From the NCBI GenBank assembly GCA_946408025.1, contig CAMJQJ010000003.1, positions 1 through 58,695 of the forward strand: a stretch of DNA of 58,695 nucleotides, given 5' to 3'. A model generated the notes under the pieces. The model had not been told where the DNA came from and searched no databases. It saw only the letters and a list, made by a program, of their open reading frames with translations. Source of the stretch: an uncultured Faecalitalea sp. Lineage in GTDB: Bacteria > Bacillota_I > Bacilli_A > Erysipelotrichales > Erysipelotrichaceae. Shown here in pieces: positions 1-58,695 of the stretch (position 1 is the stretch's first letter; each line of letters opens with the position of its first letter). A program made the position numbers and the translations under genes.

Positions 1-1
1 A

Positions 2-292
2 AGAGCATTAATCGGACTAAAAGATGAACATATGATTCGAAAAATTGCTAAACAGGCTATTGATCAAGGATTGTCTGTTCGAAAAGTAGAACAGTTAGTA
101 AAAGATTTACAACATAAAAAAGAACCAGATAAAAGACCTGAAGAAAATATTTTTATAAAAGAAGCAAAAAATAAATTGGAGGAATATTTTCAAACATCTG
201 TCAAAGTAAGTGAACATTCGATTTCAATTCATTATGAAAATGAAGAAGACATGAATCGAATTTTAGAATTATTAAATTTGATAGAGGAATAA
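2..292 (+). CDS. parB: ParB chromosome-partitioning protein, C-terminal part (5' end outside window)
   Basis: The reading frame is open from base 2 and continues from outside the window, so the internal ATG at 32 is not the start. The visible 97 residues begin RALIGLKDEH, followed by the helical segment containing LSVRKVEQLVKD, which is typical of the end of the ParB/Spo0J DNA-binding domain. A charged linker and a small C-terminal dimerisation domain ending in a RILELL-like helix complete it. ParB binds parS sites near the replication origin and loads SMC, so this end of the contig is probably origin-proximal. A neighbouring parA is expected upstream but is not visible. The family assignment is good; Noc, a close paralogue, cannot be excluded from the C-terminus alone. 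Confidence 0.85.
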   Translation, partial: RALIGLKDEHMIRKIAKQAIDQGLSVRKVEQLVKDLQHKKEPDKRPEENIFIKEAKNKLEEYFQTSVKVSEHSISIHYENEEDMNRILELLNLIEE

Positions 293-306
293 TTCCTCTT
301 TTTTTT
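283..306 (+). terminator. Intrinsic terminator of parB
   Basis: A 7-bp stem (AGAGGAA / TTCCTCT) with loop TAA is followed by a run of eight T. The three loop bases are the stop codon of parB, so the terminator overlaps the end of the gene. Confidence 0.85.
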
Positions 307-316
307 ATTTCTTTGA

Positions 317-345
317 TTGACCATAATAAAAAGGTTACATATAAT
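317..345 (+). promoter_or_regulatory. SigA-type promoter for the ROK/fructose-PTS operon
   Basis: TTGACC at 317-322 and TATAAT at 340-345 are separated by exactly 17 bases. The predicted start site is near 352, which gives a leader of about 155 nt before the ATG at 507. Confidence 0.75.
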
Positions 346-394
346 TTTTTCATATAGAAAATTTCTAATACACAATTTAGATTCTATAAAAATA

Positions 395-418
395 AAATAC
401 ACGTTCTGTGTATTTTTT
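395..418 (+). terminator. Hairpin with U-run in the operon leader, possible attenuator
   Basis: An 8-bp stem (AAATACAC / GTGTATTT) with loop GTTCT runs straight into T residues. It lies between the predicted promoter and the ROK start codon, inside the leader RNA. It could terminate transcription conditionally, or could simply end leftover read-through. No competing antiterminator pairing was identified by eye. Confidence 0.5.
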
Positions 419-506
419 ATTTAAAAAAAGTACAGTATTTATATTCCTTTCTTTTTCATACACATTTTTTTTCAAATGTTATCCTATTGCCATGGAGGTA
501 AAAGGA

Positions 507-1403
507 ATGAAATATGCAATTGGAGTAGATATTGGTGGAACCAATACACGAGTTGCGTTGGTTGATGAAAACTATCATATTGTTGAGAGGTTTCAATTTC
601 CTACTGATAATAAGAATCCTAGGCCAACGATGAAGAAAATCAAAGAAATCGTTGATGGCTTTGAATTTGAAATAGTAGGATGTGGTCTTTCATGTCCTGG
701 ACCATTGGATTTGATTAACGGCATAGTGTTGACTACACCAAACCTTGAAAAAGGTTGGTGGAATTTTCCAATATCAAAAGAACTCAGCGAATTATTAGGC
801 TTTGAAGTTCAATTGGAAAATGATGCAAATTTAGCAGCTCTGGCAGAAGCAGTTCTTGGACAAGGAAAAGATAAAGACGAAGTTGTTTTTATGACAATAT
901 CAACAGGTGTTGGTTCCGGGTATGTTTATCACGGAAAGATATTTAGAGGATCTCATGGATTTGCGCATGAAGTAGCTAATATTCCTTACTGGGTCAATGG
1001 ACCATCACATGGAACAATTTATCCAGGAGGAATCGAAGCAATTAGTAGTGGAACAGCCATAACACTTCGAGGAAAAAAAGCAGGATTATCAGTAGAACAT
1101 GCTGGTGAGGTCAACGACTTGGCTCTTTCTGGAAATGAAACAGCACAAACAATCATGGATCAAGCAAAAGAATATTTAGCAAATCATATTGCTGCGGTTT
1201 ATGCATTTCTTGATCCAGAAATCGTTATCTTGGGTGGAAGTGTAGCGCTTAAAATTAATGGATTTGTTGAAGATGTTGAACAAAGAGTAAAAGAAAAGGT
1301 TTATTCAGTCGTCTCTCCATACGTTAATATCGTAAAAACAGATTTAGACGAAGACAGTGGTTTGTTAGGAGCAGCTTGTTTAGGGTTTCAGATACAAAAG
1401 TAG
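507..1403 (+). CDS. ROK-family sugar kinase
   Basis: Cytoplasmic ATP-dependent kinase of the ROK family (glucokinase, fructokinase, N-acetylmannosamine kinase), 298 aa. The phosphate-binding motif DIGGTNT lies at residues 8-14, the catalytic Asp is in NDAN (D106), the second ATP motif is STGVGSG, and ILGGS is near the end. ATG 507 is chosen because GGAGG sits at 494-498 with 8-base spacing; the upstream in-frame extension lies in the leader hairpin. Most ROK kinases carry a zinc motif of the form CxCGxxGCxE before the SGTAI helix. Here the matching stretch reads GTIYPGGIEAISSG and has no cysteine. It is the first gene of a fructose-PTS operon, so its substrate is probably a sugar released inside the cell. 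Substrate cannot be read from sequence. Confidence 0.85.
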   Translation: MKYAIGVDIGGTNTRVALVDENYHIVERFQFPTDNKNPRPTMKKIKEIVDGFEFEIVGCGLSCPGPLDLINGIVLTTPNLEKGWWNFPISKELSELLGFEVQLENDANLAALAEAVLGQGKDKDEVVFMTISTGVGSGYVYHGKIFRGSHGFAHEVANIPYWVNGPSHGTIYPGGIEAISSGTAITLRGKKAGLSVEHAGEVNDLALSGNETAQTIMDQAKEYLANHIAAVYAFLDPEIVILGGSVALKINGFVEDVEQRVKEKVYSVVSPYVNIVKTDLDEDSGLLGAACLGFQIQK

Positions 1404-1412
1404 GTGATTTTA

Positions 1413-3380
1413 TTGAAAGTAGAAAAATCGAATTTCTATATTCGAGAAATATTGAGGCATTTGTTGGAAGGAGAAGTACAATCTACAAATGATATAGCAA
1501 AGTGGATCAACTTATCAGAAAAAGCGACACGTAACAAAATTTCAGCAGTAGATTTTTTCTTGAAAGAAGAGGGATTGGGTTCTATTGAAAGAAAACCACG
1601 AATTGGTGTCTGGTTAAATGCAACGAATGAACAAAAAGAAAAAATATCTAATTTAGTTATTTCCAATGAATGTTCTATTGCTACTGATGGCAAAGATAGA
1701 GAAAATGAAATATTAAAAATATTTTTTCGACTTATGCCTAGAGAAAGTATCACCACACAAAAACTGTCGTCAAAATTATATTTATCGGGTCCTACAGTAT
1801 TAAAAACAATTAAGGATTGTCAAAAAAGACTGGATAAATATAATATTCGAATCGTTAATGAAAGGACGCATGGGTTTTATTTATCTTATCAGGAAAATGA
1901 ATTTAGAATGGCGTTGAAAGATTATATTTGTTCTGAGAAAACTTCAGATAAGATTCGTGAAAAAATTCATTATTTCTTTTCCAACATCGATGTTTATTTG
2001 ATTGAAAAATGTATAGTTGAAACAGAGAATGAATGGAATTATAAATTTGCAGATGAATCATTTTATGAAATATTGGTTTATTGTTGTTTGGCATGTCAAC
2101 GTAAAGATTTCAGCATGCCGCTACATATTAATCAAGAAGATGTAGAAATTTTGGAACAGTACAACGAGTATCCTTTTACAGTAGCAATCTTTCAAAAAAT
2201 GCACGACAAAATTCATGTGATGTTTTCAAATGAAGATATTTTATTTTTGGCAACGCAAATAATGTGTTCTAAATTTATGGGCATTGATCAGACTGAACAA
2301 GCATGGAAAGTAATTCATAAATATGATCAAAAACTATTATCTTTTATTGATGAGATGCTTGATACGATTGGGAAAGTTCTTGAGAAAGATTTAAAAGATG
2401 ATATTCGTTTAAAAGAAAGCTTAGTTTTTCATTTGCGCTCTACGATATTTAGGTTACGTTATGGATCTCCACAGAGTAATTCTTTAGTTGGATTTATTAA
2501 ATCTGAATATAAAACTGTATTCAGGGCAACATGGTCTGTTTCAATTTTGTTTGAAAAGTATTATGGAGTATCAATAACTGAGGATGAAATAGGATTTATT
2601 GCCTTATATATTCAATCTGCGATTGAAAGAAGAATGCAAAGATATAAGGCGATCTTAATTGCAGATTTTACACGAGGTCATGCGGAATTGATTTCGGAAA
2701 GAATTTCACGAACGATTCCAGAAATTAAAGAAATAATAATCATAAGTCGTCATGATTTTAAACTCTATGAACATAAAGATGATGTTGATTTGATTATTAC
2801 AAGTCGACCTATGACAGAAAAAGATCGAAGAATCGTAGAAGTTTCAAATCTGTTAAGTGATGATGGTATGATCAAATTAAGAACTTTTATGGATGAACTT
2901 CATTTTTCGCTATTTACACAAGAAAACCCATTTAGCCCAATTTGTTATCCATTATTTGATCCGGAACTAATGTTTTTAAATATGGATTTTACAAATAAGG
3001 AAGATGTTTTGAATTATGCAAGTAAAAAAATGGAAGAAAAAGGATTTGTAACTTCATTATTTGCAAGATCTGTTAAAGAAAGAGAAAATGCTACATCGAC
3101 GGCGATTGGAAATTATGTAGCTTTGCCACATGGGGCTCAGATACATGTTAATCAATCAAAAGTGAGTATTGTAACTCTTAAAAATCCTGTTCGTTGGGAT
3201 AAAGATGAAATGGTAGATGTCATTTTCTTGTTAGCTTTTAAACTATCGACTCATGAAGAAATAAAAAGGGTTCAATCATTCTATCAAGAATTTATTTCGT
3301 TAATAGAAACTAATGAGAAAATTAGTTTGATAAGAAATTCACGATCCGAAGTGGAATTATACAAATATTTAATTAGATGA
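1413..3380 (+). CDS. PRD-containing transcriptional activator with EIIB-like and EIIA domains (MtlR/LicR type)
   Basis: A 655-aa regulator with two N-terminal helix-turn-helix regions (about 1-60 and 85-160), two PTS regulation domains (about 190-400), an EIIB-like domain (about 408-500) and a C-terminal EIIA domain of fructose/mannitol type (about 510-650), whose phospho-His is H573 in ALPHG. TTG 1413 is preferred over GTG 1404 because AGGTGA at 1402-1407 is a well-spaced SD for it. The EIIB-like domain has ILIADFTRG where a phospho-cysteine would be, so Cys is missing. PRD1 has Cys or Tyr where a His is usual, and PRD2 keeps one His (VFHLRS) but has Tyr in ALYIQS. Control probably rests on fewer phosphorylation sites than usual. 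It lies between kinase and transporter genes and likely regulates this operon. Confidence 0.88.
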   Translation: MKVEKSNFYIREILRHLLEGEVQSTNDIAKWINLSEKATRNKISAVDFFLKEEGLGSIERKPRIGVWLNATNEQKEKISNLVISNECSIATDGKDRENEILKIFFRLMPRESITTQKLSSKLYLSGPTVLKTIKDCQKRLDKYNIRIVNERTHGFYLSYQENEFRMALKDYICSEKTSDKIREKIHYFFSNIDVYLIEKCIVETENEWNYKFADESFYEILVYCCLACQRKDFSMPLHINQEDVEILEQYNEYPFTVAIFQKMHDKIHVMFSNEDILFLATQIMCSKFMGIDQTEQAWKVIHKYDQKLLSFIDEMLDTIGKVLEKDLKDDIRLKESLVFHLRSTIFRLRYGSPQSNSLVGFIKSEYKTVFRATWSVSILFEKYYGVSITEDEIGFIALYIQSAIERRMQRYKAILIADFTRGHAELISERISRTIPEIKEIIIISRHDFKLYEHKDDVDLIITSRPMTEKDRRIVEVSNLLSDDGMIKLRTFMDELHFSLFTQENPFSPICYPLFDPELMFLNMDFTNKEDVLNYASKKMEEKGFVTSLFARSVKERENATSTAIGNYVALPHGAQIHVNQSKVSIVTLKNPVRWDKDEMVDVIFLLAFKLSTHEEIKRVQSFYQEFISLIETNEKISLIRNSRSEVELYKYLIR

Positions 3381-3394
3381 GAGGAGCAAAAATT

Positions 3395-3844
3395 ATGCAA
3401 GTATTAGATGTATTAGATGAACGTATTATTGATTTAAATGCACAGGCAAATAACAAAGAAGAGGTTCTTACATTATTATCCAAAAAATTAAAAGATGCAG
3501 GATATATTGATGATGTTGAAAGTTTTAAGAAAGATATATATTTAAGGGAAAGCGAAGGAACTACAGGTATCGGAAATTACATCGCAATACCACATGGAAA
3601 AAGTGATTCTGTCACTCAAGTAGGAATAGCCATTGCAAAATTAGATCATGAAATTGAATGGGAAACATTGGATGGAAAAGGAGTAAAATTGATTTTCTTG
3701 TTTGCGGTAAGCAATAATCATGAGTATGCAAGAAACCACATGTTGTTATTGGCAGATATTGCAAGAAAGCTAGGAAATGATGAAGCTGTAGAGAGAATGT
3801 TGAACGCTACAACAGTAGAAGATTTAAAATCAGTGTTTGCTTAA
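3395..3844 (+). CDS. PTS fructose-family EIIA subunit
   Basis: A 149-aa single-domain EIIA of the fructose/mannitol type, the phosphoryl donor to the EIIB encoded next. The active His is H67 in the motif IAIPHGK. ATG 3395 is chosen because GAGGAG at 3381-3386 precedes it by 8 bases; an earlier in-frame ATG at 3377 overlaps the regulator stop and has no SD of its own. The same fold is repeated as the C-terminal domain of the upstream regulator. A 135-base gap follows, without a convincing terminator, before the EIIB gene, so the operon probably continues. Confidence 0.9.
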   Translation: MQVLDVLDERIIDLNAQANNKEEVLTLLSKKLKDAGYIDDVESFKKDIYLRESEGTTGIGNYIAIPHGKSDSVTQVGIAIAKLDHEIEWETLDGKGVKLIFLFAVSNNHEYARNHMLLLADIARKLGNDEAVERMLNATTVEDLKSVFA

Positions 3845-3979
3845 AAATGACCGCATTTATATGACCTTTTGTTTTTTAAAATAAAAAAAAGTACCTCATT
3901 AAAAAGACCTTAGTAAAAATGTGCCGGATTATTTATTTGGTAAGATTAAGACAGTTAAAGAGAGAAAGGAGAGAAACTT

Positions 3980-4291
3980 ATGAAAATCGTAGCAGTAGCA
4001 GCTTGTACATCAGGGATTGCCCATACGTACATCGCAAAAGAAAAATTAATCCGAGCTAGTGAAGCGCTTGGACATAGTATCCATGTTGAAACACAGGGAA
4101 CAATCGGAACAGAAGATGAACTGACTCCAGAACAGATTGCTGAAGCCGATGTTGTAATTTTAGCTGTTGATATTGCCATTACAGGAACAGAGCGTTTTGA
4201 AGGAAAGAAAACAATCAAAGTTCCTACAAGTTTGGTAGTTAAAGCGCCAAAACAATTACTTCAAAAAATTGAATCAGAACTAAATAAATAA
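3980..4291 (+). CDS. PTS fructose-family EIIB subunit
   Basis: A 103-aa EIIB of the fructose family. The phosphocysteine is C9 in AACTSGIAHT, followed by the usual helix that begins YIAKEKL. It accepts phosphate from EIIA and passes it to the sugar carried by EIIC. A good SD (AAAGGAGAG) precedes the ATG. It is separate from EIIA and EIIC rather than fused, as in many Bacillota hexose or hexitol systems. Confidence 0.93.
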   Translation: MKIVAVAACTSGIAHTYIAKEKLIRASEALGHSIHVETQGTIGTEDELTPEQIAEADVVILAVDIAITGTERFEGKKTIKVPTSLVVKAPKQLLQKIESELNK

Positions 4292-4308
4292 TATTAGGAG
4301 GGAACATT

Positions 4309-5400
4309 ATGAAAGGTTTAGGACAAGAATTAAAAAGACATATGTTAACGGCAATTTCCTATATGCTTCCTTTGGTTGTTGCATCTGGTTTGTTAATTGC
4401 TGTTGGTAACTTAATGGGAGGTCAAGTAATAACTGATCTGTCAGAAGTAACAATACCTAGTGCATTTACATCACTTGGTGTATTAGGTATGGGATTGCTT
4501 CCATCTTTTATCGCAGGTTATATTTCATACTCTATTGCGGATCGTCCAGGTATTGCTCCAGGTTTCTTGATGGGACAGATTGCTAGTTTCTTAGGTGCAG
4601 GATTCTTAGGTGGATTGATTGGTGGTTTTGTTTCAGGTTATATCGCATTAGCAATTCGCAATTATGTTAAGGTTCCAAAATGGGCTGAAGCATTGATGCC
4701 AATGATGATCATTCCAACATTAACGGCTATGATTGGTGGTTTATTGATGTATTTTGTACTAGGAACACCAATTATGTGGATGACAAATGGATTAACAAAC
4801 TTCATTACAGGATTGGATCAATCTTCAAAAGCACTTTATGGATTCATTATTGGTGCTATTGGTTGTATTGACTATGGAGGAGCAATCAGTAAAGTTCCTA
4901 ACTTAATTTGTGATGGTTTGCTACTAGAAGGTATTACAGAACCAGAAGGAATCAAGGTGTTGGCAGCTATGGTTCCACCATTCGGTGTAACATTTGCATT
5001 ATTACTTTCAAAAGTAATGCACAAAAGAATTTTCACAAATACAGAAGTAGAAAATATCAAAGTTGCTTTCCCAATGGGTGTATGTATGATTTCTGAAGGT
5101 GTTATTCCTATTGCAATGAACGATTTGATTCGTACTGTATTCTCAACTTCAATTGGATGTGGAGTTTGTGGAGCAATTAGTTTCTTCTTTGGAAATGGTA
5201 GTCCAGTGCCAAGTGGTGGAGTATTCGTTATTCCAGCAATGTCTCAACCATTAGTTGCTGTTGCAGCTCTACTGATTGGTTCATGTGTAACTGCAGTATT
5301 ATTAGTATTGATCAAAAAGCCTCTAACAGAAGAAGAAGCTGCTGGTGTTGTTGAAGAAGTAGAAGAAGAAGTAGATTTATCAGGAATTTCATTCGACTAG
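4309..5400 (+). CDS. PTS fructose-family EIIC permease
   Basis: A 363-aa polytopic membrane protein with about nine to ten hydrophobic segments (first at about residues 14-36), forming the sugar channel of the fructose-type PTS. The segment MISEGVIPIAMND corresponds to the conserved ITEGAIPFA region of EIIC-Fru. The C-terminal 25 residues are very acidic and cytoplasmic. AGGAGG sits just upstream of the ATG, and the gene follows EIIB by 17 bases. The transported sugar is not deducible: there is no 1-phosphofructokinase nearby, which argues against ordinary fructose use. Confidence 0.92.
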   Translation: MKGLGQELKRHMLTAISYMLPLVVASGLLIAVGNLMGGQVITDLSEVTIPSAFTSLGVLGMGLLPSFIAGYISYSIADRPGIAPGFLMGQIASFLGAGFLGGLIGGFVSGYIALAIRNYVKVPKWAEALMPMMIIPTLTAMIGGLLMYFVLGTPIMWMTNGLTNFITGLDQSSKALYGFIIGAIGCIDYGGAISKVPNLICDGLLLEGITEPEGIKVLAAMVPPFGVTFALLLSKVMHKRIFTNTEVENIKVAFPMGVCMISEGVIPIAMNDLIRTVFSTSIGCGVCGAISFFFGNGSPVPSGGVFVIPAMSQPLVAVAALLIGSCVTAVLLVLIKKPLTEEEAAGVVEEVEEEVDLSGISFD

Positions 5401-5423
5401 TTTTATAAGAGGGATTATCGAAT

Positions 5424-6275
5424 ATGTATGTATCAATGAAAGGAATGCTTGAACGGGCGAATCAAGGCAATTATGCTGTAATGGCAATCAATTGTTTCAA
5501 TATCGAAACGGCTCGTGCAGTGATTAATGCTGCACAGTCGCTTCGAGCTCCTATTATCGTCAATATAGTTCAAGAACACATGGTCAATCATTGTGATAGT
5601 GAGTTAATTGCTCCTATTGTAAAAATGTTGGCTAATAGAGCTAGTGTAGAAGTTGCATTGAATTTTGATCATGGAGTGGATGTAGGTTTATTAAAAAAAG
5701 CTTTACATGATGGATATTCAAGTGTGATGGTTGATGCGAGTCGATACGATTTGGAAGGAAATATTGCGATGACTCGTGAAATTGTCGAATTTGCTAAAGC
5801 TTATGGTGCCAGTGTTGAAGGTGAAATTGGATGCATGGGTGGTACTGAAGGAACTATGACTAGCGATCAGATGAAAACAGATCCTGAGCAGGCTCTTCGT
5901 TTTGCCAAAGAAACAGGCGTAGATTGCTTGGCTGTTTCTTATGGATCAAGTCATGGAAATTATCCAGAAGGTTATGTACCAGAATTTGATTTTGAAAGAT
6001 TAAAAGAAATAAAAAAATTAACGAAAATGCCTTTGGTTTTGCATGGTGGTTCTGGCTCTGGTGATGAGAATATCAGAAAATCAGTTGAAAATGGCATTAA
6101 CAAAATCAATGTTGGTTGTGATTTTATGAATGCAAATACCGCTGCTATCAAAGCGCATCTAGATAAAGATCCTAATATCAATTATTGGGTCATGATGAAT
6201 CAAGTTGAAAAAGAGAGTCAGGAACTTGTAAAACATTATATTCAGTTATCAGGTTCTGTTGGAAAATCGCTATAA
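5424..6275 (+). CDS. Class II ketose-bisphosphate aldolase (GatY/KbaY/Fba-like), copy 1
   Basis: A 283-aa zinc-dependent aldolase. Catalytic Asp and zinc ligand are D82-H83 in NFDHG, with further zinc ligands H177 (SSHGNY) and H207 (LVLHGGSG), and a phosphate-binding NVGCDF near the end. The usual His two residues before the catalytic Asp is Asn here. The family splits ketose phosphates to DHAP and an aldehyde; the neighbouring PTS makes it likely that the substrate is the imported phosphorylated sugar or its bisphosphate. It lies 23 bases after EIIC and 18 bases before a second, divergent aldolase. The preferred substrate (fructose, tagatose or another ketose phosphate) is unresolved. Confidence 0.88.
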   Translation: MYVSMKGMLERANQGNYAVMAINCFNIETARAVINAAQSLRAPIIVNIVQEHMVNHCDSELIAPIVKMLANRASVEVALNFDHGVDVGLLKKALHDGYSSVMVDASRYDLEGNIAMTREIVEFAKAYGASVEGEIGCMGGTEGTMTSDQMKTDPEQALRFAKETGVDCLAVSYGSSHGNYPEGYVPEFDFERLKEIKKLTKMPLVLHGGSGSGDENIRKSVENGINKINVGCDFMNANTAAIKAHLDKDPNINYWVMMNQVEKESQELVKHYIQLSGSVGKSL

Positions 6276-6293
6276 AATAAGGAGGAAATACAT

Positions 6294-7160
6294 ATGTTAA
6301 TGAATATGAAAGATTTATTGAAAGTTGCACAGGAAAATCATTTTGCTGTTCCAGCATTCAATATTGGTAGTGATCAGTTACTTAAAGCTGTAATGAAAAA
6401 AGTAAATGAATTAAAATCACCAGTTATTTTAGAAATGAGTCCAGATGAATTTGAATTTGTTGGTTATGGACAAATTCAGGCAATGATTTATGAAGCTAGC
6501 AAAACAGATGTTCCTGTTGTTATTCATCTAGATCATGGTGATAAATATGAAACAGTTGTTAAAGCTATTCAGGCTGGAATGACTTCTGTTATGATTGATG
6601 CTTCTAAACTTCCTTATGAAGAAAATGTTGCAATTACAAAAAAAGTTGTTGAGACAGCTCATATTGCAAATGTTAGTGTCGAATCTGAATTAGGAACAAT
6701 TGGTACAACTGGAAACTCTATTGAAGGTGGAACTGAAGGTGTAATTTATACAGTTCCTGCCGAAGCTAAACAATTTATTGAAGACACAGGTATTGATACA
6801 TTTGCTGTAGCAATTGGTACAGCTCATGGTATCTATCCAAAAGATATGAAACCTAAATTAAGAATTGATATCCTTAACGAAATTACAGAAGAAGTAAAAG
6901 TTCCATTGGTATTACATGGTGGTTCATCAAATAAAGATGAAGAAATCGCTGCTGCAGTTGAAAATGGTATTTGCAAGATCAATATATCAAGTGATATCAA
7001 GGTTGCTTTCTATAATAAGTGCCGCGAAGTGTTGAACAATAATCTTGACTACAGAGAGCCTCTACAAATTTATCCAGAGTGCATGGAAGAATGTGCTAAA
7101 GTTGTTGAAGAAAAATGTAAATTATTCAACTCTGTTGGAAAAGCAAGTTTATATTATTAA
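6294..7160 (+). CDS. Class II ketose-bisphosphate aldolase (Fba/GatY-like), copy 2
   Basis: A 288-aa class II aldolase with the classic HLDHG motif (D80-H81), zinc ligands H178 (TAHGIY) and H208 (LVLHGGSS), and a NISSD phosphate loop. It shares fold and motif order with the gene just upstream, but the two are clearly diverged rather than recent copies. GGAGG lies just upstream; ATG 6294 or 6300 could both serve. It is the last gene of the operon, followed by a strong terminator. Two paralogues in one operon suggest either different substrates or a hetero-oligomer, which the sequence cannot decide. Confidence 0.88.
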   Translation: MLMNMKDLLKVAQENHFAVPAFNIGSDQLLKAVMKKVNELKSPVILEMSPDEFEFVGYGQIQAMIYEASKTDVPVVIHLDHGDKYETVVKAIQAGMTSVMIDASKLPYEENVAITKKVVETAHIANVSVESELGTIGTTGNSIEGGTEGVIYTVPAEAKQFIEDTGIDTFAVAIGTAHGIYPKDMKPKLRIDILNEITEEVKVPLVLHGGSSNKDEEIAAAVENGICKINISSDIKVAFYNKCREVLNNNLDYREPLQIYPECMEECAKVVEEKCKLFNSVGKASLYY

Positions 7161-7182
7161 TTCATAAAATGACATATTAAAT

Positions 7183-7221
7183 AAAAGAGCAATTTCTTTT
7201 GAAAAAAGTAATTGCTCTTTT
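7183..7221. terminator. Bidirectional intrinsic terminator
   Basis: A 12-bp perfect stem (AAAAGAGCAATT / AATTGCTCTTTT) lies after the second aldolase. It has T residues on the 3' side of either strand, so it can stop both the sugar operon and the opposing ldh transcript. Confidence 0.85.
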
Positions 7222-7247
7222 ATCATTTAAACAATGAGGGTATATAA

Positions 7248-7285
7248 ATAAACATTACAGGATTCCTGGTAAATGCAATGTTTAT
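7248..7285 (-). terminator. Possible ldh terminator hairpin
   Basis: Arms ATAAACATT and AATGTTTAT enclose a shorter CAGG/CCTG stem, overlapping the ldh stop codon. The following T-run on the minus strand is broken by A residues, so it is weaker than the bidirectional hairpin further on. Confidence 0.4.
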
Positions 7286-8232
7286 AGCAATGGATTGACT
7301 GTATTTATGATGATATCTTCTAAAGTTTGACAGCTATGTAAGAATTTTTGTTTGTCGTTATCGTTTAGATCAAGTTCCAAAACTTCTTCAATACCGTTTT
7401 TACTGATTAAAGCTGGTACTCCATTGTAAATACCTGAATAGCCATATTCTCCATTCTGGTAAGTTGATACAGTTAAAATAACATGTTCATCATTTAAAAT
7501 GGCATGGACAAGTCTATTTAACGATAAACCAATTCCATAATAAGTGGATTTTTTTCTGTTTACAATTTCATATCCTGCTTGTTGTACATCTGTGTATATT
7601 TTATCTAAATCTTTAACATTTAATTGCTTTTTTTCAATCACATCTAATAATTTTTTACTTCCAATATATGCATGGTCCCAAGGAACAAAACTTGTATCAC
7701 CATGTTCACCCATTATATAAGCATGAATATTACTGCTGGAAATATTTAAGTATTCACTTAACATATAGCGAAGTCTTGCAGTATCTAATAACGTTCCACT
7801 GCCTATTACTTTGTTTTTTGGAAGTCCAGATACTTTTTGAGCAACATAGGTCATAATATCAACAGGGTTACATGCAACAACGATGATGCCATTAAAACCG
7901 GATTTCATTATTTCGGTAGTAACACCTTTTACGATTTTTGTGTCTGTAATTGTTAAATCTAAGCGAGTTTCACCAGGTTTTTGAGTAGCACCTGCAGTTA
8001 TTACAACGATATCAGCATCTTTACACTCATCGTAATTTCCTGCCTTGATATTGATTTTGCGTTTTGCATAAGGCATTCCATGTTGTAGGTCCATAGCTTC
8101 TCCGATTGCTTTTTCTTGGTTTATATCAATCAATACAAGATCGTCAATATCTCCAGAAATAAGCATGCTATAGGCAAAACTCATACCTACAAATCCAGTG
8201 CCAACTAATACAACTTTTCTTTTCTCTTTCAT
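7282..8232 (-). CDS. ldh: L-lactate dehydrogenase
   Basis: NAD-dependent reduction of pyruvate to L-lactate in the cytoplasm. From the internal Met, the protein is 316 aa, the usual LDH length; a longer in-frame start at 8322 would run through the palindrome and is rejected because AAGGAA stands just before ATG 8232. The Rossmann motif GTGFVG is at 11-16, D36 favours NAD, Q84 in ATQKPGETR marks LDH rather than malate dehydrogenase (which has Arg), and the catalytic His is H177 in GEHGD. It is transcribed divergently from ridA across a 67-nt palindrome, so the two may share control. Confidence 0.93.
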   Translation of the reverse strand: MKEKRKVVLVGTGFVGMSFAYSMLISGDIDDLVLIDINQEKAIGEAMDLQHGMPYAKRKINIKAGNYDECKDADIVVITAGATQKPGETRLDLTITDTKIVKGVTTEIMKSGFNGIIVVACNPVDIMTYVAQKVSGLPKNKVIGSGTLLDTARLRYMLSEYLNISSSNIHAYIMGEHGDTSFVPWDHAYIGSKKLLDVIEKKQLNVKDLDKIYTDVQQAGYEIVNRKKSTYYGIGLSLNRLVHAILNDEHVILTVSTYQNGEYGYSGIYNGVPALISKNGIEEVLELDLNDNDKQKFLHSCQTLEDIIINTVNPLL

Positions 8233-8265
8233 TTGAACATTTCCTTTCTGTATTTGATCGTTATT

Positions 8266-8294
8266 AGTATAAAAGGAGAATAATCTTTTAATAA
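8266..8294 (-). promoter_or_regulatory. Candidate ldh promoter
   Basis: On the minus strand TATACT (8271-8266) is a good -10 box. The hexamer 17 bases upstream (TTATTA) is a poor -35, and it abuts the palindrome, so activation or repression through that element is plausible. Confidence 0.4.
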
Positions 8295-8359
8295 AGGACG
8301 TTTTTTTCAGCTTATTATGCAATTTGTTGTTGCATAATAAAAAGAAAAATATGTCCTTT
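8293..8359. repeat. 67-nt imperfect palindrome between ldh and ridA
   Basis: The inner arms TTATTATGCAA (8312-8322) and TTGCATAATAA (8330-8340) are a perfect 11-bp inverted repeat with a 7-nt loop. Outside them, 8293-8308 pairs with 8344-8359 with one mismatch and one G-T pair (AAAGGAC / GTCCTTT at the ends). Three unpaired positions on each side separate the two stems. Neither strand carries a terminator T-run after it. Its place between divergent promoters suggests an operator or a structured RNA, but it might be a small repeat element. Confidence 0.75.
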
Positions 8360-8413
8360 TCGTGTTTTAAACAAACTTATAAAATGAAAATAAATTTAAT
8401 ACGGAGGATGTAT

Positions 8414-8788
8414 ATGAAAAAAGAAATTAAATCAACAAAAGCGCCAAGCTCAATAGGCCCATATTCATTAGGAATAGAAAGTAATGGGTTCATTTTTTTA
8501 TCGGGTCAGATTCCTGTGAATCCAAAAACAGGAGAAATTCCTATGGGAATCAAAGAACAGACAAAACAAGTTTTGTCAAATATTGATGGAGTATTATTAG
8601 ATTTAGGACTTAATAAAAATAACATAGTAAAAACAACGGTTTTCATGACCAATCTAAAAGAATTTGATGAATTAAATGAAGTATATGGAAATTATTTTGT
8701 ATCACCTTTTCCAGCAAGAAGCTGCATTGAAATTTCTCAATTACCAAAAGGGGTAAAAGTCGAAATTGAATGCATAATTGAGAAATAA
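8414..8788 (+). CDS. ridA: RidA-family enamine/imine deaminase
   Basis: A 124-aa protein of the RidA (YjgF/YER057c/UK114) family, which forms trimers and hydrolyses reactive 2-aminoacrylate and other enamines or imines made by PLP enzymes. The N-terminal APSSIGPYS, the SGQIPVNP strand and PARSCIEI with the catalytic Arg (R102) are all present. ATG 8414 is chosen since GGAGG at 8403-8407 precedes it; longer in-frame starts run back into the palindrome. It stands 81 bases before the second PTS operon, which encodes a C-S beta-lyase that would produce exactly this class of intermediate, and no terminator separates them. Confidence 0.92.
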   Translation: MKKEIKSTKAPSSIGPYSLGIESNGFIFLSGQIPVNPKTGEIPMGIKEQTKQVLSNIDGVLLDLGLNKNNIVKTTVFMTNLKEFDELNEVYGNYFVSPFPARSCIEISQLPKGVKVEIECIIEK

Positions 8789-8869
8789 TTGCATTTTTAT
8801 GTGAAAAAAAAGTTCTGTTAATGTAAGAGGTTACAGTGATAGTATGACTTTGCGAAAGGAGGAACGATC

Positions 8870-10771
8870 ATGAGAATGTATTTGATAATTTCGGATTTAA
8901 TTGAAGCAAACGATTATCTAACGTTGGATTATTTTACTGATAAATATCAAGTCTCCAAAAGAACAATTCAAAATGATCTTTCTTACCTGATACAAATCGG
9001 ATCTTCAAAAGGATATGAGTTAAAACAGTTTAGAGGAAAAGGATATTTGTTAGAAATTCAAGATAAAGAAAAATTTTTAATCTTTTATCAATCTCTTTCC
9101 AAAGATGAAGTATTAAATGTAAAAGAAAGAGTATCAAATATATTAGCTTGGATAGCAATACAAACAAATTATGTAACTTTAGATTCTATTTCTAATCATT
9201 TTGAAATAAGTAAAACACTTTTGAAGAAAGAAATACAAAATGTAGAAAATGAATTAAACGAGTATGGCTTGACATTAGAGAAGAAAAGTCATTATGGAAT
9301 TCGTTTAAAAAAAGATAAAATACCTTACATTAGTTTACTAAGAGATTTATTTATAGAAAATAATTCTGTTTTAGTTAAAGATGTAAAAGATACATTGGGT
9401 GATTTTGAGGTTATATATAAAACATTGATTAATGAATTTGCCAAAGCCAATGTCATGATCAATTATGCAGAATTAAAAGAAGTATATGTTTGTATGCAAA
9501 TACAAGCGTATTGTGCATGTAAACAAAAAAATATAGAAATTGATTACTCAGGGCTATTAGATGATGAAATAGGACGTTTAATAATATCGTTAAATGAATG
9601 GGTGGTAAAAGTATATGATGTTTCCATTTGTAACGAATATTTATTGGAGCTAGATAAAAAAATCCGAAAGAAAGTCAGAATACAAACACCTGAAAAAGAA
9701 AAAAATCGTAATTTGACAGATGATGTTGAGCTATTTCTGGAAGAAGTGGATCAAAATTATGGCACACATTTAAAAGAAGATACTCAATTCAAAGAATTAT
9801 TGATTAAACATGTTTCTTTATTGATAGAGAGGTTTTATCAAAAAATATCATATAAAAATTCACTAACAGATGAAATCAGTATTCGTTATCCTAGGGTCTT
9901 CAATATGGCAATTAGTTTTAGTGAGATGCTGAAAGAGAAATATGGAGTTGATGTATCTCATGGAGAAGCTGCATTTATCGCAACACATTTTGCAGCTCAC
10001 TTCGAAAAAGAAAAGCAATTAAATATTAAGCGATTTAATCGTATCGCGGTTGTTTGTTCTTCTGGGGGAGGATCTGCATTTTTAATAAAAATGCAAATAG
10101 AATCGCTATTTCCTAATGAGAATGTTGAGTCGTTCAGCTTTTTAGAAATGGAAAAAGTTCAGAAATTTGAACCAGATATTATATTTACGATTATGCCTTT
10201 GACCAAAGAGTTTTCAGTACCCGTAATATATATTCATGAATTGTTAGATGACGAAGATTTGAAAAAAATTAAACAATTATTGGAGTACGATCAGGTTAAA
10301 ACGATGTCATTATTAGATTTATCTAGTTCTGTAAATACGTTATTTTCAAAAAAATTTTTTGAAATAGGAGAGGCAAGCTCTTATCGTGAATTGCTTGATT
10401 ATATGGCAAAAAGATTAATGGATGATGGCTATGGAGACGAACATTACTTAAGCAATGTTCAGCTTCGTGAGGAATATATGAGTACGGTTTATATCAATGG
10501 TGTTGCTATTCCTCACCCGATAGAAATGTGTGCTTCAAAAAATGTGATTTCTACTTTTATTGTTAAAAATCAACTTATGGAATTAAATAAACCGGTACGA
10601 ATTGTATTTATGATTTCTTTAACAAAAGAAGATTATCAAAAACATCAAGATATTACAAAGTTACTTTATATGCTGATGAAAGATGAACAACGTTTACAAA
10701 GAGTATTACATTCGAATTCTTTTGAAGAAATGCTAATTGTTTTAAAAGAAATGGAGGGAATCATTCGATGA
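8870..10771 (+). CDS. PRD-containing transcriptional regulator with EIIB-like and EIIA domains (BglG/LicR type)
   Basis: A 633-aa regulator: HTH with VSKRTIQNDL at about residues 28-40, a second HTH at about 85-140, two PTS regulation domains (about 180-390), an EIIB-like domain that keeps a cysteine (VVCSSGGGS), and a C-terminal EIIA-like domain with AIPHPIE as its His site. PRD1 lacks the usual first His (VCMQIQAYC), whereas PRD2 keeps both (KHVSLL and ATHFAAH). AAGGAGG lies upstream of ATG. It overlaps the next gene by 4 bases (ATGA), so it is the first gene of the peptidase-PTS operon and most likely its regulator. Confidence 0.9.
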   Translation: MRMYLIISDLIEANDYLTLDYFTDKYQVSKRTIQNDLSYLIQIGSSKGYELKQFRGKGYLLEIQDKEKFLIFYQSLSKDEVLNVKERVSNILAWIAIQTNYVTLDSISNHFEISKTLLKKEIQNVENELNEYGLTLEKKSHYGIRLKKDKIPYISLLRDLFIENNSVLVKDVKDTLGDFEVIYKTLINEFAKANVMINYAELKEVYVCMQIQAYCACKQKNIEIDYSGLLDDEIGRLIISLNEWVVKVYDVSICNEYLLELDKKIRKKVRIQTPEKEKNRNLTDDVELFLEEVDQNYGTHLKEDTQFKELLIKHVSLLIERFYQKISYKNSLTDEISIRYPRVFNMAISFSEMLKEKYGVDVSHGEAAFIATHFAAHFEKEKQLNIKRFNRIAVVCSSGGGSAFLIKMQIESLFPNENVESFSFLEMEKVQKFEPDIIFTIMPLTKEFSVPVIYIHELLDDEDLKKIKQLLEYDQVKTMSLLDLSSSVNTLFSKKFFEIGEASSYRELLDYMAKRLMDDGYGDEHYLSNVQLREEYMSTVYINGVAIPHPIEMCASKNVISTFIVKNQLMELNKPVRIVFMISLTKEDYQKHQDITKLLYMLMKDEQRLQRVLHSNSFEEMLIVLKEMEGIIR

Positions 10772-11832
10772 ATAATTCATTGTTGATGCGTTTAAGCAAT
10801 GCTGATGCTGTTGCTTCTAAAGAAAATGAAGTAAGGGATATTTTATGGGAAGAATGTCATGAGAAATGTGATGAGATTGATTTTGATCATTTAGGAAGCA
10901 TTATTTTTAATAAAAAAACTAACCAAAAAGATCCATTAAAAATTATGTTTACAGGACATATGGATGAAGTAGGATTTTTGGTAAGACATATTTCAGATAT
11001 AGGTTTCTTATATTTAATAAAACTTGGTGGCGTAACTGATAAAAGTTTAGAAATGCAAAAAGTTCGCGTAACAACAAAGTCCGGAAGAAAAGTGAAAGGA
11101 TTGATGAATGTTACAAAGAGTGACAATGGTTCAATAAAAGAAATTTATGTTGACCTTGGTGTGAGTACAAAAGAAGAAGTTGAAAGTTTAGGCATTGAAA
11201 TTGGAAATATGGTTACTTTTGATACCGAATCTTGTCAGCTTGATAAAACGTCTATTATTGCAGGAAAAGCAATGGATGATAGGACAGGGTGTTATGTTAT
11301 CGCAGAAAGCTTAAAAACTTTGTCTAATGAAGAATGTGAAGCTGAATTATTCTTTGCGGGGACAAGCAGCGAAGAAGTTGGTGTTAGAGGAGGCAAAACA
11401 GCTACTTATCATGTGAACCCAGATATTGTTTTCGCAATAGATGTGGCCAATAATCCTGAATTGGTAAGAAATTATACAAATCATAGAGATATAGGAAAAG
11501 GAGTAATGATTGTACATTACGATAAGACGCTGGCACCTAATGAGAAATTATTGGCTTTTGTAAAACAAGTTGCAAAAGAAAATAACATTCCTTTCCAAAT
11601 GGACATGTTTAGTGGTGGAGGAACGGATGCCGGAAATGCTCATTTGACAGGTGATGGAAAATTGGCACTTGTAATAGGAATACCTTTGAGATATTGCCAT
11701 GGATGCATGTCTTATGTTCATCAAGACGATTTAGATAATGCCGTTAAATTGGTTGTTGCATTATCCAAATCTCTAAATAAAGAAAAATACAAAGAATTTG
11801 TCACATTTATTGGAGGTAAGAAAAATGACTGA
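10768..11832 (+). CDS. M42-family metallo-aminopeptidase (FrvX-like)
   Basis: A 354-aa cytoplasmic peptidase with two metal ions. Ligand motifs in order are GHMDEVG (H64, D66), AMDDRTGC, SSEEVGVRGG with the general base and ligand Glu pair, AIDVAN, and the C-terminal CHGCMSYVH. The family includes glutamyl aminopeptidases and members once called endoglucanases; the E. coli frv cluster also pairs such a gene (frvX) with a PTS. It overlaps the regulator (ATGA) and the EIIA gene, so it is translated with them. Its presence in a sugar transporter operon is unusual and suggests that the imported compound carries amino acids. Confidence 0.9.
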   Translation: MNNSLLMRLSNADAVASKENEVRDILWEECHEKCDEIDFDHLGSIIFNKKTNQKDPLKIMFTGHMDEVGFLVRHISDIGFLYLIKLGGVTDKSLEMQKVRVTTKSGRKVKGLMNVTKSDNGSIKEIYVDLGVSTKEEVESLGIEIGNMVTFDTESCQLDKTSIIAGKAMDDRTGCYVIAESLKTLSNEECEAELFFAGTSSEEVGVRGGKTATYHVNPDIVFAIDVANNPELVRNYTNHRDIGKGVMIVHYDKTLAPNEKLLAFVKQVAKENNIPFQMDMFSGGGTDAGNAHLTGDGKLALVIGIPLRYCHGCMSYVHQDDLDNAVKLVVALSKSLNKEKYKEFVTFIGGKKND

Positions 11833-12142
11833 ATTAGAACAACAAATCGTAAGTATTATTTCTTCTGCTGGAGAAAGTAAAGCAAAAGCTTTTGAAGGTT
11901 TAAAGAAAGTCAAAGAAGGAAAATACGATGAAGCAAGAGCATTATTGGCTGAATCAAGAAAAGCAGATTTAGAAGCACATAAGATTCAAACTCAATTGAT
12001 TACAGCTGAAATGTCCGGAGAAAATAAACCAGAAATTGGGCTTTTAATGGTTCATGCACAAGACCATTATATGACTTCTCAATTAGCACGCGATTTGATT
12101 GAGGAGCTAATAGAAATTTTTGAAGCAAAGGAGGAAAAGTAA
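11825..12142 (+). CDS. PTS lactose/cellobiose-family EIIA subunit
   Basis: A 105-aa helical EIIA of the Lac family. The phospho-His is H77 in the motif MVHAQDHYM. ATG 11825 is preferred over an earlier in-frame ATG at 11798 because GGAGG at 11812-11816 precedes it, and because the resulting length matches the family. It overlaps the end of the M42 peptidase gene by 8 bases and is followed at once by EIIB. Confidence 0.93.
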   Translation: MTELEQQIVSIISSAGESKAKAFEGLKKVKEGKYDEARALLAESRKADLEAHKIQTQLITAEMSGENKPEIGLLMVHAQDHYMTSQLARDLIEELIEIFEAKEEK

Positions 12143-12143
12143 A

Positions 12144-12476
12144 ATGAAAATTGTATTGTGCTGTGCAGGAGGTTTCTCTACAACAATGTTAATGGACAGT
12201 ATGAAAAAAACTGTCAAGGAATCTGCTAAATTGAATGAAGATGATTTTAAATTTGTGGCAGTTCCTGTAGATATCCTTCAAAGTGAAATTGAGGATTGTG
12301 ATGTATTGGTGGTAGGTCCTCAGATTGCTCATAGAATGGATTATATTCATCCAATGATCGATCCTTACAAAATCCCATATGTAATTGTGGACAAAGATAC
12401 ATATGGAAAAATGGATGGAGCGACTGTAATGAAAATGGCATTAATTGCTCGTAAAAAAGCTGATATGCAAAAATAA
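12144..12476 (+). CDS. PTS lactose/cellobiose-family EIIB subunit
   Basis: A 110-aa EIIB. The phosphocysteine loop is CAGGFST (C7), matching the CSAGMST pattern of cellobiose EIIB; another Cys directly precedes it. The later VVGPQIAHR is the usual family strand. ATG 12144 is selected because AAAGGAGG stands just before it; an upstream in-frame ATG would overlap EIIA and add a basic tail not seen in the family. Confidence 0.92.
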   Translation: MKIVLCCAGGFSTTMLMDSMKKTVKESAKLNEDDFKFVAVPVDILQSEIEDCDVLVVGPQIAHRMDYIHPMIDPYKIPYVIVDKDTYGKMDGATVMKMALIARKKADMQK

Positions 12477-12506
12477 AATGAAATAGAGGAAATAGGAGGA
12501 AGAGTA

Positions 12507-13832
12507 ATGTTTGATAAATTTGAGGCGTTTATGTCAAAATATTTGACACCGCTTGCAAATAAAATGGATAAACAAGTTCATTTAAGTGCAATTAAAAAAT
12601 CAATGGTTGCAATGACACCTTTGTTGATTATAGGTAGTTTTTGTTTGATTCCAGAAGCTATTCCAAATATGATTGGAGAAAATAATGCGGTTTCACAGTG
12701 GATCTTGGCAAATTTGGATATAATTTATATTCCATATAATGTAGGTATGGCTTTGATGTCATTGTATGTTTCTGCGATAATTGCATACCATTTATCTAAT
12801 TCATATAAATTAGATTATCCAGGTGCGATGTCAATGGCAGTATTAGCTTTCTTAATGATGGCTGTTGATTATACTGAAGATGGAGGTATTTCCACAACTT
12901 ATTTTGGACCAAAAGGATTATTTGCCGCAATGGCAGCTTCTGTAGTAGCGGTGGAATTGTTCCGTTGGTGCAAGAAAAAGAAATTTACAATTAAAATGCC
13001 AGAATCAGTACCAGATTTTGTTTCTCGTTCTTTTGAGATGATTCCAATTTCAGTAATTATCGTTGGTTTCTTCTTGATTATCCGTGTGGTTTGTGTAAAC
13101 TTCTTGAATACATTGCCACCAATGATTTTCACAAATATTTTGGCTCCTTTGGTAGGTTCAATGGATAATCCATTAGCATTTACTTTCTTACAGACGATTT
13201 CTTGTTTGTTATTCTTCTTTGGTATTCACCCATCAGTGCTATCACCAATTACAAGTCCAATTTCTACTCAGTTCTTGGCAGAAAACATTGCAGCTTACCA
13301 AGCTCATGAAGCTTTACCACATTTCTATACTGGTGGATCAATTTCAGCGTTTGCAAACTTCACAGGAACTGGTGTTACATTTGGGTTGGTATTCTGGTGC
13401 TTATTATCAAAATCGAAAGCTCAAAAACAAATTGGACGTGTAGCTTTAATTCCATCATTGTTTGGTATCAATGAACCTATTTTGTTTGGAGCTCCGATCG
13501 TATTGAATCCAATCTTCTTTATTCCATATGTATTATGTGGAGGAATCATCGGAACAATTCCTCATTGGATGATGTATTTTGGTATTTTAGATAAACCATT
13601 CTTTACTCCACCTTATGTAGGTGTTTTCTTAGAAGGTTTCTTAACTAATTTAGATTATATGTCAATTGTTGCGAACGCAATTCAGTTGGTTCTTTCTATA
13701 TTGTTATATTATCCATTCTTTAAAATCTATGAAAAACGTGAATTAGAACAGGAAAAAGAATTTGAAGAAAAGAAATCTGTAATTAGCAAAGAGGATGAAG
13801 CTTTGTTAGACGACTTAGATTTAGACTTTTAA
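12507..13832 (+). CDS. PTS lactose/cellobiose-family EIIC permease
   Basis: A 441-aa integral membrane EIIC with about ten hydrophobic segments. The hallmark GINEPILFGAPIVLNP loop, which contains the sugar-binding Glu, is present, as is the N-terminal QVHLSAIKKSMVAMTPLLI start region. It carries the substrate across the membrane while EIIB phosphorylates it. No phospho-beta-glucosidase or other glycosidase is in the operon, which is atypical for this PTS family. An intercistronic hairpin follows before the M24 peptidase. Confidence 0.93.
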   Translation: MFDKFEAFMSKYLTPLANKMDKQVHLSAIKKSMVAMTPLLIIGSFCLIPEAIPNMIGENNAVSQWILANLDIIYIPYNVGMALMSLYVSAIIAYHLSNSYKLDYPGAMSMAVLAFLMMAVDYTEDGGISTTYFGPKGLFAAMAASVVAVELFRWCKKKKFTIKMPESVPDFVSRSFEMIPISVIIVGFFLIIRVVCVNFLNTLPPMIFTNILAPLVGSMDNPLAFTFLQTISCLLFFFGIHPSVLSPITSPISTQFLAENIAAYQAHEALPHFYTGGSISAFANFTGTGVTFGLVFWCLLSKSKAQKQIGRVALIPSLFGINEPILFGAPIVLNPIFFIPYVLCGGIIGTIPHWMMYFGILDKPFFTPPYVGVFLEGFLTNLDYMSIVANAIQLVLSILLYYPFFKIYEKRELEQEKEFEEKKSVISKEDEALLDDLDLDF

Positions 13833-13836
13833 GAGT

Positions 13837-13856
13837 AGGCAAGCTTTGGCTTGCCT
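13837..13856 (+). other. Intercistronic stem-loop after EIIC
   Basis: An 8-bp GC-containing stem (AGGCAAGC / GCTTGCCT) with a TTTG loop lies between EIIC and the M24 gene. No U-run follows, so it is more likely an mRNA-stabilising or processing hairpin than a full terminator. Confidence 0.6.
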
Positions 13857-13885
13857 CTTGCTGCTTATAAAAAGGAGTATATTAT

Positions 13886-14959
13886 ATGGCAAAGTATTTG
13901 AATAAAGTGCGTGAAATGATGAATGAAAAAAAAGTTGATGCAGTCATCATAAAGAGCAAAACCATGAAAAAATATCTAAATACATTAACTGGAAGTGGAT
14001 GTCAACTGATAATCTTAAAAGATACAGGTTACATTGTGTTAGATGGTCGTTATTTAGAAGAAGCCAAACAAAAAGAACATGATTTAAAAATTCATCTGAT
14101 ACAAGATGACATGGTTACAGATACATTAAATGTTTTAAAACAAGAGGGTTGTAGAAATGTAGCACTAGAAAATGCAACAACTTCTGTGAATGTATATAAA
14201 AAATATGTATCTTCAGACTTTGAAATCACATTATGGGAAGAAGAGTTTGGATTATTAAGGATTTGTAAAGAAAAAGAAGAAATTGAAAAGATACAGTTAG
14301 CTGTCGATATGGCAGATGATATTTTTGAAAAGGTAAAGCATCAGATAAAAATTGGAATGACAGAATATGAAATTAGCGCTTTGTTGCAATATTATGCTAT
14401 TTCAATGGGAGCACAACAAATGTCATTTGACACTATTGTTACATCTGGTACAAGAACTGCTTTGCCACATGGTAGACCAACAGATCGTAAACTCAAAGCA
14501 CATGATCCAATCATGATTGATTTTGGTGTGCAGGTAAATAATTATCAATCAGACATGACACGAATGCTGTTTATTGGCAGTCCAAGCGAAAAAATGGTTG
14601 AAATATATAATACGGTATATGAAGCACAGACGAAAGCTTTAGCAGGAATTCGTGCTGGAATTACAGGGATGGATGCGGATAATATTGCTAGAGATATCAT
14701 TACAAAGCATGGATATGGTGAATATTTTGGACATGGATTAGGGCATGGTATTGGTATTGGTGATGGTTGTGAATATCCTTTTTTAAATCAAAATTCATCA
14801 ACAATCTTAACTGAAAATATGATTATGTCATGTGAGCCGGGAGTATATGTCCCTGGAGTAGGTGGAGTACGAATAGAGGACGATGTATTAATAAAAAATG
14901 GTGTTGGTGTAGCGCTAAATCATACATCAAAAGAATTGTGTATTCTAAAGGAGCAATAA
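13886..14959 (+). CDS. M24-family metallopeptidase (Xaa-Pro peptidase type)
   Basis: A 357-aa pita-bread-fold peptidase with a creatinase-like N-terminal domain (about 1-125) and the catalytic domain after it. The five metal ligands are visible in order: Asp in IDFGVQ, Asp in SDMTR, His in FGHGLGHGIG, Glu in SCEPGVY and Glu in VRIEDDV. The family removes an N-terminal residue before proline or cleaves Xaa-Pro dipeptides. The next gene starts one base after its stop. It is the second metallopeptidase of this PTS operon. Confidence 0.92.
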   Translation: MAKYLNKVREMMNEKKVDAVIIKSKTMKKYLNTLTGSGCQLIILKDTGYIVLDGRYLEEAKQKEHDLKIHLIQDDMVTDTLNVLKQEGCRNVALENATTSVNVYKKYVSSDFEITLWEEEFGLLRICKEKEEIEKIQLAVDMADDIFEKVKHQIKIGMTEYEISALLQYYAISMGAQQMSFDTIVTSGTRTALPHGRPTDRKLKAHDPIMIDFGVQVNNYQSDMTRMLFIGSPSEKMVEIYNTVYEAQTKALAGIRAGITGMDADNIARDIITKHGYGEYFGHGLGHGIGIGDGCEYPFLNQNSSTILTENMIMSCEPGVYVPGVGGVRIEDDVLIKNGVGVALNHTSKELCILKEQ

Positions 14960-14960
14960 T

Positions 14961-16157
14961 ATGAAATATAATTTTGATGAAATAAATAATCGCTTAGGGA
15001 CTTATTGTACACAGTGGGATTATATTGAAGATCGTTTTGGGGAAAAAGATCTTTTACCATTCTCAATTTCTGATACTGATTTTAAAATTCCACATCCTAT
15101 TACAAAGAAAATATTAGAAGTATCAAAAAGGGAACTTTATGGATATTCCAGATGGAATCATTCGGATTTCAAAGGAAGTATTTGTAGCTTTTATGAAAGA
15201 AGGCATAACTGCAAATTAAATCAAGATTGGATTGTTTATAGTCCATCAGTAATGTATTCTGTTTCTCTTCTGATTCGTATTCTTTCAAAACCTGGAGATG
15301 AAGTTGTTACATTTAATCCAATGTATGATTCCTTTTTTACTGTAATCGAGGATAATAAAAGGAAATTAATTTCACATAATCTATTAAAAGTAAATGGAAC
15401 GTTTGAGATTGATTTTACAATATTAGAAAATCAATTATCTTCTGCAAAATTATTATTGTTATGTGCTCCACATAACCCTACAGGTCGAATATGGACTAAA
15501 GAAGAAATGGATAAGATCATTGATTTGTGTAAGAAATATGAAGTGAAAATTATTTCAGATGAAATTCATATGGATCTTCATTTAAAAAATAGAAAACATA
15601 TTCCTTTACTATCATATAAAGATAGTTATGATGAAATATATACAGCTTCTTCTTGCAGCAAAACTTTAAATGTACCAGGCTTAGGTGGTTCATATGTGAT
15701 CATTCCAAATGAAAAAGTTAAAGAAGATTTTTTACATAATACAAGAAAAGTAGACTTTTTAAACTCACCTAGTATTTTTGGTATGTATGCGACTATGGTT
15801 GGATATACTGAGTGTGATGATTATATAGATCAACTTAACGAATATATCAAAGAGAACATGAGATTTGTAAAAGAGTATTTAGATAAATATTTACCTGATT
15901 TTAAATTTGAAATTCCGGATGGAACATATTTAGCTTGGATTGATGCTCGTGATGTTCCTTTTTCAACTGAAGAAATACAAGATGCCCTTGTTCATGTAGG
16001 TAAAGTAGCAATCATGAAAGGGGAAACTTACGGTGAAAATGGAACCAAATATTTAAGATTAAATTGTGGTTGTCCAAAGTCAAAATTAGAAGAAGGTTTA
16101 TCTCGAATGAAAAAAGCGATGGACTGGCTTTATTCTAATCAGAAAAAAGAGGGATAA
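14961..16157 (+). CDS. MalY/PatB-type PLP-dependent C-S beta-lyase
   Basis: A 398-aa fold-type I PLP enzyme. Motifs are APHNPTGR, SDEIHMDL (the MalY/PatB form of the PLP Asp motif) and SCSKTLNVPG with the Schiff-base lysine K234, plus YLRLNCGCP near the end with the carboxylate-binding Arg. The family cleaves cystathionine, cysteine or cysteine S-conjugates to a thiol, ammonia and pyruvate through 2-aminoacrylate. GGAG lies in the end of the M24 gene. Within the operon it would act after the peptidases; RidA upstream would handle its enamine product. Aminotransferase activity is a less likely alternative. Confidence 0.88.
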   Translation: MKYNFDEINNRLGTYCTQWDYIEDRFGEKDLLPFSISDTDFKIPHPITKKILEVSKRELYGYSRWNHSDFKGSICSFYERRHNCKLNQDWIVYSPSVMYSVSLLIRILSKPGDEVVTFNPMYDSFFTVIEDNKRKLISHNLLKVNGTFEIDFTILENQLSSAKLLLLCAPHNPTGRIWTKEEMDKIIDLCKKYEVKIISDEIHMDLHLKNRKHIPLLSYKDSYDEIYTASSCSKTLNVPGLGGSYVIIPNEKVKEDFLHNTRKVDFLNSPSIFGMYATMVGYTECDDYIDQLNEYIKENMRFVKEYLDKYLPDFKFEIPDGTYLAWIDARDVPFSTEEIQDALVHVGKVAIMKGETYGENGTKYLRLNCGCPKSKLEEGLSRMKKAMDWLYSNQKKEG

Positions 16158-16159
16158 GA

Positions 16160-16759
16160 ATGAAAAAAAATTCAATTATTTCTAAAATCACTAGTTGGAT
16201 TGATAATACACCTAACGAATTGCCTTTTAATAAAAGATTTGGCGCATATGTGATTGATTGGGCGCTAGGAGGTATTTTTTTAGGGCTTCCTGCTGTATTC
16301 ACATATGGAGCTATCACAGGCAAGTCTGATATGTTCAGTGATTTATATGTGTTTCCGTCACTGGGATACGGAACATTTTGGTCTTATTTTGCGGGTATAT
16401 TGTCTATTTTATTTGCTCTTTTCTACTATGTGTATATTCCATGGAAAATTTATCCAGGTCAAACTATCGGGAAAAAATGGCTAAAATTAAAAATTGTCAA
16501 TTTAGATGGCTCTAATGTATCTTTAAAAGGATTGCTCATGCGATATGTTGTTGGTATGTTCATTTTTGAGAGTGGATCTATAGTTGTTTGTGGATATATT
16601 CGTCAAATGATAACTCTTATGACAGGCGTTTATGTCGAAACAATATGGCAGTGGATCGGAACGATTTTATTCATTCTATCTTCAATGTTAGCTGCTGGAA
16701 CAAAAAGTCATAGAGCTTTTCATGATTACATTGGTAAAACAAAAGTTGTTGTAGAATAA
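16160..16759 (+). CDS. RDD-family membrane protein
   Basis: A 199-aa membrane protein with the RDD pattern: RFGAYVIDW at the first membrane helix, the conserved GQTIGKKWLKLKIV loop, two further hydrophobic helices, and an HRAFHDYIGKT end. About four membrane segments are visible. RDD proteins are poorly defined; some have been linked to ion exchange. It starts 2 bases after the C-S lyase and is the last gene before a strong terminator, so it belongs to the PTS-peptidase operon, where it might export a product. Confidence 0.85.
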   Translation: MKKNSIISKITSWIDNTPNELPFNKRFGAYVIDWALGGIFLGLPAVFTYGAITGKSDMFSDLYVFPSLGYGTFWSYFAGILSILFALFYYVYIPWKIYPGQTIGKKWLKLKIVNLDGSNVSLKGLLMRYVVGMFIFESGSIVVCGYIRQMITLMTGVYVETIWQWIGTILFILSSMLAAGTKSHRAFHDYIGKTKVVVE

Positions 16760-16778
16760 AAAGTTATGATTTGATTTT

Positions 16779-16804
16779 AAGCAAACTCAAAAGTTTGCTT
16801 TTTT
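16779..16804 (+). terminator. Terminator of the PTS-peptidase operon
   Basis: A 9-bp perfect stem (AAGCAAACT / AGTTTGCTT) with a CAAA loop is followed by a T-run. Confidence 0.9.
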
Positions 16805-16902
16805 AATGTTCAAAATAAGTCATACTTAAAATATGGTTCTTTATTATAAAGAAATCAATGGAAGAATATGTCGAATAGCATGATAAATCTAGAATTACGC
16901 TA

Positions 16903-16944
16903 AGAAAAAAGGACTGATGTATGTAGAATACAAAATCAGTCCTT
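16903..16944 (-). terminator. Terminator of the small orphan gene (minus strand)
   Basis: A 10-bp perfect stem (AAGGACTGAT / ATCAGTCCTT) has a loop that itself holds a GTAT/ATAC pair. On the minus strand it is followed by TTTTTT, so it ends the leftward transcript. Confidence 0.8.
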
Positions 16945-17000
16945 ACAACTTTAGATTAATGATTTAAATTATCTGAATAATTATTAGTTCAATTTTTTTG

Positions 17001-17222
17001 TTATTTTTCAATAGTTACATTAAAGAAAAGTCCGCCTAATTCAGGGAGTGCTTTTAAAGTATCTTTTACGATTCTATATGTTGCTTTCTCATCAACTTCA
17101 TCGCAAGTAAAGATCATATTTAATCCTTTTTTCCCCTCATATTTTAATTGCACTTTATCTAGAGCAAGTAAAGTGTCTTTAATTAAATCTGTGTGAGAAA
17201 CAGAACCAACCAATATTTTCAT
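17001..17222 (-). CDS. Small conserved-looking protein of unknown function
   Basis: A 73-aa protein that I do not recognise. It is soluble, with mixed charges and a predicted alternation of strands and helices (KILVGSVSH start, a central LNMIFTCDEVDE segment, a FFNVTIEK end). It is very likely real: AAAGGAGGT stands 9 bases before ATG, and the gene has its own leftward terminator. There is no signal peptide or membrane segment. It is monocistronic and divergent from the YitT gene. One cysteine is present, so a metal or redox role is not indicated. Confidence 0.7.
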   Translation of the reverse strand: MKILVGSVSHTDLIKDTLLALDKVQLKYEGKKGLNMIFTCDEVDEKATYRIVKDTLKALPELGGLFFNVTIEK

Positions 17223-17413
17223 ATAATAGATACCTCCTTTTGATTGTATTGTAATTCTTTTTTGTGTTTATGATTAGGTCATTTTTTTCATGATAAAGTG
17301 AATGGTTCATATCTGTAGCTTATAACTTAAAATTAAGACAATAAAGAACTTTATGAGACAACTTTTAATTAAAAAGAATTACTAAAATACACCTATCATT
17401 TCAGTTCTTGTCT

Positions 17414-17422
17414 TGTTATAAT
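17414..17422 (+). promoter_or_regulatory. Extended -10 promoter for the YitT gene
   Basis: TGTTATAAT is a perfect extended -10 element, about 27 bases before the start codon. No clear -35 is seen at 16-18 bases, as is common for this promoter class. Confidence 0.6.
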
Positions 17423-17448
17423 GAATTCGTTTGTAGGAAAGGAAAGAG

Positions 17449-18330
17449 ATGACTATGACAAAGAAAACAGTTTCTGAATTTGCGTATATTACGTTTGCAA
17501 TGTTTATTATTTCATGTTCAATTTATTTCTTTTTGATTCCTAGTGGAATCGTAGTCGGAAGTATTTCTGGTTTATCTATGGTATTAAATCAAGTGATTCA
17601 TTTACCAATTTCTGTAATAACTTTTATTTTAAATGTTGGGTTATTGATTATTGGTTTTATTTTCATTGGTAAAGAATTCGGTGCTAAAACAGTATATACA
17701 TCTGTTTTATTGCCGCTATTTTTAGCTGTTTTTGAAATTGTTATTCCTTTGGAAGAGTCTTTGACACAAAATAGTGTATACGATTTGATTTCCTATACTT
17801 TAATCATAGCGTTTGGGCAGGCTATGTTATTTAATGTAAATGCGTCTAGTGGAGGCATGGATATCGTTGGAAAAATCATTAGTAAATATACGCATCTTGA
17901 AATAGGAAAAGCTTTGACTATATGTGGAATTATTACGGCCGCAACTTCTATATTCGTTTATGACATCTCTACTATGATCGTCAGTTTAATTGGTACATAT
18001 GCTAATGGACAGGCAGTTGACTATTTTGTTGGTGGTTTTAACAAGCGTAAACGCATATGTATTCTTAGTGAGCATTATGAAGAAATTATGAAATATATCA
18101 TGGAAGATATGAATCGAGGTGTAACTGTATATTCTGCTGTTGGTGGCTTTGATAAAGTACCTAAGATTGAATTGGTTACAATCATGACAACGAGTGAGTA
18201 TAAGAAATTACTAAATTATCTTCATCAATCTGACTATAAGGCTTTTGTCACGATATCTACGGTTAATGAAGTAATTGGAACTTGGAATATTAATAAAGGA
18301 TCTATAAAACAATCGTTAAAGAAAAAATAA
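17449..18330 (+). CDS. YitT/DUF2179-family membrane protein
   Basis: A 293-aa protein with five or so hydrophobic helices in residues 8-190, followed by a soluble C-terminal DUF2179 domain (about 200-285, with RGVTVYSAVGGF). The family is widespread in Bacillota and its function is largely unknown. An AGGAAAGGA purine stretch precedes the start, and ATG 17449 or 17455 could each be used. It is monocistronic, with an extended -10 promoter and a shared bidirectional terminator. Confidence 0.9.
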   Translation: MTMTKKTVSEFAYITFAMFIISCSIYFFLIPSGIVVGSISGLSMVLNQVIHLPISVITFILNVGLLIIGFIFIGKEFGAKTVYTSVLLPLFLAVFEIVIPLEESLTQNSVYDLISYTLIIAFGQAMLFNVNASSGGMDIVGKIISKYTHLEIGKALTICGIITAATSIFVYDISTMIVSLIGTYANGQAVDYFVGGFNKRKRICILSEHYEEIMKYIMEDMNRGVTVYSAVGGFDKVPKIELVTIMTTSEYKKLLNYLHQSDYKAFVTISTVNEVIGTWNINKGSIKQSLKKK

Positions 18331-18354
18331 AAAGAAGCAGTGATGCTTCTTTTT
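18329..18354. terminator. Bidirectional terminator
   Basis: The stem AAAGAAGCA / TGCTTCTTT with a GTGA loop has A residues before it and T residues after it. It can end both the YitT gene (plus) and the SRAP gene (minus). Confidence 0.85.
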
Positions 18355-18356
18355 GT

Positions 18357-18887
18357 CTAAAATAATGATAATTGTTCGAGCTTTTGATCATGCATCAAGG
18401 AACCTGGTATTTTATGCAATAGATCTTTGAATAAATGATCATCAAACCAATTTTCAATATCAGATTCTTCAACTATCAAAGGCATTCGGTTATGAACCTT
18501 TTTTACTGAATCATTTGCATTTGTTGTGATGATCAAAAATTCATTTTTATTATTTATAATTCCAGCAAGATATAGAATATGGTCTGAGTAGAATGAAACT
18601 TTATTTTTTGCAGGGTTCCATTCATAAAATGTACTGACGGGAATGAGACATCTTTTTGCGTGTTTAAAGAGCTTTTTATCTAAAAGTGTTTCTTGTCGAG
18701 CATTTATAATGAGGTGTTTTTCATTCCATCCAAATCGTAAAAGTTTAGATTGAATTTCTTTTTCTTTGTATAGTACTAAAGCTAATTCACTTGGTTTAAT
18801 TGTTTGAAATGGGATATCAAAATGAATATTGAAATTATTTTTTAAATATAAAATATCCTTTTCGTTTAATTTCATCTGAGAACACAT
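18357..18887 (-). CDS. SRAP (HMCES/YedK-type) abasic-site protein, short form
   Basis: SRAP proteins form a thiazolidine crosslink to abasic sites in single-stranded DNA through the alpha-amino group and thiol of Cys2. The start at 18887 gives Met-Cys as the first residues, which the mechanism requires, and AAGGTGA stands just before it; a start six codons upstream would bury the cysteine. NARQET, CLIPVSTFYEW and the His motif VHNRMPLIV are all visible. At 176 aa it is shorter than most family members (about 220), and the usual MCGR start reads MCSQ. It may be an anti-damage or restriction-associated variant; the fold assignment is secure. Confidence 0.88.
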   Translation of the reverse strand: MCSQMKLNEKDILYLKNNFNIHFDIPFQTIKPSELALVLYKEKEIQSKLLRFGWNEKHLIINARQETLLDKKLFKHAKRCLIPVSTFYEWNPAKNKVSFYSDHILYLAGIINNKNEFLIITTNANDSVKKVHNRMPLIVEESDIENWFDDHLFKDLLHKIPGSLMHDQKLEQLSLF

Positions 18888-18939
18888 AATAATCACCTTA
18901 TTCATTATATAATAAAAGAAAGAATGAATTTTAAATATA

Positions 18940-18948
18940 TGTTATAAT
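18940..18948 (+). promoter_or_regulatory. Extended -10 promoter for tmk
   Basis: TGTTATAAT is a perfect extended -10 box. It predicts a start near 18955 and a leader of only about 16 nt containing the GGAG SD. Confidence 0.55.
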
Positions 18949-18970
18949 GCAAAAAGATTGGAGATAGATC

Positions 18971-19603
18971 ATGAAACAAGGAGTCTTTTTAACATTTGAA
19001 GGAAATGATGGAAGTGGTAAGACCACAGTTTGTAATGCCATTTATGAAGAATTAAAAAAACAAGGATATGATGTGGTTTATACAAGAGAGCCTGGTGGAT
19101 CTAAAATAGCCGAATCCATTCGTAATATTTTACTAGACGTTGAAAATACAAGCATGGATCCTAGAACCGAGGCTTTATTATATGCAGCAAGTAGAAGACA
19201 GCATTTAAAGGATCGAGTTCTTCCAGCGTTAAATAGAAAAGCTATCGTGTTATGTGACCGCTTTTTAGATTCAAGTCTTGCTTATCAGGGATATGCAAGA
19301 GATTTAGGTATGAAGGAAGTTTATGATATCAATCAATTTGCAATTGATGGGTGTATGCCAGTAAAAACTTTTTTTCTTTCCGTCAGCATTGAAACGGGAC
19401 AGAAACGAATGAATCTAAGAGGGGATAAGAATCGCTTAGATCTTGAACAAAGTGATTTTCATAAAAAAGTAAGAGAAGGATACACAAAACTAATTAAAAT
19501 GTATCCAGAAAGAATTTGTGTCATTGATGCAGAACCAGAATTAAAGGTTGTTATAGAAAATACTTTAAAGGAAGTAATGAAAGTGATTCATGAATATGAA
19601 TAA
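18971..19603 (+). CDS. tmk: Thymidylate kinase
   Basis: Phosphorylates dTMP to dTDP for DNA synthesis. The 210-aa protein has the P-loop FEGNDGSGKTT (residues 8-18), the TREPGG substrate motif and CDRFLDSSLAYQG. It is the first gene of a tmk-holB-ricT-rsmI run that matches the order conserved near the origin in Bacillus and relatives, here without the small yaaQ/yaaR genes. The gene overlaps holB by 14 bases. Confidence 0.95.
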   Translation: MKQGVFLTFEGNDGSGKTTVCNAIYEELKKQGYDVVYTREPGGSKIAESIRNILLDVENTSMDPRTEALLYAASRRQHLKDRVLPALNRKAIVLCDRFLDSSLAYQGYARDLGMKEVYDINQFAIDGCMPVKTFFLSVSIETGQKRMNLRGDKNRLDLEQSDFHKKVREGYTKLIKMYPERICVIDAEPELKVVIENTLKEVMKVIHEYE

Positions 19604-20528
19604 GAAATTATTAAAGGAAACGCAACCAGTTGTATATAAAACATTATCGAACGCTTTGACAAAAGATCATTTGGCGCATGCGTATTTATTTGAAGGAGAT
19701 AAGAGTGCTCCCAAAAAAGAAACGGCTTTGTTATTTGCACAAAGTATTGTGTGTCAGCATAAAGATGAAGATGGTTTTGCATGTCAGGAATGTGATGTAT
19801 GTAAACGAATTGAACATGAAGAAGCTATAGATTATAAATGGATCGATGGCACAAAGAATCGCATCAAGAAAAATGATGTTTTAAAAATTCAGGAGTTGTT
19901 TGAGACAACAAGTGCTGAACTAGAAGATCGCAGGATCTATGTTTTAGATGGTTTTGATGATGCAACAGTTGATGCATCAAATAGTCTTTTGAAGTTTTTA
20001 GAAGAACCGGCTCCAGGAATCTTTGGTATCCTGATTGCGGATGAAAAATCCAATATTCTTCCAACAATTCAATCACGCTGTCAATGGATCCATTTTAGAC
20101 CAGCTTCGAGAATTGATATTGTGAATAAATTGCTAGAAAATTGTGATCAAGACACAGCGCAAATGTTGGCTAATAGTGGATATACTTACAATAAGGCTTG
20201 TGAGCTTCTTGAATATGAAGAAGTGTCTGTTATTCGACAAGCGGCTAAAGATTATGTAAAACATATGGGTTCAATGAATGAGATTTTTTCTTTACAAAGT
20301 GAAGTATTTATTGCGAAAGGTTCTTTAATGAAAAAAGAATGGATTCGATTATGGATTCAATGGGTCTTATATGAATTAAAAAAAGAGGAAAAAAATTTAT
20401 CTTTGACAAAACGTGTTAAGATACAGACAATTTTAGTTGAATCAATGGATATTTTAAGAAGACCAGTTGATTTAGCTTTGTTTTTAGATAAAATTTATTA
20501 TGATGTACGAAAGGTCGTGAATGAATGA
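19590..20528 (+). CDS. holB: DNA polymerase III delta' subunit
   Basis: A 312-aa clamp-loader subunit. It has an AAA+ fold with a degenerate P-loop (GDKSAPKKE, no consensus GKT), a four-cysteine zinc site (SIVC, then CQECDVC), and conserved NSLLKFLEEP and IQSRCQ motifs. Loss of the P-loop is normal for delta'. The start is ATG 19590 or 19596, inside the end of tmk, and ricT begins 4 bases before its stop, so translation is coupled along the run. Confidence 0.92.
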   Translation: MNMNKKLLKETQPVVYKTLSNALTKDHLAHAYLFEGDKSAPKKETALLFAQSIVCQHKDEDGFACQECDVCKRIEHEEAIDYKWIDGTKNRIKKNDVLKIQELFETTSAELEDRRIYVLDGFDDATVDASNSLLKFLEEPAPGIFGILIADEKSNILPTIQSRCQWIHFRPASRIDIVNKLLENCDQDTAQMLANSGYTYNKACELLEYEEVSVIRQAAKDYVKHMGSMNEIFSLQSEVFIAKGSLMKKEWIRLWIQWVLYELKKEEKNLSLTKRVKIQTILVESMDILRRPVDLALFLDKIYYDVRKVVNE

Positions 20529-21376
20529 AGCAGGAAGAAAAAAAAGTGTCCTATAAATATATAGTATATATTCAATTTGATGAGTCGAAAAAAGCCTATA
20601 CATTTGGATCAAACATAAAATATGCTTTAAATGATCAAGTTGTAGTTGAGACAGTGAGAGGAAAAGAATTAGGTAAAGTTTGCGCACCAGTAATTGATTA
20701 TGATGCCAAAAAGATTAAAGGTGATTGTAAACCAGTTTTACGTTTAGCCACTAAATATGACTTGGTTCAAAAAGAAGAAAATGTAAAAAAAGCACAATAT
20801 GCAATGAAAATTTGTCATAAGTGTATTGAAGCTTTGGATTTAGATATGCATTTGATTAGTGGAGAATATACTTTGGATCGTTCTAAAGTAATCTTTACTT
20901 ATGTATCTGATGATCGAGTTGATTTTAGACAACTATTAAAAGATCTTGCCAGTCAATTGCATTGTCGTATCGAGCTGAGACAAGTAGGACCTAGAAATAA
21001 GGCAAAAATGGTTGGAGGTCTAGGAAACTGTGGAATGGAAACATGTTGTTCTAGATTCTTGAGTGATTTTGATACAGTGTCAATTAATATGGCAAAAAAC
21101 CAATTGTTAGCATTAAATATTCAAAAGTTAAGTGGTCAATGTGGTAAGCTAATGTGTTGTTTACGTTATGAAAATGATGAGTATACACGTCTTCGAAAAG
21201 ATCTTCCAAAGATTAATTCAATGGTTACTTTTGAAGATAATAAGTATCGCATTACCAGTATGAATGTTTTACAAAAACAAGTTAAACTAGAAAATAAAGA
21301 AGAAGTACGTTTTGTATCTTTTGAAGAATTGTGGCCAGATAAGGATTTCAGTGATGAAGATAACGAAAAGCTTTGA
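20525..21376 (+). CDS. ricT: RicT/YaaT PSP1-domain protein
   Basis: A 283-aa PSP1-domain protein. The conserved cysteine cluster is visible as GNCGMETCCSRFL and GQCGKLMCCLRYE. In Bacillus RicT acts with RicA and RicF as an iron-sulfur complex that guides RNase Y-dependent mRNA maturation and affects sporulation and competence. The partners are not in this window. ATGA overlap with holB and a 23-base overlap with rsmI place it inside the run. Confidence 0.93.
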   Translation: MKQEEKKVSYKYIVYIQFDESKKAYTFGSNIKYALNDQVVVETVRGKELGKVCAPVIDYDAKKIKGDCKPVLRLATKYDLVQKEENVKKAQYAMKICHKCIEALDLDMHLISGEYTLDRSKVIFTYVSDDRVDFRQLLKDLASQLHCRIELRQVGPRNKAKMVGGLGNCGMETCCSRFLSDFDTVSINMAKNQLLALNIQKLSGQCGKLMCCLRYENDEYTRLRKDLPKINSMVTFEDNKYRITSMNVLQKQVKLENKEEVRFVSFEELWPDKDFSDEDNEKL

Positions 21377-22202
21377 TGAAGCAAAACCAACATTGTATTT
21401 AGTTCCTACACCAATAGGAAATTTACAAGAAATTACACAAAGAGCAATGGATGTCTTAAAAGATGTAGATGTGATTGCAGCTGAAGACACCAGAAATACA
21501 AAGAAATTATTAATGGCATATGGGATTCAAAAACCTTTGATTTCTCATCATGAACATAATCAGTCAACAAGTATTCCTGCTATTTTGGATTATTTAAAAG
21601 ATGACAAAAGTGTTGCGGTCGTATCTGATGCGGGATATCCTCTTGTTTCTGATCCGGGAGCTAATTTAGTAAAAGAAGTAATCAACAATGATTTTGCGGT
21701 TGTTTCTTTGTCGGGAGCTAATGCAGCTATGAATGCCTTGGTTGCAAGTGGGTTATCTTGTGTCCATTATTTGTTTTATGGCTTTCTTGAAAATAAATCT
21801 AGCAAACGAAAGAAGCAATTGGAAGAACTAAAAGAGTTTCCATATACTTTGATTTTTTATGAAGCACCTCATCGAATTGAATCTATGTTGCAGGATGTAT
21901 TAGAAGTTTTAGGTGATCGAAATATGTGTCTTGCTAGAGAACTGACAAAACTTTATGAAGAATATATTCGTGGAACAGTAAGTGAAGTTGTGCAGGTCGC
22001 AAAAGACAAAAAAGGCGAAATGGTTGTTATCATAGAAGGAAAACCAATCAAAGAAGAAACCTTTGATATGAAAACAGCGATTGAAAAAGTTGATGAGTAT
22101 ATAAAACGAGGTTTAAAAACAAAAGAAGCCATAAAAAAAGCAGCCACTGAATTAGGCTGTTCTAAAAATGAGTTATACGATGAATATCACAAGAGTCATT
22201 AA
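21354..22202 (+). CDS. rsmI: 16S rRNA 2'-O-methyltransferase RsmI
   Basis: SAM-dependent methylation of C1402 of 16S rRNA. The 282-aa protein has LYLVPTPIGNL, AEDTRNTKKLL and the SDAGYPLVSDPG motif of the tetrapyrrole-methylase fold. ATG 21354 is chosen over an in-frame ATG at 21312 because it directly precedes the conserved start of the family and has AAGGA 7 bases upstream; it lies inside the ricT gene. Its stop codon falls in the loop region of its own terminator. Confidence 0.94.
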   Translation: MKITKSFDEAKPTLYLVPTPIGNLQEITQRAMDVLKDVDVIAAEDTRNTKKLLMAYGIQKPLISHHEHNQSTSIPAILDYLKDDKSVAVVSDAGYPLVSDPGANLVKEVINNDFAVVSLSGANAAMNALVASGLSCVHYLFYGFLENKSSKRKKQLEELKEFPYTLIFYEAPHRIESMLQDVLEVLGDRNMCLARELTKLYEEYIRGTVSEVVQVAKDKKGEMVVIIEGKPIKEETFDMKTAIEKVDEYIKRGLKTKEAIKKAATELGCSKNELYDEYHKSH

Positions 22203-22214
22203 TTTGACTCTTTT
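22191..22214 (+). terminator. Terminator of tmk-holB-ricT-rsmI
   Basis: The stem AAGAGTCA / TGACTCTT with loop TTAATT is followed by TTTTA. The rsmI stop codon TAA is in the loop. Confidence 0.8.
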
Positions 22215-22850
22215 ATTTTAAGAAAATAAAAAAATATTTCCTCCACAATTAGTAAAAACATGCGATAATCTGTGTTGTGGATGTATACAAATTACATAGT
22301 AATAATTTGTATTCTACAAATAAATTGCTACTGATTCTTTAAGTTTTCAATAGGCGAAAAGAAGACCGCAACAACTTTTTTCTTATCGTGTCAATATTTG
22401 GATTATAAGCAATGAATATGCCAATATTAATTTAAATTTTACGTTGTTTTGTGATCTTAAATTAGGGTAAATTTATTTAGAAAATAAATGTATTGTCATT
22501 ATTTTGTAAGAACTATTTGAGAAAATATAAGTATGTACATGACAAGAGAAAGATATCAAAGCAACCAGATATGTATTCTACAAGAAACTTGTATTGATAT
22601 TTTTTATATGCTTGATTTATATTTATAAAATTGCAATGTCAAATAGTGTTTTTAAAAGAATAAAAAGAAAAACAAATTTTCAATCTTTTTTTGTCACTTT
22701 GTTCCTTTCCAGTGTAATAGATAAGTGAAAAGAGAAAGATATATATAGCTTGATTGAACGAGTGCTCTATATATCGGAAGATTCAAAAAACTTGAATTTA
22801 TAGTTCAATGACAATCTTCATTTCACATGTTATATTTTAGGAGGAACAAG
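22215..22850. other. Long AT-rich intergenic region before the Rpn gene
   Basis: About 640 bases with no supportable gene on either strand. It holds one perfect 10-bp inverted repeat (ATACAAATTA 22285-22294 / TAATTTGTAT 22303-22312). From 22737 to 22826 it holds several overlapping inverted repeats, including an imperfect GATATATATAG / CTCTATATATC pair and GAAGATT / AATCTTC. No RNA family is recognised. Confidence 0.5.
22285..22312. repeat. Perfect 10-bp inverted repeat
   Basis: ATACAAATTA and TAATTTGTAT are separated by 8 bases (CATAGTAA). It has no T-run after it, so it is operator-like; no regulated gene is close. Confidence 0.5.
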
Positions 22851-23795
22851 ATGACAACAAACAAAAATAACAGCTATACGACCTTTGATCAGGAAATCAA
22901 TACCTTCTTCAAGGATGCACATCACTTTGCCTGTCTGATCAATACCTGTCTCTATCAGGGACAAGAGATCGTCAAACCACAAGATCTGATGCTGGTGGAT
23001 CCAAAGATACAGGCCTATACAAGAGATGTGCTAATGTTGTGGAATGGAAGATATGGTTCCTATTATCTAGGTATCGAAAATCAACTAATCGAGAACTATC
23101 CTATGCCGTATCGTATCCTGCAGTATGACTGCCTGGTGTATAAGGATCAGATGGATATACTTGAAAAGGAACACAGGAAAAAGAAGGATCTAAGAAGCAG
23201 CGAAGAGTTTCTATCCGGGATCAAGGCAAGTGATAGATTGATCCCATGTATTACAATCGTGATCTATTATGGAACAAGGCCATGGCAGACCAATTTCAGC
23301 ATGAAGGATATGTTCGATGTCAAAGACATGAGTTCTTTAATTGATTTCAGGATGAATCTGATTGAAGCGCATAGCGATACACATCAATATAAAGACAATG
23401 AATTAGATCTGGTCTTTTCCATCACAAGAGAAATATTAAATGGAAATTTTGTGATAATCAAAGAAAAATATAAGCAGAGCATCCCTAAACAGGTTGCTCT
23501 GGTCATAGCCAGCATGGCAAAAGATGAAGAGCTGTATCAACAGATCAAGGAAGAAGAAAAGGAGGCAATCATCATGTGTGAATCATTAGACAGAATGCGA
23601 GAAGAATATGGAACAAAAAGATATCTTCAGGGAGAGGCAGATGGCCTGCAAAAAGGCAAAATTCAAGGTAAAGAAGAAGGTGTATTAACAATCTTAAAAA
23701 ACTTATTAAAGAAAGGCATATCAGATTCTTATATCTTAGAGATCACTGGAGTTTCTTCTGAATTATTATTAAAAGCTAAACAAACATTGAATTAG
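22851..23795 (+). CDS. Rpn-family recombination-promoting nuclease/putative transposase
   Basis: A 314-aa protein of the Rpn/PDDEXK (transposase_31) family, which holds DNA endonucleases linked to RecA-independent recombination. The nuclease core shows an Asp in RDVLMLWNG followed by GIENQ, the E-x-Q form of the catalytic motif. The C-terminal part is the family's Gly-spaced segment (GEADGLQKGKIQGKEEG) followed by a small helical tail. ATG 22851 has AGGAGG just upstream. Codon use differs from the neighbours: CTG for Leu and ATC for Ile are frequent, and the gene looks richer in G+C, which suggests transfer. No terminal repeats or target duplication were seen. Confidence 0.85.
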   Translation: MTTNKNNSYTTFDQEINTFFKDAHHFACLINTCLYQGQEIVKPQDLMLVDPKIQAYTRDVLMLWNGRYGSYYLGIENQLIENYPMPYRILQYDCLVYKDQMDILEKEHRKKKDLRSSEEFLSGIKASDRLIPCITIVIYYGTRPWQTNFSMKDMFDVKDMSSLIDFRMNLIEAHSDTHQYKDNELDLVFSITREILNGNFVIIKEKYKQSIPKQVALVIASMAKDEELYQQIKEEEKEAIIMCESLDRMREEYGTKRYLQGEADGLQKGKIQGKEEGVLTILKNLLKKGISDSYILEITGVSSELLLKAKQTLN

Positions 23796-23802
23796 AAAGC
23801 AC

Positions 23803-23833
23803 AAGGAAAAGTTTATTGAAGCTTTCCTTTTTT
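23803..23833 (+). terminator. Terminator of the Rpn gene
   Basis: The stem AAGGAAA / TTTCCTT with a 13-nt loop is followed by a run of T. Confidence 0.7.
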
Positions 23834-24125
23834 CTGGTAAAATATATCGTTATATTTATAATTGATATTCTCTAAACAGATAAACATCATATTTTAACTA
23901 AAATGCAATTATTTGAAAAATAATAAAATATGTTGATGCATTTGATTTGCAAACGAGCTAACTATGCTTGTAAAAAGCAACAAAATAAAGAATTCTTTTT
24001 TTATAAAGTCTTGGTTCAGGCTCTATTGATATTCAATGAATCATTTAATTTTTAGTGTTTGAATAACCTTTTTTTATTTCGTACAGATTTCTTTAGTACA
24101 TTAATTTTCTTAAAAATATCGCTAT
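23834..24125. other. AT-rich intergenic region, no feature seen
   Basis: About 290 bases between the Rpn terminator and the leftward DUF5662 terminator. I see no gene, clear promoter or repeat in it. Confidence 0.5.
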
Positions 24126-24151
24126 AAAAAAGTCACAAGAAAGCTTGTGAC
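24126..24151 (-). terminator. Terminator of the EcsC-DUF5662 transcript (minus strand)
   Basis: The 8-bp stem GTCACAAG / CTTGTGAC reads with a CTTT loop on the minus strand and is followed by six T. Confidence 0.88.
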
Positions 24152-24183
24152 GAAGTGCAGATACAAAGATTATATATCCATGA

Positions 24184-24705
24184 TCATTCTTTGATTTCTT
24201 TAACAATGTAATCTACGGTTTTATCTAGTCCGTTATTTGCAAGATATTGTAGTAAATGATGAATGAGTTTATCAGTTTCGGGATGGATCATGATTCGATT
24301 TCTTCCATTTTCATAATATATAAGTGCGCTGTCATCTTTATATTTATCTTTTTGATAAATCATGCTGGCTGCAACACGGTCGCAAAACATTTCGATAACG
24401 TAATTTGTAGGCATTTTTACTGGCTGAATTCCATTTGGACCATTATCCAGCCAATATTCCCAGTGATGTTTATTTCTTCCTTTGTGGTGAAGCCAGGATA
24501 GAGAATACCCTATATCTTCTTTTTGCGCATCAATAGGAGAACGATAACCTTGGTAATATTTGAATCCTGTCTTTAATTCACAAATAGAGTATTTGCTGAG
24601 ATCGTGCAAGATTCCTTGTTTGTATAAATGACAGCGAAAACAAAGTTTTGTCACCATGTATTTATGTTTATTGATTGTCTTTAAATGTCCTATTACTTTA
24701 TTCAT
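24184..24705 (-). CDS. DUF5662 family protein
   Basis: A 173-aa soluble protein. The His- and Asp-rich core GILHDLSKYS, KYYQGYRSPI and SWLHHKGRNKHHWEYW is characteristic of DUF5662, whose layout resembles an HD-type metal site; no activity is established. It starts 8 bases downstream of the EcsC stop. No SD is present upstream of the ATG. Instead TATAAT ends 7 bases before the start codon, so it may have its own leaderless transcript or be translated by re-initiation after EcsC. Confidence 0.82.
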   Translation of the reverse strand: MNKVIGHLKTINKHKYMVTKLCFRCHLYKQGILHDLSKYSICELKTGFKYYQGYRSPIDAQKEDIGYSLSWLHHKGRNKHHWEYWLDNGPNGIQPVKMPTNYVIEMFCDRVAASMIYQKDKYKDDSALIYYENGRNRIMIHPETDKLIHHLLQYLANNGLDKTVDYIVKEIKE

Positions 24706-24713
24706 AGTATATA

Positions 24714-25472
24714 TTATAGTTTATTTTTTAAAAAACGCAGTTGATATTTTAAATTTGCATATTTGGAAATTTGATTCATATATTTTGAATCGTAGAATCC
24801 ACTAATAGCACCAACTATTGGAATACCTTGGATAAATTTCAAATATAACAATTCAGAAGCTAGAGTCTTAGAAGTCTGTTTTATTTGGAAATCAATATCA
24901 TATGAACGATAAGATTCAATAAATGAATCAACTCTTTCATTTACTTCATAGATGGATTCATGTGCTAAAGCGCCTTCAATTATCATCAGCATGAAATATT
25001 TTTCTTTATCATTATTAAAATCAATTCCATAAGAAAGAGATATTTCCTGAAGATTTTTTATGATCAAAGCGGTAAAAAGAAAGATATCAGGAATACCAAT
25101 TCCTAAGATACCTAATGCGGTTGAAGAAATAGAAGTAAATGCAAGATTTTTTATATTGGATGATTTTGATATGTTTTTTTGTTTACGAATATTTTTACGA
25201 GTGATTCTAGAATCAATAGAATTATGTTTTTCTTTGATCTTGTCAGCATTATATGTTTTTTGAATAATACCGACTCCTTTATCAAAGACCAAAGTGAAAG
25301 CTTTTTGAAAAGCAGTATTTAATGTTTGTTCTAATTTAGGATCAACTTTACCTTTCAATTTACGATTAACAATATGATCTGAAGATATAGATTGTTTTCT
25401 CAGATACTTTTGTTCCTTCTTTTTAAGTACTTTAAATTCTCTTTTATACGTGAATTTCTCTAGTGTTTTCAT
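24714..25472 (-). CDS. EcsC-family protein
   Basis: A 252-aa protein with the EcsC pattern: a hydrophobic, glycine-rich segment GILGIGIPDIFLFTALI near residue 110-130 and LLYLKFIQGIPIVGAISG near the C-terminus. EcsC was named from the Bacillus ecs operon; its function is not settled. No ABC transporter genes accompany it here. It has no SD: the -10 box ends six bases before ATG, so the mRNA is probably leaderless. It is followed by the DUF5662 gene in the same direction. Confidence 0.82.
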   Translation of the reverse strand: MKTLEKFTYKREFKVLKKKEQKYLRKQSISSDHIVNRKLKGKVDPKLEQTLNTAFQKAFTLVFDKGVGIIQKTYNADKIKEKHNSIDSRITRKNIRKQKNISKSSNIKNLAFTSISSTALGILGIGIPDIFLFTALIIKNLQEISLSYGIDFNNDKEKYFMLMIIEGALAHESIYEVNERVDSFIESYRSYDIDFQIKQTSKTLASELLYLKFIQGIPIVGAISGFYDSKYMNQISKYANLKYQLRFLKNKL

Positions 25473-25478
25473 ATGAAA

Positions 25479-25507
25479 ATTATAAGACCATTGTTAAAAA
25501 TTAACAA
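25479..25507 (-). promoter_or_regulatory. SigA-type promoter directly abutting the EcsC start codon
   Basis: On the minus strand TTGTTA, 17 bases, then TATAAT. The -10 box ends 6 bases before the ATG at 25472, so transcription should start at or next to the A of ATG. Confidence 0.75.
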
Positions 25508-25565
25508 ATAATTTGTCTTTATTATTAAAAACAGTTCAAAGCTTAAATTTTGCTGAAATTCATTA

Positions 25566-25595
25566 TTGAAAAAATGCTACGGGGAGGGATATAAT
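25566..25595 (+). promoter_or_regulatory. SigA-type promoter for the giant surface protein
   Basis: TTGAAA at 25566-25571 and TATAAT at 25590-25595 with an 18-base spacer. The predicted start is near 25602, giving a leader of about 100 nt. Confidence 0.65.
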
Positions 25596-25705
25596 GACCC
25601 AAACTAAGACTATATTTTTTTCTTATGCTTAAAATTCTAAGTAATTAAGAATAAAACTGTTGAATGCTTTATCTTAAAAGTTTTAATACGGAAGGGGTAT
25701 TTATT

Positions 25706-28700
25706 ATGATAGGTAAATGGATTCAAAAAATTAAAAAGAACAAACGGCAACTAGGAGTAGGTGCATTAGCTCTGTTTTTAGCAGGGGTAATGGGTGTAAA
25801 TTTGTTAAGCAATCAAGCCATTACTACTTATGCATTGGAAACTCAAGTAGAGGCTGATGCAGGTACACAAGATTCTTGGCAAGATTATAAAACAAATTCA
25901 ACCCAATACACTGGACGAATCTGGACGGATAAGTCTGTTTACAAAGAAAACGTCACTTTAGAGGATTTAGAAGGATTGCAGACTCAAACAATTGAGAAAC
26001 CAGATACTTCGGATTTTTTAGTGTCTTTATCAGCGTTATCTAGTGCTTCAACACTTGTTACAACTACAACAACTCCTTTGGATATTGTTCTGGTATTGGA
26101 TGTATCCGGTAGCATGAGTGATGAAATGACTGAAACCAGAATTACTTATGAAGAATATAGGACCAGTGGTTATGGAGCTAATGATGTTTCGGATGCATAT
26201 AGTGATCGAAACAATTTATATTATTCTTCAAATGGTCAAGATTATATAAAAGTTAATGTTGAAAGATATGGAAATCGTCTCAACAGACGATATACAATTA
26301 GTGCTGAAGGTGTTGAAACAGTCGGAGAATTAAGTAGTAATGATAGCATACCTGAACCATATAATGGGCATTTATATATTAGAAACGTTCAAGAAACAGG
26401 AACAGGTCAATCAAAAATCAATGCTCTTAAAGACGCTGTGAATAATTTTATACAATTAACGTCTGATGCTAATGCAAGCATGGAAGATGGTAAAGGTCAT
26501 AGGGTTTCTGTTGTAAAATTTGCAGGTGATCGGTTTTATCCAGGTCGTTATAATCAGTCTCAAAAGGATCATGTAGGAAATGATTATTATAATGATGGTT
26601 GGAATCGTTATAATTATACACAGGTAATGCGTGATTTCACGGAAGTAAAAAATGATAATGTTAATGAAGTGAAAGGGACTATCAATAGTATTAGTCCTGC
26701 AGGTGCAACATCGGCTGATTATGGTTTGGAATTGGCTAATGATGTATTTACAGGAACAGGTGATTTGATAGGTGCAAGAGAAAATGCGAAAAAGGTAGTT
26801 GTATTCTTTACAGATGGTGAGCCTAATCATGGTAATGGATTCGATGGTAGTGTTGCTAATGATGCAATTGTTAATTCAGGCTTATTAAAAAATAATGACA
26901 CATTAATTTATAGTATAGGTGTCTTTGGTGATGCCAATCCAGATGATACAACTAATGAGTTTAATGCCTATATGAATGGTGTTTCTAGCAATTATCCTAA
27001 TGCACAATCTTATACAAACTTAGGAACAAGAGCACCAGATGCTTCATATTATAAAGCGGCTTCCAATGCATCGGATTTATCGCAAGTTTTTACGGATATT
27101 TTTGATTCGATTACTCAAGGATCAGGAGGCCCTACACAAGTAGAAGAAACTGAAGGTGCTCAAGATACAGATGGTTATATAACTTTCACTGATAAACTAG
27201 GTGATTACATGCAAGTTGATGATGTCAATGCCATTGTTTATGGTGGAAAGAAGTTTACTAAAACAAGTGCAAGTAATGAAACAGATTATTACTTTGAGGG
27301 TTCAATAGAAGATAATCCAGTGTACGACAGTACTGATTTGAGCAATATTAAAATTCATGTGACAAAAGGTGAAGATGGTGCTGGTGATACGATTACGGTA
27401 CAGATACCTGCATCTTTGATTCCTTTAAGATATTTTGATATTGATGAAGAAAATAATATGTCTGTTGAGGAAGCTTATCCTATTCGTTTGTTCTATTCGG
27501 CAAGCTTAAAGGATGAAGTAGAAGATTCTTTATTAAACGGAACGGCAGATGAAACTTTAAAAACATATATTAATGCTCATAAGTCAGATGATGGAAAAAA
27601 AGCATATTTCTATTCAAATCAGTTTAATAGTGGTTCTAATGGAACAACAATAGCTGATTTTACACCTGCTAGGTCTAATAAGTTCTATTATTTTACAGAA
27701 CCAACTTTATTATATACCGATAAGAACTGTGAAAATCCGGCAAAAAATTTTGTTGAAGGAAGTACTTATTATTATAAAAATGAGTATTATATTTCACAAA
27801 ATGGTAAAGCTGTTCAAGATGTAGAAAATGTATCAGTATCGGGGTTACTACGTAATCAAATTGAATACAGAGATGGACAAATATATGTTATAGCAGGGAC
27901 AAGAAAATTATCTCGTGCTGATCAATTTGTAGGCGCAAAAAATGGCAATATAACAGGTACTGCAACGAATGTAATATCTCCATCTTGGGGACAAGGGCAA
28001 CAAGATCCAAACAAAGTGTATGTAGCGTTAGGTAATAATGGACGAGTAGCTCTTAATTTACCAGGAACTTTGAATGTTTCTAAAATTGTAAAAACAAACG
28101 AAGGGATAACAGCACCAGATGATACGTTTGAGTTTACATTGACTTTAGAAGGAGAAGGTTCGAATGCATCATATTATGCAACAATTTTTGATGCAGAAGG
28201 AAATCCAGTTGAAGGCTTCAATGGAGCAGACCAAGATAATCCATATACTATAAAATCAGACGATACATTCACCTTAAAAAATGGTCAATATATTGAGGTA
28301 TATGGTTTGCCTGATGGAATTAAATATTCTGTAGTAGAAACATCAAATACAGATTATACAACAACAAATGATTCTGCTGAAGGAGCAACAAATGCTGCAG
28401 AAGGAACAGTAGCTGCTAATGAAACGGTTTCTGTAGCTTATACAAATAAATTTGAAGTAAAAGATTTGACAATCGATGATACAAGTTCATTATTTACTGC
28501 TGCTAAGAAATTAATAGGTCGTGATTGGACAGAGGATGATACCTTTACATTTAGATTAGGTGAAGCAGCTTCACAAAATACTATCCAGAATGCTCAAGAA
28601 GAAAATAATAGAAAATATGTAACTGTTACATTATCTGGTCAGGGTAATAAATATACAGACGGACAAGAAATTAGCTTTAAGTTTGGTCAATTGAAATATA

Positions 28701-31700
28701 CTAAACCAGGTCAATATACATATTATGTATCTGAAGTAGTTCCTAACGATATATTGCCAGGTATGACTTACTCTAATGCTACGTATAAAGTGGATGTTAC
28801 AGTAATTCAAGATGAAACAGATCCTAGTACATTAAAAGTAGATGAAAATACAATTGAAATAACTCAATTAAGCAATGATGAAGGAAGTGCGACAAATGAT
28901 CATGTAGAAAATATCTTGATTGAGAATAAATTTAGTGCAGATAGCATAGAAAGTGCACCGGTAGCATTCAAGAATTATGATCCTAATAATACTGGATATA
29001 ATTTAGTAGATGGTATGTTTAGTTTCACTTTGAAAGGATTGGATGGAGCTCCAATGCCAAAAGATGCAACGGGAGATTCAATCACAACTTTTAATGACGG
29101 ACAAGATGTGAACTTTGATCTTATTATGTTTGATTCTAGTATGGTAGGTCACACTTATACATATACCATTACAGAAAATATACCTTCAGAGGCTAATGAG
29201 ACTAATGGTTATACAGTAAACGGAATGACTTATGATCCTACAGTATATTATGTAGATATTGAAATTCAGGCAGAAGAAACTGCTCAAGTGTCTACAGTTA
29301 AACCGATTTATACATATTACACAGATCCAAGTAACAAGGCGGGTTCTATTGTTGAGAACAAAAATGTTGTATTTAACAATGAATACAATGTAACGTCATA
29401 TACCATGAATGATACGACTACACCAATTCAAGGTGTTAAGAAGTTAACTGGACGTGATATGTTAGATGGTGAAGTTTATACATTTAATTTGGCATTATCT
29501 AAAGTTAACGGAAGTACAGATACACAAAATAGTGGAGTAACGATTTCTAATCCAACTGCAACAGTTACTGGAGGTACAGATGGTGTAGAAATACCATTTG
29601 TATTTGGTGATATAACATTCACTACACCGGGAACTTATGAGTTTACGATCAGTGAAGTTCAAGGATCGGCTAGTGGAGTTACTTATGACAGTATTGAGAA
29701 GACTGTAACTGTTATAGTTACTGATTTAGATGCACAGGGAAATCATACTGGAGAATTAGTTTTAGAAAGTGTTACTTATGACAATAAAGGTGTCAATGAA
29801 ACGAGTGATAAGGCATATTTTGTTAATAAGTATGTTTCTAGTGGAACATTAGATGGAACGAAAATAAAAGTTAATAAAGTTCTAGATGGACGTGATTGGA
29901 TAGATAGTGATTCATTTACATTTACGATTGCTGGATATGATGATGTAACAAAACAAGCAATCGAAGATGAAATTATTAGTTTGAATAATGATGACTTAAC
30001 ATTAACTACAAACAATAAATCTGGAACATTTGGAAATATAATATTTAATAAAGGCGGAGATTATCAGTTTGTAATAACTGAGAATATTCCGACAGAAAAT
30101 GCAATCGCTAATGTTACATATTCTAAAGCAGAATACGTTGTAAAAGTAAAAGCTGTTGATAATAATGATGGAACAATCACAATTACGGATAGCGATGTTA
30201 TTCTTACACAAAGTATCTTAGATGATGGAAGTTCTAATGAATCTGGAAAAGATGTAGGACTTGCTGAGGCAACGTTTACAAATACTTATACCCCGGATTC
30301 TATAACATTCACTCCTATTGATGTCACGAAAGTATTAGAGGGTCGTGATCCAGGATTACAGGCTGGAGAATTCTCGTTTGAATTATCTGTTTCAGGTGAT
30401 GCAGATGGATATCAATTACCAAGTAAAACCATCGTAGAAAATGATGCGGATGGTAATGTTGAATTTGGTGATATTACATTCACAAAACCTGGAAAATACA
30501 ATGTATTTGTAAGAGAACAAAAACCTCAGAATCCATCAAAATTTATCACCTATGATAACCATAGATATGTTGCAGTGATTAATGTGCAAGATAATCCAGA
30601 AACTGGAAAATTGGAAATTTCTGATGAAATACAAGAATATGGTTCTAAAGAATTTAAGAATACATATAAAGAAAAAGAACAGTCTAAGACAGTTTCTAAA
30701 GATGATCAATCCATTGAAGATCAAATGATTGGTGTTGGAGACGAGTTAACGTATACAATTAATTGGGTCAACACTGCAATGGATGAACAGACAGGACAAT
30801 CTGTTAAGGCTGAAGTTACAGTAACAGATGTCATTCCAGAAGGAACAGAATTTGTAACGGCTAGTGATGGGTATAGTTATGATGAATCTTCTAAGACAGT
30901 TACATGGAATTTAGGTCAACAAGAAGCAGAAGCTGAAGGATCTTTAACATTAACGGTTAGGGTAACAGAAGATGCAATTAAAACAAATGAAGTAACAAAT
31001 ACCGCTACTGTAAATATAGGCGATAATAAGGTGGATACAAACACTGTAACAAATTATGTGCCAGGAAAAACAGTAACGGGTTATGATGGTGATGTTAAAG
31101 TAGGAGATACTTTAACGTATGAAATCAGTTATGTAAATCCTTATAATGAACCAGCTGAAATTGTAATAACTGATACATTAATGGATGGATTAACTTATGT
31201 TGAAAATAGTGCAAACCCTAGCGATGGATTTGAAGTAGATGGTCAGAATCTTGCGTGGTCGTTTAATGTAGGCGCAAATGAAAAAGGAAAAGTTTCATTT
31301 AAAGCAATTGTAAACGAAGATGCATTTAAAGTAGATAGTGTTTCTAACACAGCTACGATTAAAATAGGTGATGATCCAGAGGTTAATACAAATACACCTG
31401 GTTTAGAAACGAAAGAAGGATCTTTATTAGTATCTAAAGAAATTCAATTAACAGAAGATCAAGGAACAACGATTGATACCAATAAAGAGTTTGAATTTAC
31501 TCTATCTTTAAGTGGACAAGACAATCAACCTTTATCAGGAGAATATGAGTTCGTTAAATCAGATAACACTACAGGTACCATTAAGAATGATGATACATTT
31601 ACACTAAAACATGGTGAAAACTTAGTAATTAATGGATTGCCAGAAGGAACAAAATATTCAGTGACTGAAAGTAAAGCTGAAGGTTATGTGGCAAGTAATG

Positions 31701-34700
31701 AAACATTAAACGGAACAATTTCAGAAGCTAAACAATCTGAAGCAAGTTTTGTTAATACTTATGGTACAAGCGCAGTAACTGGTGTTCCTACTGGATTTAA
31801 ATTAACAAAAGTATTTACAGGCCATGAATGGACATCTGATTATGCATTTGAATTTAAATTAGAAGCTGGAGCTAACGATGCTGGTGTAAAAACGCCAATG
31901 CCTGATGAAACAACAAAAACTGTAAGTGCTCCAAATCAAGGAAGCAAAGATACTGCAACATTCGATTTTGGAGCCATAACGTATACAAAAGTAGGAACTT
32001 ATAACTATACAGTAAGTGAAGTTACAGGCGATAACGATGGAATCACATATTCCGATAATGTTGCTGAAATCACAGTAAATGTAACAGACAACAAAGATGG
32101 AACTTTGAGTGCAAAAGCAACCCTTAAAGAAGGTACAGGAATATTCACTAATACTTATAGTGCAAAGGGTACAACAAGCATTGAAGTGACCAAAGATTTA
32201 AAAGGTCGTAACAATGATGAATGGATCGATGGAGATGCATTTACATTCACATTGGCTTCAACCCAAGATTATGGTGCTGATGTAGCTATGCCTCAATCTA
32301 CAACATTGACTATTGATAAAGATACAGCTGATCATAAAGCACGCTTTGGTGATATTACTTTCAATAAAGCTGGAGATTATGAATTTAAAGTAACTGAAGT
32401 CAATGAAGGCAAAACAAATGTTACATATTCAACAGAAGAATATACAGTAAGTGTTCATGTTGAAGATGAAAATGGGAATGGATCGTTTACTGTTACTCCA
32501 ACAATTAGAAACAAGGCTGGAGAGAAAGTTGAATCAATCGTCTTTGAAAACACTTATACACCAAGTTCAGTTGTATTAACTGGTGAAAATGCTATTCATG
32601 GAACTAAGACATTAATTGGTCGTAATAGCAATGAGAACGAAACATTCAATTTCGCATTAACAGAAGATGAAAACAATGATAAGTCTGGTTATACGATTGC
32701 TGAAAATGGAAATATAACTAGTGTCGGATCATTAATTGATGGGCAGGCTTCTGGTTTCAATTTTGGTGATATCACATTCAAAAAACGTGGAACATATACA
32801 TTCTATATAAATGAAAATATTCCAGAAGAAGCTAACGATTCTAATGATTACACATTAAAAGGTATTAGATATGATAATCATAAAGAAACTGTAACAGTTA
32901 CAGTGACTGATGATTATATGAATAATACTTTAGTCCCTACAGTTACATATGATCCAGATGGCGTTACATTTATTAATAAATATGATGCATCTGATTTCGT
33001 TGGCACTCCAACAGACTTTACATTGACAAAAGTGTTTGAAGGAAAAACATGGACAACTGAAGATGTATTTGAATTTACTTTGACAGCTGGCGAAAATACA
33101 GCTGGTATTGAAACACCAATGCCTACTAAATCAACAGTTCAAGTAAATGCTCCAACCGAAGAAGACGGAAAAACAGCTAAATTTGATTTTGGTTCAATTT
33201 CTTATGATACAGTTGGTGAATATCATTACACTGTAAGTGAAGTTGAGGGAACGAATGTGGGTATTGATTATTCTAAGAATGTTGCTGAAATTACAGTTAC
33301 TGTAACAGATAACAAACAAGGCGGTTTGGCTGCTAGTGCAGAAGTTATTAAAGGTACATTTACAAATACATATTCAAGTGAATTAGATTATGTTGGTAAA
33401 GGTGGAATCGAACTTGTTAAGAACTTAATAGGTTATGATTTAACTAAGGATAATCAGTTTACGTTCACATTAAGTGCAGCTGATGAAGCGTCTAAAGAAA
33501 AAGCTGGTATGCAAGATATGTCAGAAGATGTATTTAATACAGAAGACACAATGGATGCTAATGGTTTAAGTACTTCAACAATTCAGTTGTTACCGAATAT
33601 GGATAAATTCACTCAGGATGATGTAGGAAAAGTTTATAAATATACTATTTCTGAAACATCTGAACAAAAACCAGGTTATACAAATGATACAACTGAATAT
33701 ACGATTGAAATTAGTACTGTAGATGATGGTAAAGGAACATTAACTGTTTCTACACATATAACAGGAACTAATGGAACAGATATAACTTATGAATACACTC
33801 AAAGTAAGCAAAAAGCTGAGACAGGTGTTGCACAGGTTGTCTTTAATAACACATATACTTCTTCAACGAACACAGAAGGATATGATGCTTCTGTTAATTT
33901 GACAGGAACTAAGACATTGACAAACCGTCCGATGGTAGATGGTGAATTCCAATTCAATGTATTGAGTAATGGTAGTGTAGTTTCAACTGGTACAAACACA
34001 GCAGATGGAACAGTTGCATTTACTCCAATCAATTACACAAATACGCAGTTGATTCAGGATCATGCAAACGGAATTGCTTCTAAAGATGGAAACACATATA
34101 CTTATGTTTATGATGTTAAGGAAGTGACTCCACAAGATCCAGGAACTACAATTGTTGCCGGTGAATTTAGCGTAACAGTGGAAGTAACGGATAATGGTGA
34201 TGGAAAACTGACAACAAACGTTATTTATCCAGAGACAGGACTTGCTTTTGAAAATGCTTATGGACAAAGTGCAAATGCTGAGTTGAATATTCATGGAACA
34301 AAGAAACTTGCAGAAAACGGAACTAATCATCCGGATATTACAGGTAAGTTCCAATTTACAATCACAGGCAGTGATGGGGCACCAATGCCTGAGCAAACAA
34401 CAGTAACGAATGATGCGTCTGGAAATATCAACTTTGGTAAGATCGTTTACACAATGCAAAATGTATTTGGTGATGATGGACAACAGACAATTCTTGAAGA
34501 GGAACCAGTTGTAGATCAAGAAATGCCGATTGCAGAAGAACAAACAACGGAAGATGGTACTGTTTCTGAAGATATTGTTGGTTTAACAGAACAAGTTGAA
34601 ACTTATTCTGAAAAACGTGAAAAGACATTTACATACACGATTACAGAAAGTGGTAGTCTTCCTGGTGTAACTAATGACATTGCAAAAGTCATTAATGTAA

Positions 34701-35653
34701 AAGTCATCGATAATGGAGACGGAACAATTTCTGTGACTTCCGATACACAAGGTACATTCACATTTGTAAATACATATGTGCCAGATCCAACGGATGAGAC
34801 ATCTCCTACAGATTCAGCTGTAACAATCAAGAAAGTTCTTGATGGCAGAACTCTTAAAGCAGATGAATTCTCATTTACGATGATGGATGAAAATGGAAAT
34901 GGTGTACAAGCTACAAATGCGGAAGATGGAAGTGTAGTATTCCCTAAATTGACATTTGATAAAGAAGGAATCTATACATATACGATTTCTGAAACAAATG
35001 ACAACAAAGGCGGAGTTACTTACGATACGACTACTTACAAGGCGAATGCTACAGTAACAGATGATACAAGCGGTAAGTTAAAAGTTGAATGGAAAGTAAC
35101 GGATGCTCAAGGCAAAGAGATTAATGAAATCACATTCAACAATAAATACACAGTTCAACCAACAAGTTTAACATTAGGTGCTATAAAAGTTCTTGAAGGA
35201 AGAGAACTTGCCGACAAAGAATTCTTATTCGTATTAAGCGATGAAGAAGGAAATGTGGTTGAAGAAGCATATAATGATAAGACTGGTAAGGTAACATTTA
35301 GCGATTTGACATTCGATAAAGCAGGTACTTATAACTACACAGTAACTGAAAAGAATACAAACGCTAAAGGAATTACATATGATGAATCTGTTTATAACAT
35401 CCAAGTTGATGTTGTCGATAACGAAGACGGAACATTGAATATGACAACAACAACGACAAAAGATGGAGAAGTATCATCAATTGTATTTAAAAACAAAGCT
35501 GAGAAAGATAGTGTTCCAGAACAGCCGGAAAAAGGTGACACATCGAACACATCTACTCAAACTTACGCAGGATTGTTTACTTCACTCGCAGTCGATGTTG
35601 CTGCTTTAGCGGGCATAGCTACATTGTTGAAGAAGCGCAATGCAAAAAAATAA
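25706..35653 (+). CDS. Giant VWA-containing multi-isopeptide-domain surface protein
   Basis: A 3315-aa secreted surface protein. ATG 25706 is chosen because it begins a proper signal peptide (basic N-region, hydrophobic core at residues 16-34, likely cleavage after A43) and has an AGGGG-type SD. A long von Willebrand A domain follows (about 126-470) with a complete MIDAS: DVSGS at 132 and D370 in TDGEPN. After a linker come a DUF7601/DUF5979-like domain (about 785-920), five Spy0128/FctA-type pilin modules, two DUF11-like domains (about 1662-1903), a second DUF7601-like domain, and nine more pilin modules. Each module shows the K...L.GR strand, a central Glu in ISE/VSE and a final F.N.Y, the residues that form Lys-Asn isopeptide bonds in Spy0128. 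The C-terminus has a hydrophobic helix and KKRNAKK tail but QPEKGDTSN instead of LPxTG. Likely an extended adhesin tip or stalk. Confidence 0.9.
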   Translation: MIGKWIQKIKKNKRQLGVGALALFLAGVMGVNLLSNQAITTYALETQVEADAGTQDSWQDYKTNSTQYTGRIWTDKSVYKENVTLEDLEGLQTQTIEKPDTSDFLVSLSALSSASTLVTTTTTPLDIVLVLDVSGSMSDEMTETRITYEEYRTSGYGANDVSDAYSDRNNLYYSSNGQDYIKVNVERYGNRLNRRYTISAEGVETVGELSSNDSIPEPYNGHLYIRNVQETGTGQSKINALKDAVNNFIQLTSDANASMEDGKGHRVSVVKFAGDRFYPGRYNQSQKDHVGNDYYNDGWNRYNYTQVMRDFTEVKNDNVNEVKGTINSISPAGATSADYGLELANDVFTGTGDLIGARENAKKVVVFFTDGEPNHGNGFDGSVANDAIVNSGLLKNNDTLIYSIGVFGDANPDDTTNEFNAYMNGVSSNYPNAQSYTNLGTRAPDASYYKAASNASDLSQVFTDIFDSITQGSGGPTQVEETEGAQDTDGYITFTDKLGDYMQVDDVNAIVYGGKKFTKTSASNETDYYFEGSIEDNPVYDSTDLSNIKIHVTKGEDGAGDTITVQIPASLIPLRYFDIDEENNMSVEEAYPIRLFYSASLKDEVEDSLLNGTADETLKTYINAHKSDDGKKAYFYSNQFNSGSNGTTIADFTPARSNKFYYFTEPTLLYTDKNCENPAKNFVEGSTYYYKNEYYISQNGKAVQDVENVSVSGLLRNQIEYRDGQIYVIAGTRKLSRADQFVGAKNGNITGTATNVISPSWGQGQQDPNKVYVALGNNGRVALNLPGTLNVSKIVKTNEGITAPDDTFEFTLTLEGEGSNASYYATIFDAEGNPVEGFNGADQDNPYTIKSDDTFTLKNGQYIEVYGLPDGIKYSVVETSNTDYTTTNDSAEGATNAAEGTVAANETVSVAYTNKFEVKDLTIDDTSSLFTAAKKLIGRDWTEDDTFTFRLGEAASQNTIQNAQEENNRKYVTVTLSGQGNKYTDGQEISFKFGQLKYTKPGQYTYYVSEVVPNDILPGMTYSNATYKVDVTVIQDETDPSTLKVDENTIEITQLSNDEGSATNDHVENILIENKFSADSIESAPVAFKNYDPNNTGYNLVDGMFSFTLKGLDGAPMPKDATGDSITTFNDGQDVNFDLIMFDSSMVGHTYTYTITENIPSEANETNGYTVNGMTYDPTVYYVDIEIQAEETAQVSTVKPIYTYYTDPSNKAGSIVENKNVVFNNEYNVTSYTMNDTTTPIQGVKKLTGRDMLDGEVYTFNLALSKVNGSTDTQNSGVTISNPTATVTGGTDGVEIPFVFGDITFTTPGTYEFTISEVQGSASGVTYDSIEKTVTVIVTDLDAQGNHTGELVLESVTYDNKGVNETSDKAYFVNKYVSSGTLDGTKIKVNKVLDGRDWIDSDSFTFTIAGYDDVTKQAIEDEIISLNNDDLTLTTNNKSGTFGNIIFNKGGDYQFVITENIPTENAIANVTYSKAEYVVKVKAVDNNDGTITITDSDVILTQSILDDGSSNESGKDVGLAEATFTNTYTPDSITFTPIDVTKVLEGRDPGLQAGEFSFELSVSGDADGYQLPSKTIVENDADGNVEFGDITFTKPGKYNVFVREQKPQNPSKFITYDNHRYVAVINVQDNPETGKLEISDEIQEYGSKEFKNTYKEKEQSKTVSKDDQSIEDQMIGVGDELTYTINWVNTAMDEQTGQSVKAEVTVTDVIPEGTEFVTASDGYSYDESSKTVTWNLGQQEAEAEGSLTLTVRVTEDAIKTNEVTNTATVNIGDNKVDTNTVTNYVPGKTVTGYDGDVKVGDTLTYEISYVNPYNEPAEIVITDTLMDGLTYVENSANPSDGFEVDGQNLAWSFNVGANEKGKVSFKAIVNEDAFKVDSVSNTATIKIGDDPEVNTNTPGLETKEGSLLVSKEIQLTEDQGTTIDTNKEFEFTLSLSGQDNQPLSGEYEFVKSDNTTGTIKNDDTFTLKHGENLVINGLPEGTKYSVTESKAEGYVASNETLNGTISEAKQSEASFVNTYGTSAVTGVPTGFKLTKVFTGHEWTSDYAFEFKLEAGANDAGVKTPMPDETTKTVSAPNQGSKDTATFDFGAITYTKVGTYNYTVSEVTGDNDGITYSDNVAEITVNVTDNKDGTLSAKATLKEGTGIFTNTYSAKGTTSIEVTKDLKGRNNDEWIDGDAFTFTLASTQDYGADVAMPQSTTLTIDKDTADHKARFGDITFNKAGDYEFKVTEVNEGKTNVTYSTEEYTVSVHVEDENGNGSFTVTPTIRNKAGEKVESIVFENTYTPSSVVLTGENAIHGTKTLIGRNSNENETFNFALTEDENNDKSGYTIAENGNITSVGSLIDGQASGFNFGDITFKKRGTYTFYINENIPEEANDSNDYTLKGIRYDNHKETVTVTVTDDYMNNTLVPTVTYDPDGVTFINKYDASDFVGTPTDFTLTKVFEGKTWTTEDVFEFTLTAGENTAGIETPMPTKSTVQVNAPTEEDGKTAKFDFGSISYDTVGEYHYTVSEVEGTNVGIDYSKNVAEITVTVTDNKQGGLAASAEVIKGTFTNTYSSELDYVGKGGIELVKNLIGYDLTKDNQFTFTLSAADEASKEKAGMQDMSEDVFNTEDTMDANGLSTSTIQLLPNMDKFTQDDVGKVYKYTISETSEQKPGYTNDTTEYTIEISTVDDGKGTLTVSTHITGTNGTDITYEYTQSKQKAETGVAQVVFNNTYTSSTNTEGYDASVNLTGTKTLTNRPMVDGEFQFNVLSNGSVVSTGTNTADGTVAFTPINYTNTQLIQDHANGIASKDGNTYTYVYDVKEVTPQDPGTTIVAGEFSVTVEVTDNGDGKLTTNVIYPETGLAFENAYGQSANAELNIHGTKKLAENGTNHPDITGKFQFTITGSDGAPMPEQTTVTNDASGNINFGKIVYTMQNVFGDDGQQTILEEEPVVDQEMPIAEEQTTEDGTVSEDIVGLTEQVETYSEKREKTFTYTITESGSLPGVTNDIAKVINVKVIDNGDGTISVTSDTQGTFTFVNTYVPDPTDETSPTDSAVTIKKVLDGRTLKADEFSFTMMDENGNGVQATNAEDGSVVFPKLTFDKEGIYTYTISETNDNKGGVTYDTTTYKANATVTDDTSGKLKVEWKVTDAQGKEINEITFNNKYTVQPTSLTLGAIKVLEGRELADKEFLFVLSDEEGNVVEEAYNDKTGKVTFSDLTFDKAGTYNYTVTEKNTNAKGITYDESVYNIQVDVVDNEDGTLNMTTTTTKDGEVSSIVFKNKAEKDSVPEQPEKGDTSNTSTQTYAGLFTSLAVDVAALAGIATLLKKRNAKK
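28466..30690 (+). repeat. First array of five pilin-type isopeptide modules
   Basis: Five modules of about 130-160 aa start near 28466, 28951, 29400, 29845 and 30301. Each repeats a V.K.L.GR first strand, an FG.I.F.KPG.Y.. middle and a FTNTY-like end. At DNA level the copies are strongly diverged. Confidence 0.8.
31781..35508 (+). repeat. Second array of nine pilin-type isopeptide modules
   Basis: Modules start near 31781, 32164, 32581, 33002, 33391, 33881, 34276, 34806 and 35161. The modules at 31781 and 33002 are clearly the closest pair (shared LTKVF, TPMP, VSEV, NVAEITV and VTDNK blocks), which indicates a more recent duplication. The module at 34276 carries an acidic insertion of about 50 residues (roughly 34468-34610). 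Confidence 0.8.
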
Positions 35654-35672
35654 GATCAAGTGATCTTTGATT

Positions 35673-35702
35673 AGGAACTCTAAATTAAAGAGTTCCTTTT
35701 TT
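35673..35702 (+). terminator. Terminator of the giant surface-protein gene
   Basis: A 9-bp stem AGGAACTCT / AGAGTTCCT with a 7-nt loop is followed by TTTTT. A smaller GATCAAGTGATC hairpin lies just before it. Confidence 0.88.
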
Positions 35703-35858
35703 GTTGGAATACAACAATTTTTGATGAGAGCATTTAAGCGATATATGTATTAAAAAGACCATAAATGTATTTTTATTTGTATAGCGTTTTCATTTTTGTT
35801 CTTTCATACTATTCGTTTATGTTGTAAAATAAAGAGGTAGTTAAAGGAGGTTCTAGAT

Positions 35859-37688
35859 ATGAACCATAATAAGACAAAAGCCTTTTTTGAAGGGAATGAA
35901 ATCAAGGCGTATAACATTTTTGGAGCACATGTAAAACCAAAATCTGTAGAGTTTAATGTGTATGCTCCAAATGCAGAAAATATTTCTGTAATAGGAACAT
36001 TCAATAATTGGAACGACAAGAAAAATGTCATGAAAAAGGATGACCAGGGAATCTGGAGCTGTACGATTCGTAATGCGAAAATTGGTGACAAATATCGTTA
36101 TCGTGTCACTAGAAAAGGTGGAGAAGTGGTTGATAAATCCGATCCATACGCATTTTATAGTGAGCTTCGTCCACAGAATGCAAGTATTATTTCTTCTCTA
36201 GAGTTTGATCAGTGGGATGATAAAGAATGGATGGACAAACGTAATAAAGGGTTTGATTCACCAATTAATATTTACGAAATGCATGTTGGATCTTGGAAAA
36301 AAGAGGGCGAAGATTTTGTTCATTATAATGAAATCCAGGATGAATTAATCGAGCATTGTAAAAAACATCATTTTACTCACGTTGAAGTAATGCCTTTAAG
36401 CGAATATCCTTTTGATGGATCTTGGGGTTATCAAAGTACAGGATATTTTTCAAGTACATCTCGATATGGTAATAATTTGGAACTTATGCAGTTTGTCAAT
36501 GCATTGCATAAAGCTGGTATTGGTATCATTATGGATTTTGTTCCTGTACATTTTGTTCGTGATGATTTTGCGTTGCGTTTGTTTGATGGAACACCTTTGT
36601 ATGAATATCCAAATGAAAGAGATGCTAATTCTCAATGGGATACATTAAACTTTGATTTGTGGAAAGAAGAGGTTCGTTCTTTCTTGATGTCAGCAGCTAA
36701 CTTCTGGTTAGATGTATATCATGTTGATGGATTAAGAATGGATGCAATTTCCAATGCAATCTTCTGGCATGGAAATAAGAACAATGGTGTTAATGAAGGT
36801 GCCTGCAACTTTATGAAACGAATGAATTATTTGTTGAATGAAGAATATCAGGGGAAGATCATGTTAATTGCAGAAGATTCAACCGATTTTCCTAATGTTA
36901 CAAAATCCAGCTTGGATGGAGGTCTAGGATTTGATTACAAATGGGATCTTGGATGGATGAATGACACTTTATCTTATTTGAAAAAAGATCCGATTTATCG
37001 TCAGTGGCATCATAATGATGTTACCTTCTCTATGGCTTATTTCTATTCTGAAAAATTTATTCTTCCATTAAGCCATGATGAAGTTGTTCATGGTAAGGCA
37101 ACGATCGTAGATAAGATGTGGGGAAGCTATGAAGATAAGTTTGCTCAGGCTCGCGCATTATATACTTATATGTTTGCGCATCCTGGAAAGAAACTGAATT
37201 TCATGGGAAATGAAATTGGACAGTTACGTGAATGGGATGAAATGAAGAGCTGTGACTGGTTCTTGCGTGAATATCCTATGCATGATGCATTTGAAAAATT
37301 CTTCAGTGATTTAACTGGTATCTACGCAAACAATGATGCATTCTACAAAGACGATTATAGCTGGAAGAGTTTCCAGTGGATCGATGCGGATAATGCAGCT
37401 CAAAACACATTCTCTTTTGTGCGTAAAGGAACAAAAAAGGATTTTGTAATTATCATTAATTTCTCAACGAATGGATATGATCATCAGCAGTTTGGTGTTC
37501 CTGTAAAAGGTGTTTATAATGAAATTTTGAATACACAATGGGATAAGTATAATGGAACATGGGTTGGTTCAAAACCACAATCTTGTCATTCAATTCGTAT
37601 CAAACGTCATAATATGCCATTTATGATTGAAGTGAATGTTCCGGCTTTAGGTGCAACAATTTTTGAAGTAGAAAAAGAAGAAGAGTAA
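35859..37688 (+). CDS. glgB: 1,4-alpha-glucan branching enzyme
   Basis: Makes the alpha-1,6 branches of glycogen. The 609-aa protein has an N-terminal CBM48 domain (FNVYAPNAENISVIGTFN, about 28-45), then the GH13 barrel with GLRMDAISNAIF (nucleophile Asp), LIAEDST (acid Glu) and LPLSHDEVVHG (transition-state Asp), and a C-terminal beta domain. AAAGGAGGT precedes the ATG. It stands alone: no other glycogen genes (glgA, glgC, glgP) are adjacent, so it is monocistronic and separated from its usual partners. Length is normal for the GH13_9 family. Confidence 0.95.
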   Translation: MNHNKTKAFFEGNEIKAYNIFGAHVKPKSVEFNVYAPNAENISVIGTFNNWNDKKNVMKKDDQGIWSCTIRNAKIGDKYRYRVTRKGGEVVDKSDPYAFYSELRPQNASIISSLEFDQWDDKEWMDKRNKGFDSPINIYEMHVGSWKKEGEDFVHYNEIQDELIEHCKKHHFTHVEVMPLSEYPFDGSWGYQSTGYFSSTSRYGNNLELMQFVNALHKAGIGIIMDFVPVHFVRDDFALRLFDGTPLYEYPNERDANSQWDTLNFDLWKEEVRSFLMSAANFWLDVYHVDGLRMDAISNAIFWHGNKNNGVNEGACNFMKRMNYLLNEEYQGKIMLIAEDSTDFPNVTKSSLDGGLGFDYKWDLGWMNDTLSYLKKDPIYRQWHHNDVTFSMAYFYSEKFILPLSHDEVVHGKATIVDKMWGSYEDKFAQARALYTYMFAHPGKKLNFMGNEIGQLREWDEMKSCDWFLREYPMHDAFEKFFSDLTGIYANNDAFYKDDYSWKSFQWIDADNAAQNTFSFVRKGTKKDFVIIINFSTNGYDHQQFGVPVKGVYNEILNTQWDKYNGTWVGSKPQSCHSIRIKRHNMPFMIEVNVPALGATIFEVEKEEE

Positions 37689-37693
37689 GAATT

Positions 37694-37719
37694 AAGGCAT
37701 ACAGATGTATGCCTTTTTT
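37694..37719 (+). terminator. Terminator of glgB
   Basis: Stem AAGGCATAC / GTATGCCTT with an AGAT loop and a T-run. Confidence 0.9.
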
Positions 37720-37734
37720 AGAAAGGTTTGAACT

Positions 37735-38682
37735 ATGGTAAATATGGTTATCTGTGGTCTTGGTAAAATATCAAGACGTGTATCTAATGGGTGTCTTGGT
37801 GCAAGAAATATGAAACTATATGGTTTTGTTAGCAGAGATATAAAAAAAGCACAAGCTTACAAAAGTGAGTTTTGTGCAATAAAAGCCTTTGATTCCATGA
37901 AGCAAGTATATGCAGATGAGATGGTAGATGTAATTTATTTGTGTACGCCTAATTATCTTCACTATAAACAAATCAAAGAAGCTTTAGAGAATAAGAAAAG
38001 TGTTATTTGTGAAAAACCGATGGTGTTAAAACAATCTGAATTAGATGAACTTTTTAAAATTGCGAAAGAAAATCAGGTGTTTTTGATGGAAGCTCATAAA
38101 ACGGCTTTTAATCCACTTTTGGTTCAAATAAAAGAGATGATCAATAGTGGTGTTATAGGAGACGTATATTATATTGATGCAGAGTATAGCAGCGATATAT
38201 TAAAAGAGGGTTTAGATTTAAATCATTGGGTTTTTGGTGAAAGTGGAGGAGTAAGCCGTGATATTGGCGTATATCCTGCTTGTTTTTCCAGTTACATGGC
38301 TCAAAGTGATATTTCAACCCATAAAACGCTTAAAACGGGGCATAAAGAATTTATATGCGATTTCTTTTTTCAGACGTTTTTAGAATATAAAAACGGAATA
38401 AAAGCCAGCATTAAGAGTAGCTGGCTGTATGATACGGATCATAAGGGAATTGGTTATATTTATGGTACGAAAGGTTATTTTAAGATACCTGCTTACTGGA
38501 AAGGCAAAGAAGCTTTTTTGATCCGGGGAACAGATGTTCAAAAAATTACAGTGGATTTTTCAAGTGATTTTACCGGAGAAATTGAACATGCCGCTTTATG
38601 TATTGAAGCGCATAAAAATGAGAGTGATGTTATGTCTTGTCATGCTTCCAAGGAAATATTAAAGGCTATTGGAGAGGACTGA
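37735..38682 (+). CDS. Gfo/Idh/MocA-family oxidoreductase
   Basis: A 315-aa NAD(P)-dependent sugar or polyol dehydrogenase-like protein. The N-terminal Rossmann domain begins MVICGLGKISRR (GxG type), followed by CTPNYLHY and the CEKPM motif around residue 98 that contributes the catalytic Lys. The C-terminal alpha/beta domain (about 125-300) includes GGVSRDIGVYP. GAAAGG precedes ATG. Substrate is unknown. Its 3' end overlaps the 3' end of the leftward DeoR gene by 17 bases, so the two transcripts are antisense there. Confidence 0.88.
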   Translation: MVNMVICGLGKISRRVSNGCLGARNMKLYGFVSRDIKKAQAYKSEFCAIKAFDSMKQVYADEMVDVIYLCTPNYLHYKQIKEALENKKSVICEKPMVLKQSELDELFKIAKENQVFLMEAHKTAFNPLLVQIKEMINSGVIGDVYYIDAEYSSDILKEGLDLNHWVFGESGGVSRDIGVYPACFSSYMAQSDISTHKTLKTGHKEFICDFFFQTFLEYKNGIKASIKSSWLYDTDHKGIGYIYGTKGYFKIPAYWKGKEAFLIRGTDVQKITVDFSSDFTGEIEHAALCIEAHKNESDVMSCHASKEILKAIGED

Positions 38683-39433
38683 CATAAAGAACTTTTTTAA
38701 CTTCTTTTACAAGATCTTTTGCTTTTTCGGGTACGGGATTTGTAATCAGGATATCGTAATCGGAAAAATTAGCAAAAGTATAGGTACCGCTTTTTTCAAA
38801 TTTTGAGGCATCACAAAGCAAGATTCTTTGAGATGCTTTTTTTATGACGTGCTGTTTGATCAAAACTTCTTCAAATGAAAAGGTTGTAGGACCATCGGTG
38901 TTAAGGAACCCATCGCAGCCCATAAAGGCTGTATCAATTTGAATGGAATCAATATTATTGGCTGTGAACGATCCCACAAAAGACTTTCCTTTTTTCTGTA
39001 GTTTTCCACCAACAAAGATCAAGTCATGTTTCATATCCGAAACAACTTGAACTATGGCAAGCGAATTGGTAACAATGGTTAATCCTTTTTTTAAGGGTAG
39101 ATATTTAGCTAAGGCAAGTGTTGTGCTTCCAGGATCTAAAAAGATAATGGAATTATCTTTGATATAAGAAAGAGCTTTTTTAGCAATAGCTTGTTTTTGT
39201 TCTGTATTTTCTGTGATCTTTACATTTAAAGGCAATTGAAAATAATCATTCATGATCTCTGCATAACCGTGTTTTTTTAAGATCAAGCCTTGCTGATCCA
39301 ATGTGTCAAGATCTTTTCGTATGGTTTCTGAACTTACATGAAATAAATCAGAGAGTTCACTGACATAGACTCTTCCTTTGGATAAGATCTTTTGGTAAAT
39401 TTCGTTCTGTCTGGTTTTGGATGTTCGTGACAT
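38666..39433 (-). CDS. DeoR-family transcriptional regulator
   Basis: A 255-aa regulator. The N-terminal winged helix (about 1-58, with VSELSDLFHVSSETIRKDL) binds DNA, and the C-terminal DeoRC domain (about 75-235) has the sugar-phosphate binding signature LDPGSTTLALAKYL. Members repress sugar genes and are released by phosphorylated sugars. It is divergent from hxlA, and the 158 bases between carry repeated TTGGAAATATATT boxes, so it probably controls itself and the hxl genes. AAAGGAGA precedes ATG. Confidence 0.9.
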   Translation of the reverse strand: MSRTSKTRQNEIYQKILSKGRVYVSELSDLFHVSSETIRKDLDTLDQQGLILKKHGYAEIMNDYFQLPLNVKITENTEQKQAIAKKALSYIKDNSIIFLDPGSTTLALAKYLPLKKGLTIVTNSLAIVQVVSDMKHDLIFVGGKLQKKGKSFVGSFTANNIDSIQIDTAFMGCDGFLNTDGPTTFSFEEVLIKQHVIKKASQRILLCDASKFEKSGTYTFANFSDYDILITNPVPEKAKDLVKEVKKVLYVSPLQ

Positions 39434-39453
39434 AGTTTCTCCTTTGTAAAATA

Positions 39454-39507
39454 TTGGAAATATATTTTAAATACTTGGAAATATATTGTATATCCAATAT
39501 TATATTG
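39454..39507. promoter_or_regulatory. Predicted DeoR operator cluster and hxlA promoter
   Basis: TTGGAAATATATT occurs twice as a perfect direct repeat (39454-39466 and 39475-39487), 21 bases apart, that is two helical turns. A third, inverted copy (CCAATATT side) lies at 39493-39500. The second copy overlaps a -35 (TTGGAA, 39475-39480), followed by 17 bases and TATTAT (39498-39503). A regulator bound here would block the hxlA promoter. Confidence 0.6.
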
Positions 39508-39591
39508 TTATTTTTGGGGAAATACCAACATTTAGTTTGTTTTCTCTTGTTAAAAAGTTTATTCTTTGTATAGAAAATTAGGAGGTTTAAT

Positions 39592-40218
39592 ATGAAATTA
39601 CAAGCGGCATTGGATACACTTACATTGGATGAATGTTTAGAGTTATTGGAAGAGACAAAAGGGTACATTGATATTGCTGAAGTAGGAACACCATTTATTA
39701 TTGAGGAAGGGATGGTTCCGGTTCGTGCAATCAAAGAAAAATTTGATAATATTGAAGTTTTAGCGGATGCAAAGATAATGGATGCCGGAGAATTTGAAGC
39801 GGATAAATGTTTTGAAGCTGGAGCAGATATTGTCACAGTTCTTGGTGTCAGCAACGATGAAACAATTGAAGGCTGTGTGCGTTCGGCTAAAAAATATGGT
39901 AAAAAAATTATGGTTGATATGATTGCGGTCAAAGATCTGGAACAAAGAACGATCGAAATCGATAATATGGGAGTTGATTATATTTGTGTACATACTGCAT
40001 TTGATGTGCAGGCAAGTGGAAAGGATCCATTGGAAGAATTAAAGATCGTAAATAAAGTCATAAAAAATGCTAAAAGTGCTGTAGCTGGAGGTGTTAAATT
40101 GGCAACCATTGACGCAATCGTAGAAGAAGGTGCAGAGATCATCGTTGTTGGCGGAGCTATTTGTAATGCTAGAGATAGAGCAGCAACTTCAAAAGAAATG
40201 AAAGCACACCTAAAATAG
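39592..40218 (+). CDS. hxlA: 3-hexulose-6-phosphate synthase
   Basis: A 208-aa single-domain barrel of the orotidine decarboxylase superfamily. It condenses formaldehyde with ribulose 5-phosphate, or runs in reverse. Motifs are LQAALDTLT, EVGTPFIIEEG, ADAKIMDAGEFEA, VTVLGVSND and VAGGVKLAT, all matching HPS. The related KGPDC (ulaD) enzymes share part of this, but the adjacent phospho-hexuloisomerase supports HPS. AGGAGG is 7 bases upstream of ATG. It heads the hxlA-hxlB-cupin run. Confidence 0.9.
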   Translation: MKLQAALDTLTLDECLELLEETKGYIDIAEVGTPFIIEEGMVPVRAIKEKFDNIEVLADAKIMDAGEFEADKCFEAGADIVTVLGVSNDETIEGCVRSAKKYGKKIMVDMIAVKDLEQRTIEIDNMGVDYICVHTAFDVQASGKDPLEELKIVNKVIKNAKSAVAGGVKLATIDAIVEEGAEIIVVGGAICNARDRAATSKEMKAHLK

Positions 40219-40230
40219 GAGGATAATAGT

Positions 40231-40791
40231 ATGAATAATCAAGAATACGCAAAAATTGTTATTAATGAACTAACCCATACTTTGACTAACATCGATATCC
40301 AGGCAGCCGAAAAGTTTGTAGAATTGGTGGATGGTGCAAATGAAGTATTTTGTGCAGGAGCAGGAAGAAGTGGATTTCAGATCAAAGGGTTTGCGATGCG
40401 TTTAATGCATATGGGAAAGGCAAGTTATGTTGTTGGAGAAACGTGTACACCAAACATCAAAGAAGATGGACTATTGGTGATCTGCAGCGGATCAGGGGAA
40501 ACAAAAAGTTTGGTGAATCATGCAGCAAAAGCCAAAGAAGTGGGAGCAAAGATTGCCTTGATTACGATCAACCCTGAATCTACGATTGCCAAGATGGCGG
40601 ATGTTGTTGTAGAAATAAGTGCTCCAAGTCCTAAGAGTGCAAAACAAGGTGATGTGGTTTCAATTCAGCCTATGGGTTCTTTGTTTGAGCAGTCGGAAGG
40701 GATTTTTATGGATATTTCTATCATGATGCTAATGGAAAGAAAAGGGTTGGATTCTGATACGATGTTTGGACGTCATGCCAATATGGAGTAG
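40231..40791 (+). CDS. hxlB: 6-phospho-3-hexuloisomerase
   Basis: A 186-aa SIS-domain isomerase that interconverts hexulose 6-phosphate and fructose 6-phosphate. Visible motifs are CAGAGRSGFQIKGFAMRL near the start, CSGSGETKSLVNH, and SPKSAKQGDVVSIQPMGSLFEQ. AGGAGG precedes ATG, and the gene follows hxlA by 12 bases. Together with hxlA it links fructose 6-phosphate to ribulose 5-phosphate plus formaldehyde; in organisms without the oxidative pentose pathway this can supply pentoses. Confidence 0.93.
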   Translation: MNNQEYAKIVINELTHTLTNIDIQAAEKFVELVDGANEVFCAGAGRSGFQIKGFAMRLMHMGKASYVVGETCTPNIKEDGLLVICSGSGETKSLVNHAAKAKEVGAKIALITINPESTIAKMADVVVEISAPSPKSAKQGDVVSIQPMGSLFEQSEGIFMDISIMMLMERKGLDSDTMFGRHANME

Positions 40792-40794
40792 TCT

Positions 40795-41148
40795 ATGAAA
40801 GCAGAGTTAAATAGATATGTAGAAAAACCTTGGGGCTATGAAAAATGGATCGCAGTAACAGATCATTATGCTTTAAAGGAAATATTTTTTAAAAAAGGGC
40901 AGCGATGTTCATTTCAATATCATAATAAAAAACAGGAACATATTTATATCTTAAGCGGAAAATTAGAGGTTTTAGAAGATAACAAGAATCGAGAATTGGA
41001 AACACATATTTATGGACCTGGAGAAATCATATTTAATCCAGCAACGTATCGCCATAGAAATACGGCATTGGAAGATACGACAATCATTGAAGTAAGTACA
41101 CCGGATTTAGATGATGTGGTCCGTATAGAAGATGATTATGATCGATAA
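40795..41148 (+). CDS. Single-domain cupin, type II phosphomannose-isomerase-like
   Basis: A 117-aa cupin. YVEKPWGYEKWI at the start and the VRIEDDYDR end match the C-terminal phosphomannose isomerase domain of ManC-type proteins. The cupin motif QYHNKKQEHIYILSG carries His residues for a metal, followed by PGEIIFNPATYRH. It starts 3 bases after hxlB, with GGAG inside the end of that gene, so it is in the same operon and probably acts on a sugar phosphate of this pathway. Which one is not known. Confidence 0.85.
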   Translation: MKAELNRYVEKPWGYEKWIAVTDHYALKEIFFKKGQRCSFQYHNKKQEHIYILSGKLEVLEDNKNRELETHIYGPGEIIFNPATYRHRNTALEDTTIIEVSTPDLDDVVRIEDDYDR

Positions 41149-41154
41149 GAGATG

Positions 41155-41187
41155 ACCAAGATGATAATTTCATCTTGGTTTTTGTTT
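41155..41187 (+). terminator. Terminator of hxlA-hxlB-cupin
   Basis: A 10-bp stem ACCAAGATGA / TCATCTTGGT with a 5-nt loop is followed by T residues. Confidence 0.88.
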
Positions 41188-41317
41188 TGAAAATCAATCA
41201 TTTTTCTATATTGTTTTCGTAATCTTTCAGTATTTGGCATGGAAATTTTCATAGATCGATTATTTGCCTATATTGGTCTAAAAAAGATTAAGTTCTTGTA
41301 CAATGAAAGAAAAAATT

Positions 41318-41326
41318 TGATATAAT
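41318..41326 (+). promoter_or_regulatory. Extended -10 promoter for the transketolase operon
   Basis: TGATATAAT is a perfect extended -10 element; TTGTAC lies 19 bases upstream of the hexamer. The predicted start is near 41333, just before the SD. Confidence 0.65.
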
Positions 41327-41350
41327 GGATTAGCGAAAAGGAGATCAAGA

Positions 41351-42166
41351 ATGAAAAATATTGAGCTAGAAAAACATGCGAACAGCATTCGAAAGAGTAT
41401 TGTAACAGAAGTTTTTTATGCGCAGAGCGGGCACCCAGGAGGTAGCTTGGGAGCAGCAGATATCATTACGAGTCTTTATTTCGAAGAACTAGATATTAAT
41501 GATGAAAATCTAGATTCTGTTGATCGTGATAGATTTGTATTAAGTAAAGGGCATGCAAGTCCTGCTTTATATGCTGCATTTGCGGAAAAAGGATGGATTG
41601 AAAAAGAAGAATTAAAAACTTTCCGTCATTTAGGATCAAGACTTCAGGGGCATCCAAGCATGCGTTTGCTTCCAGGAGTTGATATGTCTACTGGATCATT
41701 AGGACAGGGAATCTCTTGTGCTGTAGGTATGGCTCTTGCCAATAAATTAGATAAAAATGATCACCGCATCTATACATTGTGTGGAGATGGTGAGTGTCAA
41801 GAAGGTCAGGTTTGGGAAGCTATTATGGCAGCGGCTCATCATAAACTTGATAACTTATGTATTATTATTGATAATAACAATCTTCAAATTGATGGTAAGG
41901 TAGAAGATGTTATGAGCATTTATCCATTGGATGAAAAAATGAAGGCATTCAATTGTCATGTGATTGAAATTGATGGTCATGATTTTGATCAGATTCGAGC
42001 TGCATTTAAAGAGGCTAGAGAAACAAAGGGACAGCCAACTGTGATCATTGCGAAAACAGTTAAAGGAAAAGGCGTGTCATTTATGGAAAATCAGGCAGGC
42101 TGGCATGGCGTTGCTCCTAATGAAGAACAATATCATGCAGCAATCAAAGAATTGGAGGCTTGTTAA
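41351..42166 (+). CDS. Transketolase, N-terminal subunit
   Basis: A 271-aa subunit that holds the thiamine diphosphate pyrophosphate-binding half of transketolase. HPGGSLGAADI, SKGHASPALYAA, the LGQGIS loop and the GDGECQEGQVWE thiamine motif are present. AAGGAGA precedes the ATG. The partner half is the next gene. Splitting of transketolase into two genes is usual in archaea and many Bacillota. It moves two-carbon units between sugar phosphates in the non-oxidative pentose pathway. Confidence 0.94.
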   Translation: MKNIELEKHANSIRKSIVTEVFYAQSGHPGGSLGAADIITSLYFEELDINDENLDSVDRDRFVLSKGHASPALYAAFAEKGWIEKEELKTFRHLGSRLQGHPSMRLLPGVDMSTGSLGQGISCAVGMALANKLDKNDHRIYTLCGDGECQEGQVWEAIMAAAHHKLDNLCIIIDNNNLQIDGKVEDVMSIYPLDEKMKAFNCHVIEIDGHDFDQIRAAFKEARETKGQPTVIIAKTVKGKGVSFMENQAGWHGVAPNEEQYHAAIKELEAC

Positions 42167-42168
42167 TT

Positions 42169-43089
42169 ATGGCTAGTATTGCAACTCGTATTGCATATGG
42201 AGATGCATTAAAAGAATTATTACAAGAAGATGAAAATATCGTGGTATTGGATGCTGACTTGGCAGGAAGTACAAAAAGTGCTGAAGCTAAAAAAGTAGAT
42301 CCAGCTCGTCATTTTGATATGGGAATTGCAGAAGGAAATATGATGTCTGTTGCTGCAGGGCTTGCAGCAAGTGGAAAAATTGCTTTTGCATCAACTTTTG
42401 CGATGTTTGCTACTGGACGTGGCTTTGAACAGATTCGTAATAGTATTGGATATCCACATTTAAATGTAAAAGTATGTGCTTCTCATGCAGGAATTAGTGT
42501 AGGAGAAGATGGTGCAAGCCATCAGTGTATCGAAGATATTAATTTGATGCGCGGGATACCAGGCATGACAGTTGTGGTTCCTTGCGACTATAATGAAGCG
42601 AAACAGGCTGTTCGTGCAATCGCATATCATGAGGGACCATGTTATGTAAGACTTGGAAGAAGTGGCGTTGAAGAAGTTACGCCAGAAGGTTACCAATTTG
42701 AATTAGGAAAAGGTGTCGTTTTAAAAGAAGGTACAAAAGTTGCGCTAGTTGCTACAGGAAGCATGGTGCAGGAATCATTAAAAGCTTGTGAGCTTTTAGA
42801 TTTTGAACCAACAGTAGTGAATATTCATACTATCAAACCAATTGATAGAGAGCTGATTGTAGAATTGGCTAACAGTCATGATTTAATCGTTACTTGTGAA
42901 GAACATTCAATCATTGGTGGTTTGGGTAGTGCTGTTGCTGAAGTGATGGCTGAGGCTGGTTGTCCATGCAAATTGGCTAGAGTCGGAGTTCAGGATGTCT
43001 TTGGTGAAAGCGGAAAACCAAAAGAATTGTTTGAAACTTATGGATTGGATCCTCAATCTATTGCCAACGTTGTAAAGAATAACTTATGA
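42169..43089 (+). CDS. Transketolase, C-terminal subunit
   Basis: A 306-aa subunit with the pyrimidine-binding and C-terminal domains of transketolase. The catalytic Glu lies in MGIAEGNMMSVAAGLA, followed by CASHAGISVGEDGASHQ. ATG 42169 is chosen because GGAGG at 42154-42158 precedes it; an in-frame ATG slightly upstream would overlap the partner gene without better spacing. It overlaps the methyltransferase gene by 4 bases (ATGA). Confidence 0.94.
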   Translation: MASIATRIAYGDALKELLQEDENIVVLDADLAGSTKSAEAKKVDPARHFDMGIAEGNMMSVAAGLAASGKIAFASTFAMFATGRGFEQIRNSIGYPHLNVKVCASHAGISVGEDGASHQCIEDINLMRGIPGMTVVVPCDYNEAKQAVRAIAYHEGPCYVRLGRSGVEEVTPEGYQFELGKGVVLKEGTKVALVATGSMVQESLKACELLDFEPTVVNIHTIKPIDRELIVELANSHDLIVTCEEHSIIGGLGSAVAEVMAEAGCPCKLARVGVQDVFGESGKPKELFETYGLDPQSIANVVKNNL

Positions 43090-43676
43090 GTCACTATTTT
43101 ATAAATGATGAGAAAGTAAAAGATCAACCTTTTACTTTCTCTTTTACAATAAAAGGTAAAAACTTTGAATTGGAATCTAATCAAGGCGTCTTTTCAAAAG
43201 ATAAGCTAGATGAAGGTACAAAAATCTTATTAAATACGGTATTGGATCATGAAACTTCTCCAAAAACGGTATTGGATTTGGGGTGTGGAATTGGTGTTAT
43301 TGGTGTTGTGTTATCTCATTTTTGGAAAACAGAAATGACGATGATAGATATCAATACAAGAGCTTGTGAACTTGCAAAAAAAAATCTAGAAAAGTATTCA
43401 ATTCATGCTTCTTTGATAAATGGGAATGGAATCAAAGAAGGTTTTTATGAATGTATATTGTTAAATCCTCCAATACGTACTGGAAAGAAAACGATTTATT
43501 CTTTATTTGATCAATGTTTAGAACATTTAGATGAAAATGGTAGATTATGGATCGTTATGCGCAAGCAACATGGAGCACAGAGTGCAGTTAAGTATTTTGA
43601 AGAAAATAAGGCTACTGTAGAAAGGGTTGCTCGCGATAAAGGGTATTGGATCATGAAAATCATGAAGACACGATAG
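43086..43676 (+). CDS. Class I SAM-dependent methyltransferase, RsmC-like
   Basis: A 196-aa methyltransferase with the SAM-binding motif LDLGCGIGVIGV (about residues 62-73) and the catalytic NPPIRTGK, which is the form found in RsmC, the 16S rRNA guanine-N2 methyltransferase. It is the single-domain version (E. coli RsmC has two tandem domains) as is common in Gram-positives. ATGA overlap with the transketolase C subunit makes it the third gene of that operon. rRNA is the likely substrate but not proven. Confidence 0.85.
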   Translation: MSHYFINDEKVKDQPFTFSFTIKGKNFELESNQGVFSKDKLDEGTKILLNTVLDHETSPKTVLDLGCGIGVIGVVLSHFWKTEMTMIDINTRACELAKKNLEKYSIHASLINGNGIKEGFYECILLNPPIRTGKKTIYSLFDQCLEHLDENGRLWIVMRKQHGAQSAVKYFEENKATVERVARDKGYWIMKIMKTR

Positions 43677-43687
43677 TGTCTTTTTTT
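43665..43687 (+). terminator. Terminator of the transketolase operon
   Basis: Stem AAGACAC / GTGTCTT with a GATA loop, followed by seven T. The stop codon TAG lies across loop and stem. Confidence 0.85.
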
Positions 43688-43736
43688 GTTTTATTAAAGT
43701 GCATTAAAGTGTAGAATAAATCAAAAAGGAGATTGT

Positions 43737-44645
43737 ATGATAAACTTACAAATTGAAATATTCTTATTGATAATCGTAGGACTTATATTATCTAAAACAG
43801 GGTTAATGAGTTCTTTAACAAGAAAACAATTGACCAAGATCGTATTAACAATCGTTTTGCCTTGTTCCATCATACAATCTTTTGAGATTGATGTAGATCG
43901 TGATCTGCTTGTGTCATGTTTGATGGTGTTTTTAGTGTCGATATTGGCACAATTTGTATATTGGATATTTAATTTATTTCTTTGGAAAAATCAAACGCAA
44001 GATAGAAGGATCAATTTAAAGTATGGCACTATGGTATCGAATGCGGGCTTTATGGGAATGCCATTGGCGCAGGGAGTATTTGGAGATATTGGCTTGTTGT
44101 ATGCATCAATATTTTTGATTCCGCAAAGAGTGTGTATGTGGTCTTATGGTTTATCTTTGTATACGATAAGTCGAAAGCAAGATCTTATAAAAAACGTATT
44201 ATTTCATCCTTGCATAATTGCTATTTTTATAGGAATTATTCTGATGATATGTCGTATGTTTGGATTTGTGCTACCAAAAGCCATTGATGATACGATCGGC
44301 GCTATTGCAAGTTGTAATACTGCGTTGAGCATGATCGTCATTGGAGGTATTTTGAGCGATGTTAATATCCATGATGTATTTGATAAGACAACTCTTTTTT
44401 ATAGTATGATTCGTTTGGTTATCTTGCCGTTAGTTTTATTGGGGATCGTGCGTATTATTAATATTGAAACACTTGTTTCCAATGTTTGTGTTCTATTATC
44501 GGGAATGCCTGCTGCAAGTACGACGGCCATGCTAGCTCAGACATATGATAAAGACCCCGCGTTTTCCTCAAAGATGGTTTTTGTATCAACCTTTTTTTCT
44601 TTAATTACCTTGCCTTTATTGAGCGTATTATTAAAGGGCTTTTAG
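43737..44645 (+). CDS. AEC-family (auxin efflux carrier type) transporter
   Basis: A 302-aa membrane protein with about ten hydrophobic helices in two halves. The first half has the typical KTGLMS...RKQLTKIVLTIVLPCSI layout and NAGFMGMPLAQ; the second has ALSMIVIGG and MPAASTTAML. Bacterial members move organic acids such as malate or amino acids. AAAAGGAGA precedes the ATG. No substrate clue is given by the neighbours. Confidence 0.88.
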   Translation: MINLQIEIFLLIIVGLILSKTGLMSSLTRKQLTKIVLTIVLPCSIIQSFEIDVDRDLLVSCLMVFLVSILAQFVYWIFNLFLWKNQTQDRRINLKYGTMVSNAGFMGMPLAQGVFGDIGLLYASIFLIPQRVCMWSYGLSLYTISRKQDLIKNVLFHPCIIAIFIGIILMICRMFGFVLPKAIDDTIGAIASCNTALSMIVIGGILSDVNIHDVFDKTTLFYSMIRLVILPLVLLGIVRIINIETLVSNVCVLLSGMPAASTTAMLAQTYDKDPAFSSKMVFVSTFFSLITLPLLSVLLKGF

Positions 44646-44671
44646 AGTAAGTTTTTACTACCTAGAATTCA

Positions 44672-44700
44672 TTGAGTTAAAAACTTGATGATGTTATACT
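44672..44700 (+). promoter_or_regulatory. SigA-type promoter directly abutting the CDF start codon
   Basis: TTGAGT (44672-44677), 17 bases, TATACT (44695-44700), with TG one base before the -10. The ATG begins 7 bases after the -10 box ends, where transcription is expected to start. Confidence 0.78.
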
Positions 44701-44706
44701 CTCAAT

Positions 44707-45870
44707 ATGATTAATTTTATTGTGAAAAGATTTGTAAAGAATTCAGAAGATACTAAAAACCCAAATGTAAGAAGTGCGGTTGGACGTTTATGTGGCTGGA
44801 TCGGAATTTTATGCAACATATTTTTATTCTTGATCAAGTTTGCGATAGGGATCGTAGTAAGTTCGGTGTCTATTCAAGCAGATGCAATCAACAACTTGAC
44901 GGATGCAGGTTCTAATATTATTGCGATTTTTTCGTTCTATTTATCAAATAAACCAGCAGATAAAGATCATCCTTTTGGACATGAGAGAACAGAAACGATC
45001 GCATCTTTATTTGTAGGTTTGATGATTGCTTATTTGGGTATCGAAATGGCAAGAGAAAGTTTAGGTAAAATTCTTTCTCCTGATGTGATTGATTTTAGAT
45101 TTGTAACTGTGCTTATTTTGGTCATTTCTATTTTGGTAAAATTGTGGATGTATCTTTACAATAAATCATTATCTAAAAAATATGAATCTACTATGTTAGA
45201 GGCGACAGCTTTAGATTCGATTTCAGATGTTATCGGAACAAGTGCGGTGTTGGTTTCAACTGTAATATCTCCTTTTATAGGTTTTAACTTAGATGGATAT
45301 ATGGGTGTTATTGTTTCGGCAATTATTTTGTATAATGCATATGGATTGATCAAAGAAGTTGTAAATTCACTTTTGGGAGAAGCTCCTGATAAAGCATTGG
45401 TTGATGATATCGTCAAAGAAATGATGTTGGATAATAGAGTGTTGGGTGTACATGATTTGATCATTCATAATTATGGTCCTAATAAGTTGTTTGCTAGTGC
45501 TCATGTTGAGGTTGATTCAGACTGTGATATTTTTGATGTACATGATCACATAGATAATGTGGAGAAAGAAATTAAAAATAAATTTAATGTAGAAATGTCT
45601 TTGCATATGGATCCAATCAAAGTCAATGATCCATTAACGGATTACTATAAGGAAAAATTAGTCGAGGCTATTCATGAAATTGAACCAACTTGGCAATTTC
45701 ATGATTTTAGGATCGTATCAGGTCCAACACATGTGAATCTGGTTTTTGATTTAGTAATTCCTTATGAGGAAAAACGTAACGAACAAGAAATAAAAGAAGA
45801 AATATTAAATCATATTTCTTCTGAAAAAAAAGTATATTTGGTCATGACGATCGATCACCCTTTCGCCTAA
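44707..45870 (+). CDS. Cation diffusion facilitator (CDF) family transporter
   Basis: A 387-aa metal-ion efflux protein with six membrane helices (about 28-215) and a long cytoplasmic domain. Metal-site motifs are QADAINNLTDAGSN in helix 2, DHPFGHERTE after it and TALDSISDV in helix 5. The C-terminal part (about 220-387) has one standard dimerisation domain plus an extra stretch of the same kind. Zn, Fe or Mn are likely ions. There is no SD; the promoter -10 ends six bases before ATG, so the mRNA looks leaderless. The stop overlaps the leftward DeoR gene by 4 bases. Confidence 0.9.
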   Translation: MINFIVKRFVKNSEDTKNPNVRSAVGRLCGWIGILCNIFLFLIKFAIGIVVSSVSIQADAINNLTDAGSNIIAIFSFYLSNKPADKDHPFGHERTETIASLFVGLMIAYLGIEMARESLGKILSPDVIDFRFVTVLILVISILVKLWMYLYNKSLSKKYESTMLEATALDSISDVIGTSAVLVSTVISPFIGFNLDGYMGVIVSAIILYNAYGLIKEVVNSLLGEAPDKALVDDIVKEMMLDNRVLGVHDLIIHNYGPNKLFASAHVEVDSDCDIFDVHDHIDNVEKEIKNKFNVEMSLHMDPIKVNDPLTDYYKEKLVEAIHEIEPTWQFHDFRIVSGPTHVNLVFDLVIPYEEKRNEQEIKEEILNHISSEKKVYLVMTIDHPFA

Positions 45871-46622
45871 ACTTCAATAACTTCTTTGATGTCTTGAACT
45901 GTTTTTCGTTGTTCATCTGTTAATTGATTGGTGATCAACATATCAAATTCTTTAAACTTACAAAAAATATATGGAGCCGAGGAATGAAACTTACTGCTGT
46001 CACATACAGCAATAAGTTTTTTTGTTTGGTTCATTACATGGCGTTTAAGACTCAATTCGTTAGAATTCATTGTAGTAAAACCATTAGAATCTAAGATTCC
46101 ATCGGTTCCCATGATCGCAACATCTATATTTAGGTGATCGATAATATTAGCGGCAAAATGTCCGTAAGTTCTTGCACCTGTATTAAAAAGGAAACCACCG
46201 CATACGATTGTTTTTATATTCATTGCGATGCAATGGTTTAATAAAGGAATGGAATTCGTAACAATTGTAATGTCTTTTTTCATTTGTAGAGCATTTGCTC
46301 CAAGTAAGACGGTACTACCTGAATCTAAATAGACAACTTGCCCGTCTTGAATCTCCTGAAAAGCTCTAAAAGTAATTCGACGTTTATCTTCGGGATTTTC
46401 ACGGTTACGCATGGTTAATGGAGTTTCGTATAATGAGGAAATCACTCGTGCAAAACCATGCTCTCTAATTAATAATGACATATTTTCCATTTCGTTTAAG
46501 TCGTTACGCAATGTTTCGGGGGTTACCTCTAACTCTTTGGCTAAATCTGAAATTTTTACTTTGGTCCGTTCAAGAAGTATCTTTTGAATTCGTGCTTGGC
46601 GGGCTTCTTTTTTCTTTGTCAT
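45867..46622 (-). CDS. DeoR-family transcriptional regulator
   Basis: A 251-aa regulator: winged helix at about 1-58 (ISDLAKELEVTPETLRNDL), DeoRC sugar-phosphate-binding domain at about 75-230 (YLDSGSTVLLGANAL). It is a paralogue of the regulator ending at 38666 but clearly diverged. AAGGAGA precedes ATG. Its promoter overlaps that of the divergent small gene within a 34-base palindrome, so it may regulate itself and that gene. Effector unknown. Confidence 0.9.
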   Translation of the reverse strand: MTKKKEARQARIQKILLERTKVKISDLAKELEVTPETLRNDLNEMENMSLLIREHGFARVISSLYETPLTMRNRENPEDKRRITFRAFQEIQDGQVVYLDSGSTVLLGANALQMKKDITIVTNSIPLLNHCIAMNIKTIVCGGFLFNTGARTYGHFAANIIDHLNIDVAIMGTDGILDSNGFTTMNSNELSLKRHVMNQTKKLIAVCDSSKFHSSAPYIFCKFKEFDMLITNQLTDEQRKTVQDIKEVIEV

Positions 46623-46681
46623 TTTATCTCCTTTTTTTTGAATAAAAATAATAATTATACATTTATTTTATTATACCAAAG

Positions 46682-46719
46682 AAATTATTTTTGAATTAAG
46701 TTAATTTCAAAAATAATAT
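46682..46719. promoter_or_regulatory. Palindromic divergent promoter/operator
   Basis: Perfect 12-bp arms ATTATTTTTGAA (46684-46695) and TTCAAAAATAAT (46706-46717) are separated by 10 bases. On the plus strand they contain TTGAAT-N17-TAATAT, on the minus strand TTGAAA-N17-TAATTT. The two promoters overlap completely and point outward. Confidence 0.65.
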
Positions 46720-46773
46720 TGAGTTAACTTGGCGTTGAATGAATAATTAAGGTGTCCAAGGGAGGTGAAGATT

Positions 46774-47055
46774 ATGTGTAATAAAGTTGTCCATTTAGAA
46801 CCGGAGGATTTCATAAGAATCTTACATAAAGAAAAATTATCTGTTTATGCTAGAGCGTATGTATTGGATAATGGAATTGCTGGTCTAATTTACATGTGTT
46901 CGGATTCACATAATCTTTACTATCTGGACCGTTTTGTTCCGGCGCCAAATAAAAAGAAAGATTTTGATAAAATTAGTTTTTATGATGTGCATAAGGATCT
47001 ATATCGAAAGATAAACCTTGATAATTATTTGCGTGAAAAAAATCCGATCAATTGA
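46774..47055 (+). CDS. Small protein of unknown function
   Basis: A 93-aa soluble protein that I do not recognise. ATG 46774 follows GGAGGTGA by 6 bases, so the start is firm; the GTG at 46765 lies inside that SD. It begins MCNKVVHLEPEDF, has a hydrophobic GIAGLIYMCSDS strand and a tyrosine-rich middle, and no membrane helix or signal peptide. It is driven by the divergent palindromic promoter it shares with the DeoR gene, which suggests co-regulation. The stop codon is part of a hairpin shared with pgeF. Confidence 0.7.
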   Translation: MCNKVVHLEPEDFIRILHKEKLSVYARAYVLDNGIAGLIYMCSDSHNLYYLDRFVPAPNKKKDFDKISFYDVHKDLYRKINLDNYLREKNPIN

Positions 47056-47061
47056 TCGGAT
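47036..47061 (-). terminator. Terminator hairpin shared by the convergent stop codons
   Basis: An 8-bp perfect stem ATCCGATC / GATCGGAT with an AATT loop. The plus-strand stop (47053-47055) lies in it and the pgeF stop touches its end. On the minus strand it is followed by six T; on the plus strand only by CATTTT, so it serves mainly pgeF. Confidence 0.75.
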
Positions 47062-47822
47062 CATTTTAAATAGCCATAGGTGAAATGTTCACCTGTTTTT
47101 TTATCGTTTCTGAAGCTGAAGCAATCATTCAGTTCTTTTTTTGTATCTAATTTTGAAGGGTAAATATTTTGAATGTTTAATCCATTATTTAATAACATTT
47201 GGATATTTAATCCCTGGTTATCAATATATGCTTTTTGGTTTGGCATATAACGAATAAACGGTTCAATATTAAAATTAAGCTGTTTGATCTGATCAACAAC
47301 TTCCATTCCTACTTCTAATGAATCAAATAGAATGCTTGGTGAAAAATATGCTTTAGTGTTTTTAGGATCGATCTTGTTTTTTCGGATCAATTCTTTAACG
47401 CATTTATCAGTGATTGATTGTGCTGTTCCTTTCCAACCAGAGTGAATGCAGCAAATACATGGGGTGGTTTCATCAATTAGTAAAATTCCAACGCAATCTG
47501 CAGTAAAAACTCCAATCAGAATATTTTTTTCGTTCGTGTAAACAGCATCTACGTTCATGATGCTGGTATTTTTGTCAAATGCTCCTTTTTGTTTATCTGC
47601 TTTCGTTATTTCATAAATGTTTGAGGTGTGTTTTTGCCAAGGTAAGGACCAGTTTGATAAAGGTATATTAAGTTCTTGACTCAGTTTGTTGCGGTTGGTC
47701 ATAACTTTTTCTGGATCTAAGCAAACATGTAATGCCATATTATTATTTTCTAAAGCTGTTTTATCTTTTAGAGTGGTTGCGCCAAAAACTATTTGGTCAT
47801 TGATATGTATTAATTGTTTCAC
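47061..47822 (-). CDS. pgeF: PgeF/YfiH (laccase-domain) family protein
   Basis: A 253-aa multicopper-like domain protein, annotated as polyphenol oxidase, purine nucleoside phosphorylase or peptidoglycan editing factor. The metal-site motifs are FTADCVGILLID and CCIHSGWKGT, plus a first His in LPWQKHTSN. The start is GTG 47822, with GGAGGAG 4-5 bases upstream. It has no signal peptide, so it is cytoplasmic. It is monocistronic and convergent with the small orphan gene. Confidence 0.9.
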   Translation of the reverse strand: MKQLIHINDQIVFGATTLKDKTALENNNMALHVCLDPEKVMTNRNKLSQELNIPLSNWSLPWQKHTSNIYEITKADKQKGAFDKNTSIMNVDAVYTNEKNILIGVFTADCVGILLIDETTPCICCIHSGWKGTAQSITDKCVKELIRKNKIDPKNTKAYFSPSILFDSLEVGMEVVDQIKQLNFNIEPFIRYMPNQKAYIDNQGLNIQMLLNNGLNIQNIYPSKLDTKKELNDCFSFRNDKKTGEHFTYGYLK

Positions 47823-47936
47823 ATTGCTCCTCCTTCATACGGATTTTTTGTGAGTATATTGTATCATATACATTGAATATTTTTTATGCTTGTCGAATGG
47901 TTAATAAATAAGTAAAACTTAAGAAAATGCAACTTT

Positions 47937-47963
47937 CTAGCACTTTGGTGTTGCCACTGCTAA
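47937..47963 (+). promoter_or_regulatory. Degenerate CIRCE element 1
   Basis: CTAGCACTT, exactly 9 bases, CACTGCTAA: 14 of 18 arm positions match the CIRCE consensus (TTAGCACTC-N9-GAGTGCTAA). It covers the -35 region of the hrcA promoter. Expected binder is HrcA. Confidence 0.7.
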
Positions 47964-47978
47964 AAAGTGTGGTATACT
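47951..47978 (+). promoter_or_regulatory. Promoter of hrcA-grpE-dnaK-dnaJ
   Basis: TTGCCA (47951-47956), 16 bases, TATACT (47973-47978) with TG one base before it (extended -10). The predicted start near 47985 falls in the second CIRCE element. Confidence 0.65.
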
Positions 47979-47979
47979 A

Positions 47980-48006
47980 TTAGCAGACATGGAGTAAGAA
48001 TGCTAG
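47980..48006 (+). promoter_or_regulatory. Degenerate CIRCE element 2
   Basis: TTAGCAGAC, exactly 9 bases, GAATGCTAG: 14 of 18 arm positions match the consensus. It covers the predicted transcription start, downstream of the -10 box. Confidence 0.7.
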
Positions 48007-48020
48007 AAAGGAGTCTTAAT

Positions 48021-49056
48021 ATGCCAGAAAGTAAACTAACGCAACGTCAAAAAATTATTTTTAAAACTATCGTTGAGGAGTTTACAAGAGTGGCTGAACC
48101 TGTTGGATCAAAGACATTGATGCAGCTATTGGATTTTCCTGTATCAAGTGCAACAATCCGTAATGAGATGGCAGTTCTAGAAAAAGCAGGTTTATTGGAA
48201 AAGACACATACATCCAGCGGTCGTATTCCAAGTCAGAGAGGATATCGGTTTTATGTAGAGAACTTGATGGAAACACATTTGGATGTTTCGACAAAGAATT
48301 CACTTCAGCAAGTTTTTAGAGAAAGGCATTATTCTCTGGATGAAGTTGTTGAAAAAAGTTGCGATATATTAAGTCATATGACAAATTTGACAAGTATCGT
48401 ACTTGGTCCAGATGCTAGACAGCAAACTCTGCAGCATATTCAAGTGATTCCTATTAATTCAAAGAGTGCAGTTGCGATCTTTGTGACAGACCAGGGACAT
48501 ACAGAAAATAAAATGTTCCAGTTTGAACAGGATGTATCAGTTGATGATATCAAGAATTGTACAGATCTTTTGAACGATCAACTGATTGGTACACCGATAT
48601 GTGATGTAGTTGACAAGATGCGTGAAATCGAACCGATGATGGCTGCAAAACTTGTTCGGCATGAAGTTTTATTTGAAGCTTTCGTCACTGCGTTTATGCG
48701 ATTTGCTACTGAAAAGGTTGCGGTATCGGGACGAGATAACATGCTTGGTCAACCTGAATTTAGCGATATCAATCGCTTGAAAGAACTTATGAGAGTTCTA
48801 GATAATGGTAGGCTTTTCCATCAATGGACAGATCAAGTGGATAATGTGGCGGTCCAAATTGGATCGCGTAATGAACTTATCCAGATTGGTGATTGTTCCG
48901 TATTAACGACAAAGTTCCATTACAACAATGAAGAAGAAGGACAACTCATGGTCGTTGGCCCTAATCGAATGCAGTATTCAAAAGTCGTAGCCTTGATGGA
49001 TTACATGTCAAACGTTATCGAAGATGTATTTGGTAACGGAAAAGGAGGTAAAGACG

Positions 49057-49064
<8 letters not shown>
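48021..49064 (+). CDS. hrcA: Heat-inducible transcription repressor HrcA
   Basis: Represses the class I heat-shock genes by binding CIRCE; GroEL keeps it active. The 347-aa protein has an N-terminal winged helix (LTQRQKIIFKTIVEEF to SSATIRNEMAVLE, about 5-50), the conserved TSSGRIPSQRGYRFYV, and a GAF-like C-terminal domain. ATG 48021 is chosen as AAAGGAG stands just before it; an in-frame start at 47967 would run through the promoter and CIRCE 2. It overlaps grpE by 8 bases and leads the operon. Confidence 0.95.
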
Positions 49065-51449
<2,385 letters not shown>

Positions 51450-51455
51450 TAAAAC

Positions 51456-51481
51456 AAAGTTCTAGCATGCGCTAGAACTTT
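51456..51481 (+). other. Intercistronic hairpin between dnaK and dnaJ
   Basis: An 11-bp perfect stem AAAGTTCTAGC / GCTAGAACTTT with an ATGC loop. Only one C follows before A residues, so it is not a full terminator; it probably stabilises the dnaK part of the mRNA or partly attenuates dnaJ. Confidence 0.65.
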
Positions 51482-51506
51482 CACATGTGTAGAAGGAGGA
51501 AGGATC

Positions 51507-52625
51507 ATGGCCGAAAAAAGAGATTATTATGAGGTCCTGGGAGTTTCTAAAAGCGCAACGCCCGATGAAATTAAAAAAGCATATCGAAAACTTGCGATGA
51601 AATACCATCCCGATGTTAATAAAGATCCTGGAGCCGAAGACAAATTCAAAGAAATCAATGAGGCTTATGAAGTCTTAAGCGATGAAAAGAAGCGCCAGAC
51701 ATATGATCAGTTCGGTCATGCCGGAATGGATGGGGCTTTTGGACAAGGCGGATTCCAGGGTGGATTTACAGATTTTGGTGATTTAGGTGATATCTTTGGA
51801 TCATTCTTTGGTGGCGGATTTGGTTCTGGTTTTGGTGGTTCATCTCGCCGTCAAAGTAATCAACCGCGTCAAGGACAAGATCGTTATATGCAAATGCGCA
51901 TCGACTTTATGGATGCAATTTTTGGTAAGACAGAAACTATTTCGCTGGAAGTCGATGAAACATGTAAACACTGTAATGGAAGTGGAGCAGAAAGTCCAAG
52001 CGATGTTCAGACATGTCCAACATGTCATGGTTCGGGTTATGTCATGAGCCAGCAGCGTACACCTTTTGGTGTGATCCAACAACAATCTGTATGTCCAGAT
52101 TGCCATGGAACAGGAAAGAAAGTGTCTCGCTCTTGTCATGTTTGTCATGGAAAAGGATATGAACATAGAAGGGTTAAATTAGATATAAAAATTCCTGCCG
52201 GAATTCAAACCGGACAACAGATTCGCATTGCACAAAAGGGTGAACGAGGAGTTAATGGTGGACCAAATGGAGATTTGTATATCGAAATTATCGTAAATCC
52301 ACATCCAACATTTAAACGAGAAAATAATGATATTCATATCAAAGTTCCAATTAGTGCTGTTGATGCAACAATAGGTTGTACAGTTCAAGTACCAACAGTA
52401 TATGGTGATGTAGATTTGAAGATTCCAGAAGGAACACAGCCAAATACAAAGTTTAGATTAAAAGGAAAAGGTGTAAAGTCTCGTTCTGGGCAAGGAGATG
52501 AATATGTCGAAGTGGCTATTGAGATCCCTAAAAAGCTTTCTCGCAAAGAGCGTGAAATGTATGAACAGTTGAGAAATGGACAGTCTGATTCACCTTTTGA
52601 AAGATTTAAAAGAGCATTTAAATAA
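51507..52625 (+). CDS. dnaJ: Chaperone DnaJ (Hsp40)
   Basis: A 372-aa co-chaperone of DnaK. The J domain (residues 5-70) contains KYHPDVN, then a Gly/Phe-rich linker (about 75-120), four zinc-finger repeats ([32 protein letters not shown] at about 150-220) and the C-terminal peptide-binding domains. GAAGGAGGAAGG precedes ATG. It is the last gene of the hrcA operon, followed by a long hairpin terminator. Confidence 0.97.
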
Positions 52626-52701
52626 AAAGGATAAGAGGAAGTGAATATTCTTTAATTGGTATTCAATTATCGATTTTCATTTCATCATTATCCTTTTTTA
52701 T
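52624..52701 (+). terminator. Long hairpin terminator of the dnaJ operon
   Basis: Perfect 11-bp arms AAAAAGGATAA (52624-52634) and TTATCCTTTTT (52688-52698) enclose about 53 bases that can also pair in part (AAGTGAA with TTCATTT). T residues end the 3' arm. The stem begins at the dnaJ stop codon. Confidence 0.65.
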
Positions 52702-52742
52702 TATGATGATTTGTATGGTAATATCTATAAGAGGAGAGAATT

Positions 52743-53348
52743 ATGAGAAATATTTTGGTGTTTATTGGTATTGCTGTTTTTGTGGCTGTATTGATATCTT
52801 TTATGCTGCAGTTATTGCGAAATTCCAGACAAAAACAATTTATGTATCTTTTGCAGAATGGTAAATTTGATGAATTGTATAAGAAAATTGATTCATTTTA
52901 TACAAAGTTAATTTTTCCAGAATATAATCGTGATTATGTTCGATTAAATGCGTTGATCATGCAAGATCGTAAAAAAGACATTGATTTAACTTTCGAAAAG
53001 TTAATTCTCATGGCAAAGGATAAAAAGGCCAAAATAGATATACTGAATAAAGCTTTTGAATATTACGTATATGAAGAAGATAAAACACATTGTGAAAAGA
53101 TAATGGAAGAAATAAAGAAGTTTGAAGATGATCAATGGATCAAATTGTCAAAAATGAAGTATGATATATTGATTTTGAAAAAATCAAATCATATTGAAGA
53201 ACTAGAGAAAGCTTTTGATAATCAGCCTGTTGTACAAAAGATAAACAATGCGTATTTACTAAGTGAACAATATCGAAATTTAGGAAATGAAGAAAAATTT
53301 AAATATTATTTAGATATTTCTAAGTCGTTAATAGAAGGGGAAAAGTAA
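52743..53348 (+). CDS. Membrane-anchored helical-repeat (TPR-like) protein of unknown function
   Basis: A 201-aa protein with one N-terminal membrane helix (residues 4-26, ILVFIGIAVFVAVLISFM) and a charged, wholly helical rest whose spacing of Ala, Tyr and Leu resembles TPR-like repeats (for example ALIMQDRKKDIDLTFEKLIL). It is probably anchored with the helical part in the cytoplasm and used for protein binding. AGAGGAGAG precedes ATG; TGGTAATAT at 52716-52724 is a possible extended -10. Monocistronic between dnaJ and uvrA. I do not recognise the family. Confidence 0.75.
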   Translation: MRNILVFIGIAVFVAVLISFMLQLLRNSRQKQFMYLLQNGKFDELYKKIDSFYTKLIFPEYNRDYVRLNALIMQDRKKDIDLTFEKLILMAKDKKAKIDILNKAFEYYVYEEDKTHCEKIMEEIKKFEDDQWIKLSKMKYDILILKKSNHIEELEKAFDNQPVVQKINNAYLLSEQYRNLGNEEKFKYYLDISKSLIEGEK

Positions 53349-53369
53349 GTGAAAAACACTTACTTTTTT
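53343..53369 (+). terminator. Terminator of the TPR-like gene
   Basis: Stem AAGTAAGTG / CACTTACTT with a five-A loop, followed by T residues; the stop codon TAA is in the 5' arm. Confidence 0.88.
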
Positions 53370-53421
53370 AGTTCAGAATGGACTAAAACCATATCAAAAA
53401 TATTATATAATGTATTGAATG

Positions 53422-53430
53422 TGATATAAT
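53422..53430 (+). promoter_or_regulatory. Extended -10 promoter for uvrA
   Basis: TGATATAAT is a perfect extended -10 element; predicted start near 53437, followed by AAAGGAGG and ATG 53454. No LexA box (GAAC-N4-GTTC type) is visible around it. Confidence 0.6.
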
Positions 53431-53453
53431 ATTAGGCGTTCAAAGGAGGCTTT

Positions 53454-56276
53454 ATGGAAGAAAAATATATAACTATAAAAGGAGCTCGTGAAAATAATCT
53501 TAAAAATATAGATATAAAAATACCAAAAGATAAATTGGTTATTATGACCGGAGTTTCTGGGAGCGGAAAGACTTCTTTAGCTTTTGATACAATATATGCT
53601 GAAGGTCAACGTCGATATATGGAATCGTTGTCTGCTTACGCAAGACAATTTTTAGGAAATAGTGAAAAACCAGATGTAGACCAAATGGATGGTTTATCTC
53701 CAGCTATTGCGATTGACCAGAAAACAACTTCCAATAATCCTCGTTCTACTGTAGGTACTGTAACTGAAATTTACGATTATTTACGATTGATGTATGCAAG
53801 GATAGGAGTACCTTATTGTCCTCATCATCATGAACCAATTACAGGTTCCACAATAAAAGAAATGATTGATAAGATCATGGAACTTCCAGATGGAACAAGA
53901 TGTACGATTTTAAGTCCGGTTGTATCAGGAAAAAAAGGAACACATAAAGATTTGATTGATAAACTTATAAAAGAAGGATATGTTCGTGTTCGCTTAGATG
54001 GAGAAATTGTCTATTTGGAAGAGATTGAAAATATAGAGAAAAACAAAAAGCATTCTATTGATGTGGTTGTGGATCGAATTGTTAAAGCTGATAATCGATC
54101 ACGTTTTCACGATTCTTTGGAGACAGCTCTAAAATTAAGTGATGGATTAGCTGTCCTTTTAACAAAAGAGGAGGAAATATTATTTTCGAGCAATTATGCG
54201 TGTAAAGTATGTGGCTTTTCTGTACCTAAACTTGAGCCTAAACTTTTTTCGTTTAATGCACCTTTTGGATCTTGCCCTGAATGTAAAGGATTAGGTATTA
54301 CACAAAAAGTTGATTTAGATTTATTGATTCCTGATTGGAACAAATCAATTTCTCAAGGCGGTATTCATTATTATAAGAATATCGTGAACACAGAAAACTT
54401 GGAATGGCAAAGGATTCATGCTCTGATCAAATACTATGATATTGACATGGATGTACCACTAAAGGATTTACCTAAGAAACAATTGAACTATATTCTATAC
54501 GGCTCTGATGTACCAATTGCGTATAAGCTTGAATCGAGAAGTGGAAATACCTCAACAAAATTAGAGATTATTGAAGGGGTTTGTACACTTATTGAAAGGC
54601 GATATATGGAAACAACTTCATCTATGTCTAGAGAGTGGTATGGTTCATTTTTAACCGATTCTCCGTGTCCAGTATGTCATGGAGCTCGATTAAACGAACA
54701 GGCTTTAAGCGTGCAAGTATCCGGAAAAAACATATATGAATGGACATGTATGAGTGTTAAAGAAGCTTTAGAATTTATGGATAAATTAGAGTTGACACCG
54801 ACTCAGGCTAAAATTGCAGATTTGGTGATCAAAGAAATCAAGAATAGATTATCTTTTTTGAATCATGTAGGATTAAGTTATTTAACTTTGGATCGCTTGG
54901 CCTCCACATTATCCGGTGGGGAAGCGCAACGAATACGTTTAGCTACACAGATTGGCTCTAGATTGACAGGAGTGATGTATGTACTAGATGAACCAAGTAT
55001 AGGACTTCATCAAAGGGATAATGACCGATTGATCGATGCTTTAAAAGAGATGCGTGACTTAGGTAATACATTGATCGTTGTAGAACATGATGAAGATACC
55101 ATGCGTGCTAGTGATTATATCGTGGATATTGGACCTGGAGCTGGAGTGCATGGTGGAAATGTAGTTGCTGCAGGGACGCCTGAAGAAATTATGAGAGATG
55201 AAAACTCTATTACAGGAGCTTATTTAAGCGGAAGAAAAAGAATTGAAGTTCCAAAGGTTCGCCGCAAAGGAAATAAAAAAACAATAAAGATAATAAAAGC
55301 TACACAAAATAATCTTAAAAATGTCAATGCCACTTTTAAATTAGGTGCACTGAATGTTGTAACTGGTGTTTCCGGATCTGGAAAATCCTCTTTAGTTACA
55401 GAAGTCTTAACGCATGGTATACAGCATGCATTGGGAAGAGTAAGGATCAAACCTGGGGCATGTAAAGAAATAAGAGGATTGGAAAACATAGATAAGATCA
55501 TTGAAATTGGACAAGACCCAATTGGCAGGACACCTCGTTCTAATCCAGCAACATATACAGGTGTCTTTGATGACATACGTGATTTGTTTGCACAAACAAA
55601 GGAAGCAAAGTTATTAGGATATGATAAAGGTCGTTTCTCTTTTAATGTTAAAGGAGGAAGATGTGAGGCCTGTCAGGGTGATGGTATTTTAAGGATATCA
55701 ATGCATTTTTTGCCTGATGTATATGTTCCTTGTGATCAATGCCAAGGTAAGCGATATAATGAACAAACATTACAAGTAGAATATAAAGGGAAAAATATCG
55801 CAGATGTATTGGAAATGACAGTTGAAGAAGCGTTAGATTTTTTCTCAAATGTATCAAAAATAAAGCATAAATTACAAACACTGAATGATGTTGGTTTATC
55901 TTATATAAAGCTAGGACAAAGTGCAACGACACTCTCTGGTGGAGAAGCACAACGTGTAAAATTAGCCAGTGAATTACAAAAAAAGGCAACTGGCAAAACA
56001 GTATTTGTTTTGGATGAACCGACAACAGGACTACACTCTGATGATGTGAAGAAATTAATAGAAGTGCTTCAAAGACTGGTCGATCATGGCGATACAGTGA
56101 TTGTCATTGAACACAATTTGGATGTTATCAAATGTGCAGATTATATTATTGATATGGGACCTGAAGGTGGAAATGAAGGCGGTACAATTGTTTGTCAAGG
56201 TACTCCGGAACAGGTCGCAGAATGTAAAGAAAGTTATACAGGTCTTTATTTAAAGCCGTTATTAGAAAGGAAGTGA
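53454..56276 (+). CDS. uvrA: Excinuclease ABC subunit A
   Basis: The damage-recognition ATPase of nucleotide excision repair, 940 aa. Two ABC modules are visible: Walker [17 protein letters not shown] (about 31-46) and [16 protein letters not shown] (about 635-650); two LSGGEAQR signatures; and Cys-rich zinc sites (CKVCGF...CPECKG and CEACQGDG...CDQCQGKR). Length and order are normal. uvrB is not adjacent in this window, where it commonly lies upstream. The next gene, hprK, starts 5 bases after the stop, so uvrA-hprK-lgt form one transcription unit. Confidence 0.98.
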
Positions 56277-56280
56277 GTCG

Positions 56281-57222
56281 ATGAATAAAGTATTTGTAAA
56301 ACATTTGGCACAGAAATTTATGTGGGATATTGTCTGTGGAGATGCGAATTCATTAGAACGTCCAATTACTTTACCGGACACAAATAGGCCAGGACTTGAG
56401 TTAGCTGGATATTTTCCTGACTCACAAACAAAAAGGCTCGTAATCTTGGGCGAGAAAGAAATGGGTTATATTGAAGAAGAAATGGATGAAATATCGCAAA
56501 GACGATGTTTCGAGTTTTTAACAAATGATAATACGCCTTGTATAATTATCGCGCATGGTTTTGAGTGTCCAAAAGTATTAAAAGAAATTGCACAAAGAAA
56601 AAATTTCCCAATTTTTAAAACAACTCAAAAAACAACTGTGGTTGTTGTTTCTGTAACGAATTATTTAGATGAGTGTCTTGCGGAATCTGTTATTTTGCAT
56701 GGAGAACTTGTCAGAGTACATGGTGTTGGTGTTTTGATTACAGGTAAATCTGGGATGGGTAAAAGCGAAATTGCTTTAGAATTAATAAAAAGAGGACATC
56801 AACTCGTGGCGGATGATCGTGTAGATTGTTATGCAATGCACAACACGTTAATTGGGAAAACAGCTCCCCTTTTAGAAGGTTTTATGGAGTTGAGAGGTGT
56901 TGGAATTATCAATGTTGGGCGTATGTTTGGTGTTGGTTCTTATGCTAGAAGAACTGAAATCGAACTGCAAATTGATTTAGAGCCTTATGACAGTAATCAT
57001 GATTATGATCGTGTAGGAATTGAAGAAAAAGAGTATGCAGATATTTTAGGTGTCAAAATCATGCGTATTCGTATTCCGGTAAGTTCTGGACGCCCAATGT
57101 CTACGATAATTGAATCTGCTGTTACCAATTTCTTGTTGTTGAAAGAAGGTTTGGATTCCGCAAAGGAATTTGAAGAAAGAGTCTTAGCGCAGATTGCCTT
57201 AAACAAAGAGGAGACAGAGTAA
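56281..57222 (+). CDS. hprK: HPr kinase/phosphorylase
   Basis: Phosphorylates HPr at Ser46 in response to sugar levels and so drives CcpA-dependent catabolite repression; relevant to the two PTS systems here. The 313-aa protein has an N-terminal domain (1-130), the P-loop GKSGMGKS (155-162), VADDRVDC, and the family signature LRGVGIINVGRMFG. AAGGAAGTGAG precedes ATG. The hprK-lgt order, followed by a HAD phosphatase, is the same as in Bacillus, where the third gene is ppaX. Confidence 0.96.
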   Translation: MNKVFVKHLAQKFMWDIVCGDANSLERPITLPDTNRPGLELAGYFPDSQTKRLVILGEKEMGYIEEEMDEISQRRCFEFLTNDNTPCIIIAHGFECPKVLKEIAQRKNFPIFKTTQKTTVVVVSVTNYLDECLAESVILHGELVRVHGVGVLITGKSGMGKSEIALELIKRGHQLVADDRVDCYAMHNTLIGKTAPLLEGFMELRGVGIINVGRMFGVGSYARRTEIELQIDLEPYDSNHDYDRVGIEEKEYADILGVKIMRIRIPVSSGRPMSTIIESAVTNFLLLKEGLDSAKEFEERVLAQIALNKEETE

Positions 57223-57223
57223 T

Positions 57224-58649
57224 ATGCATTTTTTTGAAAGTACTAAAGTTTTTGTCTCTTTTGGAACGTTGAAAATCACATGGTATGCTGTTTTGATTCT
57301 AACAGGTGCTTTTGTAGGATACATGTTAGCTCAAAGAACAGTTAAAAAATGGGGTTATGCTAAAGAAATGCTGGAAGATTACATCATCCCGACTTTTATT
57401 ATCGCAATCTTAGGAGCAAGAATTTATTATGTGATTTTTGAATGGGGATACTATTCTACACATTTAAATGAAATTGTTGCTATTTGGCATGGAGGATTGG
57501 CTATACATGGGGGGCTGATCGCCGGACTTTTATATAGCATTTATTTCTTTAGAAAAAGAAATGTGGATTATTTTAGAATGGCGGATGCAATCTTGCCTAG
57601 TGTAATGATTGGTCAGGTTTTTGGTCGATGGGGAAATTTTATGAATCAAGAAGCTTTTGGCCGAATTGTCCCAGAGAGTTTTTATGATCATTTTCCATCT
57701 TTCATCAAAAATCAAATGTATATCAATGGTGCTTATCATGAACCGACTTTTCTTTATGAAAGTGTCGGTAATTTAATTGGATTTTTATTTATCTATTTCA
57801 TATTCCGAAAAAAATTTTACAAACGCCATGGTGATTGTGCATTTATGTATTTGGTTTGGTATGGAATAATACGTTTCTTTATAGAAGGTTTGCGAACAGA
57901 TTCTTTGATGTTTGGACCGATTCGTGTGGCGCAGCTAGTTTCTTTGTTCATGATCATCATGGGTGTTTTAGGATTGTCGGGTATTCTTCATAAAGCATTT
58001 CACTTATATAAAAGACCAGTTATTCTTTTTGACTTGGATGGAACATTAATTGATTCAAGGGAACTTGTTTTTGAAACATTTAGACAAGTGTTTAAAGAAG
58101 AAAAGCCTGATTATGTATTATCAAATGAAGAGCTCTATTCTTTTTTTGGTCCAACTTTAGAAACTACTTTTTCTAAATATTTTGAAGAAAAAGATGTTAA
58201 CAGAATTATTGAACGATATCAGACAATCAACAAACAATTGCATGATAAACTTTTAAAGCCGATTAATCATGCTAAGGAAACGGTAAAGTGGCTGTATGAT
58301 CAAGGATACAAAATTGCGGTTGTATCCAACAAAAGACATGTCATGGTTGAAAAAGGATTAAAAACTTCCGGACTATATCCTTATTTTGAAGTGATCATGG
58401 GGAAAGAAGATTTGCCTAAACCAAAACCAAGTGCATCTGGCTTGATTGAAGCGACAGTTTTGTTGCATACTGGACATGACAATACGATTTATGTGGGTGA
58501 TAATGCAGCAGATGTCATGGCAGCAAAAGATATGGCGGCTTATTCGATTGGTTTCAGTAATGATGCCAAACAAATCGAACAGCTTAAAAAAGCTAAACCA
58601 TGTCGTATCATCATGGATCTTAGTGAATTAAAAGAAATTGTCAAGGAGG
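57224..58649 (+). CDS. lgt: Fusion of prolipoprotein diacylglyceryl transferase and a PpaX-like HAD phosphatase (3' end cut by contig end)
   Basis: One reading frame encodes two enzymes. Residues 1 to about 262 are Lgt, a membrane protein that moves diacylglycerol to the Cys of prolipoproteins: seven or so hydrophobic helices, HGGLAIHGGLIAG and the signature GRWGNFMNQEAFG from residue 134. Residues about 266-475 are a HAD hydrolase: FDLDGTLIDS with nucleophile D270 and D272, VVSNK, KPKPSASG and YVGDNAADVMAAK. The HAD half resembles PpaX, a pyrophosphatase that cleaves the PPi made by HprK in its phosphorylase mode, and the gene order hprK-lgt-ppaX of Bacillus supports this. GAGGAG precedes ATG. 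Genuine coding ends at 58649; the following residues IGRASCRERV are translated adapter. Confidence 0.92.
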
Positions 58650-58695
58650 AGATCGGAAGAGCGTCGTGTAGGGAAAGAGTGTAGATCTCGGTGGT
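58650..58695. other. Sequencing adapter (Illumina TruSeq), not genomic
   Basis: The last 46 bases begin AGATCGGAAGAGCGTCGTGT and continue through the remainder of the known TruSeq universal adapter complement. They were not trimmed before assembly. The apparent stop codon of the lgt-HAD frame at 58682-58684 lies in this stretch and is artificial. Confidence 0.97.

Follow-up and report, generated by a model that had tools for sequence, protein, structure and literature searches.

A sugar-import operon of a gut bacterium was found to carry two peptidases and a C-S lyase in place of a sugar-cleaving enzyme. The operon lies in a 58,695-nucleotide stretch of DNA from an uncultured Faecalitalea sp. 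(the window), and comparative genomics shows that its phosphotransferase system (PTS) is coupled to the lyase and peptidases. Retention of the set across two phyla, and the presence of related lyases beside three unrelated importers, suggest a hitherto unrecognised route by which sugar-cysteine conjugates are eaten.

Results

A PTS-controlled transcription regulator (positions 8870 to 10771; Pfam HTH, Mga, PRD, EIIB-like and EIIA-2 domains) is followed on the same plus strand by an M42 aminopeptidase of the YpdE type (10768 to 11832), the Lac-family components EIIA (11825 to 12142; PF02255), EIIB (12144 to 12476; PF02302, with the active-site Cys in VLCCAGG) and EIIC (12507 to 13832), a PepQ/YpdF-like M24 Xaa-Pro peptidase (13886 to 14959; PF00557), a MalY/PatB-type PLP C-S beta-lyase (14961 to 16157) and an RDD-family membrane protein (16160 to 16759; PF06271), the last an optional member. 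As the intergenic spacing ranges from overlaps up to 53 bases, the genes from the regulator to RDD are likely to form a single transcript, and a terminator scan placed an intrinsic-terminator-like hairpin at the operon end (16779 to 16800, plus strand). Open reading frames and protein families agreed with the gene list of the earlier note, which had, however, left out the PRD regulator. Its statement that the operon contains no glycosidase also holds, none being recognised in the operon or in the scanned neighbour genes. The gene for the enamine/imine deaminase RidA, a facultative member, lies upstream (8414 to 8788, plus strand), and the scan found no terminator between it and the regulator, as had been claimed. 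An L-lactate dehydrogenase (L-LDH) gene (7282 to 8232, minus strand; NCBIfam L-LDH, 393 bits against a cut-off of 304) is the divergent neighbour that the earlier note described, but it lies before the point at which that note began the region.

The unit of regulator, M42, EIIABC, M24 and lyase is kept in 36 loci from the Erysipelotrichales, Clostridia, Lactobacillales and Coriobacteriia. M42 is present in all 36, the lyase in 35 of the 35 loci that could be judged and M24 in 34 of 35, a Granulicatella operon being without it, and the regulator lies 5' of M42 in nearly all loci. RDD is missing from several Clostridium operons and from all Peptostreptococcaceae operons seen, and it precedes M24 in those of Lactobacillaceae. 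Of 392 genomes from the phylum, 6 contain the EIIC orthologue, and the operon-type lyase is found in these 6 and no others. Because the order recurs in 36 loci, and the Lac EIICs ranking next in similarity among those examined (34 to 40% identical) have no adjoining peptidase or lyase genes, the arrangement is beyond chance. The earlier note had looked for EIIABC, M42, M24 and lyase staying together across genera, which they do across genera, families and two phyla. It had also held that peptidase and lyase genes missing from otherwise identical PTS operons would count against it; Lactobacillus sakei shows the opposite, its entire 8-kb cluster being present or missing as one unit (PMC5845896).

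The EIIC of the window belongs to the Lac family (TIGR00410 subfamily, 285 bits against a cut-off of 236) and scored below the equivalog cut-offs for cellobiose (TIGR00359, 285/434), chitobiose (NF007634, 145/760) and lactose (TIGR00394, 208/614) carriers. The operon EIICs form one clade (support 100/100), a subgroup of their own with a remodelled sugar pocket in which the signature residues are invariant. Despite this rebuilding, the phosphorylation His, Asn and Glu are retained. The fold and residues His250, Asn333 and Glu334 are common to the window EIIC and the ChbC carriers of chb/cel operons (bcChbC, 3QNQ), whereas the conserved Trp245 and the W382 loop of ChbC are absent from it. The chb/cel operons also differ in carrying a 6-phospho-glycosidase (chbF).

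On family membership and active-site residues, the window lyase is a predicted C-S beta-lyase of the MalY type. Its assignment to MalY/PatB in the earlier note was borne out, as it exceeds the cut-off of TIGR04350 (PatB C-S lyase; 354 against 340 bits), its closest solved structure is E. coli MalY and it groups in the E. coli MalY clade (100/100). The PLP lysine and catalytic Tyr (K233 and Y121 in E. coli MalY) correspond to K234 and Y122 and are invariant across the 78 rows of the alignment; the full catalytic set of Tyr, Lys, Asn, Asp and Arg is invariant in 78/78 lyases, among them those of Collinsella and genome G208, which are unrelated replacements. R64, W65 and D123, near the active-site Tyr residues, are invariant in all 52 PTS-linked lyases and absent from ordinary PatB; the lyases that took the place of MalY in Collinsella and G208 are without R64-W65. 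The operon lyases split into three lineages, a single origin being rejected (p-AU 1e-13 and 1e-34). As the lyase slot has been filled from at least three lineages (replaced at least twice) with the transporter unchanged, the lyase is functionally required and not hitchhiking. L-Cys, cystine and cystathionine are all substrates of the C-S beta-lyase encoded in the L. sakei cluster, a MalY homologue (PMC5845896), so that the objection anticipated in the earlier note, an aminotransferase with no lyase activity, fails for that homologue.

Searches led by the lyase and blind to PTS genes found that 23 of 25 operon-type lyases in Lactobacillaceae adjoin a PTS EIIC, which is of Lac type in 7 cases, Frv type (FrvB) in 14 and MalX type in 2, with no recurrent glycosidase beside these 23. 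The three PTS families are unrelated to one another. In Frv-type clusters the lyase is the sole enzyme between transporter and regulator, and neither the Frv nor the MalX clusters of Lactobacillaceae contain the M42/M24 pair. The frv precedent cited in the earlier note, a PTS paired with M42, is sound, but fry-ypdEF, malXY and this wider link of MalY to Frv and MalX PTS were missing from its account.

The metal ligands of both peptidases are invariant. M42 is 41% identical to E. coli YpdE and exceeds the YpdE equivalog cut-off (NF007421, 462/412 bits); M24, 36% identical to YpdF, is of the same family and not the equivalog (NF007310, 241 bits against 393). RidA (TIGR00004, 157 bits against a cut-off of 106) has, like the lyase, been recruited repeatedly. 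Its gene is the commonest to abut the operon directly, in five loci, all on the same strand and spanning two lyase lineages, in agreement with the link drawn in the earlier note, and it adjoins, or lies one gene away from, four clostridial PatB genes that have no PTS link. The active-site Arg (PARS/PAR motif) is present in all five operon copies. L-LDH lies beside three loci (adjacent also in L059 and L050), and a D-lactate-dehydrogenase-like gene lies no more than two genes away in four others. Although such genes recur nearby, LDH falls outside the conserved core and was rejected as a member, leaving the part given to it in the earlier note weak.

Discussion

The reading that we tentatively prefer, at a little short of an even chance, is that the operon encodes a dedicated uptake-and-cleavage pathway for a sugar compound with an amino-acid part linked through its beta-carbon, the likeliest candidate being a cysteine S-conjugate, either alone or within a short peptide. 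That the imported molecule is the precursor of the lyase substrate is an inference, as are the chemistry of that molecule and the sequence of the steps. The sugar part would be imported and phosphorylated by EIIABC, neighbouring residues would be trimmed by M42, a general aminopeptidase, and by the Xaa-Pro-type M24, and the lyase would cleave the beta-substituted alanine without a glycosidase, giving a sugar-phosphate or thiol part and 2-aminoacrylate. Where present, RidA would convert the latter to pyruvate and ammonia, and the PRD regulator would activate the operon according to PTS phosphorylation state. Several points weigh against this pathway. The lyase could act, with no covalent sugar link, on the substrates already measured for it, namely cysteine or cystathionine in free form; a 1-thio-sugar phosphate would remain after S-glycoside cleavage, and no operon gene accounts for its further use; peptides may exceed the size limits of Lac-family EIICs; and the Frv and MalX clusters without the peptidase pair, and the replacement lyases without R64-W65, fit it poorly. 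Nor do we know of a natural sugar-cysteine conjugate, plentiful in all these habitats, that could be named with confidence. O-glycosyl-serine, which would also allow glycosidase-free beta-elimination, was lowered as a candidate because L. sakei MalY is inactive on free L-Ser (PMC5845896); bacillithiol and mycothiol conjugates were set aside, no gene supporting them. A broader form of the proposal, somewhat more doubtful, is that conjugates of a sugar with cysteine or a peptide enter through at least three PTS families and, once phosphorylated, are split by a MalY-type C-S lyase and not by a glycosidase, a general, unrecognised nutrient route of which the window operon would be the most complete version and malXY and frv reduced forms.

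The coupling might instead be non-covalent, the PTS taking an ordinary or unusual sugar while the peptidases and lyase degrade niche peptides or cysteine to nitrogen, H2S and pyruvate under a shared regulator, since sugar and peptides arrive together. This we consider rather unlikely. In its favour, free L-Cys, cystine and cystathionine are substrates of MalY homologues (PMC5845896), the M42 and M24 enzymes are peptidases of a general kind, and nearby RidA and LDH would suit plain cysteine catabolism. Against it, no transporter for peptides or cystine was seen to recur in a set position next to the operon, at least two replacements of the lyase have occurred beside a constant transporter, signature residues are common to the lyases of three PTS types, and the EIIC pocket, remodelled and invariant, does not resemble the one in ordinary carriers of cellobiose or chitobiose. 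Simple chance neighbourhood or operon hitchhiking, with no functional link, is extremely improbable: the single members are common families, with five clear M42 genes and two lyases over the cut-off in this metagenome-assembled genome, yet the idea was rejected because the set is conserved in two phyla, EIIC and operon-type lyase are confined to the same 6 genomes among 392, and recruitment has been repeated.

Two further readings are each improbable. Reducing sugars condense with cysteine, including N-terminal cysteine, to give thiazolidines, and the PTS might import such an adduct by its polyol chain, after which spontaneous ring opening would yield sugar-phosphate and cysteine, with M24 taking the proline-like thiazolidine residue and MalY destroying the cysteine. 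The missing glycosidase, the Xaa-Pro-type peptidase and the L-Cys activity of MalY would all be accounted for, and an Frv-type EIIC, of a fructose/mannitol-like PTS, could perhaps fit the open chain. Lac- and Glc-type EIICs, however, normally bind ring sugars, and the Granulicatella operon is without M24. Alternatively, MalY might be chiefly regulatory, binding the PRD regulator or removing an internal inducer, with the peptidases accessory. The lyase adjoins the PTS regulator in Frv-type clusters, and E. coli MalY is known, from its annotation and from PMC5845896, as a negative effector of MalT; against this, the catalytic residues are invariant even in the Collinsella and G208 lyases, and one would not expect unrelated replacements to preserve a single protein-protein contact.

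The closest known counterpart is the nine-gene cluster LACBS_00568-00576 of L. sakei LT-13, which encodes PRD, aminopeptidase, Lac-type IIA, IIB and IIC, RDD, aminopeptidase and MalY proteins, the last having C-S beta-lyase as well as amino acid racemase activity; strain LK-145 is without the entire cluster (PMC5845896). The gene set is the same as in the window, but RDD comes before M24, no RidA is named and the lyase presumably belongs to the Lactobacillaceae lineage. That study covers the MalY enzyme, with the transporter, pathway and conservation elsewhere outside its scope. In E. coli, malXY, frv and fry-ypdEF hold the parts of the window operon separately. The malI-malXY system places a PTS EII beside a C-S lyase of the same 100/100 clade but has a Glc-family MalX EIICB, the LacI-type repressor MalI and no peptidases, where the window has a Lac-family EIIC and a PRD regulator. 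The fryA-ypdE-ypdF-fryC-fryB operon carries the M42 (YpdE type) and M24 (YpdF) pair, but with a Fru-type EII, the multiphosphoryl fusion FryA and no lyase. The frvABXR operon likewise combines PTS, M42 peptidase and regulator, with a Fru-type EII and neither M24 nor lyase; in the frv cluster of Lactobacillaceae, MalY stands in place of FrvX.

To our knowledge, the physiological substrates of E. coli MalXY, Frv and Fry/YpdEF were never settled, and the comparison gives a test for these old puzzles. Since the lyase tracks three unrelated PTS carriers, is swapped for another lineage when lost and has active-site surroundings unlike those of ordinary PatB, these orphan PTS become one testable question, namely, which sugar-cysteine compounds gut and food bacteria eat. 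The answer may also matter for how gut and fermentation bacteria release thiols and H2S. Literature searched for M42 and Xaa-Pro peptidases with PTS, lyase and RidA, for frv with MalY and for cysteine conjugates with PTS did not describe the pathway. The related literature found was limited to the L. sakei cluster and a table of malXY expression in C. difficile.

Operon structure and conservation

Contig CAMJQJ010000003.1 belongs to a 1.53-Mb metagenome-assembled genome (MAG), approximately 79% complete. On its forward strand, the operon encodes a PTS-controlled regulator (8870-10771), an M42 peptidase (10768-11832), EIIA (11825-12142), EIIB (12144-12476), EIIC (12507-13832), an M24 peptidase (13886-14959), a PatB/MalY-type lyase (14961-16157) and an RDD protein (16160-16759), with a terminator-like hairpin at 16779-16800, 3' of the RDD gene. 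From regulator to RDD, intergenic distances range from overlaps to 53 bases. RidA is encoded upstream on the same strand (8414-8788) and an L-lactate dehydrogenase (L-LDH) divergently (7282-8232, reverse strand); the starts of RidA, EIIA, EIIB and LDH were chosen by visual inspection of the sequence and fall 3' of the longest-ORF starts. The earlier note described this arrangement correctly but left the regulator unnamed. A Fru-type PTS cluster adjoins on the forward strand (408-7160), with a ROK kinase, a PRD-type regulator, EIIA (PF00359), EIIB, EIIC and a tandem pair of different class II fructose-bisphosphate-type aldolases. Further M42 genes occur elsewhere in the genome, as a tandem pair (L003/L001, contig C19, 17439-19394) and on contigs C25 and C9.

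EIIC orthologs were sharply separated across 295 genomes of the order, with 12, including that of the window, at 74 to 100% identity, one at 55% and the remainder at 40% or less. Every ortholog locus fetched shared the gene order PRD regulator-M42-EIIA-EIIB-EIIC-M24-lyase-(RDD); the peptidases and the lyase were absent next to the EIIC paralogs inspected (L051-L057). Scanning named genomes recovered 31 operon loci, in Erysipelotrichales, Clostridium, Peptacetobacter, Terrisporobacter, Lactobacillaceae, Granulicatella and Bavariicoccus, as well as in Olsenella, Olegusella and Collinsella of a second phylum. The expectation that EIIABC, M42, M24 and the lyase stay together across genera was borne out by 36 loci in two phyla: M42 was present in 36/36, the lyase in all 35 that could be judged, M24 in 34/35 (absent in Granulicatella) and RDD in approximately two-thirds. 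Of 392 genomes from the phylum, six were found to have both the EIIC ortholog and the operon-type lyase, and none to have just one of them. Among the operon proteins, EIIC is one of the best conserved (73% identity between the window and Olsenella, versus 44% for M24 and 30% for the regulator). In the most divergent operon (genome G208, L050 9132-10493) a stop interrupts the EIIC gene, through assembly error or decay, and the remaining operon looks intact. A Lactobacillaceae MAG (L075/L107) has a reduced operon, M42-EIIC-M24-lyase, with EIIA, EIIB and the regulator not beside it.

Transporter specificity

The 30 operon EIICs compared retain His250, Asn333 and Glu334 (bcChbC numbering), the residues by which bcChbC binds and phosphorylates its sugar. 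Three pocket changes are invariant and specific to the group: all 30 have Phe for the Trp245 found in 22/22 other Lac EIICs, they lack one residue after the catalytic His, and in place of the W382 loop they carry FTPP-YVGVFLEG, which includes a deletion. The operon EIICs form a single clade (support 100/100), relative to controls mostly of the same order, with more distant Lac EIICs outside the sample. The window EIIC falls below the cellobiose, chitobiose and lactose equivalog cut-offs. Together, the pocket changes, the single clade and the failed cut-offs suggest a dedicated, unusual substrate common to all operon carriers.

The lyase and a proposed pathway

The window lyase scores over the cut-off of TIGR04350 (PatB C-S lyase), and E. 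coli MalY (39% identical) is the nearest protein with a solved structure. Across the 78 relatives compared, the catalytic residues (Lys, Tyr, Asn, Asp and Arg) do not vary. In Lactobacillus sakei LT-13, MalY from a matching nine-gene cluster is a beta-lyase on L-Cys, cystine and cystathionine and also an amino-acid racemase, and lacks L-Ser lyase activity; the 8-kb cluster is absent as a block from L. sakei LK-145, and the study did not cover its transporter (PMC5845896). Judged from gene order and family, this MalY is a putative ortholog of the window lyase. The residues that main-clade PTS-linked MalYs share, and that ordinary PatB lacks or rarely has, include Arg64-Trp65, directly after active-site Tyr62, and Asp123, beside Tyr122. 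Arg64, missing from the replacement lyases of Collinsella and G208, might, as a guess, bind the phosphate of the PTS product.

The best reading is uptake and lyase cleavage of a sugar-cysteine S-conjugate; the gene set, its conservation and the residue and tree evidence are observed directly, and we infer from them that sugar and lyase substrate are covalently joined, as well as the chemistry. The compound that the PTS would import and phosphorylate contains a sugar plus an amino-acid moiety attached via its beta carbon; a cysteine S-conjugate is the likeliest candidate. The M42 (broad) and M24 (Xaa-Pro-type) peptidases would trim any peptide, MalY would perform the cleavage, and RidA would clear 2-aminoacrylate. 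The lyase occupies the place held by a phospho-glycosidase in chb/cel operons. The main rivals are that peptide and cysteine catabolism is co-regulated with sugar uptake yet separate from it, that the substrates are sugar-cysteine thiazolidines, or that MalY has a regulatory role. The predicted function, conjugate uptake and cleavage, is sharply testable.

Repeated recruitment of the lyase

In a maximum-likelihood tree, lyases of the Lac-type operon occupied three places: a main group including the window lyase, a Lactobacillaceae/Bavariicoccus group closer to MalX-linked lyases, and a Collinsella and G208 group outside the MalY clade. A single origin was rejected both for the first two groups combined (p-AU 1e-13) and for all three (1e-34); the groups had been defined after inspection of the first tree. 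Because the EIICs make up a single clade, the transporter type stayed the same while its lyase slot was filled on more than one occasion.

In searches of Lactobacillaceae started from the lyase rather than the PTS, 23 of 25 MalY-type lyases adjoined a PTS EIIC (7 Lac-type, 14 FrvA-FrvB and 2 MalX), FrvB being 58 to 68% and MalX 55% identical to the E. coli proteins. The other two (L129 8884-11680 and L130) had no PTS adjoining; in L129, the one examined, brxA and brxB of BREX directly follow the lyase, an apparent remnant beside a defense island. MalY is the sole enzyme between transporter and regulator in the Lactobacillaceae Frv clusters, a position taken in E. coli frv by FrvX, an M42 peptidase. 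Two clusters outside the family, in Peptacetobacter and Granulicatella (L101 6790-12871; L102 7466-13602), carry FrvA, FrvB, MalY and FrvR and add an M20-family peptidase. The malX-malY pair also occurs in Clostridioides difficile (PMC4026244).

Each pairing is already precedented in E. coli: malXY likewise joins a PTS to a C-S lyase, fryA-ypdEF-fryCB joins a PTS to the same M42/M24 pair, and frv combines PTS, M42 and regulator. New here are the complete set as one unit spanning phyla, the evidence for a lyase being retained next to this transporter, MalY at the M42 position of frv clusters, and the recurrence of RidA beside the operon.

Neighboring genes

LDH, which the earlier note suggested as a pathway member, lies outside the core. 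L-LDH adjoins the operon or RidA in three loci, all Erysipelotrichaceae, and four others have a D-lactate-dehydrogenase-like gene no more than two genes from the operon (L078 3327-4415; L146; L045 13092-14069; L088 5262-6239). The association, noticed after the fact, is suggestive.

Unbiased clustering of 403 flanking ORFs identified RidA as the commonest gene directly abutting the operon, in five loci and always on the same strand: it precedes the operon in the window and Peptacetobacter and immediately follows the lyase in three Lactobacillaceae. We estimate the chance of at least three independent adjacencies over 72 flanking positions at approximately 1 in 2,000 trials, given three Rid-family genes in the window's genome and an assumed total of approximately 1,500 genes. 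In four PTS-free clostridial clusters (L133 7207-9939; L136 4022-6773; L138 7587-10352; L134 8433-10036) RidA adjoins PatB or is one gene away, the intervening gene, where tested, being a Cys/Met-metabolism PLP enzyme; by gene order, these clusters provide an independent link between RidA and PatB-type lyases.
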